Source: Bacteroidota bacterium (lineage in GTDB: Bacteria > Bacteroidota > Bacteroidia > Chitinophagales > Chitinophagaceae). Taken from it: a stretch of DNA of 54,361 bases. Positions 1 to 54,361 of this stretch are shown piece by piece. Both the position numbers and the translations under genes were made by a program. Location: positions 1 to 54,361 of the forward strand of contig JAFDXD010000010.1 of assembly GCA_018268135.1 (NCBI GenBank), read 5' to 3'. The number at the start of each line of letters is the position of its first letter. Positions within the stretch are counted from its first letter, which is position 1. The notes under the pieces are model-generated. The model did no database searches. It saw only the letters and a list, made by a program, of their open reading frames with translations, and was not told the DNA's origin.

Positions 1-1045
1 CTCTTTCGGGCAGGCCTACTGCGGGGGTTTCATCAGCCATTATTTCATCTATTACTACATCATAAGGCTTGGCCACATAAGGAGCAAAATAAGTAAATGT
101 AGTAGTTCCATTTGTGATAGCATTTCCGGCCAGGTCTTTTACATTATTAACTGTAAGCTGGTTTACTACCCCATCGGCAAAAGTTCCGGCAAAAGTTAAA
201 TGTACCAATGCTTTATTTGCCCCGTCTTGAATAACGGTAGCGGGAGAGCCGATGGAATTATTGACTACATAATTTGCAAATGATGTAGCGCTGGCTGCAT
301 CGAGGGCTTCATTAAATAAAACATCTAAACTGTTTACAGAGGTTACTGTGGCAGATTGTAAAACAGGGGGTGTAACATCAGGAACATAATTGGTAACACT
401 GATGTCATCAAAAAAATGTCGTTGTGCAAAACTGGCAACGGTACTTTGCTTTACCAGTATTCCAAAATAGGCTGAAGTGGTTATTGTTGCATCTGTTACC
501 GTTCCTTCAGTGCTGTATGAATTGCCTGTTCCGCTTAGGTCTCTCGATAATATCCATTGGTTAGAAGCATCTCTGATTACTTTTATTTTCATCACATTAT
601 TGCTGTTGTTCAACACCCCATCTGCCCCATCTATTATTTTAGTAATTACCCCGGTTGCGTCTTTGCGGTAAAGGCATATTTCGTCTGCAGTGTTTCCTAT
701 GCGAACAAAATACCCGGCGGTAGTAGTTAAAGTAAGGTCGCTGGCAGAAGCAGTAAGGTACACATCCACATAATTGGCTGATGAAGGATTAAATGCAATC
801 TGGCAATAAAAATCCCATTCGGCACTGGTAGCTTTAGTATTGGCCGTACTTAAATAAAAAGTGCTATTGGCAAATGTATTATTACTCTGTAATTGAAATG
901 AACTATTTACAATCCAATCTGAAGTACCTCCCACCCATGCAGGATTATTGGTAAAATCGCCATCATTAAAATTTTCTGAAACTTGTGCATGAGAAATTTG
1001 GGCGAACCATAATATTCCCAGGCAAAGAAGCAATTTAATTCTCAT
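1..1045 (-). CDS. Secreted surface protein, SbsA/Ig-like plus lamin-tail-type start (truncated by window edge)
   Basis: The reading frame is open from ATG at 1045 to the left edge, so 348 residues are visible and the C-terminus is missing. Residues 1-20 form a signal peptide ending in SHA before Q. Residues about 22-215 look like a beta-sandwich (LamG-like) region. Residues about 220-325 read like an SbsA/Big_5 Ig-like repeat (DVTPPVLQSATV, then FNEALDAASA, then LTVNNVKDLAGN). At about residue 332 the motif VVIDEIMADETP begins, which in Bacteroidota surface proteins usually opens a lamin-tail-type domain. Such proteins are often long and carry a C-terminal type IX secretion signal, but that end is outside the window. 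It diverges from asd. Function is unknown; a cell-surface or adhesive role is inferred. Confidence 0.8.
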   Translation of the reverse strand, partial: MRIKLLLCLGILWFAQISHAQVSENFNDGDFTNNPAWVGGTSDWIVNSSFQLQSNNTFANSTFYLSTANTKATSAEWDFYCQIAFNPSSANYVDVYLTASASDLTLTTTAGYFVRIGNTADEICLYRKDATGVITKIIDGADGVLNNSNNVMKIKVIRDASNQWILSRDLSGTGNSYSTEGTVTDATITTSAYFGILVKQSTVASFAQRHFFDDISVTNYVPDVTPPVLQSATVTSVNSLDVLFNEALDAASATSFANYVVNNSIGSPATVIQDGANKALVHLTFAGTFADGVVNQLTVNNVKDLAGNAITNGTTTFTYFAPYVAKPYDVVIDEIMADETPAVGLPER

Positions 1046-1119
1046 AATTAGTTTACTTAGGTTTTAAAGATACTTACTTTATAAAATATTTTCAGCTATT
1101 AGAATCATTAACTGTTAAA

Positions 1120-1127
1120 TATCTTTG
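1120..1127 (+). promoter_or_regulatory. Candidate -7 box of the asd leader transcript
   Basis: TATCTTTG fits the Bacteroidota -7 consensus TAnnTTTG. No good TTG -33 triplet is visible at the right distance, so the call rests on the -7 box and on its place in the 267-bp gap between the divergent genes. A transcript starting just downstream would have a leader of about 180 nt before asd. Confidence 0.35.
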
Positions 1128-1163
1128 GTAGTTTATTAATTAGTTATTAGCTTCGCACACATA

Positions 1164-1223
1164 ATGATAATAAAAAGTTTAAATAAGACAATTAAGAAAC
1201 ATTCCTTTTGCAAGGAGGGTTAG
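1164..1223 (+). CDS. Possible 19-codon leader peptide upstream of asd
   Basis: An ATG at 1164 opens a 19-residue frame ending with TAG at 1221-1223. The peptide holds five Lys, three Ile and one Thr. Asd makes aspartate semialdehyde, the branch precursor of Lys, Thr, Met and Ile, so a peptide rich in these residues would fit translation-coupled attenuation. It ends 28 nt before a terminator-like hairpin at 1251-1279. No Shine-Dalgarno sequence is visible, and short AT-rich frames arise easily by chance, so this is a suggestion only. Confidence 0.3.
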   Translation: MIIKSLNKTIKKHSFCKEG

Positions 1224-1250
1224 TTGTTTTATTTATCAAAATAAGTACAG

Positions 1251-1279
1251 GCCTTCCTAAAATGGGAAGGCTTTTTTTT
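1251..1279 (+). terminator. Intrinsic terminator hairpin in the asd leader
   Basis: GCCTTCC at 1251-1257 pairs with GGAAGGC at 1265-1271 across a 7-nt loop, followed by eight T residues (1272-1279). It lies 34 nt before the asd start codon. The neighbouring gene to the left runs away from it, so the hairpin does not end any upstream + strand gene in view. That position suggests a conditional (attenuator) terminator. Confidence 0.6.
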
Positions 1280-1312
1280 AACCAAAAAACCCCGAAAGGG
1301 ATATTTAAAATT

Positions 1313-2305
1313 ATGAAAGTAGCTGTAGTAGGCGCAACCGGCCTGGTAGGTACAAAAATGTTGCAGGTGCTGGCAGAAAGAAATTTTCCGGTAACAGAAC
1401 TGTTGCCAGTGGCATCTGAAAGATCAGTAGGAAAAGAAATTGATTTTAAGGGAAAGAAATATAAAGTGGTAAGCATGCAGGATGCTATTGATGCCAAGCC
1501 GGCTGTAGCTATTTTTTCTGCCGGAGGCAATACCAGCCTTGAGTGGGCTCCAAAGTTTGCAGCAGCAGGCATTACAGTTGTAGATAACAGCAGCGCATGG
1601 CGCATGGATGCTTCCAAAAAATTGGTAGTGCCCGAAGTAAATGCACATGTACTTACTGCCGATGATAAAATAATAGCCAACCCCAATTGCTCTACCATTC
1701 AAATGGTGATTGTACTAAAACCTTTGCATGATAAATACAAAATAAAAAGGGTGGTAGTAAGCACTTATCAAAGCGTAACCGGTACCGGAGTAAAAGCTGT
1801 ACAACAAATGATGAATGAACGTAAAGGAGTAGAGGGTGAAATGGCCTATAAATATGCCATAGACCTTAACGTTATTCCCCAGATAGATGTATTTACAGAT
1901 AATGCCTACACTAAAGAGGAAATGAAAATGGTGAAAGAAACAAAAAAAATACTGGAAGATGAATCGGTAAAGGTAACGGCTACCTGTGTACGCATACCAA
2001 CCATGGGCGGGCATAGCGAAAGCGTGAATATTGAATTTGAAAATGATTTTAACCTTGATGATGTAAAAGCACTGCTTTCAAAAACAGAAGGCGTGGTAGT
2101 ACAGGATGATATTTCCAACGCTCTGTATCCAATGCCACTTACAGCACATGATAAAGATGAAACATTTGTAGGGCGCATCCGCAGAGATGAAACACAGCCT
2201 AATACGCTTAACTGCTGGATAGTGAGTGATAACTTACGTAAAGGCGCTGCTACCAATGCTATTCAAATTGCAGAATATCTTTCCGGCAAACAATACATTT
2301 CTTAA
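1313..2305 (+). CDS. asd: Aspartate-semialdehyde dehydrogenase
   Basis: Catalyses NADPH-dependent reduction of aspartyl phosphate to aspartate semialdehyde in the pathway to Lys/diaminopimelate, Thr, Met and Ile; cytoplasmic. The N-terminal nucleotide-binding motif is VVGATGLVGTKM. The active-site Cys126 sits in NPNCSTIQ, and the C-terminal half has RIPTMGGHSES, typical of the family's substrate and catalytic His region. The ATG at 1313 gives 330 residues, the normal size. The frame is open further upstream, but that part would be encoded by the terminator hairpin at 1251-1279 and lacks family similarity. The gene is followed by a bidirectional terminator at 2332. The leader (peptide plus hairpin) suggests attenuation control. 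Confidence 0.96.
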   Translation: MKVAVVGATGLVGTKMLQVLAERNFPVTELLPVASERSVGKEIDFKGKKYKVVSMQDAIDAKPAVAIFSAGGNTSLEWAPKFAAAGITVVDNSSAWRMDASKKLVVPEVNAHVLTADDKIIANPNCSTIQMVIVLKPLHDKYKIKRVVVSTYQSVTGTGVKAVQQMMNERKGVEGEMAYKYAIDLNVIPQIDVFTDNAYTKEEMKMVKETKKILEDESVKVTATCVRIPTMGGHSESVNIEFENDFNLDDVKALLSKTEGVVVQDDISNALYPMPLTAHDKDETFVGRIRRDETQPNTLNCWIVSDNLRKGAATNAIQIAEYLSGKQYIS

Positions 2306-2331
2306 TAAATAATAAACGGGGTATTCATTGT

Positions 2332-2367
2332 AAAAAGCTGCTGTTCTTAATTGTACAGCAGCTTTTT
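2332..2367. terminator. Bidirectional intrinsic terminator between asd and korB
   Basis: AAAAAGCTGCTGT at 2332-2344 is the exact inverse of ACAGCAGCTTTTT at 2355-2367, with a 10-nt loop. The A and T runs on either side let it work on both strands. It lies between the convergent ends of asd (+) and korB (-). Confidence 0.85.
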
Positions 2368-2402
2368 ATTTACATCCATTTAATCATTATTGATAGCAAA
2401 CT

Positions 2403-2431
2403 AAAAGCCTGCTATCTGTTAGCAAGCTTTT
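2403..2431. terminator. Second, imperfect hairpin downstream of korB
   Basis: AAAAGC (2403-2408) and TGCTA (2410-2414) pair with TAGCA (2420-2424) and GCTTTT (2426-2431), with one C/A mismatch and a 5-nt loop. It sits 43 nt beyond the korB stop and probably terminates korB on the minus strand. Confidence 0.5.
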
Positions 2432-2473
2432 TCGTTTAATGGTAATTGTTATGAAAAAAATCAGAAGAAGTAT

Positions 2474-3511
2474 TTAGCTGATTGTCCAGGTTTCATTGCC
2501 CCTCAATAATTTATCAAGGCTGCCTTTGCCTTTTTGTGCAATAGTTTCTTCAATCTGCATGGCCAGTACATCTTCGTAGCAAGCCCTTTCGGTTTCGTAA
2601 AATACGCCAAACGGCCTTGGCAAATGATCAGGCAGATAGGGGTTGTTAAACATTCGTGTAAGTATCTGCGCTTTAAAAAAATCTTTTTCATCATGCACCC
2701 AAAGTTCGTCGGCAGATGCCCCTTCGGATAAATCTACTACTACAGGTTTAAAGCCATCTAACTTTATTCCTTTATTTTGAGAAGCGCCAAATATCAAAGG
2801 CTTGCCTTGTTCTAAAAACAATGCTTCATCGGGCTTGCTGTTTTTTTCTGTAAACACTTCAAAAGCCCCATCATTAAAAATATTGCAGTTTTGATAAATT
2901 TCTAAAAAAGATGCCCCCTTATGAGCATGGCTACGCAACAGCATTGCCTGAAGATGTTTGGGGTCTCTGTCCATACTGCGGGCTACAAAGCTTGCATCGG
3001 CTCCCATAGCCAATGCCAGCGGATTAAAGGGATGGTCAATGCTACCCATTGGGGTGCTTTTGGTAACCTTGTGTTCTTCTGATGTAGGCGAGTACTGCCC
3101 TTTGGTAAGCCCATAAATCTGATTATTAAAGAGCATTACATTTACATCAAAATTTCGGCGAAGCAGATGAATGGTGTGGTTACCACCAATGCTCAGGCAG
3201 TCGCCATCTCCTGTTACTATCCACACACTTAGCTCAGGCCTTGCAGCTTTTAAGCCACTGGCAATAGCTGTAGCACGGCCATGAATGCTATGCATACCAT
3301 AGGTATTCATATAATATGGAAAACGGCTGCTGCATCCAATGCCCGAAATGATTACAAAATTTTCTTTTGGAATACCAAGTGTAGGCATTACTTTTTGTAC
3401 CTGAGCTAATATAGAATAATCGCCACAGCCGGGGCACCATCGTACTTCCTGGTCTGTTGCAAAATCTTTTGATGTAAGGGCTGCTGCTGTATGGGTTGCT
3501 GTATCTGACAT
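2474..3511 (-). CDS. korB: 2-oxoacid:ferredoxin oxidoreductase, beta subunit (KorB-like)
   Basis: The beta subunit binds thiamine pyrophosphate and a 4Fe-4S cluster, and with an alpha/gamma subunit carries out ferredoxin-dependent oxidative decarboxylation of a 2-oxoacid, usually 2-oxoglutarate for this type. Cluster cysteines appear in WCPGCGDY and GIGCSSR, with a later one in YQNCNIF. The TPP/Mg motif is GDGDCLSIGGNH followed by NNQIYGLTKGQ. At 345 residues the length is normal for KorB. The partner alpha subunit is often adjacent but is absent here: asd is convergent on one side and paaG divergent on the other. The 2-oxoglutarate specificity is family-based. The start is the ATG at 3511. 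Confidence 0.9.
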   Translation of the reverse strand: MSDTATHTAAALTSKDFATDQEVRWCPGCGDYSILAQVQKVMPTLGIPKENFVIISGIGCSSRFPYYMNTYGMHSIHGRATAIASGLKAARPELSVWIVTGDGDCLSIGGNHTIHLLRRNFDVNVMLFNNQIYGLTKGQYSPTSEEHKVTKSTPMGSIDHPFNPLALAMGADASFVARSMDRDPKHLQAMLLRSHAHKGASFLEIYQNCNIFNDGAFEVFTEKNSKPDEALFLEQGKPLIFGASQNKGIKLDGFKPVVVDLSEGASADELWVHDEKDFFKAQILTRMFNNPYLPDHLPRPFGVFYETERACYEDVLAMQIEETIAQKGKGSLDKLLRGNETWTIS

Positions 3512-3679
3512 AATAAAAATTGAGGGTATAAAGGTAACTAATTATCAAATAAACTATATGCCACATTCATTTTTATCCATTTAATAGCGCAATCGTTGCC
3601 AATTTCTTTTTTTACAAAATAGGATAAGAGAGCCAATATTCTTTTTCATAATTTAGTAGTTCATATTATTTATAAAGCT

Positions 3680-4456
3680 ATGTCTCCAGTTATTTTTGAA
3701 ATAAAAAACAATATTGCCTTTATTACTTTAAACCGTCCCGAAAAATTCAACTCATTCAACCGTGAGATGGCGCTATTGTTACAAGCACATTTAGATGAGT
3801 GTGCATCAATACCTGATGTACGCTGTATTTATATTACCGGAAGCGGCAAAGCTTTTAGCGCCGGGCAAGACCTTGCAGAACTTACGGGCGATAATGCAAT
3901 TGGGATAAACAAGATATTATCTGAGCATTACAACCCCATTGTAAAAAAAATACGCAATATGCCCAAGCCGGTAATGGCGGCAGTAAATGGCGTAGCAGCC
4001 GGTGCCGGAGCCAATATTGCCTTGTGCTGCGATGTGGTGGTAGCCAGCAGTGCAGCTTCTTTTATACAGGCTTTTAGTAAAATAGGATTGATACCGGATA
4101 GTGGCGGCACGTATTTTTTACCCAGGCTTATCGGGTTTCAAAAAGCCAGCGCATACATGATGCTTGGAGATAAGGTGCCGGCCATTGAAGCAGAAAAAAT
4201 AGGAATGGTTTATAAAATTTTTGCAGAAGAAAATTTTGCACAGGAAAGTTTGCTCATTGCAACCACCCTTGCTCAATTGCCTACCAAAGGTTTGGCATTT
4301 ACAAAACATGCTTTAAATAATTCTTTGACTAACAATTTAGAAACTCAGTTAATAGTAGAAGATACCTGGCAACAAAAAGCTGCCGCCACTTTGGATTACA
4401 ATGAAGGTGTAGCTGCTTTTTTAGAAAAACGAAAACCGGTATTTACAGGAAAATAA
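3680..4456 (+). CDS. paaG: Enoyl-CoA hydratase/isomerase family, PaaG-like
   Basis: A crotonase-fold protein of 258 residues. The oxyanion-hole regions are FSAGQDLAEL and NGVAAGAGANIALCCD. The string KIGLIPDSGGTYFLPRLIG has the Asp at the catalytic position typical of PaaG (1,2-epoxyphenylacetyl-CoA isomerase) rather than the Glu of fatty-acid hydratases. It is followed at 20 nt by paaI and then paaY, which supports a role in aerobic phenylacetate (phenylacetyl-CoA) breakdown in the cytoplasm. The paaABCDE oxygenase, paaZ and paaK are not in the window, so they must lie elsewhere if the pathway is complete. Confidence 0.85.
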   Translation: MSPVIFEIKNNIAFITLNRPEKFNSFNREMALLLQAHLDECASIPDVRCIYITGSGKAFSAGQDLAELTGDNAIGINKILSEHYNPIVKKIRNMPKPVMAAVNGVAAGAGANIALCCDVVVASSAASFIQAFSKIGLIPDSGGTYFLPRLIGFQKASAYMMLGDKVPAIEAEKIGMVYKIFAEENFAQESLLIATTLAQLPTKGLAFTKHALNNSLTNNLETQLIVEDTWQQKAAATLDYNEGVAAFLEKRKPVFTGK

Positions 4457-4475
4457 TGCCTTACAAAAAAACAGT

Positions 4476-4901
4476 ATGATGCCACAAAATAATTGCACAG
4501 CTCAGCAAATGATTGAAAAAGTATTAAGCCAGGATAAATTTAGCCAATGGCTGGGCATTTCTATTATTGAAATAGCAGAAGGATACAGCAAGATAAAGAT
4601 GACCGTAAGGCCCGAAATGATGAATGGGCTTGGGGTGGTACATGGGGGCATTGCTTTTTCGTTGGCCGATAGTTGTTTTGCATTTGCATGCAATAGCCGC
4701 AATAACTTATCGCTTGCATTAGATACTTCCATTAATTTTTTAAAACCGGTACATGTGAATGATATATTAATTGCTGAAGCAAAAGAAATACACAACGGGA
4801 AAAATACCGGCCTTTACCATATCAGCATCAGCAATCAAAAGGAGCATTTGGTAGCAATGTTTAAAGGTACCTGCTTTAGAACAAACAAACCGTTACCATG
4901 A
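4476..4901 (+). CDS. paaI: Hydroxyphenylacetyl-CoA thioesterase PaaI
   Basis: A hotdog-fold thioesterase of 141 residues, the usual PaaI size. The signature VVHGGIAFSLADSCFAFACNS has the HGG-x-x-F/A-x-LAD pattern with the catalytic Asp. PaaI is thought to rescue CoA from dead-end phenylacetate-pathway thioesters. The gene starts 20 nt after paaG and its stop overlaps the paaY start by 4 nt (ATGA), so translational coupling is likely. Two consecutive ATGs exist (4476 and 4479) and the first is taken. Confidence 0.88.
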   Translation: MMPQNNCTAQQMIEKVLSQDKFSQWLGISIIEIAEGYSKIKMTVRPEMMNGLGVVHGGIAFSLADSCFAFACNSRNNLSLALDTSINFLKPVHVNDILIAEAKEIHNGKNTGLYHISISNQKEHLVAMFKGTCFRTNKPLP

Positions 4902-5491
4902 TTTACAAATTCAACAACTACATCCCCATTATTGATGCCTCTAGCTTTGTTCATCCGCAGGCTGCTGTTACCGGCAATGTAATCATTGGCAAAGATTGTT
5001 ACATAGGGCCAGGCGCAGCGCTGCGTGGCGACTGGGGGCAAATAATTTTAGAAGATGGCTGCAATGTGCAGGAAAATTGCACCCTTCACATGTTTCCGGG
5101 GATAACGGTATTATTAAAAGAGGGCGCCCATATTGGGCATGGCGCAGTAATACATGGAGCAGAGATTGGGAGAAACTCACTGGTAGGCATGAACGCAGTT
5201 ATTATGGACAATGTAGTATTGGGCGAAGAATGTATTGTAGGCGCTTTAACTTTTATTAAGGCCGGCAGCAATATTGCTGCAAGAAGCGTAGTGGCCGGCA
5301 ATCCGTATAAAATTATAAAAGAAGTAACGGAAGAAATGCTGCAATGGAAAACAGAAGGAACAGCTTTATACCAACAACTTCCCATAGATATGATGAACCA
5401 TTGGGAAATATGTGAGCCTTTGAGAACGATGCCTGAAAATTATAAACCAATGAACAACCATTATAAAACCTGGAAAGAAACTAAAAAATAA
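4898..5491 (+). CDS. paaY: PaaY-like hexapeptide-repeat protein (gamma-carbonic anhydrase fold)
   Basis: A 197-residue left-handed beta-helix protein. Hexapeptide repeats run from about residue 15 to 135 (AAVTGNVIIGKDCYIGPGAAL, then GAHIGHGAVIHGAEIGRNSLVG in separate turns), with metal-ligand histidines in the LHMF, IGHGA and IHGAEIG turns. PaaY proteins are thioesterase-like helpers in phenylacetate breakdown, and paaG-paaI-paaY order supports the name. By sequence alone a generic gamma-carbonic-anhydrase-family protein is the alternative. It overlaps paaI by 4 nt. Confidence 0.82.
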   Translation: MIYKFNNYIPIIDASSFVHPQAAVTGNVIIGKDCYIGPGAALRGDWGQIILEDGCNVQENCTLHMFPGITVLLKEGAHIGHGAVIHGAEIGRNSLVGMNAVIMDNVVLGEECIVGALTFIKAGSNIAARSVVAGNPYKIIKEVTEEMLQWKTEGTALYQQLPIDMMNHWEICEPLRTMPENYKPMNNHYKTWKETKK

Positions 5492-5501
5492 ATGAGATCA
5501 T

Positions 5502-5852
5502 TTACTCCCTGTCATCTGCCCATATTAATTTTTCATTTGTACGGGCAGATTTAAAATCATTCAACTTCCCATCCCCTTTTCCTGTAAAGCCGCCATCAGG
5601 GTGAGCTATCACTTCACAGTTTTCATCCATTAAAAGGCTAAACTGATCGCAGCAAATTGCCGGTATGTAAAATACTTTTTTGGAATGGTACATATAACTG
5701 TAAATACTACGTGGAGGATTTTGCGTGGGCTCTTTTTTATACGTTGCAATTAATGTGTTGATACAATCAGGTACTGCATCAGGCAAAGTATTTTTTTTAG
5801 ATGCACTACAGGCACAAAAAGCAAAAAGGCCAACAAATAAATAATTTCTCAA
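5502..5852 (-). CDS. DUF6970-type lipoprotein
   Basis: A 116-residue protein starting at TTG 5852; an in-frame stop lies just upstream and no ATG is available. The N-terminus is a lipoprotein signal with the lipobox FCAC followed by SASKK, so it is likely a lipid-anchored envelope protein. The body contains [37 protein letters not shown] and [13 protein letters not shown], which match my recollection of the DUF6970 family. Paired cysteines (ICC) and a Gly/Asp-rich tail are notable. Function is unknown. It converges on paaY with a 10-nt gap and no clear terminator. Confidence 0.75.
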
Positions 5853-5909
5853 ATTTTAAAATTTTTTATTTACTCAATTAATGCCCAAAAAATACGGACA
5901 TTTGTAACA

Positions 5910-6911
5910 ATGGAGAAATCTAATTTTGTAGACCAGATAAATATTTTTTGCCGAAGTGGGCATGGCGGAGCAGGCAGTAAGCATTTTTTACGCAACAAAC
6001 TTACTGCCAAAGGCGGGCCCGATGGTGGCGATGGTGGCAGGGGCGCTCATATTATTTTAAAAGGCAATGCACAATTGTGGACATTGCTGCATCTTAGATA
6101 TTTTAAAAATGTACTTGCAGAAGACGGTGAAAATGGCGGAGGCAACAACTCCACCGGCAGAAACGGAAAAGATATCATCATAGAAGTGCCGCTGGGAACC
6201 ATTGCCAAAGATGAAGAAACCGGAAAGCAGGAAGCAGAAATATTAGAAGACGGGCAGGAAATTATTTTAATGAAAGGTGGCAGGGGCGGCTTAGGAAACA
6301 GTAATTTTAAAACTGCCACTAACCAGGCTCCGGAATATGCCCAACCCGGCGAAGAAGGAGTAGAGGGAATAAAGGTATTAGAGCTAAAGGTATTGGCCGA
6401 TGTGGGCTTGGTGGGTTTTCCCAACGCAGGAAAATCTACCTTACTTAGCAGCATAACAGCGGCCAGGCCCAAAATAGCAGACTATGCTTTTACCACTCTT
6501 GTACCACAGTTGGGTATGGTGGCCTATCGGGATGGCAAAAGCTTTTGCATAGCCGATCTTCCGGGTATTATAGAAGGTGCTGCCGAGGGGAAAGGCCTGG
6601 GGCACCGGTTTTTAAGGCATATAGAACGCAATTCTATTTTATTATTTTTAATACCTGCCGATAGTAAAAATCATGCTGCCGAGTTTGAAGTATTGCGAAG
6701 CGAATTAGAGCAATACAACCCCGATATGTTGCAAAAAGATTTTGTAATTGCTATAAGTAAATCTGATATGCTGGATGATGAACTGCAAGCCGCCATCCAA
6801 AATGAATTGCCTAAAAAAATCCCATCCATTTTTATATCATCGGTAACCGGTAAAGGGTTACCACAATTGAAAGACCTGCTATGGACTACCCTTAATACTG
6901 AAGCAAAGTAA
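5910..6911 (+). CDS. obgE: GTPase ObgE/CgtA
   Basis: A 333-residue ribosome-associated GTPase involved in 50S subunit maturation and stress signalling. The glycine-rich Obg domain covers residues about 1-158 ([20 protein letters not shown]). The G domain follows with G1 [10 protein letters not shown]3 [10 protein letters not shown]4 SKSD and G5 SSVTGKGL. Length matches Bacteroidota Obg, which lacks the long C-terminal OCT domain. A near-consensus box GACATTTG lies just before the ATG at 5910. The next gene starts 12 nt after its stop. Confidence 0.97.
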
Positions 6912-6923
6912 ATTATTTTTATA

Positions 6924-7862
6924 ATGAACAGCGCCCTGACTGTTTTTTTTACATACATACAGGCCTATTACAAAAGCACATTTAAAAAGGCATATTTCAT
7001 TTTAATGTGTGCCATGCTTTCTGTAATATTAGTACTTAATTATGTACACCCTACTTTAATGCAAATTGTTCATGGCACTGCATGGCCATTACGGTTTGGC
7101 TGGTTTTATTTTTTATACCTCATTCCTTTTTCCGCCGCATATTTATTACAGGCATTTTATTTTGGCGAAAAAAAATTTTTAAAAAATAAGCATTTTCTTT
7201 CCTTATTGTTTTTAGCGCCTGCGTTTTTTTCATTCAGGGTTAATTTTGATTTTCATCATACCCTGATAAATTATATCTGGAGTGGAGATAAAGCAATATT
7301 CTGGATAAAATGCAGCGACTGGATTGTAAGGGCCCTGGTATTAATGGGGCTGGTATTTATTACCTGGAAATTTACAAAAACCAAGGGCGAGCCACTTTAT
7401 GGATTAGTCAAAAACAATAATACCCGTCCCTATTTCCTGGTACTGCTATGGATGATACCCCTGATAGCCTTTGCAGCTGTACAGCCTGATTTTATGCGGA
7501 TGTATCCCCGTGCTCAAATGATGTGGCCGTTGCAATTACCCAATAAGGGATTGCATTATTATTATTTTGAGGCATGTTATATGTTTGATTTTTTAAGCAT
7601 TGAATTATTCTTTAGGGGTTTTTTGATAATTGCGTTTATGCGTTATTGTGGCACCCAATGTATCATACCAGCAGCCTGTTTTTATTGTTGCATTCATTTG
7701 GGCAAGCCCATGGGCGAGGCCATCAGTAGTTTTGCAGGGGGCTTGTTTTTAGGCATCATTGCCTATTATACCAAAAGCATCAAAGGGGGACTTATTTTAC
7801 ACTTGGGCATTGCTTTGCTAATGGAACTTGCCGGTGTGGCTGCTCACATGTACTTAACCTGA
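6924..7862 (+). CDS. CPBP-family intramembrane protease
   Basis: A polytopic membrane protein of 312 residues with about eight hydrophobic segments. The CPBP (Abi) motifs are in the C-terminal third: SIELFFRGFL (motif 1, with Ile in place of the first Glu of EExxxR), FYCCIHLGKPMGE (motif 2 His) and ILHLGIALLMEL (motif 3 His). Family members are glutamyl intramembrane proteases related to Rce1. The loss of the first Glu is probably a variant of the Bacteroidota subgroup. It is probably co-transcribed with obgE (12-nt gap). The substrate is unknown. Confidence 0.8.
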   Translation: MNSALTVFFTYIQAYYKSTFKKAYFILMCAMLSVILVLNYVHPTLMQIVHGTAWPLRFGWFYFLYLIPFSAAYLLQAFYFGEKKFLKNKHFLSLLFLAPAFFSFRVNFDFHHTLINYIWSGDKAIFWIKCSDWIVRALVLMGLVFITWKFTKTKGEPLYGLVKNNNTRPYFLVLLWMIPLIAFAAVQPDFMRMYPRAQMMWPLQLPNKGLHYYYFEACYMFDFLSIELFFRGFLIIAFMRYCGTQCIIPAACFYCCIHLGKPMGEAISSFAGGLFLGIIAYYTKSIKGGLILHLGIALLMELAGVAAHMYLT

Positions 7863-7917
7863 GGTTTACTTATAAAAATTGTAAATTGCTTAGCTTAATT
7901 TAAAAAAACGATTATAC

Positions 7918-8967
7918 ATGCCACAAACAATCATTGCAGGCATTGGCCATTATGTACCAGACCATGTAGTTACCAACAACGATCTTGTTAAGTACATGGA
8001 TACTTCAGATGAATGGATACAGGAGCGTACCGGTATTAAAGAAAGAAGATATGCCGGCCGCACTACAGAAACTACCAGCACCATGGGCGTACAAGCCGCC
8101 ACCATTGCGCTTGAAAATGCAGGCATTACTAAAGATGATGTTGATTTTATCATATTTGCAACCCTTAGCCCAGATTATTATTTTCCGGGATGTGGGGTAT
8201 TGCTACAGCGTGCCATGAAGATGAATGAAATTGGCGCCCTGGATATTCGCAATCAATGCAGTGGTTTCGTATATGCCTTATCGGTAGCAGACCAGTTTAT
8301 TAAAACTGGCATGTATAAAAATATATTACTGGTGTGCAGTGAAAAACACTCTTTTGGACTTGATTTTAGTACCCGTGGCAGAAATATTTCTGTAATATTT
8401 GGCGACGGAGCGGCCGCAGTAGTACTGCAACCTACCACAGAAAACAATCGAGGCATTTTGAGTACACACCTTCATAGCGATGGCAGCAGTGCAGAATTGC
8501 TGGCCATGTTTAACCCCGGCACTCATGCCAATCATTGGCTTAATGAGCCTCTTGCCGATTTTGATGAGGCGCCAATGGGGCAAATGTTTATGAGCCATCA
8601 AATGATAGATAAGGCACAAAATTTTCCGAATATGGATGGCCCGGCAGTATTTAAAAAAGCCATTGTAAAATTTCCGGAAGTAATAGAAGAAGCCCTGCAA
8701 AAAAATAATTTGACCACTGCCGATTTGCAATTATTAATACCACACCAGGCCAATTTACGCATAGCTCAGTATGTGCAGCAAAAATTAAAATTAAGAGACG
8801 ACCAGGTATTTAATAACATTGAAAAATATGGCAACACCACCGCAGCCTCTATCCCTATTGCTCTGAGTGAAGCATGGCAGTTGGGAAAAATAAAAAAAGG
8901 CGACCTGATATGTATGGCAGCGTTTGGCAGCGGATTTACCTGGGGAAGTGCATTGATGAGATGGTAA
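7918..8967 (+). CDS. fabH: 3-oxoacyl-ACP synthase III (FabH-like)
   Basis: A thiolase-fold ketosynthase III of 349 residues. The catalytic triad is visible: Cys114 in RNQCSGF, His276 in IPHQANLR and Asn306 in KYGNTTAAS. Family members condense acetyl- or other acyl-CoA with malonyl-ACP to start fatty-acid synthesis; some Bacteroidota paralogues act in special lipid or flexirubin-like pathways. The loop around residues 190-235 (ELLAMFNPGTHANHW and following) is longer than in E. coli FabH, and no plsX or fabD is next to it, so this may be a second, specialised copy. Confidence 0.88.
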   Translation: MPQTIIAGIGHYVPDHVVTNNDLVKYMDTSDEWIQERTGIKERRYAGRTTETTSTMGVQAATIALENAGITKDDVDFIIFATLSPDYYFPGCGVLLQRAMKMNEIGALDIRNQCSGFVYALSVADQFIKTGMYKNILLVCSEKHSFGLDFSTRGRNISVIFGDGAAAVVLQPTTENNRGILSTHLHSDGSSAELLAMFNPGTHANHWLNEPLADFDEAPMGQMFMSHQMIDKAQNFPNMDGPAVFKKAIVKFPEVIEEALQKNNLTTADLQLLIPHQANLRIAQYVQQKLKLRDDQVFNNIEKYGNTTAASIPIALSEAWQLGKIKKGDLICMAAFGSGFTWGSALMRW

Positions 8968-9104
8968 TGGTATTGATGGCGCCAATCCCACATTTTATAA
9001 ATCCGTATTTTAGAACATGAGCCAATTGTGTAAAATTTAAAATAAATACATACATCGTATTTGCCGGGCTCATCTATTTACAAAGCATTCCATAAATTGC
9101 ATAC

Positions 9105-10007
9105 ATGCAGCGCAAATTTATTTATTTAATCAACCCCATTTCTGGCACAAAAAATAAAGAGGCTCTACTAAAGCTGATTGAGAAAAAAACAGTACTGCAA
9201 AAAATACCTTTTCAAATACTACCTACCAATAAGCAAGGCAACTATCAATATTTAGTGCAAAAAATTGCGGAAGAAAAAATTACTGATATAATAATTTGTG
9301 GTGGTGATGGTACCATTAACCAGGTTGCCTCCGCATTGTTGCATGTAAAAATAAATATTGGTATCATCCCCATGGGCTCGGGCAATGGGCTGGCTTTTGC
9401 CGCAGGAATAAAAAAAAATCCATACAAGGCTTTAGACATCATATTTGCAGGTAAATCAATGGCTATTGATAGTTTTTATATCAATAAAAAATTTAGCTGC
9501 ATGCTTTGTGGCCTGGGCTTTGATGCACAGGTAGCACACGATTTTGCCCAGCAACCTTCCCGTGGATTATCTACTTACATTCAACAAACCGTAAAAAATT
9601 TCTTTAAAGCAAAAGCATATCCATTTACCATTGAAATAAATAATAGCACTCTACACACCGATGCTTTTTTTATCAGCATAGCCAATAGCAACCAGTTTGG
9701 CAATCATGTTACCATTGCTCCCAAAGCCAGCCTCAGCGATGGTTTGCTGGATATAGTAGTGGTAAATAAAATGAGTAAAATAAAAATGATTTATACCGTA
9801 TTAAAGCAAATAAGAATTGGAAAAGTAAAAGCTTTTGCAGCTACCCATCAAAAAAACAAACCAATCCGGTATTTTCAAACTAAGAAAATGATAATTCATA
9901 ACCCTGCGTTAGCCCCTTTGCATATTGATGGCGACCCGGCAAAAACATCAAAACATTTTGAAATAGAAGTTATTGAAAAAGCATTCAGGCTATTGCAGCC
10001 ATTATAA
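9105..10007 (+). CDS. Diacylglycerol/lipid kinase family protein (DgkB/YegS type)
   Basis: A 300-residue soluble lipid kinase of the DAGK_cat superfamily. Motifs in order are INPISGTKNK near the N-terminus, ICGGDGTINQVASAL (nucleotide-binding GGDGT), PMGSGNGLA, and HIDGDP close to the C-terminus. The reaction is ATP-dependent phosphorylation of a lipid alcohol such as diacylglycerol or a sphingoid base, probably at the inner face of the membrane. It converges on the patatin-like gene with a 12-nt gap. Confidence 0.9.
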   Translation: MQRKFIYLINPISGTKNKEALLKLIEKKTVLQKIPFQILPTNKQGNYQYLVQKIAEEKITDIIICGGDGTINQVASALLHVKINIGIIPMGSGNGLAFAAGIKKNPYKALDIIFAGKSMAIDSFYINKKFSCMLCGLGFDAQVAHDFAQQPSRGLSTYIQQTVKNFFKAKAYPFTIEINNSTLHTDAFFISIANSNQFGNHVTIAPKASLSDGLLDIVVVNKMSKIKMIYTVLKQIRIGKVKAFAATHQKNKPIRYFQTKKMIIHNPALAPLHIDGDPAKTSKHFEIEVIEKAFRLLQPL

Positions 10008-10019
10008 TAATATTGATGT

Positions 10020-12236
10020 TTACTTTAAAAGCTCCACTACTCTTTTAAGTGCAGCGGCATTTTTTGCATTATAAAAAGACTCTTCCACATCTCTTTTTTC
10101 TCTTGCCGTTAAATGAAAATTGAGGGCTGCGGTTTTTTCTTCTTTACCGGCAGTGTACACAATATGCACTTGATACAAAGAAGAGTCAGATTTTTCTTTG
10201 AAATAATTGTATTGTTCCGATTCAGAATAATCCTGAAGCTTAAACCAGTTGTGTTGCAGCATGGTGGCAGGTGTTACAACCATATCAGCAAGAGAGTTGG
10301 TTTCAAAAGGCTGATCCCAGTTATCTGCAGGGCGGTCTCTCAATTGTAAAATCAATACGCCTCCTGTATTCTCTTTTACCCAGTCTTTAAAATTATCTAA
10401 AAATCGCAGGCTTGTTTCCTGGCCAAAATTGTCTCGCAGCCCTGCATCCATTACATCTACTACCGGTGTGCTTGGCAGCCATACATTGGGCAATACCAGC
10501 GGAAAAGTGGCATTCATTCTCAGGGCTGTGAGTACCTTCAAATTCATGGGTTGCTGGTTTTTAAACATAGCCGAAAAATCAATAGCATCGGGGCTTACAG
10601 AAGTATCAGATTGCATGGTTACCGGCTTCATCATAAAACTGATGGGCAGTGTACTAATCATCATTCTTCTTCCATCACTTTTTACTACCGAGTTGAAAAA
10701 TATTAATGGAACCTTACCGGTAGTTTCATCTTTAACCAGGTCTTTCAATTGAATATTGAGAATACCTTTAGTGTTATCTCCCAGTTTTTGTTCAAAAGCA
10801 TATCCACGGTCTTTCAGATAATAATTACTATCCACCATAAATTTTTGAAATGGAGTAAGTAAATCTCTCGACATCATGGATGTAAAAATAGGGTTGAGCA
10901 AATCACCTGCTATTTGGCTCGTATATACCGGATTGTGCAGGTTTACAGATTTGTCTTTTAATTTATACCGGTAAAGCTCACGGTAATATGTAGCCGCTAA
11001 CATGCCGCCGCTTGCACCACTTATCAAAAAAGTATGTTGCATTAATTTACCTCCGGTAATACTATCCAATTGCTGAAGCGTATTCATTACAAATGCTGCG
11101 CTTCTAAGTCCGCCACCGCTTACATTGATAAATATCATTAAAGGTTTTTCCTGATGCTGGCGTATTTTCCAGGCATTTAATACCTTTAGCATATTCTCTT
11201 TATCCTCTTCTATCTTAGCGGGTGTACACAATGCCTCTAAAGCAGCTTTATTATACAAAGGCCGGTCAGATTTATCTTTATAATCGAGCCCATAAGCCTT
11301 ATTGCGTGGGTCTATAATTTCTTTTTCGTATAAAATATTTATTACAAAAAGCATTATAATAACCGCCGGGAGGCTCCAGCTTTGTAGAAAATATGTAAGA
11401 GCACCAATAAAGGCAATCATTAATGAGAAGAAGATAAGCACACTGGCTGCCGCAGGCATTTCAAAATATTTATTGTCTAAAGAAAAACCTACTATTACTA
11501 AAAAAATAAATGCAAGCAAAATACTGCCAATGGCGGCAAGGTGATGCCTTTTAAAAATAGTATCAATAAAATCCTGCCTGTAATGCTGCACATTTCTTAC
11601 TTTTCTTAATCTAAAACCGGCATCAAAATAATAGTAAACTTTAAGCCCAAAGTTGTCGTGCCTCAGCTCTGTGCCTGTAAATCTTTTTTTAAATAATTCA
11701 GGATTCGAAATAATGGGAGCAATGGTATGTGCAATGGTTTTTTCAGCGCCAAAAAAATAGGCAAACGATAAGATAATTAAAATAATAAGCCCTCCAAGGA
11801 TACCGCCCATTTCGGTCATTATTTCATTTAACGACATGAGCTCTTTATAGGTATTAAACTGGTATAGTTTTATAAAATAAAATAAGAGCAGCAACAGGGG
11901 AAGAATGCTATTGTTAATACAATATTTTAAAAATGGATTGGAAGTAGTAGCTAAAAACTTAAACCTTCGGCTGTGCAAAATAAACGTAGTAATATTCCAG
12001 CTCATGATAAATACAGCAAGTGCAACGCCTACAATACTTGCACTTAAAATATTGACAGAGCCCAGGTACTCCGGCGAAAAAAACAGGGCATCTGCTCCAT
12101 AATTTTTCAAAAAAACACTATCAATAGTGCTGAATAATACATACCAAAATACCAGCAATACCTGGTATTTTCTAAAATGCAGTATAAATAACTGTATTGG
12201 AAAAGAGTAAAAAATATTTTTGAAAAGGGCCTTCAT
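10020..12236 (-). CDS. Membrane-anchored patatin-like phospholipase
   Basis: A 738-residue protein. The N-terminal ~320 residues hold about eight hydrophobic segments. The C-terminal part is a patatin domain: oxyanion loop SGGGLRSA near residue 376, nucleophile Ser409 in ISGASGGML (GxSxG), and the catalytic Asp597 in MDAGLRDN (DAG in place of the usual DGG). It should be a serine acyl hydrolase acting on phospholipids at the inner membrane. The large membrane domain is typical of a Bacteroidota subgroup. The neighbouring lipid kinase (convergent) is only weak context for lipid turnover. Confidence 0.85.
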   Translation of the reverse strand: MKALFKNIFYSFPIQLFILHFRKYQVLLVFWYVLFSTIDSVFLKNYGADALFFSPEYLGSVNILSASIVGVALAVFIMSWNITTFILHSRRFKFLATTSNPFLKYCINNSILPLLLLLFYFIKLYQFNTYKELMSLNEIMTEMGGILGGLIILIILSFAYFFGAEKTIAHTIAPIISNPELFKKRFTGTELRHDNFGLKVYYYFDAGFRLRKVRNVQHYRQDFIDTIFKRHHLAAIGSILLAFIFLVIVGFSLDNKYFEMPAAASVLIFFSLMIAFIGALTYFLQSWSLPAVIIMLFVINILYEKEIIDPRNKAYGLDYKDKSDRPLYNKAALEALCTPAKIEEDKENMLKVLNAWKIRQHQEKPLMIFINVSGGGLRSAAFVMNTLQQLDSITGGKLMQHTFLISGASGGMLAATYYRELYRYKLKDKSVNLHNPVYTSQIAGDLLNPIFTSMMSRDLLTPFQKFMVDSNYYLKDRGYAFEQKLGDNTKGILNIQLKDLVKDETTGKVPLIFFNSVVKSDGRRMMISTLPISFMMKPVTMQSDTSVSPDAIDFSAMFKNQQPMNLKVLTALRMNATFPLVLPNVWLPSTPVVDVMDAGLRDNFGQETSLRFLDNFKDWVKENTGGVLILQLRDRPADNWDQPFETNSLADMVVTPATMLQHNWFKLQDYSESEQYNYFKEKSDSSLYQVHIVYTAGKEEKTAALNFHLTAREKRDVEESFYNAKNAAALKRVVELLK

Positions 12237-12271
12237 ACTTAGCTGTTCATTAAAAATAAGCTAAAGCAATT

Positions 12272-13345
12272 TTATTTCAGTAAAACAGATAAACCTTTTT
12301 TATTATTGCGTACAATAAATAATAAACATACCAGGCAAATTACCAAAAGCATAGCAGTAAATTGATGCGCTACACCCAACCAAACAAAAATATTGCCCTG
12401 TGTGGCATTTAATACGGTACAAATACCCAGCGTAACCTGTAGCAAAATTAATACAAGCAGTATCAATCTGAACTTAGAAAATATGGCAGAGCCCTGTACT
12501 TTTTTTGAAAAATAAAAAAATAAGATTACAGAAATTAAAAGCAAATAAGCAAGGCTGCGATGTATAAAATGTACCGTTAAATTATTATTAATAAGATTTC
12601 GTGTCCAGGGTTTCAGCTCTGCAATATCAGCAGGAATAAACTGGCCATTGATATCGGGCCAGGTAGGCGCTGTGGCTGCAGCATGTAAGCCCGCCATAAA
12701 TCCCCCATACATCAATTGAAAAAATAATAACACAATCAAAAAAACAATGCTACGGTGCAGGCCGGTATGCCATACTTTTTGCTCTTCTTTAATTAATAAG
12801 CTAAGCGCAAACCACAAGGTATAAGAAAGAAGTATCAGCGCAGCTATAAAATGGGTAGTAAGTTCAATATGCCCTACAAAAAATTTTTCGGGAACCAGGC
12901 CGCTTTTCACCATTATCCACCCAATGGCGCCTTGCAATGCACCCAAAATAAAAAGTACCAGCATGGGAAAAATCATGGGCCGGTTAAATTTTTTCTTAAT
13001 CAAAAAATATACAAAGCCTACAATAAATACCAGCCCCATCAGCCTTGCCCAAAGCCGGTGCGACCATTCCCAAAAAAAGATGAATTTAAAATCCTGTAAA
13101 GAAAAATTTTCGTGTATATATTTAAATTGGTCCGTTGTTCTGTATTTATCAAACTCTAATTGCCAGGCGGCATGATTTAATGGAGGCAGTACACCGGTAA
13201 TGGGTTTCCACTCTGTAATAGACAATCCCGACTCTGTAAGCCGGGTAATTCCGCCCAGCAATACTTGTATCACTATCATTCCTACACCAATTAAAAGCCA
13301 GGTGGCCACCTGTTGGTTATTTTTATTTTCTGTAAGATTATTCAT
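12272..13345 (-). CDS. ctaA: Heme A synthase (COX15/CtaA)
   Basis: A 357-residue polytopic protein with about eight membrane helices that oxidises heme O to heme A for the cytochrome oxidase. The signature GGITRLTESGLSITEWKP near the N-terminus, heme-ligand histidines in WEWSHRLWARLMG and HFIHRSLAYLL, and LHAAATAPTWPDING are all characteristic. The ATG at 13345 is chosen rather than the in-frame one 10 codons upstream because a TAnnTTTG box lies at 13358-13351, only 5 nt before it, so the upstream ATG would not be on the transcript. No ctaB or cox genes are in the window. Confidence 0.92.
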   Translation of the reverse strand: MNNLTENKNNQQVATWLLIGVGMIVIQVLLGGITRLTESGLSITEWKPITGVLPPLNHAAWQLEFDKYRTTDQFKYIHENFSLQDFKFIFFWEWSHRLWARLMGLVFIVGFVYFLIKKKFNRPMIFPMLVLFILGALQGAIGWIMVKSGLVPEKFFVGHIELTTHFIAALILLSYTLWFALSLLIKEEQKVWHTGLHRSIVFLIVLLFFQLMYGGFMAGLHAAATAPTWPDINGQFIPADIAELKPWTRNLINNNLTVHFIHRSLAYLLLISVILFFYFSKKVQGSAIFSKFRLILLVLILLQVTLGICTVLNATQGNIFVWLGVAHQFTAMLLVICLVCLLFIVRNNKKGLSVLLK

Positions 13346-13350
13346 GGCCG

Positions 13351-13358
13351 CAAAGATA
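13351..13358 (-). promoter_or_regulatory. TAnnTTTG promoter box of ctaA (leaderless or near-leaderless)
   Basis: On the minus strand TATCTTTG is followed by CGGCC and then the ATG at 13345. Transcription from Bacteroidota promoters starts about 5-8 nt after the box, so the mRNA would begin at or very near the start codon. Confidence 0.55.
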
Positions 13359-13428
13359 GCATAGCGTATTTGCATAGCTTGCCTTAAAAAATTATTTATT
13401 CTTTTTTAGCTGATATTTGTATGGAAAA

Positions 13429-14028
13429 ATGTTACAAAAATATTTATATAAAACAAAAATAGAATGTGGTGTAGATGAGGCCGGGCGTGGATGCTATGCC
13501 GGGCCGGTGTATGCAGCAGCAGTTATTTTACCCAAAGATTTTTTTCATCCCTTGTTGAATGACAGTAAACAACTTTCTGAAAAACAAAGAGATTTGCTCC
13601 GCCCCATTATTGAAAAAGAGAGCATTTGCTTTGCCATAGGCATGATAGATAATAATGAAATAGATTCTATCAATATTTTACAAGCATCTTTTAAAGCCAT
13701 GCATATTGCCATTGATAATTTAAAAAAAATGCCCCAGCATATTTTGGTAGATGGCAACCGGTTTAAACCCTATAAAAATATTGAGCATACCTGTATTGTA
13801 AAAGGCGATGGCAAATTTGCTTCTATTGCGGCAGCAAGTGTATTGGCCAAAACTTACCGGGATGAGTACATGCTACAATTGCACAAAGAATATGAGCAGT
13901 ATGGTTGGGATAAAAATAAAGGCTATGGTACTGCAAGCCATCGCAAAGCAATTGATGAGATTGGGCTTTGTAAATACCATCGCAAAAGTTTTAATATACT
14001 TTCTCCGCAGATGCCATTGTATCCATAA
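13429..14028 (+). CDS. rnhB: Ribonuclease HII
   Basis: A 199-residue endonuclease that cuts RNA in RNA-DNA hybrids and at misincorporated ribonucleotides. The N-terminal GVDEAGRGCYAGPVYAAAVIL carries the Asp-Glu catalytic pair. The second Asp lies in HILVDGNRF, and IAAASVLAKTYRD gives the conserved SVLAK motif. The ATG at 13429 is chosen; upstream initiation would need TTG at 13417. The length is usual for RnhB. It diverges from ctaA and converges on the tsaC-like gene. Confidence 0.95.
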   Translation: MLQKYLYKTKIECGVDEAGRGCYAGPVYAAAVILPKDFFHPLLNDSKQLSEKQRDLLRPIIEKESICFAIGMIDNNEIDSINILQASFKAMHIAIDNLKKMPQHILVDGNRFKPYKNIEHTCIVKGDGKFASIAAASVLAKTYRDEYMLQLHKEYEQYGWDKNKGYGTASHRKAIDEIGLCKYHRKSFNILSPQMPLYP

Positions 14029-14073
14029 ACTTTTCCTTGATACCCGACATGAATTGCCAGCCTGCCAATATTG

Positions 14074-14685
14074 TTAGGTATCTGCAAACTCTCCCAGCCC
14101 TTTTCTAATCACACTCCACTCATCGGTTGTACAATCTATTACAGTAGATGGTATCATTCCACCAATACCGCCATCAATTACAAAATCTACAAGGCTTCCA
14201 AATTTTTCATACATCACTTCGGGGTCGGTATAGTCTTCTACCATGTCTCCGGGCAGGGATGCACTCAGCAGGGGATGCTCCGTAGCTGCAATGATGCTTC
14301 GGCATATTTCGTTATCGGGCACCCGCAAGCCAATGGTTGATTTTTTGCTTTGCAATATTTTAGGCACCTGCTTGCTTGCCGGCAATATAAAAGTATAAGG
14401 CCCCGGCAAATGATTTTTAAGCATCCGGTACAAGGGAGTATCAATACTTTTGGTATAATCACTCAGCGTGCTAAGATTTTGGCAAATAAAAGATAGCTGT
14501 GCCTTTAGCGGATCTACATTTTTTATTTTGCAGATGCGCTCAATGGCTTTGTGTTGAAAAATATCGCAACCAATACCATAAATTGTATCGGTAGGATAAA
14601 TAATAATGCCCCCATCAAGCAGGCATTCTGCTATTTGTTTTATCAGTCTTGGCTGGGGATTATCGGGGTGAATTTGTAAAAGCAT
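14074..14685 (-). CDS. tsaC: L-threonylcarbamoyladenylate synthase (Sua5/YciO/YrdC family)
   Basis: A 203-residue YrdC-fold protein. It has GGIIIYPTDTIYGIGCD near the N-terminus, KNVDPLKAQLSFIC, LPGPYTFILPA, and GLRVPDNEICRSII, followed by STVIDCTTDEWSVIRKG. The family makes threonylcarbamoyl-AMP from Thr, bicarbonate and ATP for the t6A37 tRNA modification. KAQLSF replaces the KRP/KPL-type signature seen in many TsaC, so a YciO-type paralogue is possible. No Sua5 C-terminal domain is present. Confidence 0.85.
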   Translation of the reverse strand: MLLQIHPDNPQPRLIKQIAECLLDGGIIIYPTDTIYGIGCDIFQHKAIERICKIKNVDPLKAQLSFICQNLSTLSDYTKSIDTPLYRMLKNHLPGPYTFILPASKQVPKILQSKKSTIGLRVPDNEICRSIIAATEHPLLSASLPGDMVEDYTDPEVMYEKFGSLVDFVIDGGIGGMIPSTVIDCTTDEWSVIRKGLGEFADT

Positions 14686-14740
14686 ATCATCAAAATAACA
14701 TAAAAAAAGCCTCTCCTGCTCAAAACAACATTTTATCCGC

Positions 14741-14748
14741 TAATTTTG
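14741..14748 (+). promoter_or_regulatory. Candidate -7 box for the PfkB kinase gene
   Basis: TAATTTTG fits TAnnTTTG and lies 42 nt before the ATG at 14791. No TTG is visible at the right -33 distance. Confidence 0.35.
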
Positions 14749-14790
14749 CCCCGTTTTTTACATTATTAAAAAAAACCTAAATAACCGGTT

Positions 14791-15714
14791 ATGTCTTTAA
14801 TTACCCTGGGCACTATGGCCTTTGATGCAATTGAAACACCATTTGGAAAAGTAGATAAAATTATTGGCGGCTCTGCCACTTATGTAGCCTATGCTGCAAG
14901 TAATTTTATTAAACCCGTACAGCAAATATCTATTGTAGGTAATGATTTTCCGCAAGAAGAAATGGATGCACTTACCGCCCGGGGCATAGAGTTAGACGGG
15001 GTAGAGATAGTTCCTGACCAAAAATCTTTTTTTTGGAGTGGAAAGTATCATACCGATATGAACAGCAGAGACACATTGGTTACCGACTTAAATGTGCTGG
15101 CAGATTTTAAACCCGTAGTTCCGGATAGTTACCAGGGAGCCGAATTTTTAATGTTGGGCAACCTGATGCCTTCCTTACAAATGAGTGTAATAAATCAATT
15201 AAAGACAAGGCCTAAACTTATTGTACTTGATACTATGAATTTCTGGATGGACATTGCATTGGATGACCTGAAAGCAGTATTAAAAAAAGTAGATGTACTG
15301 ATGGTAAATGATGGGGAAGCAAGGCAATTAAGCGGAGAATACTCGTTGGTAAAAGCAGCCAATAAAATATTGAACATGGGCCCCAAATTTTTAATCATCA
15401 AAAAAGGAGAACATGGGGCATTGCTGTTTAATGAAAACCATGTGTTTTTTGCGCCTGCCTTACCTTTAGAAGATGTATTTGACCCTACCGGCGCTGGCGA
15501 TACTTTTGCCGGAGGCTTTATTGGTTACCTGGCCAAAACAAAAGATATTAGTTTTGACAATATGAAAACTGCCATCATTGTAGGAAGCGCAATGGCAAGC
15601 TTCTGTGTTGAAAAATTTGGCCCAAGCAGGCTAAAAGAGATTAGCAAAGAAGATATTGATGAGCGCATTCAACAATTTGTGCAGTTAGTAAATTTTGATA
15701 TTGACCTTATTTAA
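14791..15714 (+). CDS. PfkB-family carbohydrate/nucleoside kinase
   Basis: A 307-residue ribokinase-like protein. The N-terminal substrate region includes IIGGSATYVAYAASNF (the GG motif), and the C-terminal signature DPTGAGDTFAGGFIGYL carries the catalytic Asp in GAGD. The middle part contains FLMLGNLMPSLQ and LIVLDTMNFWMD. Substrate cannot be assigned: ribokinase-, adenosine kinase- and sugar kinase-type proteins share these motifs. A 101-residue membrane protein gene follows 9 nt after the stop. Confidence 0.88.
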   Translation: MSLITLGTMAFDAIETPFGKVDKIIGGSATYVAYAASNFIKPVQQISIVGNDFPQEEMDALTARGIELDGVEIVPDQKSFFWSGKYHTDMNSRDTLVTDLNVLADFKPVVPDSYQGAEFLMLGNLMPSLQMSVINQLKTRPKLIVLDTMNFWMDIALDDLKAVLKKVDVLMVNDGEARQLSGEYSLVKAANKILNMGPKFLIIKKGEHGALLFNENHVFFAPALPLEDVFDPTGAGDTFAGGFIGYLAKTKDISFDNMKTAIIVGSAMASFCVEKFGPSRLKEISKEDIDERIQQFVQLVNFDIDLI

Positions 15715-15723
15715 TAAAAAGAT

Positions 15724-16029
15724 ATGCTGGAAATAATAGCGCTTATATTTTTAAGCAAACAAATAGCAAGGCTTGCTATACAAAAGGGATTAAAACCCGG
15801 GCAATGGAAGTTATTTTTAGTACTCGCCTGGTTTTCTGCCGAAATTTTCGGTCTGGTTATTGGTGCCACCTTATTTGGTTTTAATGAAAATAATATTATC
15901 CCATTAATGTTGCTGGCGCTTGCCTGTGCTTTTGGCGGATATTTATTTATAAGGGCTACCCTGCTTAAAAAACCAGATGCAATGGATGATGAAATAAACC
16001 GTATAGGCACTGAAGATTTAACACCTTAG
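15724..16029 (+). CDS. Small membrane protein of unknown function
   Basis: A 101-residue protein with two or three hydrophobic segments (residues about 25-50 and 58-80, the latter rich in small residues: LMLLALACAFGGYLFI). The C-terminal tail is acidic and hydrophilic. It begins 9 nt after the PfkB kinase stop on the same strand and is probably in that transcript. The ATG start and AT-rich codon use resemble the neighbours. No known family is recognised. Confidence 0.65.
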   Translation: MLEIIALIFLSKQIARLAIQKGLKPGQWKLFLVLAWFSAEIFGLVIGATLFGFNENNIIPLMLLALACAFGGYLFIRATLLKKPDAMDDEINRIGTEDLTP

Positions 16030-16088
16030 CATCCATTTATTTTCCTAATAGGGAGAGCTTGCAGGATTTAATTCCTGTTCAATAAAAA

Positions 16089-16262
16089 TTAAATTAACCC
16101 TTTTAAATAAGCAATCCGCATTACCTGTGCTTTACTGTTTACATGAAGTTTATTGTAAATATTACAGGTATGTTTTTTTACCGTGTTAGGACTAATATTT
16201 ATTTGATTAGCAATTTCTCTATATTCAAGCCCTTTACATATTAAGAGATAAGAATAAAGCAA
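16089..16262 (-). pseudogene. Remnant of a LuxR-type response regulator (C-terminal HTH only)
   Basis: Read on the minus strand, the frame open from 16262 to the stop at 16091-16089 encodes a recognisable GerE/LuxR helix-turn-helix: CKGLEYREIANQI, then SPNTVKKHTCNIYNKL, then HVNSKAQVMRIAYLKG. An in-frame stop (TAA at 16265-16263) cuts the frame upstream, there is no start codon, and no receiver domain remains. It is similar to the HTH ends of the intact regulators at 32224 and 41532. The rest of the gap (16263-16605) contains no gene I can support; it is AT-rich and has one inverted repeat (16517-16525 / 16544-16552). Confidence 0.75.
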
Positions 16263-16605
16263 TTAGTTCTATCTAGTATAAACATCTCCAACTTCCTCAG
16301 TTAATTATCATTTTTGCCAAAGGAACCATCCTAGCTATCCGTATGATTTTCAAAATAATAAAAAAATTACTCCTCTTATGTTTTGGGCTATGTACAAATG
16401 ATTTATAAAAAGCAATTTTTTTTCGACTAACTATTCCTTTTAATTAAATGCGAAAACAGAAATTTGGGTTATTTGTTGATTTGCTGTTTTTGGTTTTCAA
16501 ACCAACCAAGCTACACACTGCTGTCCTGATTTTGTAAACTCATGACAGCAGTAATTTTCCCATGTTTGGGTATTCTAATTCTTAGGATAACAACAGATGA
16601 GCATT

Positions 16606-18303
16606 TTATTCTTTACCGATAGCAATCCAGCTTTGCTCCATCCATTTAATTTTTAATGGCTCGCTGGCATCCTGTATTGTTTCGTCATACACATTTTTGC
16701 CGCTGCCATAGTTAATAATATTAAATGGATGCTTGTTTACATTTACCACTATTACCAGGCAACTACCTTTTGCCAGGCGCTTGCTAACAAACCTTGTGGT
16801 ATTAAAATCAATAGCTTTAATAACCCCCGGTTGCAACAAAGTTCGTTTGTTATTGTTAGCCGCATAGCTTGCCCGCCCGGCATAAGTAGTGAGGTAAAAA
16901 AAATTGCCTTCTAAAGTTTTTTCATAAAACGAAACAGTGATATCCATATCTTTTTTATTGATACAGGTAAACAGCCTTCCAAAAAAATGGCCGCTTATCA
17001 GCATTGGCTCATCTAAAGCCCGGGTTGCAAATACAATTCCATTGCCTATGGGCAGTTGTTTATTTACAATGGTTGGAGTAAAATAATTGTTTTGCCCGGT
17101 ATCGCTCCTGTCTTTAAAATTTACTTCCTGCTGCACAAAATTTTGGGTTGCAGGTTTTTTATTTAGCAGTGAATAATATCCATTGTTTTTTTGTACAGAC
17201 AGGTAAAGTTTATATATTTTTTTGCTCCACTTATCAGGGCTGCCGGCATGTTGCCACTTGTTGGCATCCATTATTTCATAATTAAATTTATTTTTTAGCA
17301 GAGCCGGCATGGGCGCATCCTTCAATACATGATCTAACCATTCAAAAGCAAGGTTCATCATACTAATTCTTGCAACACTATCTATTGCATATCCCATTAA
17401 GGTATCGGCAGCATTTCTTTGTCCGCTCCAATGGTCGTACGGGCCAATGGCTACATACAGTTGCGGATGTGTATTGTACTGATAATATTTCCTGATATAT
17501 TGCATGGCACCAATTTGCGCCCCATCGTAATAGCCTGTGGTAGCAAGTATGGGTATATTCATTGCCGCATATTCTTTAGGCGTAGGCGCCAGACTACTCC
17601 AGTATGTATCATACCCGGGGTGTAGCAGCCAGGTTTGAAAAATAGGATCGGGAGCATTTGCCAGGCTGTCTAATGACCTGTAAGATACTCCGCTTTCATA
17701 CCAGGTAAACGGGAGGTTGGGTGGCAATCTTTTATCCTTATAAATATTATCATTGGGCCAGCTCAGTATATTGCTGGTAGCAATATTATTTTCCATCGGA
17801 AAATCAAAACCCGGCATTACCGCTACCTGTGGCACAATAGTTTTTAAGGCAGGATGATTTTTTTTAGCAACCGCCCATTGCACAAATCCTGTATAACTGC
17901 CCCCATACATCCCCACTTTTCCATTGCACCAGGGTTGTTTGCTTATCCAGTCTATTACATCATAAGCATCATCCGCATCATGAATAAATGGCGTATAGTC
18001 TTTTACGTTAGTTTTTATACCCCTGCAATACGCTACCACACCCACATAGTTTTTTTCAGCAGGTTTCAGGGCAAAATAAGCATCTCGTGGCCCCTCGTTA
18101 TAAGTAGTATAAAACAAGATAGCCGGCAAGGGCTTCTTATTAGATTTTTTGAAGGCAATGATGGCTGAAATATAAGCGCCGTCTCTCGTTTTAATCATTA
18201 CAGAATCTCTTACAGTATAACTGCTATCGGTGAGCAGGCTTGCCTGGCCGGCAGCATACAACATACTATTTAACAGCGCCAAAAAAATCAATAATTTTCT
18301 CAT
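16606..18303 (-). CDS. CocE/NonD-type (S15 family) exported hydrolase
   Basis: A 565-residue protein with an N-terminal signal peptide (residues 1-19, ending AAG before Q). The alpha/beta-hydrolase domain holds the nucleophile Ser136 in GMYGGSYTGFVQW, after DADDAYDVIDWISKQPWCNGKV, a pattern typical of X-Pro dipeptidyl-peptidase (S15) and CocE/NonD proteins. IGPYDHWSG supplies the probable catalytic His. A C-terminal jellyroll domain (residues about 340-565, RSDTGQNNY, ISGHFFGRLF) completes the family layout. It probably acts in the periplasm on an ester or a peptide; substrate unknown. Confidence 0.85.
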   Translation of the reverse strand: MRKLLIFLALLNSMLYAAGQASLLTDSSYTVRDSVMIKTRDGAYISAIIAFKKSNKKPLPAILFYTTYNEGPRDAYFALKPAEKNYVGVVAYCRGIKTNVKDYTPFIHDADDAYDVIDWISKQPWCNGKVGMYGGSYTGFVQWAVAKKNHPALKTIVPQVAVMPGFDFPMENNIATSNILSWPNDNIYKDKRLPPNLPFTWYESGVSYRSLDSLANAPDPIFQTWLLHPGYDTYWSSLAPTPKEYAAMNIPILATTGYYDGAQIGAMQYIRKYYQYNTHPQLYVAIGPYDHWSGQRNAADTLMGYAIDSVARISMMNLAFEWLDHVLKDAPMPALLKNKFNYEIMDANKWQHAGSPDKWSKKIYKLYLSVQKNNGYYSLLNKKPATQNFVQQEVNFKDRSDTGQNNYFTPTIVNKQLPIGNGIVFATRALDEPMLISGHFFGRLFTCINKKDMDITVSFYEKTLEGNFFYLTTYAGRASYAANNNKRTLLQPGVIKAIDFNTTRFVSKRLAKGSCLVIVVNVNKHPFNIINYGSGKNVYDETIQDASEPLKIKWMEQSWIAIGKE

Positions 18304-18376
18304 GTAAAAAATTTATAGGATTAGGTATTTTGATGACAAACTTTTACCCCGGTAGGTTTTTCTTTATTTATTTTTT

Positions 18377-18410
18377 GCCTTGATACAAAAAGTAACAATA
18401 AAATCAAGGC
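18377..18410. repeat. Palindromic GCCTTGAT...ATCAAGGC element
   Basis: GCCTTGAT at 18377-18384 is inverted at 18403-18410 (ATCAAGGC) around an A-rich centre containing CAAAAAGTAAC, and a T-rich stretch precedes it. The form resembles a dispersed element I recall from other Bacteroidota genomes. It lies in the 492-bp gap between the CocE-like gene and prfA, whose only other supported content is the prfA terminator. Confidence 0.5.
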
Positions 18411-18544
18411 TGCAATAAATCTGTATTGTAGTCATTCTACCTAATCAATATCTGTAAGATAGCATCATCTAAGCAATAAGCATTGTACAATGTATCTTTT
18501 AGTACATAGATGCTATTACCTGCAAAAAAAATGATAAAAAGTAT

Positions 18545-18577
18545 AAACAAAAAAGAAGCCCTTGTAGAAACAAGGGC
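18545..18577 (-). terminator. Intrinsic terminator downstream of prfA
   Basis: On the minus strand GCCCTTG and CAAGGGC pair across a 6-nt loop (18577-18558) and are followed by a T-rich run (TTCTTTTTTG). It lies about 220 nt beyond the prfA stop. Confidence 0.7.
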
Positions 18578-18795
18578 CGTTTACCAAAACTAACTGCTTA
18601 TGAGAAATTCTTAAATATTTTAATTGTTGTGAGCTATAATACAGTTTGCAAACAGAGTGCCAAAAAGAAACGATAAGTGTTAATAAAAAGAAAAAGAAAA
18701 AAACCTGCCGATACCACGTTGAAAAACAACAATATACCCTCTCTCTGCAAAGCACAGTAAAAGGTACAACCTATTTTTTAAAATGTCAAGTACTA

Positions 18796-19860
18796 TTATT
18801 GCTGAGCAGTAAGTTTTTCAGCATTTTCAGCAAATTGCAATGCATCTATAAACTCTCCCACTTCGCCATTCAATACACTATCAAGGTTATAAACGGTAAG
18901 CCCAATACGATGGTCTGTAACACGGCCCTGCGGAAAATTATAGGTGCGTATTTTGGCGCTTCTGTCGCCGGTACTCACCAAACTTTTACGCATGTGAGAA
19001 ATTGCTTCCTCAGCTTTACGCACTTCCTCATCATATAATTTAGTACGCAGCATTTCCATTGCCTTCTCTCTATTGCCCAACTGGCTTCTTTCTGTTTGGC
19101 ACACCACCACTATGCCCGTAGGCTTATGCGTAAGAAAAACTTTGGTTTCTACTTTATTTACATTTTGCCCACCGGCTCCGCCACTTCGGGCAGTTTCCAT
19201 TTTTACATCGCTCTCCTTTAATTCAAAATCTACCTCTTCTGCCTCCGGCATCACAGCCACGGTTACTGCGCTTGTATGTACACGCCCGCTGGCTTCTGTA
19301 TCGGGCACCCGTTGCACACGATGCACCCCGCTTTCAAATTTTAAGGTACCATATACATCATCGCCGGTTATTTCTACCTGCACCTCTTTATAGCCGCCTA
19401 CGGTACCTTCGCTTTCGCTTAGCAATGCAGTTTTCCAGCCCTTTTTTTCGCAATACTTAATGTACATTCTAAATAAATCTCCGGCAAACAAAGAGGCTTC
19501 ATCGCCACCGGTGCCCGCCCTTATTTCTAATATTGCATTCTTTTCATCATAGGGGTCTTTAGGTATCAGCATATTGCGAAGATGCTTTTCCATTTCCTCT
19601 TTTTTCTCTTCCAGCAGGGGCAGTTCTTTCTTAGCAAGTTCACGCATTTCTTCATCATCTTCATTCAGCACTTCTTTATTAAACTCTATGTCGTCCAGTA
19701 TTTTTACATATTCATTTCGTGCCAATACAATTTTTTCAAGGCTGCGGTATTCCTTGCTCATGGCGCTGTATTTTTTATTGTCGCTCACTATCTCAGGGTT
19801 GGTAAGCGCCACCGTCAGGTTATCAAATTTACCCTTTATCGCATCCAGTTTGTCTAACAT
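18796..19860 (-). CDS. prfA: Peptide chain release factor 1
   Basis: A 354-residue class-I release factor that ends translation at UAA and UAG. The GGQ catalytic loop is at residues 230-232 ([15 protein letters not shown]), the region just before it includes [17 protein letters not shown], and the C-terminal half has [21 protein letters not shown]. Length is typical of RF1. RF1 and RF2 share the GGQ loop; the alternative, prfB, would normally need a frameshift or differ in the codon-recognition motif. The start is the ATG at 19860. Confidence 0.95.
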
Positions 19861-19940
19861 TTGCCATCCACTTCCCTTGCAGAAAGATTTTTTGTTTTTG
19901 TATTTTAATAATTAGGTTACCAGCTTCGGTTTTTCAATCG

Positions 19941-19966
19941 TGCATCCTTGCGTCGCACTCTTGTAC
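19941..19966 (-). repeat. Copy 1 of a 26-nt dispersed repeat
   Basis: On the minus strand it begins GTACAAGAGTGCGACGCAAG. It matches the + strand copy at 21670-21695 at all but about three of 26 positions. The conserved core is GTGCGACGCAA. It overlaps the -33 triplet of the amidohydrolase promoter. Confidence 0.6.
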
Positions 19967-19978
19967 GGCATACCTTTG
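19948..19978 (+). promoter_or_regulatory. Complete Bacteroidota-type promoter of the amidohydrolase gene
   Basis: TTG at 19948-19950, 20 nt, then TACCTTTG at 19971-19978. Both boxes and the spacing match the Bacteroidota sigma-ABfr consensus. It lies about 62 nt upstream of the chosen TTG start (20041), and argues against initiation at 19948. Confidence 0.6.
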
Positions 19979-20040
19979 TGCAGCCTTTATTGCCATTTGC
20001 AATATCAGGCGGCAAATTTACATTATATCAATCAATCATT

Positions 20041-21192
20041 TTGTACAGAAAGTTTAAAGCAGACAATATTTTTACCGGGCGCCATTTATTGCCTGCAGGC
20101 CAGGTATTGGTAACAAGCGCAGAAGGAAAAATTAAAGAAATTATTCCCGATGCAGATGCCGGCGATGATGTAGAAATATACCAGGGTATTTTATGCCCCG
20201 GTTTTATCAATTGCCACTGTCATATTGAGCTAAGCCATTTACATGGGCAAATAGCAGAGCATACAGGCCTAGTATCTTTTGTGCAACAGGTAATGAGTAA
20301 GCGCCATGCAACCCCAGAGCATAAACAACAGTCAATGCTACAGGCTCAAAATGAATTGTGGCAAAGCGGCACCATGGCCATTGCAGATATTTGCAATACA
20401 GCAGACTCTGTAACATTAAAGCAACAAAGCAACTTGTACTGGCACAATTTTATGGAAGTAGCGGGCTTTGATGATGCCGGGGCTTTAAACAGATTTACTA
20501 ATGCTACTAATTTACAAAATGAATTTATCCATGCCGGCTTACTGGCATACATCACCCCACATGCACCCTACTCAGTTGGAAAAAAATTATTTGATCTAAT
20601 CAATAATGCTACTGCAAAGCAACTCATCAGCATACACAATCAGGAGACAAGGGATGAAAACAATTTGTATAAAAACAAAACCGGCGATTTTTTATCCCTG
20701 TACAAAAATGCAGGCATAGATATTTCTTCGTTTAGCCCCACCGGCCTCACAAGTTTACAAAGCTATGCTCCCTATTTTACACAGCAGCAAGGCCTACTTT
20801 TAGTACACAATAGTTTTACCAATCAAAGTGATATTTCTTTTCTGGCTCATACTTCCAATTTATCAAATTATCATTTTTGTATTTGTATCAATGCCAATCT
20901 TTTTATAGAAAATACGTTGCCCCCAATTGAAATATTAATAGACAATAATTGCCATATAGTATTAGGTACCGATAGTTTGGCAAGTAATCATTGCTTAAAT
21001 ATGTTTGAAGAAATAAAAACCATACAAAAGCATTACCCCGGCATAGCTTTAGAAAAAATATTGCAATGGGCTACCCTCAATGGCGCTCAAACCTTAGGCA
21101 TTCAGGATAAATTCGGGAGTTTTGATACCGGGCTGCAACCCGGCATATTACATATTAATCACCAAGCCAATGCTGTAACACGGATAATTTAA
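20041..21192 (+). CDS. Amidohydrolase-family deaminase/hydrolase
   Basis: A 383-residue protein of the ATZ/TRZ-like amidohydrolase family. Metal ligands are visible: His59 and His61 in NCHCHIELSHLHG, ISIHNQET further on, LLVHNSFT, and Asp311 in LGTDSLASN. FTGRHLLPAGQVLV at the start and GSFDTGLQPGILHI at the end form the usual composite beta-sandwich. I start it at TTG 20041 (YRKFKADNIF) because homologues commonly begin near ADNIFTG and because a promoter lies at 19948-19978; the frame stays open upstream. The reaction is probably hydrolytic deamination of a purine- or guanidine-like substrate; it cannot be named. Confidence 0.8.
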   Translation: MYRKFKADNIFTGRHLLPAGQVLVTSAEGKIKEIIPDADAGDDVEIYQGILCPGFINCHCHIELSHLHGQIAEHTGLVSFVQQVMSKRHATPEHKQQSMLQAQNELWQSGTMAIADICNTADSVTLKQQSNLYWHNFMEVAGFDDAGALNRFTNATNLQNEFIHAGLLAYITPHAPYSVGKKLFDLINNATAKQLISIHNQETRDENNLYKNKTGDFLSLYKNAGIDISSFSPTGLTSLQSYAPYFTQQQGLLLVHNSFTNQSDISFLAHTSNLSNYHFCICINANLFIENTLPPIEILIDNNCHIVLGTDSLASNHCLNMFEEIKTIQKHYPGIALEKILQWATLNGAQTLGIQDKFGSFDTGLQPGILHINHQANAVTRII

Positions 21193-21282
21193 AATAAATA
21201 TCAGACTTACAAAAAAGCCCAAAATGGGCAATCTTTTTCAATATAAAGGCATATTTATTTTTTAAACTTAACCAAATCCCCT

Positions 21283-21290
21283 TATTTTTG
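21283..21290 (+). promoter_or_regulatory. -7 box of the tRNA-Phe gene
   Basis: TATTTTTG fits TAnnTTTG and lies 35 nt before the tRNA. No clear -33 triplet is present. Confidence 0.45.
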
Positions 21291-21325
21291 CAACCCCGTA
21301 AGGGAATTGTATCGTAAGATATGAT

Positions 21326-21401
21326 GGTGCGGTAGCTCAGTTGGTAGAGCAATGGACTGAAAATCCATGTGTCGCCGGTTCAATCCCGGCCCACACCACC
21401 A
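21326..21401 (+). tRNA. tRNA-Phe (anticodon GAA), CCA encoded
   Basis: The 76-nt sequence folds as a canonical tRNA: D-stem GCTC/GAGC, anticodon stem ATGGA/TCCAT with loop CTGAAAA (anticodon GAA at 21359-21361), T-stem GCCGG/CCGGC with loop TTCAATC, discriminator A and encoded CCA. The acceptor stem GGTGCGG/CCACACC has one C-A mismatch at 5-68. A terminator follows at 21416. Confidence 0.95.
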
Positions 21402-21415
21402 CTAAAAACAAATAA

Positions 21416-21444
21416 CCCACTGTTGTAAAAAGTAGTGGGTTTTG
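21416..21444 (+). terminator. Terminator of the tRNA-Phe transcript
   Basis: CCCACT (21416-21421) pairs with AGTGGG (21434-21439) and is followed by TTTTG. It lies 15 nt after the tRNA. The rest of the gap to ligA holds only the repeat copy at 21670 and the ligA promoter. Confidence 0.65.
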
Positions 21445-21669
21445 TATTTTAGCTGCTTCCTGGTTTTTTATCCATTCGACATAATACTTACTTCTTACTT
21501 CAAGCCTACGCTATCAGGTAATACTTGCTTACAGTAAATATATCCGCAGCAAGTTCTCCATTCTTAATACTGTTCAATTGTAGATTGTATTAATATTTTA
21601 ACCGGTGTACATTTATAACAGTGCTGTAAAATGTTATCAGGTAAAGAAAATGATGCCATAGTTGCTTCA

Positions 21670-21695
21670 GTACAAGTGTGCGACGCAACGATGCT
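21670..21695 (+). repeat. Copy 2 of a 26-nt dispersed repeat
   Basis: Begins GTACAAGTGTGCGACGCAAC and continues with GATGC. It is a near-identical, oppositely oriented partner of the copy at 19941-19966, about 1.7 kb away. It lies upstream of the ligA promoter. Confidence 0.6.
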
Positions 21696-21735
21696 GAAAA
21701 TAGATTGAATGCCGGGACAATAATATTTTTACTAA

Positions 21736-23886
<2,151 letters not shown>

Positions 23887-23954
23887 TAAAAAAAAACATT
23901 ATATTTATAACCGATTTTCTTTTACCATTTTTCATTCTCATAAAAATATCAACA

Positions 23955-24515
23955 ATGATTAAAAAAAACCCTGGCGAAGTATGGAAGCAAATTCAATTTT
24001 CCGGTCATAAAAATTTGAGAAAAAAATACGCCATTTCAAATCATGGGCGTGCAGCCAGTTATGAAGATGATGTAGTTAAAGATGGTAAACTTTTGAATGG
24101 TTCTCTAACCTCGGGGTACCGTACGCTAAACCTGCATGTAGAGTCGGGCAATGGTACCATTTATGTACACAGAGAAGTAGCAAAATTATTTAGTACAAAA
24201 AAATCGCCTAAGCATAAATATGTGATACATCTTAATCACAAAAAAGACGATAACAATTATAAAAATTTAAAATGGGCTACCATTGAAGAAGTGAGTACCC
24301 ACCAGCAAAAAAGCCCCAAAAAAATTGCATATAAAAAGCGGCAGGCCAGTCGTACCAAGGGTTTGAAGCTTAGCCTTTCGCAGGTAAAAGCCATTAAAGA
24401 CGCCGTATTGAACCCTAAACGAAAATTAACTTATAAACAAATGGCTGAAAAATATGGAGTGAGTGAAATGACGCTGTACAGAATTAAAAGTGGTGAAAAC
24501 TGGAGTAATATTTAA
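23955..24515 (+). CDS. NUMOD4/HNH endonuclease-like protein with C-terminal HTH
   Basis: A 186-residue basic protein. The N-terminus (EVWKQIQFSGHKNLRKKYAI, then SNHGRAASY) reads like a NUMOD4 DNA-binding motif. Residues about 75-105 carry an HNH-type core: YVHREVAKLF, then HLNHKKDDNNYKNLKW. The C-terminus (LSLSQVKAIKDAVL, then YKQMAEKYGVSEMTLYRI) is a helix-turn-helix. Such proteins resemble free-standing homing endonucleases or their domesticated relatives. No intron or intein is seen in ligA or tRNA-Phe next to it. A terminator at 24537 ends the unit. Confidence 0.75.
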   Translation: MIKKNPGEVWKQIQFSGHKNLRKKYAISNHGRAASYEDDVVKDGKLLNGSLTSGYRTLNLHVESGNGTIYVHREVAKLFSTKKSPKHKYVIHLNHKKDDNNYKNLKWATIEEVSTHQQKSPKKIAYKKRQASRTKGLKLSLSQVKAIKDAVLNPKRKLTYKQMAEKYGVSEMTLYRIKSGENWSNI

Positions 24516-24536
24516 TCAAACAAATTTTTATTGATT

Positions 24537-24567
24537 AGCCTGTGAAAATTACAGGCTTTTTTATTTT
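24537..24567 (+). terminator. Intrinsic terminator after the HNH gene
   Basis: AGCCTGT (24537-24543) pairs with ACAGGCT (24551-24557) across 7 nt and is followed by a T-rich run. Confidence 0.8.
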
Positions 24568-24634
24568 ATATAATTGCAAAGCATTTTAATTGCTCCGGCT
24601 ATATGGAGGGCAATGGTTTTTTAATTTTTAAAGT

Positions 24635-27106
24635 ATGAAATATTTTATTGGCTTACTGGTAATCTCAATTTTTTATTGCGGAGCATCTGCACAATCTATC
24701 AATACAATAAACCCTGCAATAGAAAAAAAAATAGAAAATACTTTAAAACAAATGACGCTTGATGAAAAGATAGATTACATTGGCGGCATCAACCGTTTTT
24801 ATATACGAGGTATAAAAAGGCTTGGCATTCCCGAAATCAGAATGTCTGACGGGCCTACGGGTATTGTTGATTATGGACAATCTACGTCATACCCTGCCGG
24901 CATATTAGCCGCCTCCACCTGGGATACTTTACTTGTTTATCAGCTTGGCAGGGCATTAGGAAGAGATGCCCGAGCAAGAGGGGTTAATATTTTATTGGCG
25001 CCGGGTGTAAATATTTACCGGGCGCCAATGTGTGGGCGAAATTTTGAATACTTTGGCGAAGACCCCTACCTTAGTTCCCGCCTTGCTGTAAATTACATTA
25101 AGGGAGTGCAAAGCCAGCGTGTAGCCGCCACCGTTAAGCATTTTGCAGGCAACAATCAGGAGTGGAACCGTTACCAGGTAAGCAGTGATATAGACGAAAG
25201 AACCTTGCAAGAAATTTATTTTCCGGCTTTTAAAGCAGCAGTACAACAGGCAAATGTAGCTTGTGTAATGAATAGTTATAATTTACTTAATGGCATACAT
25301 ACTTCGCAAAACAAAGCCCTCAACATTGATGTATTAAAAAAAGGCTGGGGCTTTAGGGGCATATTGATGAGTGATTGGGTATCGGTGCATGAAAGTATTG
25401 CAGCTGTAAACAATGGCCTTGATTTAGAAATGCCTTCAGCACTTTATATGAACAGGGAGGCAATTATTCCGGCTATTAAAAAAGGAATCGTTACAGAGGA
25501 AACCATTAATGATAAAGTACGCAGGATTTTAAGAGTCATATTTACCTACAATTTTCAGAATGATTCAAAACAGGAGAATACCATTGTAAAAGAAGATACA
25601 GCAAATAGAAACACTGCTCTTAATATTGCAAGAGCAGGAATGGTTTTATTAAAAAATGAACAAAATATATTGCCTTTACAAAACATTAAAACCCTTGCAG
25701 TAATTGGCCCCAATGGCGGAGGATATATATCGGGAGGCGGAAGCTCAGATGTGCCGGTGTATCACTATACCAGTCTTGTAAAAGGGTTGCAAAATATTAC
25801 CGGTCCCGGAGTAAAAATAACTTACACACCGGTAATAAATACTATTTTGGATGATGCCGAACATTCGGTTTTTTATACAGAAGGATTACCAGGGTTAAAA
25901 GCTACATACTTTAATAATGATTCTCTATCAGGTACTCCGGGATATACCCGTATTGAAAAAACAATTAATCATCATTGGGCCGAAGCTCCTGATGTACCTG
26001 GCCTTGGCAAAGATCATTTTTCCATTAGGTGGACGGGAAATATTGTGGCGCCTGCCTCCGATACTTTTACCTTTAGCATTAGGGGCGATGATGGCTACCG
26101 GTTATGGATAAACGATAGCATTATTTTAAATGAATGGCAAGATCAGGGGGCCATCACCAGAAAGCTGGCTTTGTATTTAGAGGCCGGCAAAACTTATAGT
26201 ATAAAATTAGAGTATTATGAAAATGCCGGAACCGCAGAGATGGTGTTTTCATGGGGGAAATCTACACCCGACTATAGTGCAGCTATTGCTGCCGCAAAAA
26301 ATGCAGATGCAGTAATAATTGCAGCAGGCTTTGACCACGAAACAGAAGGAGAAGGCAGGGACAGGACATTTGAACTGCCGGGTAATCAGGCTTTGATGAT
26401 TGATACAATTGCCCGGCAAAACCCACGAAGTATTGTAGTATTAAATGCCGGTGGTAATGTAAATATGCAGGGCTGGCTTCCCAAAATAAAAGCGTTGCTA
26501 TATGCCTGGTATCCCGGGCAGGAAGGCGGCACAGCTATTGCCGAAATTTTATTTGGGAAAATAAACCCTTCCGGTAAATTGCCGGCAAGCTTTGAAAAAA
26601 AATGGGAAGACAACCCGGTGTACAATAATTATTATGATAACAATAATGATAAACATGTAGCTTATAAAGAAGGGTTATTTTATGGCTACAGGTATTTTGA
26701 TACCAGTACTATTAAGCCACAATTTGCCTTTGGCTTTGGATTATCATATACAAAATTTACATACAGTAATTTAATTATTAAAAAATTGAAAGGCCCGTCT
26801 GCCAAAGTATTGGTAAGCTTTACCATTAAAAACACAGGCAGTAGAGATGGCAGCGAAGTAGCACAGGTATATGTACACCAGGATTCATGCACTTCTATCA
26901 GGCCTGTAAAAGAATTAAAAGGGTTTACTAAAGTGTTTTTGAAAAAAGGCGAAGCGAGGGTACTAACGGTAAGCCTAAACGAAGATGCATTTTCTTATTA
27001 TAAAACAGGGGAAAAGAAATTTGGATATGACAAGGGGCGATTTAACATAGAGGTAGGAGCAGCCAGCAATGATATAAGGCTACAAAAAAAAGTGGTGATA
27101 GATTAG
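24635..27106 (+). CDS. Glycoside hydrolase family 3 beta-glucosidase with PA14 domain
   Basis: An 823-residue exported enzyme. Residues 1-19 form a signal peptide (ending ASA before Q). The GH3 N-terminal TIM-barrel domain includes KHFAGNNQEWNR and the nucleophile Asp247 in GILMSDWVSVHE. The GH3 C-terminal domain is split by a PA14 domain at residues about 425-545 (LKATYFNNDSL, then IRGDDGYRLWIND), as in PA14-containing beta-glucosidases. After it, ETEGEGRDRTFELPG supplies the likely acid/base region, and a fibronectin III-like domain ends the protein (EVAQVYVHQDSC). It probably acts in the periplasm on beta-linked glucosides. No SusC/D pair is adjacent, so it is not an obvious polysaccharide utilisation locus. 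Confidence 0.93.
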   Translation: MKYFIGLLVISIFYCGASAQSINTINPAIEKKIENTLKQMTLDEKIDYIGGINRFYIRGIKRLGIPEIRMSDGPTGIVDYGQSTSYPAGILAASTWDTLLVYQLGRALGRDARARGVNILLAPGVNIYRAPMCGRNFEYFGEDPYLSSRLAVNYIKGVQSQRVAATVKHFAGNNQEWNRYQVSSDIDERTLQEIYFPAFKAAVQQANVACVMNSYNLLNGIHTSQNKALNIDVLKKGWGFRGILMSDWVSVHESIAAVNNGLDLEMPSALYMNREAIIPAIKKGIVTEETINDKVRRILRVIFTYNFQNDSKQENTIVKEDTANRNTALNIARAGMVLLKNEQNILPLQNIKTLAVIGPNGGGYISGGGSSDVPVYHYTSLVKGLQNITGPGVKITYTPVINTILDDAEHSVFYTEGLPGLKATYFNNDSLSGTPGYTRIEKTINHHWAEAPDVPGLGKDHFSIRWTGNIVAPASDTFTFSIRGDDGYRLWINDSIILNEWQDQGAITRKLALYLEAGKTYSIKLEYYENAGTAEMVFSWGKSTPDYSAAIAAAKNADAVIIAAGFDHETEGEGRDRTFELPGNQALMIDTIARQNPRSIVVLNAGGNVNMQGWLPKIKALLYAWYPGQEGGTAIAEILFGKINPSGKLPASFEKKWEDNPVYNNYYDNNNDKHVAYKEGLFYGYRYFDTSTIKPQFAFGFGLSYTKFTYSNLIIKKLKGPSAKVLVSFTIKNTGSRDGSEVAQVYVHQDSCTSIRPVKELKGFTKVFLKKGEARVLTVSLNEDAFSYYKTGEKKFGYDKGRFNIEVGAASNDIRLQKKVVID

Positions 27107-27127
27107 CTTTGAGTGAGAAATGTTACA

Positions 27128-28090
27128 TCATATTTTCTTCTTAATGTGTTCAATAATTTTCTCAGCATGTACTCTTGAGTTTTCAATAAAAAGGCGATGG
27201 GTATTCATTCCCCCGCAAATGACGCCAGCCAGGTAAACCCCTTCCACATTGGATTCATGCGTCTCTTCATTGTAAGTGGGTTTGCATACTTCGTCATCCG
27301 AAAGCAATATGCCTATATGTTTTAAAAATGAAAGATTTGGCTGATAGCCCGTCATAGCAATTACCCAGTCATTTGCCAGAGTTAGCTTGCCTTTTTCTGT
27401 TTGAATATCTACTTCTTTTGGGCGTATAGCCGTTACCGTGCTTTTAAAAAATGCTTTAATGGAAGCCTCTTCAATTCTGTTTACAATATCGGGGCGGGCC
27501 CAATATTTTACTCGCCTGCCTATTTCTTCTCCTCTTATCAGCATCGTTACATTTGCCCCTTTGCGATAGGTTTCTAATGCGGCATCTACGGCAGAGTTGT
27601 TAGCGCCTACTATCAATACATTTTGAAATGCATAAAAATGCGGGTCCTGATAGTAATGGGTAACTTTTGGTAAATGTTCGCCCGGTACATTTAATAAATA
27701 AGGAATATCATAAAAACCGGTAGCAATAATGATGTTTTTACAGAAATACTTTTGTAAAGAAGTAATAACAGTAAATTCTTTATTGACATTTTTTATTTCT
27801 GTTACCTCTTCATACAAATGAATATTCAATTTAGCTGCAATGGCTACTCTTCTGTAATATTCTAATGCTTCTGCACGGGTTGGTTTGGCATTAGTACTTA
27901 CAAAGGGAATGTTACCTATTTCGAGCCTTTCAGATGTAGAAAAAAAAGTCATATTAGCCGGGTAATGATAAATAGAATTTACCAGGCTGCCTTTCTCAAT
28001 TACGAGGTAATTCAATTTTTTTTCGGCGGCCTGCAGGGCACAGGCCAAGCCAATTGGGCCTCCGCCAATAATAATTACATCCATCATCAT
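27128..28090 (-). CDS. ypdA: YpdA-type FAD/NAD(P)-dependent oxidoreductase
   Basis: A 320-residue flavoprotein of the YpdA family (putative bacillithiol disulfide reductase). The Rossmann FAD motif is DVIIIGGGPIGLACALQA at the N-terminus, followed by SLVNSIYHYPANMTFFST, typical of YpdA. A second NAD(P)-binding motif, VLIVGANNSAVDAALE, lies near residue 170. It lacks the CxxC of thioredoxin reductase, as expected. Start: the ATG at 28090 is chosen because the upstream in-frame TTG (28108) falls inside the promoter box. Bacteroidota often carry this gene even without known bacillithiol synthesis nearby. Confidence 0.88.
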   Translation of the reverse strand: MMMDVIIIGGGPIGLACALQAAEKKLNYLVIEKGSLVNSIYHYPANMTFFSTSERLEIGNIPFVSTNAKPTRAEALEYYRRVAIAAKLNIHLYEEVTEIKNVNKEFTVITSLQKYFCKNIIIATGFYDIPYLLNVPGEHLPKVTHYYQDPHFYAFQNVLIVGANNSAVDAALETYRKGANVTMLIRGEEIGRRVKYWARPDIVNRIEEASIKAFFKSTVTAIRPKEVDIQTEKGKLTLANDWVIAMTGYQPNLSFLKHIGILLSDDEVCKPTYNEETHESNVEGVYLAGVICGGMNTHRLFIENSRVHAEKIIEHIKKKI

Positions 28091-28105
28091 GCTGTCAATT
28101 TTACA

Positions 28106-28113
28106 CAAAAGTA
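28106..28113 (-). promoter_or_regulatory. -7 box of ypdA
   Basis: On the minus strand TACTTTTG matches TAnnTTTG and ends 15 nt before the ATG at 28090, so a very short leader is expected. No -33 triplet is visible at 20 nt. Confidence 0.45.
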
Positions 28114-28302
28114 ATCTTTACAATTACAAAATACTTTGGATTGACAAAATGCTAAAGCGCAAGAACAATGAGCATAAGTGCATAAAAAGATTCAGGCAGT
28201 TCCTACAAATGGTGAAACTCGCAAAAAAAATATTTACTGCAAAATACTATCGAGCAGTTTTATTCGTTTACATCAGTACCTGCAAAAACTCATTTAAAAA
28301 AA

Positions 28303-28812
28303 ATGAAATATTTTTTACCAGCACTCCTTTTTTTCTGTAGCCCCATATTGGTACATAGCCAGGATATTACCGGCATGTGGAAAGGAAGTATATACAATGA
28401 TTCTACCCATCAAACTCTGCAATACGAAGTATTTATCAGCAAAGAAAAAGGAAAATATTCCGGGCTATCGCATACCTGGTTTTTGATAAACAATGTAAAA
28501 TATTATGGCATTAAAAAAATAAAAGTACATATTGCAAAAGATGGCAAAATAATAATGCAGGATGCTGAGCTGATAGAAAACGATTATCCTCCAAATGAAA
28601 GCAGGGAAGTAACACAGCTCAATGTGCTGGATTTTATTAACCAGGGAAGCAATATCACTTTAGAAGGGCCATTTGTAACCAGCCACACCCGGGCTTATAG
28701 TACACTAACGGGGCATATAAATTTAACAAGAGTAGAACCTTCGCTCAATACCGACCTGGGAAAATACCTGCAAAAAAACGGGCTTGACAAAACCCTCGTA
28801 GTAAATAAATAA
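28303..28812 (+). CDS. Secreted protein of unknown function
   Basis: A 169-residue protein with a signal peptide (residues 1-19, ending VHS before Q). The mature part begins DITGMWKGSIYND, a pattern seen at the start of small lipocalin-like beta-barrel domains, and continues with alternating beta-strand-like segments (YEVFISKEKGKYSG, ITLEGPFVTSHTRAYSTL). No family could be named. It is monocistronic. The 254 bp after it (28813-29066) contain no feature I can support. Confidence 0.7.
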   Translation: MKYFLPALLFFCSPILVHSQDITGMWKGSIYNDSTHQTLQYEVFISKEKGKYSGLSHTWFLINNVKYYGIKKIKVHIAKDGKIIMQDAELIENDYPPNESREVTQLNVLDFINQGSNITLEGPFVTSHTRAYSTLTGHINLTRVEPSLNTDLGKYLQKNGLDKTLVVNK

Positions 28813-29066
28813 TGCATGTATCCTTCTACGTTACTACATTTCAGGGCTTAAATATTATCTCCTTTGTTGCAGCATTCTTTGTTGATAATCTTCATAATGA
28901 TGGGCAAGATTTAAATATAGTATTTAAAGAAACAAAAAAATCCCCCTTTTTATTTTGAAAATACAGGTACTCTGCGCCTGCTTAGATTAATAAAAAAAAG
29001 GATCAATAAAAAAGGATACAAATTTCATTTTACCGGCACAAGATATACTCCCGGAAAGAAAGCCCA

Positions 29067-32000
29067 TTGCTGACTAATAAAATTTTCTGTCGTAATTTCA
29101 GGTTTCAATCGAAGCTTTTGTATAAGTTTCTAACCATTACTTTATATTTTTTTCTTTCTGTCGGAAAAATAAATGCCCAACCTTCCGGCAATAATATTTT
29201 GTTGTATTCCATCAACGAAGCCAACGGCCTTAGCGATAATCATGTGCAATGTGTGCTAAAAGACAAGCGGGGATTTGTATGGGTAGGCACCAGCGACGGG
29301 CTGAACCTTGTGGATGGATCTTCAATTAAAATTTTTCGTAACAGGCAAGATGATTCTACCACGCTTATCAGTAATAATATTCTAAGCCTTGCAGAAGATG
29401 GATGGGGGAATATTTGGATTGGAACCGATGAAGGGCTTTCTTGTTATAACAGGAAAAAAGAAAAATTCAAATCATTTGCTCCTCCCAAAAGCCCCTATGG
29501 CAGCTCTGTATTTATCAATTCTATGTATATAGCCTCGCCAAAAGAAATTTGGTGCAGTACAGACGGAGGTCTATACCTTTTTAATACAGAAAATGTTGTC
29601 TTCCATCCCTATTATAATCTCAATTATAAAAAAAGCGGCAATGCTTTTTGTAATAAACTCACCCACCTTATTAAAGATAAAGATGAAAACAAATTATGGC
29701 TTTCATCTGCTGATGGCTTATGGTCATTTGACCTGAAAACTTTTCATTACAATGAAGAAATCAGCAAGAAAAATGATGACGATTACGCAGAACTTTTTAC
29801 TTATGTATATGAAAGTGACAATAAAAAAATTTGGGCAGGCAGTTGGGGTGCTGGCTTATTGCAATTGGACAGAAATACAGGGAAAGTAATTCATTACCTG
29901 GCAAATCCACAAAGCCCTGAGGTGGTAAAAAGTATTATGGAAGCACAGGATCCACAAGGAAAAAATGTATTATGGCTCGATGGCCCATTGCTTGCTTTCA
30001 ATCCGGCTACTTCACAATTTATTGATTACAGCATCCCTTCCTACAAAAAAGAAATGCCTTATTTTTTTCCTTGTTATAAATCTGCCGATGGGTGGTTATG
30101 GTTAGCATCATCAGCGGGCTTGTATATTTATAATCCGCAACATCAGTTTTTTCAGCACCATTTTTTTCCTACAAATTTCAGTAATCAAAGTATCGTATTT
30201 TCAGAATGGAACCATTCCATATTAGTTGGAGGAGATTCTGAAAATTTTTTAAAAAACTATGATAACAACTGGAAAAAGAAAAAAGATTTTGGAGCATTGC
30301 AAAATGTAAGCACAGTAGAAAAAAAATATGGTGGTTCGCCTTCACTTTTATCCATCATACAAAACAATACCAATTTGTGGTTAGGCACATCGTTGGGAGT
30401 AGCAAAATTAAATACCCACACCAATCACATCCAATGGTTTCAACATAAAAAAAATGACAGCACATCGCTTCCCAGAAATTTTATAACTACTGTTTTTATG
30501 GACTCCCGAAAGAAGCTTTGGATATTTCCGTGGAGAGAAGGTATATGGACGATGGATACCCTTACAGGAAAATGCCATGAAGAATGGGATCATTTTCTTA
30601 TGAATGCAAACCGTCCTAAAAAGCTAGTGATTTCGAGTGTAACAGAAGATAAAAAAGGCAATATCTGGATGACTGACCTTGATGAAGGAGTAATTTTATA
30701 CGATCGCCTCACCGGAAAGTTTTCAAAACCATTCGCAAATAAAATTGGGGAACTGGTGAGCTCCAAATCTATATTTTATAAGAATGGCTTTTTATACTGT
30801 TGTACTTCCAATGCATTATTAAAATGGAATGAAGACAACCCGAAACTCCAAATCATCGAGCTGCCAAATGAAATAAATAAAAAAATTTATAACATCTGCC
30901 CTGATAAAAAAAACAATTGGTGGATATGTACTAAAAATGGTTTGGTAGTTTACAATGAGCCTGCGGGAACTTTTAGGCGTTTTACTACTGCTGATGGATT
31001 GGTGAGCAATGATATGAGTGGAACATTATATTGTCTTAATGATGGTAGCATGCTTTTTGGAAACGATAACTACATCACTTCTTTTAATCCTCAAAAATTT
31101 TTATCTGCAATTGCTGAAGTTCCACAAGTGCAATTAGAGGAAATATTATTGAATGATGTACCCGCACAATGGAATGATTCCACTTCATTAAAGTGTAACT
31201 ATCACACACAAAATATTTTATTTAGATGGGCTTTGCCAGATTTTTCAAATCCATTGCATAATGAATATTTCTGCAAGCTAAAAGGCATTGACTCCGGATG
31301 GCGATATATAGGTAACTGCGGCGAAGTACAATATGCCAATCTTTCTCCGGGGAAATATACGGTACAATTAAAAGCTGCGAGTGCCAATGGGGTAATGGCG
31401 CCAAACATTATTACCATCCCATTTGAAATTTCTCCGCCATTCTGGAAAACCACATGGTTTATAGTATTAGTATCTTTATTATTGATTGCTCTTTTTGGAT
31501 TCATTATTCGGTATCTTTCACAAAAAAAATTAAGAAAACAGCTAATCCAGATGGAGAAAGAGCAGGCTGTAGAAAAAGAGCGAAACCGTATCAGCAAAGA
31601 CATGCATGATGATCTCGGCAGTGGGCTTACCAAAATTGCCATTATGAGCGAAGTGGTAAAAAAACAAATGAATGAACCTGAAAAAGCCAGACAACAATTA
31701 GAAAATATTTCTCAATCTTCAAGAGAATTGGTTGATAGTCTGCAGGATATTATCTGGGTATTAAACCCAAGAAATGACACCCTTGAAAGCCTTGCTTCTT
31801 ACATCCGGGAATATGCGTTGAAATTTTTTGAGCCATTTAAAATTGAAACAAAATTTTCTTATCCTGAAACATTTGGCGACATTAAATTGTCTGAAGAAAC
31901 AAGGAGAAATATTTTTTTAACGGTAAAAGAATCTTTCAATAATATTGGCAAACATGCCTGGTGCAATCATGTAAATTTAACAATAGAAATAGCTACCCAC

Positions 32001-32174
32001 TCGGTTGTAATAACCATTATTGATGATGGAAAAGGATTTGATTTGAGCCATACCCGAGAATTTGGAAATGGGCTCATCAATATGAAAAGCCGGATGGAAC
32101 AGATTGGCGGAAAGTATGAGATACTATCCGAACCCGGAAAAGGGACCGTAACAAGATTAACCGTTTGTGTCTAA
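29067..32174 (+). CDS. Propeller-type sensor histidine kinase (HisKA_3/LytS-like), TCS 1
   Basis: A 1035-residue membrane sensor. A signal peptide ends near INA before Q (residue ~38). The periplasmic part is a two-component-regulator beta-propeller with repeated blades (GFVWVGTSDGLN, GNIWIGTDEGLS, TNLWLGTSLGV, GNIWMTDLDEG), then a Y_Y_Y domain (FCKLKGIDSGWRYIG). One membrane helix (IVLVSLLLIALFGFIIRYL) follows. The cytoplasmic kinase is NarX/LytS-type: phospho-His847 in KDMHDDLGSG, N-box ESFNNIGKHA, G1 DDGKGFD and G2 GNGLINMKSR. Start is uncertain: TTG 29067 is used; TTG 29118 is an alternative and no ATG is available. The response regulator at 32224 follows directly. Confidence 0.93.
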   Translation: MLTNKIFCRNFRFQSKLLYKFLTITLYFFLSVGKINAQPSGNNILLYSINEANGLSDNHVQCVLKDKRGFVWVGTSDGLNLVDGSSIKIFRNRQDDSTTLISNNILSLAEDGWGNIWIGTDEGLSCYNRKKEKFKSFAPPKSPYGSSVFINSMYIASPKEIWCSTDGGLYLFNTENVVFHPYYNLNYKKSGNAFCNKLTHLIKDKDENKLWLSSADGLWSFDLKTFHYNEEISKKNDDDYAELFTYVYESDNKKIWAGSWGAGLLQLDRNTGKVIHYLANPQSPEVVKSIMEAQDPQGKNVLWLDGPLLAFNPATSQFIDYSIPSYKKEMPYFFPCYKSADGWLWLASSAGLYIYNPQHQFFQHHFFPTNFSNQSIVFSEWNHSILVGGDSENFLKNYDNNWKKKKDFGALQNVSTVEKKYGGSPSLLSIIQNNTNLWLGTSLGVAKLNTHTNHIQWFQHKKNDSTSLPRNFITTVFMDSRKKLWIFPWREGIWTMDTLTGKCHEEWDHFLMNANRPKKLVISSVTEDKKGNIWMTDLDEGVILYDRLTGKFSKPFANKIGELVSSKSIFYKNGFLYCCTSNALLKWNEDNPKLQIIELPNEINKKIYNICPDKKNNWWICTKNGLVVYNEPAGTFRRFTTADGLVSNDMSGTLYCLNDGSMLFGNDNYITSFNPQKFLSAIAEVPQVQLEEILLNDVPAQWNDSTSLKCNYHTQNILFRWALPDFSNPLHNEYFCKLKGIDSGWRYIGNCGEVQYANLSPGKYTVQLKAASANGVMAPNIITIPFEISPPFWKTTWFIVLVSLLLIALFGFIIRYLSQKKLRKQLIQMEKEQAVEKERNRISKDMHDDLGSGLTKIAIMSEVVKKQMNEPEKARQQLENISQSSRELVDSLQDIIWVLNPRNDTLESLASYIREYALKFFEPFKIETKFSYPETFGDIKLSEETRRNIFLTVKESFNNIGKHAWCNHVNLTIEIATHSVVITIIDDGKGFDLSHTREFGNGLINMKSRMEQIGGKYEILSEPGKGTVTRLTVCV

Positions 32175-32218
32175 CACTTTTTTGTGATGATATGCTGATG
32201 TATCAATAATTACATTTG
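32174..32218 (+). promoter_or_regulatory. Operator and promoter of response regulator 1
   Basis: ACACTTTTTTGTGAT at 32174-32188 lies directly before the -33 position, then 20 nt, then the -7 box TACATTTG at 32211-32218. The ATG at 32224 is only 5 nt later, so the transcript is probably leaderless. The same 14-nt core stands at the same place before the OmpA gene (32890). Confidence 0.55.
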
Positions 32219-32223
32219 AAAAA

Positions 32224-32847
32224 ATGATTTGTGTAATAATTATAGAAGACATTAAAGAAATCCGGGAAGGATTGCAAATGCTGATAAATACAAGCGAAGG
32301 TTTTATCTGCCCAAAAACTTTTGCTAACGGAGAGTCGGCCATTGCAGAACTGCCCTTGCTCTCTGCGGATGTAGCTTTGATGGATATTCATTTGCCGGGC
32401 ATCAATGGCATTGAAGCAGTAAAAAAATTAAAAACACTTTGTCCGCAAACCCAGTTTATAATGAGTACTGTGTATGAAGATGATGATAATATATTTGAAT
32501 CATTAAAAGCCGGAGCCAGTGGGTATTTGCTAAAGAAAACTGCTCCCTCAAAAATACTGGACGCCATTATTGAAGTGTATAATGGTGGTTCGCCCATGAG
32601 CAGTCAGATAGCCAGAAAAGTAATTGCTTCGTTTCAAAAAAAAGATTCTATAGAAGAAACGGATATCCTCACTCCAAAGGAAAAAGAAGTACTCAAAGCC
32701 CTAGCCAAAGGGTTACGCTATAAAGAAATAGCAGATGATATGAAAGTAAGCGTAGAAACCATTCGAAGCCATGTTCGTAATATTTATGAAAAGCTACAGG
32801 TACAAAGCCGCACAGAAGCCCTTAATAAAGTATTCGGCAGACGCTGA
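32224..32847 (+). CDS. NarL/LuxR-type response regulator, TCS 1
   Basis: A 207-residue regulator. Receiver domain residues 1-120 with acidic pocket IIIEDIKE, phospho-acceptor Asp54 in ALMDIHLPG, and Lys in LKKTAPS. The C-terminal GerE/LuxR HTH is LTPKEKEVLKALAKG followed by YKEIADDMKVSVETIRSHVRNIYEKL. It follows the kinase at 29067 by 49 nt. The gene has its own promoter with an operator-like element shared with the OmpA gene downstream, suggesting it activates or represses both itself and that gene. Confidence 0.95.
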   Translation: MICVIIIEDIKEIREGLQMLINTSEGFICPKTFANGESAIAELPLLSADVALMDIHLPGINGIEAVKKLKTLCPQTQFIMSTVYEDDDNIFESLKAGASGYLLKKTAPSKILDAIIEVYNGGSPMSSQIARKVIASFQKKDSIEETDILTPKEKEVLKALAKGLRYKEIADDMKVSVETIRSHVRNIYEKLQVQSRTEALNKVFGRR

Positions 32848-32889
32848 ATACAATTAAACTATTTATTCTTAAAAACGACAAGCCTTTTC

Positions 32890-32936
32890 TCACACTTTTT
32901 TGTGATTGACTTTAATCAGGGAAAATAACAACTTTA
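32890..32936 (+). promoter_or_regulatory. Operator and promoter of the OmpA-domain gene
   Basis: TCACA (32890-32894) and TGTGA (32901-32905) form an inverted repeat around CTTTTT. TTG at 32906-32908 is followed by exactly 20 nt and the weak -7 box CAACTTTA (32929-32936). The layout equals that at 32174, with CACTTTTTTGTGAT shared exactly. Confidence 0.55.
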
Positions 32937-32952
32937 TCAGAAATTATTTATT

Positions 32953-34197
32953 ATGAAAAAGTTTGCTTTAATCCTTGCCGTATTTATTTGTATGAAAACG
33001 GTAAAGGCACAAATTGAAAGCCCTGTATCTGCAACTAAAAATGCAACCTCCAATGCTGCCAACAACAATATTGAAAATGGCGCCAACTCTGCTGTAGATA
33101 AAATGGAGAATGGTATAAAGGGCCTTTTTAAGAAAAAGAAAAAAAATAATGATACAGGTAATAATCAGCAACAAACAAACAGTACTCATACAGACTATAA
33201 TGCTTCGGATAATAATCCGACCGCTTCTACACCTTCTATAAAAAGCTATCAGAATTATGATTTTGTGCCTGGCGATACGGTTATGTTTGAAGACAATTTC
33301 ACAGGCGATCAGGATGGAGAATTTCCCAGTCATTGGGAATTGCAGAAAGGTCAGGGTATTTTGAATAATATTGCCGGAACTGAGTGCTTTAATCTTACAG
33401 ATGGAAATTATTGCAAAGTTACTCCGCTTATTAAAAACAAATCATATCTCGGAAATAGTTTTACCATTGAATATGATACGTATAATCCGAATAATGGAGC
33501 CTATGGTTTAATTACATTTTTGAATGATGCCTCGGGAGAAAATATTGGAAGTGTGCAGGTAACTAAGGACGAGGCTACCTGCAGTTTTGCAGATGATAAA
33601 ACATTAAACGGGAACTTACCTTCCGAAATTCAAGATGACAACTATAAAAATAAATGGCATCACATTGCCATTGCCTATAAAAACAAACAAATTAAAGTAT
33701 ATGTTGATCAGTTTCGTGTGTTGGTAGTTCCTAACTCAGGCATCGCTCCCGGCTATGTGGAATTTGGTGGTATTGGAGACCCCACTAACCCGATTATCTT
33801 TAAAAATATCAGAATTGCCGAAGGCGGAAACATGAATATGCTTGGAAAAAAATTTACTGAAGCAAAAATTGTAACTCATGGCATCAACTTCGATATTGAT
33901 AAAGCCACTATCAAACCAGAAAGTATGGGCACATTGAATATGATTGTAAAAGTAATGACTGATAATCCCGATATAAAATTTGAAGTGGATGGCCATACAG
34001 ATAACACTGGTACAGCAGGGCATAATTTGACCTTATCACAACAAAGAGCAGATGCCGTAAAAGATCAATTAATAAAAATGGGAATTGATGCTTCAAGATT
34101 AACGTCAAAAGGCTTTGGTGATACCAAACCGATTAGTGATAATAACACATTGGAAGGAAAAGCCAATAACCGGCGGGTGGAGTTTGTAAAAAATTAA
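32953..34197 (+). CDS. OmpA-domain protein with LamG-like middle domain
   Basis: A 414-residue exported protein. The signal peptide ends VKA before Q (residue ~20). A low-complexity Asn/Lys-rich stretch (GIKGLFKKKKKNN) follows at residues 55-90. Residues about 110-295 form a beta-sandwich, LamG-like region (GDTVMFEDNFTG ... WELQKGQG ... NKWHHIAIAYKNKQIKVYVD). Residues 300-414 are an OmpA C-terminal peptidoglycan-binding domain (FEVDGHTDNTGTAGHN, LSQQRADAVKDQL, GDTKPISDN, NRRVEFVKN). It is probably in the outer membrane or periplasm, tethered to peptidoglycan. Upstream operator and promoter match those of the neighbouring response regulator. Confidence 0.88.
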   Translation: MKKFALILAVFICMKTVKAQIESPVSATKNATSNAANNNIENGANSAVDKMENGIKGLFKKKKKNNDTGNNQQQTNSTHTDYNASDNNPTASTPSIKSYQNYDFVPGDTVMFEDNFTGDQDGEFPSHWELQKGQGILNNIAGTECFNLTDGNYCKVTPLIKNKSYLGNSFTIEYDTYNPNNGAYGLITFLNDASGENIGSVQVTKDEATCSFADDKTLNGNLPSEIQDDNYKNKWHHIAIAYKNKQIKVYVDQFRVLVVPNSGIAPGYVEFGGIGDPTNPIIFKNIRIAEGGNMNMLGKKFTEAKIVTHGINFDIDKATIKPESMGTLNMIVKVMTDNPDIKFEVDGHTDNTGTAGHNLTLSQQRADAVKDQLIKMGIDASRLTSKGFGDTKPISDNNTLEGKANNRRVEFVKN

Positions 34198-34323
34198 AAC
34201 CTTGAAGGTTTTTGGAAACCGGAATAAAACCTTGAAGGTTTATGAAAACCTTCAAGGTTTTGGGAAAAGGTTTTTGAAAACCTTCAAGGTTTTGGGAAAA
34301 GGTTTTTGGAAACCTTCAAGGTT
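34198..34323. repeat. Palindromic repeat family A, cluster 1 (five copies)
   Basis: Five copies of the 13-nt unit AACCTTGAAGGTT or its inverse AACCTTCAAGGTT at 34198, 34228, 34247, 34279 and 34311. Copies in opposite orientation can fold into long hairpins (for example 34228-34240 with 34247-34259). The spacers share GGGAAAAGGTTTTTG. It starts directly after the OmpA stop codon and fills the gap to the next gene. The unit recurs at 36540, 38636 and 39930. Confidence 0.85.
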
Positions 34324-34370
34324 TATAAAAAAATATTGATTACCGTTTTTCTTAAAGTCAAAGTTGAAAT

Positions 34371-35288
34371 ATGAAAATTAAAATTATCCTGACACTAATA
34401 TTAATGTTAAATGCAGAAATTTTCATTTATGCGCAAAAAGCGCTAGCCATACCTGTAAATGCTTTATTGGAAAAGGTTCATTCCCCTGCAAGTTCGCAAG
34501 AAAGTTTTCAATTGTGTACAAAAGAAACAGACCCGGATAACGGACTTATTTCTGTAAAAGATGCAGGTGATGAAGTGAACAAATTGCAGCAAACGGTAAC
34601 CAACGACATGACTCAATTAGGGTCAGCCTCTATGAATAATTCCTACAGTAGTACAGCAACTTCAATGCCGTCGGCAGCACAAATGGAAGAAATGAAAAAC
34701 ATGACACCCGAGCAGGCAATGAAAATGGCAAAGCAGCATCCCACTAATACTATTCAAACAAACAATATATCCCTGATAAAAGAATTTGGTAAAGCAGAAG
34801 ATGCCGGAATGAAAATAAATTTACTAATTTCTGAATTAAATTCAAAGGTTTTGCAATTGGATGGCGAGTTGCAGCAGGAGTACAAGAAAGTAAAACTTAC
34901 TGGTAAATGTGAGGAGTTCAAAGTGCAGGGCGCTGATATTGCTTTACCAAAATGCGATTGTATAAAAACTAAATATTCTACTTTTTATAACCAAAGAGTG
35001 GTCGCGGCAGACCAGTACATTCAAAAGCTAAATACACTAATTCAAAAATATCTGCCCGATATTAAAAATGATCTTGCAGTGATTGATAAGGCCGAAAGCG
35101 ATAGCCAATATGGCGATGCTCTTACTATTCCGGCTTATAAACAAAGAGCAGTATCACTGCAGCAACAAGCTCTAATATCAATGTCGTCAATACTTGGAAT
35201 AGTAAGTAATGTTATTAAAGATACCGCTAAAGAATATGCAGATCTGACAAATATTAACAACGGTCACTTACCCGAACCATGTAACTAA
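34371..35288 (+). CDS. Secreted helical protein of unknown function
   Basis: A 305-residue protein with a signal peptide (residues 1-21, ending IYA before Q). Most of the mature chain looks alpha-helical. It contains MEEMKNMTPEQAMKMAKQHP, similar in style to the MTPE/LTPEQ segments of the TPR proteins at 47056 and 51222. A Cys pair region (GKCEEFKVQGADIALPKCDC) sits near residue 185-205. The following genes at 35354 and 36594 are on the same strand with 66- and 46-nt gaps, so the three probably form one operon. No known family is recognised; a structural or envelope role is only a guess. Confidence 0.75.
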   Translation: MKIKIILTLILMLNAEIFIYAQKALAIPVNALLEKVHSPASSQESFQLCTKETDPDNGLISVKDAGDEVNKLQQTVTNDMTQLGSASMNNSYSSTATSMPSAAQMEEMKNMTPEQAMKMAKQHPTNTIQTNNISLIKEFGKAEDAGMKINLLISELNSKVLQLDGELQQEYKKVKLTGKCEEFKVQGADIALPKCDCIKTKYSTFYNQRVVAADQYIQKLNTLIQKYLPDIKNDLAVIDKAESDSQYGDALTIPAYKQRAVSLQQQALISMSSILGIVSNVIKDTAKEYADLTNINNGHLPEPCN

Positions 35289-35353
35289 TTGCAGAAAGCT
35301 CATAGATACTGCTTTCCAATTTGTTTTGTATTAAAAGAAAAATAAAAATACTT

Positions 35354-36547
35354 ATGCCGCTTAAGTTTATTTCTTTTTTATTGTTCATTACATTTAAAAG
35401 TATAGCTCAGGATTTACCCTGTAATTATTTTCCTGCTCCCTGCCCCAATGAAACAGATTTATCCCAGGCAAATAATTGGGCAGACCGGATGAAAGATAAT
35501 GTAGCAATAGAGCAGGAGTTAAAATTTGAGAAAAAAATGTCTCAGGATGCTAACCGTATTCTTCAGTCCATGGCAAATCAAAACAAGTGGCAGTTTTATG
35601 AGATTTCAGAATCTGCTTATGATGGGGCGCCATTTATTTTTATCAGTTATGATGATTGGGAAAAAACGCCTTATGAGAAAAGGCCTCCCCGGTCATATAA
35701 CATCACTTATATGATAGTAGTGAACAATGATTCCCTGATCGCCTGGAGAAACTGGTTTGCTGATTTTAAAAATAAAATGCAAAATGGTGTCGATGAATAT
35801 AGCAATCAAATGAAATCAGTTGATCAAAATCCGTCATTAGAAACTTACAGCGATTCTGCCAACTATTATGCACAACAAATGACTAATTACATAGAAGGCC
35901 ATCAGCAGCAATATATGCAGGACTTGAAGATGAATAATAAAACAGGAATCCAAAACTATGAGAGCGGTTTAAAAAAAATTCAGGAAAAACAGAATTTATA
36001 TATCAAAAAAAGTAAGGACCTGCAAGAAAAGCTAATAACAGATCCGGCTCAGTCTATAAAAAATTTACAGTCAGAACAAGCCAACCAGATTGCAACATTT
36101 GCAGGAAGTTCCATTGTACTTGTTCATTTCCTCATCAATCCTTATATCGTAAAATCCGGTCTGGAAGATGGCGATCAACATTCTCTCATCCCACAATATT
36201 CATTAAAGGTTCCCGGTGCATCTTATGCCGGTTTATTAATCAATAAAAAATTGCCGGGCTTGAATTCTTATAAATTAAACAGCGAAGAAGTGTTTAATAG
36301 CCCCGCATCAATAGCAACCATTATGTTTGGAAATTTTCAGGCAAAAGATGGTTATAACAATTATCGTCCATCATTTGAAAAAAGTTTTATCAATAAAGCA
36401 GCCGTAATAGGTTCAACAAGGCAACTAAAATGCGATGTGTTGCAAAATTTAGCCTTACAAATAGAAGGAAGGCCGGATAAGGTAAGTGCGGTAATCCATA
36501 CAATCAACTGGAACGACATTAATGCAATGATTGGAATAAAACCTTGA
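35354..36547 (+). CDS. Secreted protein of unknown function
   Basis: A 397-residue protein with a signal peptide (residues 1-18, ending SIA before Q). The mature N-terminus is Cys- and Pro-rich (LPCNYFPAPCPNETD), followed by long helical, Gln-rich stretches (ADRMKDNVAIEQELK; MQDLKMNNKTGIQ) and a C-terminal part with APFIFISYDDW-like beta segments. The ATG at 35354 is chosen over the in-frame TTG at 35321 because the signal peptide starts there. Its stop codon TGA (36545-36547) lies inside a repeat family A copy, so the last residues come from repeat sequence. Function unknown; likely in one operon with its neighbours. Confidence 0.75.
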   Translation: MPLKFISFLLFITFKSIAQDLPCNYFPAPCPNETDLSQANNWADRMKDNVAIEQELKFEKKMSQDANRILQSMANQNKWQFYEISESAYDGAPFIFISYDDWEKTPYEKRPPRSYNITYMIVVNNDSLIAWRNWFADFKNKMQNGVDEYSNQMKSVDQNPSLETYSDSANYYAQQMTNYIEGHQQQYMQDLKMNNKTGIQNYESGLKKIQEKQNLYIKKSKDLQEKLITDPAQSIKNLQSEQANQIATFAGSSIVLVHFLINPYIVKSGLEDGDQHSLIPQYSLKVPGASYAGLLINKKLPGLNSYKLNSEEVFNSPASIATIMFGNFQAKDGYNNYRPSFEKSFINKAAVIGSTRQLKCDVLQNLALQIEGRPDKVSAVIHTINWNDINAMIGIKP

Positions 36548-36571
36548 AGGTTTCCAAAAACCTTCAAGGTT
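36540..36571. repeat. Palindromic repeat family A, cluster 2 (two copies)
   Basis: AACCTTGAAGGTT at 36540-36552 and its inverse at 36559-36571 form one hairpin. The first copy supplies the stop codon of the gene at 35354. Confidence 0.85.
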
Positions 36572-36593
36572 TACAAAATAATAAACAAAAAAA

Positions 36594-38627
36594 ATGATTT
36601 CTTTAAAAACGATATTGCCTACTCTTTTATTCAGCCAGATGATAATTACATCGGCACATTCTCAAAATTTTCGAAATAAAAAAGATACATCTTCCCAACA
36701 AACCAATTTCCTTTGGTTTACCGGATATTGGAAATCAAAAAATGTTTTTGTGACAAAAAGTTATACGGATTCTACCGAAGGTGGCATGATTTATAATGTG
36801 GGTGGCGGCAGTAGTAATATTACCGTAACAGATGATGGGCAGGCGCTTTTATCTTCTGCACAGACAGATGCATGGAATAAAAAAATTGATGATGGTTTAA
36901 ATAATTTAAAAAATTTCGAAGATCAGTTGAATGCTGCAGGCAACACCATTAATCAATGGGGAAATCATTTAGCTGAAGTGGTGAAGCCTGAACTGGAGGA
37001 TCTAAAACAAAATTGGGAAGAAGAAAAAATCAATGCTAAAACTGATATATTAAACTCTCAAAGCAACCAGCAGCAACAATCTAACGGTCTCCAAAATTTT
37101 GCAAATGGCCTTGCAAGCTGGTGCAATGAAATAAAACCGAAATATGATGCTATCATATCTTTCTACCAGGCACATAAAAAAGATAAAGAATCAGATCTGC
37201 AAAACCCTGCTCCTCCTGAATTTGACTATCAATGCATCGCCTGCGATACCAACTTGGTGAAGCAACATCATAAGCAAACAGATGATTATGTAGAAAAGTT
37301 TATAAAACCTGAAGCTGATTTGATGAATGATGCATTGGAAATTGAAAAGCATCTTATGAAACTTGGCGTAGGTGAAGATTTTACAGGAACTGCAGCTAAT
37401 GTATCTAAGAATAATGATATGGCAGAAGAAATACAAAGAGACTTTAGTAAAAAGCAGAACGGTGTATGCTCTTATATTGACGATTACCAATTAAATAAAG
37501 CCATTCTTTTTTTGGTGCAGAGATTGTATAGCCGGGCAAAAAAACTAATTAAAGATTATAAAAACAATATCAAAACAGCACCAACGGTAATCAAAACACT
37601 TACAACTATTATGAGAGATACAGAGCTGATGGGATTCAATGTTGATGAAAATGGAGACCTGGCAGCATGTGCAGCCCTTATTGAAAAAACCCTTGAATTT
37701 TATTCCACTAAATTATTTCAGGAACATGACTGGTCGCAGTTAGCCAATATTCCGTTTTTAATGGGGCTTGAAAGAGAACACCAACTTCTTGGAAGCCCTG
37801 AGTCAGATTTCTTACAAAAAATAATGAAGCTGTTAAATAGTTTTCATTTACAAATTGAAATGGATGTAAAGCTTGGCAGAAATAATGGGTATGTACTGGC
37901 TCATTTAAAAGGAGATGAAAAAATTGCTCCTATATTTAATTATGCAGATGATTCTTGTTATCGCTGGGTAGTTGTAGATGGAATTGACGGGATTGGTTTC
38001 CCCCTCAAAAAAAACACACAGAATATAAGCTGTGATTTATTGACCAATGAAATTGTAGCGCCGGGTATAAGACCAATTTATACCGGCACCAAAAAATATT
38101 ATACAACGATGTATGGATTAAAAATGGATTATTGCCACCCGGGGCAAGACAGTATTTTACTATCAGGTTTTATTGCCGACCCCAATCCCTCTGCAGGCAA
38201 ATGGAAAATGCCTTATGGCCCGCCGGTATCATCCGGAATCAACAGCACCGACAATGTATTTCGGGATAAAAATAAGATGCAGGAAATGGCGAAATCAGGA
38301 AAAGCACAAGAAGGAGCATCGCAAATGGAAGCCGAAGGGAAAAAACTGGTTGAACAAATGAAAGCATTGCAGCAGCAAATGGGAAATGGCCGCAATCCAG
38401 CCAATCTCGCTGTCATGAAAAAAATGCAGGACCTCGCAACTAAAGGAATGAACTTAGGAGAAACAGCCGGTGTTGCTCCTGCACTTTATATTGATTTTCC
38501 TTTGGAAATACAAAATAATGGAACCACGCTTCAGGATAAACGTTACGATGCAACAAAAATAAATCCCAGTGAAGCATCGGCAATAGTGTACGGTTATTAT
38601 ACCGTAAGAGTCGTGTATAAACCATAA
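36594..38627 (+). CDS. Large secreted protein of unknown function
   Basis: A 677-residue protein with a signal peptide (residues 1-23, ending AHS before Q). It has long predicted helical segments (residues ~80-150, 230-330), a Cys-bearing middle (YQCIACDTN), a beta-rich region around 440-540 (YVLAHLKGDEKIAPIFNYAD ... YRWVVVDGIDG), and a coiled-coil-like stretch near 565-620 (MEAEGKKLVEQMKALQQQMG). It ends with VYGYYTVRVVYKP. No enzymatic motif is visible. It is the third gene of the group starting at 34371 and is followed by family A repeats. Confidence 0.75.
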   Translation: MISLKTILPTLLFSQMIITSAHSQNFRNKKDTSSQQTNFLWFTGYWKSKNVFVTKSYTDSTEGGMIYNVGGGSSNITVTDDGQALLSSAQTDAWNKKIDDGLNNLKNFEDQLNAAGNTINQWGNHLAEVVKPELEDLKQNWEEEKINAKTDILNSQSNQQQQSNGLQNFANGLASWCNEIKPKYDAIISFYQAHKKDKESDLQNPAPPEFDYQCIACDTNLVKQHHKQTDDYVEKFIKPEADLMNDALEIEKHLMKLGVGEDFTGTAANVSKNNDMAEEIQRDFSKKQNGVCSYIDDYQLNKAILFLVQRLYSRAKKLIKDYKNNIKTAPTVIKTLTTIMRDTELMGFNVDENGDLAACAALIEKTLEFYSTKLFQEHDWSQLANIPFLMGLEREHQLLGSPESDFLQKIMKLLNSFHLQIEMDVKLGRNNGYVLAHLKGDEKIAPIFNYADDSCYRWVVVDGIDGIGFPLKKNTQNISCDLLTNEIVAPGIRPIYTGTKKYYTTMYGLKMDYCHPGQDSILLSGFIADPNPSAGKWKMPYGPPVSSGINSTDNVFRDKNKMQEMAKSGKAQEGASQMEAEGKKLVEQMKALQQQMGNGRNPANLAVMKKMQDLATKGMNLGETAGVAPALYIDFPLEIQNNGTTLQDKRYDATKINPSEASAIVYGYYTVRVVYKP

Positions 38628-38635
38628 TGGATTTA

Positions 38636-38698
38636 AACCTTGAAGGTTTTTCAAAACCCGGAATTAAACCTTGAAGGTTTTTCAAAACCTTCAAGGTT
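38636..38698. repeat. Palindromic repeat family A, cluster 3 (three copies)
   Basis: Units at 38636-38648, 38667-38679 and 38686-38698 (last inverted). The second and third form a near-perfect stem with flanking TTTT and AAAA. It follows the stop of 36594 by 8 nt and could act as a terminator or RNA stabiliser. Confidence 0.85.
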
Positions 38699-38783
38699 TA
38701 AATAATATTTTTGCATGATATAATTGTTGTAAGCCAAGAGTAATTTGGATCGGCATTAAGAAAATTATTTTGAAAGCTTTACT

Positions 38784-39887
38784 TTATTTATTCATCACAG
38801 TTCCAATTGCTTCTCCTGTTGCATATGCGGTTAGTTTGTAATCAAATCCTAAAAGAGCGGCAATGGTGGATGCATACTGTGTTTGAAAAATCTGTTCTTT
38901 CGCTTTCATCTCTCCCAACGGTTTAGTGTCAGGCCCCAAAACCATAAACCATGTTTCATTGGAATGTGGAGTGCTTGAACCATGATCTGTCCATTCATCA
39001 CCTATTCCCCTGCCATGATCAGGTACAATAAAAAAGCTGGTGTTGTCTTTATAAAAAGGATCTTTTTTCATCATCTCCCAAAGGTTTGCAATCATCGAGT
39101 CCAAATTATAAATATCATCCAGGTACTTGTCATACTTCCCATCATGTGCATATTCATCCGTATCACCAAAATCAATGTAGGTCACTTTGGGATGATGGGC
39201 AAGTATATACGCTTTTGCCAAAGCATATACATTGGCATCAAGGCGTTCATCATCTCCAAAAATGTGGGGAACATAATGCTGCATTTCATTTGCCAGCCTT
39301 TCCGTTTCAGTTAAATGATCTGATTTAATATCCTGCCACGGAACATTCACCATCAATCCATATTTTTCCGGGTTAAGGCACCTTCCTGTAGCACGCCAAC
39401 AAGCAAAGGTTGCCACTTTATTTTTAAAGCCGTTTTTCTTATTTAAAAACTCCAAGAGGTTTGGGTTAGGATTATTTGGATAGCTGTTGGAATTAATTGC
39501 ATCATCAACAAAGCCGCTTAACACTTCTGCACGGCCAGGGTAAGAAATCCAATAAGGATTTCTTACACTTACCTCATTCCCCCATTCCCTGTTACCATAT
39601 AACTGCCCATGTGCAGCAATATAGTTCCATGTAAAAGGCATTAGTTTCTTACGGCGTTCGTTCAAGTCCTCTGACCAATATTTTTTTATACGCTGCAACG
39701 AATCATTGGTATTAAATTTTTTATTGTTCAGTAAATTAAAATCAGCTCCTTTAAAAAGCTCCTCCCAGCGATAACCATCTATTAAAATAATTACCACATT
39801 TTTTGTTTTATATGCTTTTTGAGCATGAGATGCAGAAAAAATAAGAAGCATTAAAAGCAATAGGAAAGATCTTAATTTCAGTTTCAT
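38784..39887 (-). CDS. Alkaline phosphatase-superfamily phosphodiesterase-like protein
   Basis: A 367-residue exported protein; the signal peptide ends SHA before Q (residue ~22). The first metal-binding motif is VVIILIDGYRWEE (Asp37). The second half has YIDFGDTDEYAH and FFIVPDHGRGIGDEWTDHG, giving the Asp/His metal ligands. The region where family members carry the nucleophile (a Ser or Thr in the P-G/S-x-S/T-E type loop) reads WISYPGRAEVLSG, with Ala120 (codon GCA at 39530-39528). It may therefore be catalytically altered. Nucleotide pyrophosphatase/phosphodiesterase- or sulfatase-like activity is the family expectation. It sits between repeat clusters, opposite in direction to its neighbours. 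Confidence 0.8.
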   Translation of the reverse strand: MKLKLRSFLLLLMLLIFSASHAQKAYKTKNVVIILIDGYRWEELFKGADFNLLNNKKFNTNDSLQRIKKYWSEDLNERRKKLMPFTWNYIAAHGQLYGNREWGNEVSVRNPYWISYPGRAEVLSGFVDDAINSNSYPNNPNPNLLEFLNKKNGFKNKVATFACWRATGRCLNPEKYGLMVNVPWQDIKSDHLTETERLANEMQHYVPHIFGDDERLDANVYALAKAYILAHHPKVTYIDFGDTDEYAHDGKYDKYLDDIYNLDSMIANLWEMMKKDPFYKDNTSFFIVPDHGRGIGDEWTDHGSSTPHSNETWFMVLGPDTKPLGEMKAKEQIFQTQYASTIAALLGFDYKLTAYATGEAIGTVMNK

Positions 39888-39929
39888 TGTAATTTATTTT
39901 TTGTTGACGAACAGTACTTTTTGGAATTA

Positions 39930-39986
39930 AACCTTGAAGGTTTTTGAAAAATTAAACCTTGAAGGTTTCCTAAAACCTTCAAGGTT
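39930..39986. repeat. Palindromic repeat family A, cluster 4 (three copies)
   Basis: Units at 39930-39942, 39955-39967 and 39974-39986 (last inverted), just upstream of the phosphodiesterase-like gene. The rest of the gap to 40448 is AT-rich; I see no gene, though it stays open in the frame of the esterase from 40140 without family similarity. Confidence 0.85.
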
Positions 39987-40448
39987 TTATGGAACTTTTA
40001 TCACACTATCTTTCTATCTTTCATGTATAACCCCCGATCAACAAGTGTAGCAAATTTCTCATTCTATGTTACAAAATTCATTAAAATTACTCTTTAGCGA
40101 TGTTAGTATGTCCTCCTTTATTTCGATAAATACTTACTATTGTCCAACATTAATACAAAAACCCAGGCCAGATATTTTGCTTTTAGATGTATTGAATTGA
40201 AAATTAGATTTCAGATCAACGGAATTGGTAGTTTAACCAAAAATAAAAACTATTTTATACAAAAAAAATGTATTATAAATTTATTATTGATTGAGCAAAC
40301 TCAATCTTCCTGTAAAACAATACACAATCCTACCTCCAAAAAATCCAGTAAATTTACCTTCACTAGAATATTTAAATGTACATCATCATGTCAAAATTCA
40401 AAAAACCAAAACATAAATTCTATTAACAACAAACCCGAACAAAATAAA

Positions 40449-41282
40449 ATGAACAAAAAATATTTTTACCTGCTAATTTGTTTTACAATTTGCCTGATGA
40501 TGCCCCGGGTATTGCTTGCATCCAAAGTAGATACAGTAGTTACTTACAGCGCATCTATGAAAAAAAATATCAAAGCAGTGGTGATTACTCCAAATAATTA
40601 TTCTACCCAACATATTTATAACGTAGTGTATCTTTTAAATGGATACAGTGGCAATTATGCTTCGTGGGTAGAAGGCATGCCTGTTATAAAAAAATTATGC
40701 GACGAGTACGGTGTTATTATCGTTTGCCCCGATGGAAATTATTCTAGCTGGTACTTTGATAGCCCGATTGATTCTTCTTTCCGTTATGAAACTTATGTTT
40801 CCACAGAATTGATAAAATATGTGGACTCTCATTATCATACCAACCCATCACGAACAGGAAGAGCCATCAGCGGATTGAGTATGGGCGGCCATGGTGCATT
40901 CTATATTGCATTTCGGCACCAGGATGTTTTTGGTGCGGTGGGCAGCATGAGCGGAGGTGTGGATATACGGCCTTTTCCACTTAAATGGGATATCAGCAAA
41001 ACACTGGGAAACTACAAAGACCATCCTGAAAACTGGGAGAAAAATACCGACATTAATCTCGTTTATCTGCTCACTCCCGGTTCGCTCGCCATTACCTTTG
41101 ATTGCGGTACTGAAGATTTCTTTTATGGAGTAAATGTAGCCCTCCACAAAAAGTTACTGGAAAGAAATATTCCTCACGATTTCACAACAAGACCCGGGGG
41201 GCATACACAAAATTATTGGGGAAATTCTATTCAATATCAAATGCTGTTTTTCAGTAATTATTTTCATAACGAAGAAAAGTGA
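40449..41282 (+). CDS. Exported esterase (esterase D/tributyrin esterase-like)
   Basis: A 277-residue protein with a signal peptide (residues 1-24, ending LLA). The alpha/beta hydrolase fold of the Esterase D family (PF00756) is indicated by VVYLLNGYSGNYASW near the N-terminus, the nucleophile Ser144 in SGLSMGGHGAFYIA, an acid residue in FDCGTEDFFYG and His in RPGGHTQNYW. It should hydrolyse short acyl or acetyl esters in the periplasm; carbohydrate deacetylation is possible. The ATG at 40449 is used; the frame is open 103 codons further up, but that part lacks any similarity and the signal peptide begins at 40449. Confidence 0.88.
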   Translation: MNKKYFYLLICFTICLMMPRVLLASKVDTVVTYSASMKKNIKAVVITPNNYSTQHIYNVVYLLNGYSGNYASWVEGMPVIKKLCDEYGVIIVCPDGNYSSWYFDSPIDSSFRYETYVSTELIKYVDSHYHTNPSRTGRAISGLSMGGHGAFYIAFRHQDVFGAVGSMSGGVDIRPFPLKWDISKTLGNYKDHPENWEKNTDINLVYLLTPGSLAITFDCGTEDFFYGVNVALHKKLLERNIPHDFTTRPGGHTQNYWGNSIQYQMLFFSNYFHNEEK

Positions 41283-41531
41283 TATTACAATAATAGTGGT
41301 AAATGGTAGTGCAGAGTATAGCCATAAGCAAGCTTTGGGCTTAGCCGGTTTGTTTCCTTATTAGGCAAGCTTTGAGATAAGCCCAGGCTCTCTCCCTTTG
41401 GGCAATTACGGTGTATTGCTTTTGAATGGAAGAGTACTCTACCGTGGTTGTAGTTTTAAGTTGAATCCTTAAATATTTTTTAGCAGATTTCAAGCAATTG
41501 GAATAATGGATGTTATTAGCGCATCAGCATT

Positions 41532-42146
41532 TTAAATCAATCCCAATTTTATTGCCTTTCCTATTAACGTGGCAGTATTTTTTACTTCAAATTTTTCTAA
41601 TAAACTTTTTCTATGGGTATTGATGGTGGGTATGCTGATGAAGAGTTTCTCTGCTATTTCGCTATTGGTAAAGCCTTCTGCAATGAGTGATAGTACTTCA
41701 CTTTCACGCCTTGTAATTACCGGCACACCTGCTTCTTTGTTTCTAAGAGACAATTCCGCCTCTTTACTAAAATAATTTTTGCCATTCATTACTTCAGATA
41801 TCGCTTTTAGTATTTCTTCTTTAGTGGCATTTTTCAACAGGTATCCTAAAGCGCCATTGTCCATCATATTGCGAATAACCGGCTGCTGATTGAATGTACT
41901 AAGCCCCAAAATACAAATGGCAGGATACAAAGTATTTACCTGTTTGCACAATTCAGTGCCATTTACATCCGGCAAACTAATATCCATCAATAGCACATCA
42001 GGCTGTTGTAGTTTCAAAAAAGCCAGGCATGATGCAGCATTGGTAGCATGACCCATCCAATCAATATTGCTTTCGTGTTGCAATAATGAATAAATGCCTT
42101 CAATTACCATGTAATGATCATCTACAATAAATAATTTTATTTTCAT
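41532..42146 (-). CDS. NarL/LuxR-type response regulator, TCS 2
   Basis: A 204-residue regulator. Receiver motif IFIVDDHY-like KLFIVDDHYMVIEG at the N-terminus, phospho-acceptor Asp55 in LLMDISLPD, and a Lys in LKNATKEE. The LuxR HTH reads TRRESEVLSLIAEG, then NSEIAEKLFISIPTINTHRKSL. It follows the kinase gene (42168) by 21 nt on the same strand, so the pair is one operon. It is a good candidate for the protein that binds the AATCAT-N8-ATGATT element found before several genes to the right. Confidence 0.95.
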   Translation of the reverse strand: MKIKLFIVDDHYMVIEGIYSLLQHESNIDWMGHATNAASCLAFLKLQQPDVLLMDISLPDVNGTELCKQVNTLYPAICILGLSTFNQQPVIRNMMDNGALGYLLKNATKEEILKAISEVMNGKNYFSKEAELSLRNKEAGVPVITRRESEVLSLIAEGFTNSEIAEKLFISIPTINTHRKSLLEKFEVKNTATLIGKAIKLGLI

Positions 42147-42167
42147 ACATGCATCAATAGTGTAAAC

Positions 42168-44117
42168 TTAAATATTTAATTCAATCAATACAGAAGTACC
42201 TTTTCCGGGAGATGATGCAATATCCATTTTTCCTTTTAAAAATTCCACCCTGTTTTGAATATTGCTCCAGCCTATTCCTTTTGCAGAAGATAAAATAGCT
42301 GTATCAAAACCATTACCATCATCTTCTACGGTAACACTCAATTGCTTTTCTTTTTGTAAATGGTGTAACTGTACTAACACATTTTTTGCGGCGGCATGTT
42401 TTATGGCATTATTTACCAGCTCTTGCACTACACGGTAGATGGCTACGGATGTAGTTTGCTCAAACGCTGTGTTATTCATATTCAGTGAATGATAGTTTAC
42501 ATGCAGCACACCGCTTCTGTCTATTTCATCGCAATATTCTTTCAGAGCAGTATCAAGTCCATACTTTACCAATATTTCGGGCATCATGTTATGAGCTACA
42601 CGGCGCATTTCACTGATCGAACTGTCCAGCATATCAATGCTGCGTTCAAACGCCTGTGCATTATCAGGTGTCATGATTAGATTTTCTTTCATATTGCTTA
42701 ATGAAAATTTTATACCACTCAGCATACCGCCCAGTCCATCATGCAGGTCTTTGGCAAGCCGTGTTCGCTCCTGCTCTTCACCTTTCAGCACGGCTTCTGT
42801 GGCAGTTAATTGTTTTTCTGTTTCTAATTCATCTATTTTGGCTTGTTGCAGTTTTTGGCGGTTGCTGTAGTTTCTAAAAATTAAGAAAGAAATAATTAAT
42901 AGCGAAATAACTCCGGCAATTAAGAAATAGATCAGGTTTGTTTTTTGTGAAAGTTGAGACTGCTGTAGTTTAATTTGATTTTCCTTTCTTTCTGTTTCAA
43001 ATTTTCGTGATGTAATAATGGTGTTTTTAGCAATAGTTTCATTCAGCATACTATCTGAAAGCAGTTCATAGCGATTAAAATATTCATACCCATTTTTTAT
43101 ATCCTGTCTGGCATAGTACAACCCCGAATAAACGGCATAAAGCTTCTGCCTCAAATCGTTCATATTATTGGCGTTAGCCAGAGCCAGGGCAGAGTCTGCA
43201 TAAAGGCCAGATTTTCTATAATCTTTTATCAAAAGATAATAATATGCCAGCCCATACTGCGCCAGGCCTTTATATTCTGAAGCATTGTATTTACGAGACA
43301 ACTCCAGCGCCTTTGTGGCATAATGCAAAATACTATCAGGCTGTTGAATTTTCAGAGAGATTAATGCATAATTAAGAAAGGTAGTTATTTCAATTTCAGT
43401 TTCACCTGTTTGTGCATAAAGCGCCGATGCCTTGCCTAAAAAATATCTGGCAGAATCATATAAATTTAATTCAATGTAGTTTAGTCCAAGATTGTTATAT
43501 ACTTCCTGAAGAGGTGTTTTATTTTGCAATTTGTCCAGGAGAGGGATTGCTGATAAACCGGCAGTTACTCCATTTCTGAATTGGTGCATAGAATGGTATA
43601 AAAGTTGTAAAGCACTTGCAATACTGCCATCATACTGGTGGATATTATTCTTAATAAACACATCCCTGCCATTTTCTATACAATCCACTGCCTCTTCATA
43701 CCTTTCTAATTTCATATATGCAATGCCGGTATTAAAGTAACAGAGCCCAATATTAATTGCTGATGCATTTTCCTTTGCATACGCAATCCCTTCAAGTCCT
43801 AGACTCAGCGCCGAGTCATTTTCTCCACGGAAAGTAAGGATAGTGCTGTAAATTGAATAAAAATCAAGGACACCCTGTACATAATGCAATTTCCTACTCA
43901 GTTTTTCGCCAAGAAGGCAATACTTTTCTGCCTCCTTTAAATCATTTTTTGAATATTGATTAGCTAAGGCGTAATACAATTTTATTTTATTAGTATCTTC
44001 TGCAGAAGTAGTTAATTTCTGCTTCAGGCTGTCCCGGTTCAGCAATACCTGTGCAGATACTGAAAAATTAGTTGAGAATAAAATGATTACTAGCAGTAAA
44101 GAAACGGCTTTCTTCAT
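42168..44117 (-). CDS. TPR-containing sensor histidine kinase (HisKA_3), TCS 2
   Basis: A 649-residue sensor. The signal peptide ends VSA before Q (residue ~23). A run of TPR repeats fills residues about 30-370 (LYYALANQYSKNDLKEAEKY, GLCYFNTGIAYMKLERYEEA, VYNNLGLNYIELNLYDSAR). A membrane helix (LIYFLIAGVISLLIISFLIF) follows. The kinase has phospho-His459 in AKDLHDGLGGML, N-box ELVNNAIKHA, and ATP-binding EDDGNGFD and GIGWSNIQNR. The ATG at 44117 is chosen over 44168 because the signal peptide starts there. A degenerate operator copy lies 48 nt upstream of this start, which suggests feedback control. Confidence 0.94.
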   Translation of the reverse strand: MKKAVSLLLVIILFSTNFSVSAQVLLNRDSLKQKLTTSAEDTNKIKLYYALANQYSKNDLKEAEKYCLLGEKLSRKLHYVQGVLDFYSIYSTILTFRGENDSALSLGLEGIAYAKENASAINIGLCYFNTGIAYMKLERYEEAVDCIENGRDVFIKNNIHQYDGSIASALQLLYHSMHQFRNGVTAGLSAIPLLDKLQNKTPLQEVYNNLGLNYIELNLYDSARYFLGKASALYAQTGETEIEITTFLNYALISLKIQQPDSILHYATKALELSRKYNASEYKGLAQYGLAYYYLLIKDYRKSGLYADSALALANANNMNDLRQKLYAVYSGLYYARQDIKNGYEYFNRYELLSDSMLNETIAKNTIITSRKFETERKENQIKLQQSQLSQKTNLIYFLIAGVISLLIISFLIFRNYSNRQKLQQAKIDELETEKQLTATEAVLKGEEQERTRLAKDLHDGLGGMLSGIKFSLSNMKENLIMTPDNAQAFERSIDMLDSSISEMRRVAHNMMPEILVKYGLDTALKEYCDEIDRSGVLHVNYHSLNMNNTAFEQTTSVAIYRVVQELVNNAIKHAAAKNVLVQLHHLQKEKQLSVTVEDDGNGFDTAILSSAKGIGWSNIQNRVEFLKGKMDIASSPGKGTSVLIELNI

Positions 44118-44164
44118 AATGAAAAAATATCTGCAAATTAAGTAATCGTTTTCATCACTATTCC

Positions 44165-44183
44165 TCATCTTTTTTAATGATTT
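44165..44183. promoter_or_regulatory. Degenerate operator copy upstream of the TCS 2 kinase
   Basis: TCATCTTTTTTAATGATTT is identical in 19 of 19 positions to the sequence at 44288-44306. The right half-site ATGATT is intact and the left is CCTCAT instead of AATCAT. Its edge is 48 nt from the kinase ATG (44117) on the minus strand, the same distance as operator to ATG at 44353. Confidence 0.5.
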
Positions 44184-44197
44184 TTTTCATAGTGAAT

Positions 44198-44281
44198 CAA
44201 ACCGTTAAAACGGAGTGTGTGTGGCGTTTCACCATAACCCACGGTTTTTCCATAACCCACGGTTTAAACCGTGGGTTATGG
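44198..44281. repeat. REP-like palindromic element B1
   Basis: Begins with a copy of the CAAACCGTTAAAACGG unit and ends with a perfect 32-nt palindrome at 44250-44281 whose core is CCACGGTTTAAACCGTGG. The element lies between two copies of the operator sequence. Related elements flank the HUH transposase at 46451. Confidence 0.85.
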
Positions 44282-44285
44282 AAAA

Positions 44286-44334
44286 AATCATCTTTTTTAA
44301 TGATTTCCCTGGCACTGCCTGCCCATTACTTTTA
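44286..44334 (+). promoter_or_regulatory. Operator and promoter of the secreted protein at 44353
   Basis: AATCAT (44286-44291), 8 nt, ATGATT (44300-44305). The -33 triplet position is TTT (44304-44306), then 20 nt, then the -7 box TACTTTTA (44327-44334). The same structure recurs at 46987 and 51140. Confidence 0.65.
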
Positions 44335-44352
44335 CAATGAAAAATTGTAATA

Positions 44353-46200
44353 ATGAAAAAATTTGCGCTCATCATTTTATTTGTTTTGGGAACATTTGCA
44401 ATGTATGCCCAAAGCGATATGGAACTTAACCGCGACTCTGTTGTCGGCTGGCAGTATATCGTTAACCAGATCAACCCAAAGGCAGTGTATAAGCCTATCA
44501 AAAGCGAATTTGCCAATGGGGCTACCTACACCGTTTGGCAACAACAGGCTTCGGATATGCTCATAAATTGGATTGAACAATCGTACCTGCCTCGTGGATT
44601 GGTGATGCGTACGATTGCAAAAAACGATAGTCGTTGGGATGTAGATAAAAATGGCCCGTTGCAGAGCTATGGTGCTACCTTTTTAGGTTATGAGGCTCAT
44701 TTTGTAAATGGCAAAATTAACCTTCACTGTTGCGAACAGGGTCAAAAATTAACAGCTGGCTTTAATGAATTTCCCGGTGTGTATGTGAAGGGGTTCAATC
44801 CCGGTGGTTTATACTTTTTTGCAGAGAATGCAAGCTTTAGTTCGGGCGATGATGATGCACAATTGCAAAAAGAAGGGATTGATAAAAAAATTCAATCTGC
44901 TGTTTATCCTTACCGCACCTATCTTGATCATTATCACAACAATGGGGCGCAATTTAATAAGATTGGGATTGTAGTTGTCAAAAACGGCGAATGGCCTTTT
45001 AAGCCGGTGCTGGTAAAAGATGCCATTGCTTTCATTCAGCAACAATTAACGGACTATCCTTCCATTCTTCAAAAAAATCCATACCAGGCACCTGAAATTA
45101 ATAAAGCAATTGAAAAATTAAAACCTTATTATAATCAGGTTGCAAAACTAAAGAGTAATACAGCCTTTGGTAATTTAATAAGAGATGATAATGGCCATGC
45201 CATTCTGAATCCTTCAGATATTATAAATGCAGATCCCCCAAATAAAACTTTTCCGGAATATTATATTTTAGTAACCACTACTAAGCAAACGATCGATCAA
45301 TCAAAAAGCGATAATCCACTTTGGTTGTATTTTAATTTAACGCCGCAAACTGATTTCATTGGCACAACGGCAAAATTTGATACAAAATTTGGAACCGGAG
45401 AACAACACATGGTCTATGAAATGTTGAACAATTTCAATTTTGATTTTGTGGCAAAATGGCTTGCACAGCCCGATGCAAGAAAAACCATGATCTATACTGC
45501 TATCAATAAGCCTGCAAGAACAACAGGAAATAATATGTCATCAAAGATGGTGGTTTCTTCAGCCACTGCCGCTAAAGAAAAAGACCCGAATACTATTTTG
45601 TATGAAGATTTTGAAGGCTACGGCGCTGGGCCACTTTCTGTAAAAAATTGGCATTCCTATAGGAACGGCGGACATAGTTTTGAAAATGCTTCCGTCTGCT
45701 CTCCGGATGGGCAAAGCGCTAAATGGATTTATATTCCCGAAAAGTTTACTTTTTATCCCGATTTAAAAAAACAGCTCCCGGCAAATTTTACCGTTAACTA
45801 TGATGTCTATTTCGGTAAAAATATTCCCAACAAACGCAGCTCATTTTACATACGCCTCAGCACAGAAAACTATATTGATATGAATGACATCAACAGAAAT
45901 GGTTTTGATTTTTTATTGGCATTGAGTGGAGAAGCAGAAACGAATAAGCGCTTTATGAAGAAAGGTATTGACGAAAAAATCCAGGATTTCCATGTTGCCA
46001 ACCTTAAGTCAGGTGAGGCAGCTCATGTAAGTATTTCGGTGCAGGGGCCGGCGATTGCAGTATCAGTAAATGGTAAGCAAATAGCAATAGATAATTCTGT
46101 ATTACCCGCTGGCGTCCGTTTTACAAAAATCGGTTGGTATTGTGGCCAAAAAGATATTTACCTGGGGAATGTTTACATTCAGGCAACAGCAACGAAATAG
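44353..46200 (+). CDS. Secreted protein with C-terminal LamG-like domain
   Basis: A 615-residue protein. The signal peptide ends MYA before Q (residue ~19). The middle carries GEWPFKPVLVKDAIAFIQQQL followed by long helices, a weak echo of the LVPVSRK-type segment in the proteins at 49840 and 53387. The C-terminal ~190 residues are a beta-sandwich (ILYEDFEGYGAG ... WHSYRNGG ... FTVNYDVYFGK ... AVSVNGKQIAID), similar in layout to the LamG-like domain of the OmpA protein at 32953. Function unknown. The promoter contains the shared operator. Confidence 0.78.
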   Translation: MKKFALIILFVLGTFAMYAQSDMELNRDSVVGWQYIVNQINPKAVYKPIKSEFANGATYTVWQQQASDMLINWIEQSYLPRGLVMRTIAKNDSRWDVDKNGPLQSYGATFLGYEAHFVNGKINLHCCEQGQKLTAGFNEFPGVYVKGFNPGGLYFFAENASFSSGDDDAQLQKEGIDKKIQSAVYPYRTYLDHYHNNGAQFNKIGIVVVKNGEWPFKPVLVKDAIAFIQQQLTDYPSILQKNPYQAPEINKAIEKLKPYYNQVAKLKSNTAFGNLIRDDNGHAILNPSDIINADPPNKTFPEYYILVTTTKQTIDQSKSDNPLWLYFNLTPQTDFIGTTAKFDTKFGTGEQHMVYEMLNNFNFDFVAKWLAQPDARKTMIYTAINKPARTTGNNMSSKMVVSSATAAKEKDPNTILYEDFEGYGAGPLSVKNWHSYRNGGHSFENASVCSPDGQSAKWIYIPEKFTFYPDLKKQLPANFTVNYDVYFGKNIPNKRSSFYIRLSTENYIDMNDINRNGFDFLLALSGEAETNKRFMKKGIDEKIQDFHVANLKSGEAAHVSISVQGPAIAVSVNGKQIAIDNSVLPAGVRFTKIGWYCGQKDIYLGNVYIQATATK

Positions 46201-46207
46201 AATAATC

Positions 46208-46397
46208 AAACCGTTAAAACGGTTTGTGTATGAGGATGTTTTCCATAGCCCACGGTTTAAACCGTGGGTTATGGAAAACCATGGGTTATGTTTAATCCAT
46301 GGGTTATGTTTAAACCATGGGTTATGGGAAACCATGGGTTATGGGAAACCATGGGTTATGGGAAACCATGGGCTATGGAAAACCGTGGGCTATGGGA
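46208..46397. repeat. REP-like element B2 with tandem ~19-nt array
   Basis: Starts with the perfect palindrome AAACCGTTAAAACGGTTT (46208-46225), continues to a second palindrome at 46243-46274 (core CCACGGTTTAAACCGTGG), then about seven degenerate tandem units of about 19 nt based on AAACCATGGGTTATGGG up to about 46397. It lies at the 3' side of the transposase gene. Confidence 0.85.
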
Positions 46398-46450
46398 TAT
46401 CCGGGAATTTGCAACAAATGGTTTTAACCATTTTGTTTTATCCCCAACAT

Positions 46451-46888
46451 TTATTCGCTGGCATCAAATCCATAAATCTTCAAAAAACCATCGTACTCTT
46501 TTTGAAATGATTTTTGCGCATGGTGAGATTTCTGATTCTTTATATAATTGAAAACTTTTTCCAACTGTGATTCACAAACAGAATAGGCAGCATACCCAGT
46601 TTGCCACGAAAATTTTTCTGCAATCAGGTTTTGTTCGTTTACAAAATGTGAAGTGCCTCCCTTTACCTGTTTAATTACGTCAGCAATAGATTTTTGAGGA
46701 CTTAATAAAAACAGGCAATGCACATGCTCCGGCATTCCGTTAATAATTCTTACAGGGCAACCGCTATCAATAAATTCTTTACGCATGTGGTTGTGAATAT
46801 TTTCTTCCACAGATGGATGAATTAATGGTGCCCGTTCTTTTGTAGCCCAAATGGCATGAATCCAAATTTTCACGAATGAATGTGGCAT
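46451..46888 (-). CDS. RAYT/IS200-type HUH (Y1) transposase
   Basis: A 145-residue protein of the Transposase_17 (PF01797) family. The HUH motif is His55-Val-His57 in MPEHVHCLFLL, and the catalytic Tyr is Tyr115 in FNYIKNQKSHH. The N-terminus MPHSFVKIWIHAIWATK is typical. ATG 46888 is used; the upstream in-frame TTG at 46909 is an alternative. The ORF is flanked by REP-like palindromes B2 (46208-46397) and B3 (46918-46981), with B1 further left, so it fits a REP-associated tyrosine transposase rather than a plain IS200. No tnpB and no obvious IS ends are visible. Confidence 0.85.
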   Translation of the reverse strand: MPHSFVKIWIHAIWATKERAPLIHPSVEENIHNHMRKEFIDSGCPVRIINGMPEHVHCLFLLSPQKSIADVIKQVKGGTSHFVNEQNLIAEKFSWQTGYAAYSVCESQLEKVFNYIKNQKSHHAQKSFQKEYDGFLKIYGFDASE

Positions 46889-46917
46889 GGCGGATAATTG
46901 TTTATTCAAATATAACT

Positions 46918-46981
46918 AAACCGTTAAAACGGTTTGTGTGTGGATGTTCTCCATTGCCCACGGTTTAAACCGTGGGCAATG
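46918..46981. repeat. REP-like palindromic element B3
   Basis: Starts AAACCGTTAAAACGGTTTGT at 46918 and ends with a 30-nt palindrome at 46952-46981 (core CCCACGGTTTAAACCGTGGG). It directly abuts the operator at 46987. Confidence 0.85.
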
Positions 46982-46986
46982 AAAAA

Positions 46987-47035
46987 AATCATCTTTTTTA
47001 ATGATTGCTCAACCTCTTACAGGCATCTACTTTTA
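46987..47035 (+). promoter_or_regulatory. Operator and promoter of the TPR protein at 47056
   Basis: AATCAT (46987-46992), 8 nt, ATGATT (47001-47006). TTG at 47005-47007 overlaps the right half-site, then exactly 20 nt, then TACTTTTA at 47028-47035. This is the cleanest of the set: -33, spacing and -7 are all near consensus. Confidence 0.7.
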
Positions 47036-47055
47036 CAGAACAAACTTCTTAAATA

Positions 47056-49233
47056 ATGAAAAAGATAACAGTCCTGCTTTTACTCAGTATGGCAATAGGT
47101 TTCACTTTTGCACAAAAACCTACCAAAGAACAATATGAAGCAGATAAGAAAAAGATGATAGAGGCTCAAAAAAAATTAGATGCTGCAAAGGCAGCCATGA
47201 CACCGGAGACCAGGAAACAGTTTGACGACATGATGGAGAAAATGGGAGCAAATAAAGCTATGCAAAATGCTCAACAGGAATTGAACTATAATTCCAATAG
47301 CAAACCTGTATTGCAGCGAACCACCGATCCAAACATCATACCGGATAAACCTTCTACGCTCAAAATTGCCGCAACACCTCAATCAAAAGAACAGCTCATC
47401 GCTTATCTGAAACCGATTTTTTCGCAAACAGAATCTGCAATGAAACCGGAACATAAAAAAGCAGTGCAAAGCCTACTGAACAAAGGCGCTGAAACAGGAA
47501 AATACGCCATGGTATTTTGGACACACAACGAGTTTGATAAAACCATGTATCTTTTGCTGAATGCCTGTATCAGCAGTCCTGATGATTTTGTATCTATCAA
47601 TAATTTAGGTGCATTGCTCATCATTTCAGGATATGCACATAAAGCATTGCCTTTACTTTTATACACACAAAAATTTGTACCACAAAGCGGCACACTCCTG
47701 AATAATGTAGGGCAGGCATATCTGAGTCTTGGAAATGTAGAAAAAGCACAGTCGCTGTTCTCATTTGCGGTTGCCAAAGACTCCACACAATCAGAAGCGT
47801 ACCGATCAATGGCGCTGATTGCACATAAGCAGGGAAACCAAACACTCTGCGCCAGTTATCTTGAAAAAGCAATAGCCAATGGTGGCGCTACTTCAGAAGC
47901 CATCAATTTATTAAGCCAGGTAGCCCCCGACATAGATTTGTCTGAAGCAATTCGCAACCGCTTTAAGCAATTTTATAAAGACCATAGTGTTACCAAACGC
48001 TTTATTGTACCCGCTATTCCGGCTTCGTATGAAGAAGCAGTGGAAAGAGACAATGAGGTGGAAACCTATTTCAGAGATTTTGATGCCACCATCAATGCAA
48101 CTTACAAAACTCAGCAGCAGTTAAACAAACAATACGAAAACCAGGTGCAGGCAAATGCTACAAAAAAAATGGCGCAAATGCAGCAAGTAATGGCCAATGC
48201 CGGTAAGCCGGGATTTGAAAAATCTATGCAGGATATGAAAGCTTCGCTTAAAAATCCTTTTTTGGCACAGGGAGCCGTTATGTTGTCCAGTATTGACAAT
48301 CCGAAATTCAGCAAATCGTATTACAACCGTATGAAAACCGAAACAGAAAAACGGTTACAAGCAGAGAATGAACTGAAACAGGGCTTGAAAACTGATTATG
48401 ATAATAAGATATCTGCATTGACAATTGAAAAAAGTAAACTTAAAGATGGTGAAGGCCAGGATGCAGCCAATGCACGTGCTGTTGAAATTGAAAAAGAACT
48501 TTGCGAACTGAAAATTGCAAGGCAAAATAAATGGTTGAGCAAATCTGCCGAAATCAATAATCAGTATATCCACAATATGGAAGACCTGCTGAACCAGCGT
48601 TTGCAGGAATATCTTTTTTGGAATACCATAGTCATGCAGTCCATGCAAGACCCTACTGCAGTTAACTACGCATATTATGTTAGCTATTTAAAAAACCTGT
48701 ACGATCTTGCTTACCATCTTTTTCCAACACATGTGGATGGAGGGCTATCGAAACCCTGTGAGGATTATTTAAAAGCCAATAATTATAGGGGAAAAATACA
48801 TGACTGGGAAAGAGAACATTGCGAAGTTGACTTTGGATTTGATGCAATGGTAATGGGTGCAAAAATGAATTGTGAAGGATGGTCGGTATATGCCGATTTT
48901 AAAGCCGAGTCATTTAAATATGAAGCCAGTACAGACCCTGTAACCTGTGAATACACCGAGCATAGCATTTCAGTAAAAGCAGGCAAGGATAAAGAATTTA
49001 AAATGGGCAACATTAAAGGTTCCATTGGTGCATCGGTGGAAACTACCGTAAAATTTGACGGCAATTTAAACCCTGTTGATTTAATAGTGAAAGGTGCAGC
49101 AGGTGCAGGATTAAGTGGCCCAATGGGCGGCAGTGCAAGTGCCGAATTAGGTTCGGCAGAAATAAGTGTAAGGGGCGGTTTCAACTCATCTGGGCCTGGC
49201 TTTACACCTTTTGGAAGCGATTTTTTAAAATAA
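47056..49233 (+). CDS. Secreted TPR protein, module copy 1
   Basis: A 725-residue exported protein; the signal peptide ends TFA before Q (residue ~19). A helical region with MTPETRKQFDDMMEKMG follows. TPR-like repeats lie around residues 180-290 (NNLGALLIISGYAHKALPLL, NNVGQAYLSLGNVEKAQSLF). A SYEEAVERDNEVE segment, a long Gln-rich coiled-coil-like region (residues ~340-520), a Cys-rich part (REHCEVDFGFDAMVMGAKMN) and a Gly-rich beta C-terminus (GNIKGSIGASVETTVKFD) end the protein. The protein at 51222 has the same layout and clear sequence similarity. Two genes follow at 20 and 44 nt, so this is probably the first gene of an operon. Function unknown. Confidence 0.82.
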   Translation: MKKITVLLLLSMAIGFTFAQKPTKEQYEADKKKMIEAQKKLDAAKAAMTPETRKQFDDMMEKMGANKAMQNAQQELNYNSNSKPVLQRTTDPNIIPDKPSTLKIAATPQSKEQLIAYLKPIFSQTESAMKPEHKKAVQSLLNKGAETGKYAMVFWTHNEFDKTMYLLLNACISSPDDFVSINNLGALLIISGYAHKALPLLLYTQKFVPQSGTLLNNVGQAYLSLGNVEKAQSLFSFAVAKDSTQSEAYRSMALIAHKQGNQTLCASYLEKAIANGGATSEAINLLSQVAPDIDLSEAIRNRFKQFYKDHSVTKRFIVPAIPASYEEAVERDNEVETYFRDFDATINATYKTQQQLNKQYENQVQANATKKMAQMQQVMANAGKPGFEKSMQDMKASLKNPFLAQGAVMLSSIDNPKFSKSYYNRMKTETEKRLQAENELKQGLKTDYDNKISALTIEKSKLKDGEGQDAANARAVEIEKELCELKIARQNKWLSKSAEINNQYIHNMEDLLNQRLQEYLFWNTIVMQSMQDPTAVNYAYYVSYLKNLYDLAYHLFPTHVDGGLSKPCEDYLKANNYRGKIHDWEREHCEVDFGFDAMVMGAKMNCEGWSVYADFKAESFKYEASTDPVTCEYTEHSISVKAGKDKEFKMGNIKGSIGASVETTVKFDGNLNPVDLIVKGAAGAGLSGPMGGSASAELGSAEISVRGGFNSSGPGFTPFGSDFLK

Positions 49234-49252
49234 TAATTTAATATAACAAACA

Positions 49253-49795
49253 ATGAAAAAAGGATTATCAATTATTATGGCATCCATTTTATTTTCATTT
49301 TATGGTAATAGCCAAAACCTGACCTTCGGAAAATTTTTGGGTAGTATTAATCCAACCAAATTTGTTGGAAACTCTACTTACAGAATGTACGAAAAACAAG
49401 TGGAGATTATTGAAGTTAGTACCAACGGGCAAAATCAAAATACAACAGTCAATTTCAAATTTTCACCCTGCTCTGCCAGTGCAGATTTTATAGCACATAC
49501 TCAAATTGGAAAAAATATTAATCAGGGCCAGATTGATGTATTGGAGAAAAACCCATACAACCAGGGCTACAACAAAATAAAATATAAAATCTATTTTGAA
49601 AATGCACAGGTAATTACCTGTAACGATACAAGAGCTTGCAGCAATGTAATGGCAACAACCGTTTCTCTAAAGCCACAGCGAATTTGCTGGGTTTATTATA
49701 ATTATGATATAAACGGGAAGTTGCTTAATAGTACAACTAACGGCTTTGATTCAAAGACAGGTCAGCCCTGGTCAGTAACAGTGCCTAATTTTTAA
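49253..49795 (+). CDS. Small secreted protein with Hcp-like sequence pattern
   Basis: A 180-residue protein; the signal peptide ends NSQ region near residue 20. The body reads like the Hcp/TssD tube-protein pattern: an early beta region, CSASADFIAHTQIGKNI (compare D-K-A-S...G-K-x-I), IKYKIYFENAQVI, VSLKPQRICWVYYNYDINGK, and a Trp-containing end (GQPWSVTV). This is pattern similarity read by eye, not a database hit, and Hcp proper has no signal peptide. It lies between the TPR gene and the LVPVSRK-type gene; the second module copy lacks it. Function unknown; tube-like assembly outside the cytoplasm is speculative. Confidence 0.7.
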   Translation: MKKGLSIIMASILFSFYGNSQNLTFGKFLGSINPTKFVGNSTYRMYEKQVEIIEVSTNGQNQNTTVNFKFSPCSASADFIAHTQIGKNINQGQIDVLEKNPYNQGYNKIKYKIYFENAQVITCNDTRACSNVMATTVSLKPQRICWVYYNYDINGKLLNSTTNGFDSKTGQPWSVTVPNF

Positions 49796-49839
49796 TGCCC
49801 TAAAAAATTAATACAAACAGCTAATTAAAATATAAAACA

Positions 49840-51129
49840 GTGAAAAATACTATCAGCATTTTATTATTTCTATTTGCACATTCCATTTGCTTTTCGCAAA
49901 TAAAAAAAATTACCGATCCACTAACTCCCTGCAATGAAACCTCGGATGCTGTTGCCGGCATTTACACCAATCATACCAATCCTGAATATGGCCCCATCGT
50001 TTTAAAAGGCACAGCTACTGAAAAGGCTGCCATGATGAAAAACCTCATTGCCATTGAAAAGCTGGAAGAAGCAAGCCGTAAAGATTTTATTTTGACGGGC
50101 TGTGTTGCCAGGGTAAGTTTTGCAAGATGGGGCAATAGTGATTATGGAAAAACTGTTTATGCCAGGTATGGGTACCAGTTAGGAGTTTATCAATTTGTAT
50201 GTAATGTAAAAGAACATGTTACTAAAATTGTAGATGAATACAGATCAGTATTTCGGGTAGATATTAATCCCTACATTGCCACAGGTACCAAAGCCGGCGG
50301 CATTGGAGAGTTTACCATTAATGGCAAATCTAGATACGATATTCCTATAGAAGCGAAAAGCGGCCCAAACTTTGAAAACGACAAAAAAAACAATCCCAGC
50401 AAAGTATCCCAATACATTTCAGAATCTATGATGCTGGCCAATCGTTCCAGTGATTATAAAAACAACCATGCCGATTTTCTGAAAATAATTAACGGCAAAG
50501 GCTACACAGAAAACTGGATGAATGGCGATAAGTATGATACTCGTTCGGCAGATTCCTATCAATGGATAGACCGACGCTACCTAATCACCAAACCAGGAGT
50601 TCCCCTACTCGTTCCCGTTAGTAGAAAACAATATTTAGAAGATATGTTGGAATACCTGGAAATAGAAAAAGCAAATTTTCTGTATGTCAATGTACTTAAA
50701 CTCAAAGACATTGGAACCAATACTGCCGACTGGGCAAAAAAAGAGAAAGCTATTCTGGAAGAGGACCAAAATATCTATCCAAAAATATACGAAGCAAAAA
50801 AGGAAAAAATAAAAATGCTGTTGGCCAATCAAAAATCAGAATGGCTCAACAAACCAGCTGTTGTAGAAAAAAACAACAGAACATCGGATGCAAACAAACG
50901 CCTGGAAAACCTGGGGAAATTTTATGATGCAGAAGATGACTATAATACCGCTTTGTATGTACTAAACCCAGAATATTGTAAAAGCAATAACGGCCAAACA
51001 ACCAAACCCCTCTTCATGGAAGTGCAATTCCGATATGAACGAGGTAAAGGCCGTGGTTTTTCATCCAGGCTTTTCGATAATTGGGAAAAGAATTTTGATT
51101 TAAGTGCCTTGTGGAAGATGCTGAACTAA
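49840..51129 (+). CDS. Secreted LVPVSRK-motif protein, module copy 1
   Basis: A 429-residue protein starting with GTG 49840 (no in-frame ATG before the signal peptide, which ends near residue 20 at FSQ). The N-terminal half has LIAIEKLEEASRKDFILTG. The central motif is VPLLVPVSRKQYLEDMLEY, followed by helical, Lys/Glu-rich stretches. The C-terminus contains FMEVQFRYERGKGRGF. The truncated protein at 53387 shares the motif and the preceding and following segments and is clearly a paralogue. It follows the Hcp-like gene by 44 nt. No known family recognised; function unknown. Confidence 0.8.
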   Translation: MKNTISILLFLFAHSICFSQIKKITDPLTPCNETSDAVAGIYTNHTNPEYGPIVLKGTATEKAAMMKNLIAIEKLEEASRKDFILTGCVARVSFARWGNSDYGKTVYARYGYQLGVYQFVCNVKEHVTKIVDEYRSVFRVDINPYIATGTKAGGIGEFTINGKSRYDIPIEAKSGPNFENDKKNNPSKVSQYISESMMLANRSSDYKNNHADFLKIINGKGYTENWMNGDKYDTRSADSYQWIDRRYLITKPGVPLLVPVSRKQYLEDMLEYLEIEKANFLYVNVLKLKDIGTNTADWAKKEKAILEEDQNIYPKIYEAKKEKIKMLLANQKSEWLNKPAVVEKNNRTSDANKRLENLGKFYDAEDDYNTALYVLNPEYCKSNNGQTTKPLFMEVQFRYERGKGRGFSSRLFDNWEKNFDLSALWKMLN

Positions 51130-51139
51130 CCACTCAAAA

Positions 51140-51188
51140 AATCATGTTTTTTAATGATTGGCTCTGCTGTTGAATACTGATACTTTTA
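51140..51188 (+). promoter_or_regulatory. Operator and promoter of the TPR protein at 51222
   Basis: AATCAT (51140-51145), 8 nt (G instead of C at the first position), ATGATT (51154-51159). TTG at 51158-51160, exactly 20 nt, then TACTTTTA at 51181-51188. No REP element adjoins this copy. Confidence 0.7.
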
Positions 51189-51221
51189 TCGAAATTTTTA
51201 TTGGAATAAAAAAAGGAATCC

Positions 51222-53375
51222 ATGAGAAAATACAATTTAGCCATATTTATTGCTTTGCTGTTTGCAACAAACGTTGTGGCGCAGTCAAAAAACCCAACTT
51301 CCAACAAAGAGATACAAGATAAGTTACAACAGGCGCAGCAACAGTTGGATAAACTTACACCCGAACAAAAAAAGATGATGGAGCAGATGGGTATGTCAAC
51401 ATCTGTGCCTTCAAAGCCAACCGGATATACTGATGCCGATATTAAAGCAGCCGTAGGGAGCGATGCTTATAGTGTACCTTCAAAAAACATGAAGCTTATT
51501 GCTGCCATTCCCAAAATAACATTAACTGCCGCAATGCTTCCGTCTTACATAAAATCATTAAACGAGTATATTGATAAAGGTATTTCAGGCAATGCTAAGC
51601 AGGCAGCACAAAGCATTTATACCGACTTTAAAAACAACAAATTTTCTCCCGAAGCAATAGGCAATGCTGCCGTAGGAATATGGACCACAGGGCAATTGGA
51701 ATTAGCAGTGTTGGTAATAGGGAAAGCTTGTACAGACAACGTAGCTGATGCAGACTTGCTAAGCAACTTTGCAGCCATGCTAAGTATGAGTGGCGCACCT
51801 CACAAAGCTATTCCACTGCTGGAATATCTTAATACACAATATCCCGACAATACCACCATCCTTAATAACCTTGGGCAGGCGTGGTTTTATTTGGGTGAAA
51901 CCGACAAAGCCAATGCACAATTAGATAAGGTAGTAAAAGCATTTGCCTATCATCCACAGGCAAACTACACCCAATGCCTGATTCAGCAAAGCAGGGGCAA
52001 TACCAGCACTGCTATTGAAAAAATGAAGAACTCCCTTGCGTATAGTTTTTCACCAGATAAAATAAATATGCTGAGAAAGATGGGATATAAAATAAAAGGA
52101 AGTGATATGCGTATTCCTTTTCGTCCTGACCCTAATCCACTGGGCTTGCAAAATTTTATGCGACCTGATGTCCCCAATTCTTATGAAGAGGAACTAAAGG
52201 TTAAAGCCGATTGGGATGCTTTTCAACAACAGATAAGCGAAAGTAGCCTGCAATTAGGAAAAGATCTTATTCCGTACCAGCAGGCGATGGCAAAAAATGC
52301 AGCGGAGGCATATAAAAAATTTAATAATAAGACAGCAACTGATATCAGTAAAATGAATGCAGGTTCGGTCACTACTGAAAATATATATAGAACTGTGGCC
52401 GAAAAAAACCTGCAAGACATGGATAAAGATGGAGGTGTAACATATCGCCTTAAAAAAGCAAAAGCTTTGATTGACTCATTAAGAAATGATTTTACAGCAA
52501 AGGATCAGCTTCAACGAAAAAAGATTGAAAAGGAAAACAGCATTAAGGCCAACCAGGAATCTGAGCTGGCTAAGAAGGGGGAAGATATTGGGTTTGATAA
52601 TTGCAAAGTGCAGCAGATTTACAGCGAGTGGGTGTATGCAACCTACAATAAGCCGCTTGAAGAAGCCTACAAAAATTACCTGCACCAATTAAGATTAAAG
52701 CTAAGCGAAGAATTGTATTGGAAGCAATTCACACAAGATGCTTCGGCCTTTGAAGCTACCAAAATAGCCGCTAAAAAAGAATGGCTAAGTGCATTGGGTA
52801 ACACCAGGTATATATCCACCAACCTGTATGGCGATTGCACGCCGCAACAGAAAAAAGAAAGCCGCTATAAACTGGCTGATTTTGATGAAATGCATTGCAG
52901 TTATGTTAGTACGCTGGATTTTGGTTTTTGCAAAGCAACATGGGAGTGTGGTTGGTCCCGTATAGAATTTGATGCAGGCAAACTAAATGGGGATTTCAAA
53001 TTTTATATGGATAACAATGCTAAAACTCGTTTTGTAAAAGGCACAGTAGAAGCAACTGCTATCAATATAGGCGGTTCCGTAAAAAAAGGCCCGATTCAAA
53101 TAGGCGCCAATGTTAAAGCAGGTGTTGGTGTAGAGTTTACTGGCCGTGGTGTAGAAGATGTGTATGTAACAGGAAAAGCATCGGTAGAAGTAAAATCAAA
53201 CATCATAGACAGATTTGATGAACACATTAAGGATGCGAATGGTGGAGATAAAAATCAACCCGGCATGGGTGATGCTCAACTCAGCGACAAGGGCATAGAA
53301 ATTGGCGTGGATGGCAGGATGAGCTTAATATCCGGCAATACATCCACTAATATTTTTGTAAACACTCCAAACTAA
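51222..53375 (+). CDS. Secreted TPR protein, module copy 2
   Basis: A 717-residue exported protein; the signal peptide ends VVA before Q (residue ~20). Layout equals the protein at 47056: early LTPEQKKMMEQMG segment, TPR-like repeats (SMSGAPHKAIPLLEYLN, NNLGQAWFYLGETDKANAQL), SYEEELKVKADWD, a helical middle, a Cys-rich segment (MHCSYVSTLDFGFCKATWEC, GW) and a Gly-rich beta end (GPIQIGANVKAGVGVEFTG). The C-terminus ends NIFVNTPN. Similarity is moderate, so the duplication is not recent. The following gene starts 11 nt after its stop. Function unknown. Confidence 0.82.
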   Translation: MRKYNLAIFIALLFATNVVAQSKNPTSNKEIQDKLQQAQQQLDKLTPEQKKMMEQMGMSTSVPSKPTGYTDADIKAAVGSDAYSVPSKNMKLIAAIPKITLTAAMLPSYIKSLNEYIDKGISGNAKQAAQSIYTDFKNNKFSPEAIGNAAVGIWTTGQLELAVLVIGKACTDNVADADLLSNFAAMLSMSGAPHKAIPLLEYLNTQYPDNTTILNNLGQAWFYLGETDKANAQLDKVVKAFAYHPQANYTQCLIQQSRGNTSTAIEKMKNSLAYSFSPDKINMLRKMGYKIKGSDMRIPFRPDPNPLGLQNFMRPDVPNSYEEELKVKADWDAFQQQISESSLQLGKDLIPYQQAMAKNAAEAYKKFNNKTATDISKMNAGSVTTENIYRTVAEKNLQDMDKDGGVTYRLKKAKALIDSLRNDFTAKDQLQRKKIEKENSIKANQESELAKKGEDIGFDNCKVQQIYSEWVYATYNKPLEEAYKNYLHQLRLKLSEELYWKQFTQDASAFEATKIAAKKEWLSALGNTRYISTNLYGDCTPQQKKESRYKLADFDEMHCSYVSTLDFGFCKATWECGWSRIEFDAGKLNGDFKFYMDNNAKTRFVKGTVEATAINIGGSVKKGPIQIGANVKAGVGVEFTGRGVEDVYVTGKASVEVKSNIIDRFDEHIKDANGGDKNQPGMGDAQLSDKGIEIGVDGRMSLISGNTSTNIFVNTPN

Positions 53376-53386
53376 AATAAGTAATC

Positions 53387-54361
53387 ATGACCAAAAAGAT
53401 AATGATTATAACGCTTATGGCTCTTTTTCATATTCATGGTGCTTTTGCCCAGGATTGCAAAACTTCAAACGATCTTGCAACTGTTCCGGGAAAATATCAA
53501 ACTGCAGCACAATATCCCTGGCCCGCAGTTAGAGCCGAATATTTTAATAATTTGACCACGGCAGCAGATAAGGCTTTGGCTAAGCAAACGCTGAATCAAA
53601 TTGAAAAAATTGAAGCACAAAGTCATGCAGGTTTTAATCTAACCGGTGGTAATTGGGAGAACTACTATGCAACCAAAGGATATGGCAATTATAGCAATGT
53701 AAAATTGGCCCAGTACAATTTTGAGTCTTCGCTGCATGAGTATTTTTGTTTGAATGGCAAGCTTAAAAGAAACGATGAGGCAGGAACCATTTTGCGTATT
53801 TATGTAAATGCCATCCCTACCAACACCCTCAATCGTTTTTTAGATTATCCTTTTGGCAGCAGCATGGGTGAGTATGATTTTGGATTTCAATTCAAGGATT
53901 GGAAAAACCATAAATCAGTAAATGTAAATGACCCCTTGATTAGTTTGTTTAATTATTTCTCCTGCAATAGTGCGCAGCTCATTCAGGTAATCAATTCAGG
54001 TGAAGGATATTTTCAGGATGTTGCCGAAAAAGATATTAAACCAAACAACCGTAACAATTTCATTTACCGGTACTGGTTTGTAAAGAAAAAAGATATTCCC
54101 GTTTTAGTACCGGTAAGCAGAAAAGAATATTTGCAAAGCCTGTTGGAATATTATGAAAGGGAAAAACTTTATTTTCCAAAATTGATTACAGAATTAACCT
54201 CCAACCACAATAAGTCCATTGAACGAAATTATGGGAACTGGGAGGCAGATGTAGCCGATAAAATTGCTATTGTAAAAAAAGTATTAAGCGAAAATAAAGA
54301 AGAGTGGCTAATGAAACAGGCTGTAATAAACCGTATAGAAGATAATGCCCAAAACTATAAA
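53387..54361 (+). CDS. Secreted LVPVSRK-motif protein, module copy 2 (truncated by window edge)
   Basis: The frame is open from ATG 53387 to the right edge (325 residues visible). A signal peptide ends AFA before Q (residue ~21). LNQIEKIEAQSHAGFNLTG corresponds to IEKLEEASRKDFILTG in the 49840 protein, and IPVLVPVSRKEYLQSLLEY matches VPLLVPVSRKQYLEDMLEY. NKEEWLMKQAVINR matches QKSEWLNKPAVVEK. It starts 11 nt after the preceding gene, with no Hcp-like gene between. The C-terminus lies outside the window. Confidence 0.8.
   Translation, partial: MTKKIMIITLMALFHIHGAFAQDCKTSNDLATVPGKYQTAAQYPWPAVRAEYFNNLTTAADKALAKQTLNQIEKIEAQSHAGFNLTGGNWENYYATKGYGNYSNVKLAQYNFESSLHEYFCLNGKLKRNDEAGTILRIYVNAIPTNTLNRFLDYPFGSSMGEYDFGFQFKDWKNHKSVNVNDPLISLFNYFSCNSAQLIQVINSGEGYFQDVAEKDIKPNNRNNFIYRYWFVKKKDIPVLVPVSRKEYLQSLLEYYEREKLYFPKLITELTSNHNKSIERNYGNWEADVADKIAIVKKVLSENKEEWLMKQAVINRIEDNAQNYK

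Follow-up and report, generated by a model that had tools for sequence, protein, structure and literature searches.

In the 54,361-nucleotide stretch of Bacteroidota DNA analysed here (hereafter the window), three units of genes, S1, S2–S3a–S3b and S4–S5, are each headed by one operator–promoter module. The arrangement pointed out in a first-pass annotation of this DNA is real, conserved and beyond chance. In our best reading, the operator is a 20-bp imperfect palindrome, AATCATCTTTTTTAATGATT, forming a class-II-like putative activator site centred near −43.5. Judged from sequence, it is likely to be the operator of the adjacent NarL-type regulator, which would activate a sigma-A-type promoter and, in addition, exert feedback on the kinase operon.

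Genes and modules of the window

The proposed binder, P0001 (41532–42146, minus strand), is a NarL/LuxR-type response regulator with a receiver domain and a GerE helix-turn-helix, both above the Pfam cut-off (Response_reg, 1.1e-21; GerE, 2.5e-17). Its best solved relatives, matching over nearly the full length, are VraR, DesR, DevR and NarL; these come from other phyla and share the receiver and GerE domains, with a recognition helix reading VKTHVSN in VraR as against INTHRKS in P0001. The neighbouring sensor histidine kinase P0002 (42168–44117, minus strand) carries a signal peptide and one transmembrane segment, both judged by eye from the sequence, together with a TPR region and HisKA_3 and HATPase_c domains. 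The latter two exceed their Pfam cut-offs, and TPR_12 lies just under (29.6 vs 30.1).

Regulator and kinase point left, and the three units run right. S1 (44353–46200, plus strand, 615 aa), S2 (47056–49233, plus strand, 725 aa) and S4 (51222–53375, plus strand, 717 aa) look exported, with starts that are signal-peptide-like by a simple rule. TPR-like stretches were found in S2, by profile search, and in S4, which is a distant S2 relative (28% over part of the sequence). S3a (49253–49795, plus strand, 180 aa) begins 19 nt past S2 and S3b (49840–51129, plus strand, 429 aa, GTG start as listed) 44 nt past S3a, and each is probably co-transcribed with the gene before it. The frame of S5 (53387–54361, plus strand) leaves the contig end. 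S1, S3a and S3b match no Pfam or NCBIfam family. In Pfam, S2 and S4 matched TPR models, a single match (TPR_17 in S2) lying above its cut-off; beyond these stretches, no informative family was found for S1–S4 in Pfam or for S1–S5 in NCBIfam, where matches lay far below the cut-offs. A modest AlphaFold model of S4, built with 16 sequences (pLDDT 65.1, pTM 0.45), comprises helical repeats, long helices and a beta region, and a Foldseek search with it had TPR proteins among the matches listed.

The inverted repeat AATCAT-N8-ATGATT described before S1, S2 and S4 is present exactly, at 44286–44305 (operator 1), 46987–47006 (operator 2) and 51140–51159 (operator 3), all on the plus strand and located by pattern matching in window and genome. 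Operators 1 and 2 read AATCATCTTTTTTAATGATT and operator 3 reads AATCATGTTTTTTAATGATT, the spacers in this order being CTTTTTTA, CTTTTTTA and GTTTTTTA, as annotated. A −7-like box, TACTTTTA, begins 21 nt past the right edge of each operator (44327–44334, 47028–47035 and 51181–51188, plus strand). This agrees with the 20-nt gap originally counted from a −33 triplet; the triplet overlaps the operator right edge and is TTG at two sites and TTT at 44286. The edge-to-ATG distances, given as 47–62 nt, measured 47, 49 and 62 nt.

The motif does not occur at random in the genome, an outcome that the first-pass annotation had named as one that would tell against it. Over 3,266,241 bases, the perfect repeat was found in four places (control, 0), three of which are the reported ones within 6.9 kb; by a rough Poisson estimate, random scatter would place three of four perfect sites so close with a genome-wide probability of ~5e-5. 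The fourth place, on contig C162, is treated as chance because its spacer differs and it is absent from the composite search. That search, for AATCATNNTTTTNNATGATT-N21-TANNTTTA with up to three mismatches, also returned four places, namely the three window sites and G000:C59:1865-1913, against two matches of a backwards control at up to three mismatches and none at up to two. The 18-mer TCATNTTTTTTAATGATT occurs without mismatch in four genome places, every one inside this cluster. Looser searches were unremarkable: allowing two mismatches, the bare 20-mer gave 12 matches in the window vs 9.4 expected, and the 18-mer gave 17+15 matches in the genome vs 8+12 for its backwards control. We therefore place the weight on the perfect and composite forms.

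Chance or base composition, that is, AT-rich palindromes lying near AT-rich promoters, would fit the near-control frequency of the bare motif at two mismatches. This reading is practically negligible, as the composite module at up to three mismatches occurs nowhere outside the cluster and C59 (the backwards control also having its two matches) and the arrangement is conserved across genomes. The local regulon proposed at the outset holds in that three modules cluster within 6.9 kb; it is not strictly local, as the module also occurs on C59.

Fixed spacing, promoter reading and the kinase-side site

The spacing was measured in 23 sequences picked from among all loci for a regulator or module close to the window's, which contain 66 distinct sites (up to two mismatches to the operator) and 43 modules. 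A perfect TANNTTT box lies 21 nt after 39 of the 66 sites, some of which are kinase-side copies read backwards. At the other offsets between 5 and 41, such a box occurs only once at 20, once at 33 and three times at 34, with ~0.2 expected per offset from a background of 0.003 per position. Without L081, L256 and L257, which were fetched for their module match, the box is at 21 nt in 34 of 59 sites. The 44 sites with a good box give the consensus AATCATCtTTTTTAATGATt, 21 nt, TAcTTTTA, with a GC content of 53% in the spacer vs 25% past the box. L108 has three sites and no box at 21 nt.

An ORF begins within 200 nt of 41 of the 43 modules, at a median box-to-ATG distance of 20 nt (range 9–194, modules with a downstream ORF); one site with the box CATCTTTT was left out of this target count. 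By a simple hydropathy rule, 39 of these 41 ORFs have a signal-peptide-like start, compared with 141 of 261 control ORFs from the same loci. The gene behind the C59 module (L081:1931-3328) also looks exported, and resembles the module-led genes of L105, L236, L237 and L256 by its N-terminus only.

Some features of the window could suggest that the repeats arose incidentally, from a REP/RAYT element or through gene duplication, and have no regulatory role: a gap of 15 nt separates operators 1 and 2 from the end of a REP-like palindrome core, a Y1 transposase gene (Pfam) lies at 46451-46909, and S2 and S4 are related. This reading is largely refuted, and we consider it very improbable, since such a core is missing from the 200 nt upstream of 36 of the 43 modules, including operator 3, the modules head unrelated genes, the 21-nt spacing is fixed and the module is conserved in other named lineages.

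In excerpts of a study on Flavobacterium psychrophilum, the sigma-A −7 box TAnnTTTG occupies −12 to −5 (PMC9723704), and by analogy the operator would span about −53 to −34, with its centre at −43.5. As judged on sequence, the layout is that of class II, with a site overlapping the −35/−33 region at a fixed distance from the −7/−10 box and a weak −33 match of TTG or TTT only. The class-II activator position of LuxR and CRP is close to −43.5, and this closeness is our main reason for preferring activation.

Upstream of the kinase, a degenerate operator copy had been placed 48 nt from the start codon. The copy is present (TCATCTTTTTTAATGATT at 44165-44182), at 47 nt from the ATG at 44117. Rather than a mere degenerate copy, it is a separately oriented site at 44163–44182 (minus strand), which in the kinase direction reads AATCATTAAAAAAGATGAGG, followed after exactly 21 nt by the −7-like box TTAATTTG (44134–44141, minus strand); its promoter-proximal arm is imperfect, and is kept so in many relatives. 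The box in the kinase direction and the fourth module on contig C59 are both absent from the earlier annotation.

Scanning 34 sequences with AATCATNNAAAANNNNGANN yielded 51 sites, many of which are normal operators seen in reverse. In 15 cases a T[AT]NNTTTG box followed at 21 nt, in three at 20 nt, and in single cases at 8, 28 and 38 nt. None of the 15 sites with a 21-nt box ends in GATT, and their proximal arms range from one changed base (GATGATA, L065) to GGGGAGC (L066, L079). The distal AATCAT is constant by construction, since the search demanded it; it does turn up in loci of a second regulator clade described below (L066, L079, L112, L114, L119, L241, L252). L116 and L117 are exceptions: their kinase-side site is well paired, and its T-run is oriented as the kinase is. 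Retention of the imperfect arm therefore seems to hold for the window's clade, and would fit feedback that is weaker or of another kind.

These sites bear on a second reading, in which the same regulator would repress transcription by occluding the −33 region, until the signal relieves the repression. The overlap of the operator with the −33 position would suit this, and the kinase-side copy could serve as a repressor site. We nevertheless regard repression as unlikely: the −7 box spacing is fixed at 21 nt, whereas repressor sites usually need no fixed spacing to this box, and the −33 match is weak. Moreover, FimR, by design the nearest characterised system, is an activator according to excerpts of PMC1974823.

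In the activation mechanism that we propose, the kinase would use its periplasmic TPR region to detect a signal, either protein or peptide, and the phosphorylated regulator would bind the 20-bp palindrome as a dimer. The bound dimer would overlap the weak −33 element, stand in for it and recruit polymerase, activating a promoter of the sigma-A type; the −7 box, in most cases TACTTTTA or TATTTTTA, starts exactly 21 nt downstream. The output would be a set of exported proteins. The second, reverse-oriented operator with its imperfect promoter-proximal arm would provide feedback, of whichever sign, on the kinase–regulator operon.

Conservation and operator type by regulator clade

Among 117 relatives searched, S2 had a match in 29 and S1 in nine, the S1 relatives including G018 (62%) and G069 (54%). 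G018, G069 and G006 repeat the arrangement, their regulator–kinase pair being transcribed divergently from S-type genes and the same operators lying close by. When named genomes were scanned and the 80 best of 556 regulator loci retained, operator-like sites were seen in the divergent promoters of Filimonas, Ferruginibacter, Flavihumibacter and Algoriphagus, as well as of Flavobacterium terrae, Gynurincola and a Cyclobacteriaceae MAG.

For scoring, eight of 102 regulator–kinase rows with <200 bases upstream (L106 among them) were dropped, and loci whose kinase frame starts inside the gene or leaves the contig were retained and counted as misses. A divergent site scoring at least 14 was present in 38 of the remaining 94 adjacent-kinase loci vs 0.4% of 1,880 shuffled regions, under a scheme that, like the variant pattern used below, was derived partly from the very loci scored. 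Twenty rows had a regulator of at least 67% identity, and removal of three duplicates left 17 distinct loci; L127 (69%, best segment) is outside this set because its regulator frame is broken. A site of that score occurs in 16 of the 17, the miss being L108. The left arm is AATCAT in 13 of them, and otherwise AATCCT (L107), AATCCC (L069), AATCAC (L239) or CATCAT (L108, with no 21-nt box).

The earlier annotation had tentatively tied the operator to the NarL-type regulator at 41532, and this link gains support from 93 genus genomes, in which two operator types, at up to one mismatch, each occur only with the matching regulator clade. The AATCAT module was found in seven of eight genomes with a regulator of at least 68% identity and in none of the 85 others (Fisher p 8e-10). 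The exception, G054, has a 69% regulator and AATCACCCTTTTTAAGGATA as its best site. With two mismatches, one extra match each appeared in G010 and G038, vs two control matches. A second form, the ATCC..GGGAT variant ATCCYNTTTTTNRGGGAT with its box, was found at up to one mismatch in 14 of 19 genomes with a 59–66% regulator and in none of the 74 others (p 8e-13); three of the five second-clade genomes without it carry it at two mismatches, at which level it occurs in 29 of the 93 genomes, with one control match. The window's own genome has no second-type module. Regulators were scored among at most 34 candidates per genome, so that one may be missed, and both p values are inflated by shared ancestry and site–regulator linkage.

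More telling than these p values, in our view, are G018 and the sites on other contigs. The two regulators of G018 belong to different clades, and at either locus the operator is of its own type. Sites off the regulator's contig (for example G069:C39, G016:C13, G050:C36 and G035:C132) occur only in genomes of the right clade, with the reservation that, in draft genomes, separate contigs may in fact adjoin. The same data speak to a third reading, that the operator belongs to another transcription factor with control over the two-component operon as well as the genes for exported proteins. Regulator–target adjacency and common inheritance could mimic the observed link, and inheritance could contribute to the co-occurrence across genomes. 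That another factor is responsible appears improbable, however, as operator type tracks regulator clade both ways, including the two clades in G018 and the off-contig sites. In addition, a 20-bp inverted repeat is a common type of site for a GerE-type dimer.

The recognition helix reads TVD[TS]HRKN in 18 of 19 second-clade genomes (G002 through its duplicate L113; G059 is the one left out) vs T[IV]NTHRKS in the window's clade. The position that differs, 176, holds N or D and is the aligned counterpart of the lysine in VraR TVKTH; we take it to be equivalent to a base-contacting position in NarL. Residue 176 is correlated with operator arm position 5 (16/2 vs 4/12). This is suggestive only, because the residue changed once on the tree. 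D176 also occurs in more distant regulators with other operators. By mutual information, computed after removal of duplicates and of regulators below 40% identity, column 173 ranked second, behind column 153, outside the recognition helix. A residue-level recognition code was dropped, as there is one such change at 176 and one independent pair.

Related systems and the wider family

The kind of system is already known. The closest characterised one, FimS/FimR of Porphyromonas gingivalis, likewise joins a sensor kinase with a TPR region to a response regulator for surface or exported-protein genes. Excerpts of the literature describe FimS as having a periplasmic TPR region of eight TPRs, with a protein signal suggested (PMC5706477), and FimR as activating mfa1, among surface-protein genes, by direct promoter binding (PMC1974823). 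The excerpts of PMC1974823 and PMC5706477 give no operator sequence; 'binding site' occurs in neither paper, and 'inverted repeat' is absent from PMC1974823. P0002 gives a match to NF053520, the FimS model of NCBIfam, that is best over 190-434; at 79.4 bits vs a curated cut-off of 600, the kinase is not FimS. S1–S4 have no Pfam or NCBIfam match to a fimbrial family, a fold model being available for S4 only. By analogy, the window system may work like FimS/FimR, yet it is not classed here as a member.

Class-II sites of LuxR/NarL-type regulators, such as the lux box and the DosR box, are ~20-bp inverted repeats bound by a GerE-type helix-turn-helix near −42.5 and overlapping −35. The window operator differs from both in sequence and core, and is paired not with a −10 box but with a −7 box of the Bacteroidota type. 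In the open-licence literature, we found no operator defined for a TPR-sensor kinase and NarL-type partner in Bacteroidota, no account of this family, of the two forms of its operator or of the kinase-side site, and no match to the exact letters of four operator forms.

Among the best 80 of 556 relatives, the Chitinophaga locus L124 has a 49% identical regulator beside LanB and LanC genes. The operator there, AATCACG..CGTGATC (AATCACGTTTTTCCGTGATC), is followed after 21 nt by TACATTTA and lies upstream of precursor-like ORFs, the first of which scores 17.1 bits against a class I leader model, below the cut-off of 22. L126, with the same kind of module and a gene that is LanB-like by its N-terminus only, is probably another Chitinophaga lanthipeptide locus with a related regulator. 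These loci differ from the window in operator arms and in their peptide output, and no P0002-like kinase was found next to the Chitinophaga regulator. On thinner evidence, the promoter design may thus extend to peptide production in Chitinophaga.

Taken jointly, the data could fit a phylum-wide Bacteroidota family of TPR sensors and NarL-type regulators in which one promoter design drives exported TPR proteins and the Chitinophaga lanthipeptides, a reading that we offer tentatively and with considerable doubt. In this design, a palindrome bounded by WATC/GATW around a T-rich core would stand at precisely 21 nt from TAnnTTT, with inner arm positions 5–7 mainly separating clades and paralogues. 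Every kinase promoter would retain a reversed operator with one weak arm, and the TPR sensor may read the exported TPR proteins or the peptides that they handle.

A sharp motif with fixed spacing and two clade forms would make regulons predictable from sequence and let uncharacterised exported proteins be assigned to a common programme. It also offers a way to ask how cross-talk between related regulators of the same cell is avoided, and provides a concrete, putatively regulated promoter from a group in which the −7 box departs from the usual bacterial one.

Operator-box modules and their surroundings in related loci

In two Chitinophaga loci with lanthipeptide genes, a related operator-box module is present (L124, 6852-7353; L126, 6826). 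The L124 module lies upstream of precursor-like ORFs, and a LanC gene adjoins the related regulator. In another locus (L111, 13149-13197), the operator occurs in two tandem copies, 29 nt apart, upstream of genes resembling those for S1 and S2, the exported-looking proteins downstream of window operators 1 and 2; these genes are located downstream of the regulator. The fourth module of the genome itself, on contig C59 (L081), is adjoined at 3532-7867 by genes for a PNGase F-like protein and for a LamG protein that ends in a type IX secretion tail. The kinases of more distant regulators (40-50%; L162, L173, L121 and L150) are likewise preceded by WATC..GATW-type palindromes, for example AATCATGGTTTGCAATGATT in Myroides (L173).

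REP-like palindromes beside the modules

REP-like palindromes of the forms CCACGGTTTAAACCGTGG and AAACCGTTAAAACGGTTT (44196-44275, 46205-46420 and 46917-46980) flank an IS200-like Y1 transposase gene (46451-46909), which we read as RAYT-type. A genome-wide pattern search found CCNNGGTTTAAACCNNGG in 3 places, all within this REP-like region. At two window operators, the palindrome core ends 15 nt before the operator. Searching the module loci for similar cores, we detected one in the 200 nt preceding 7 of the 43 modules, these two and modules in L069, L070, L102 and L105 among them; for comparison, the 418 kb of module loci contained 23 cores. REP-like elements seem to settle beside the module promoter.
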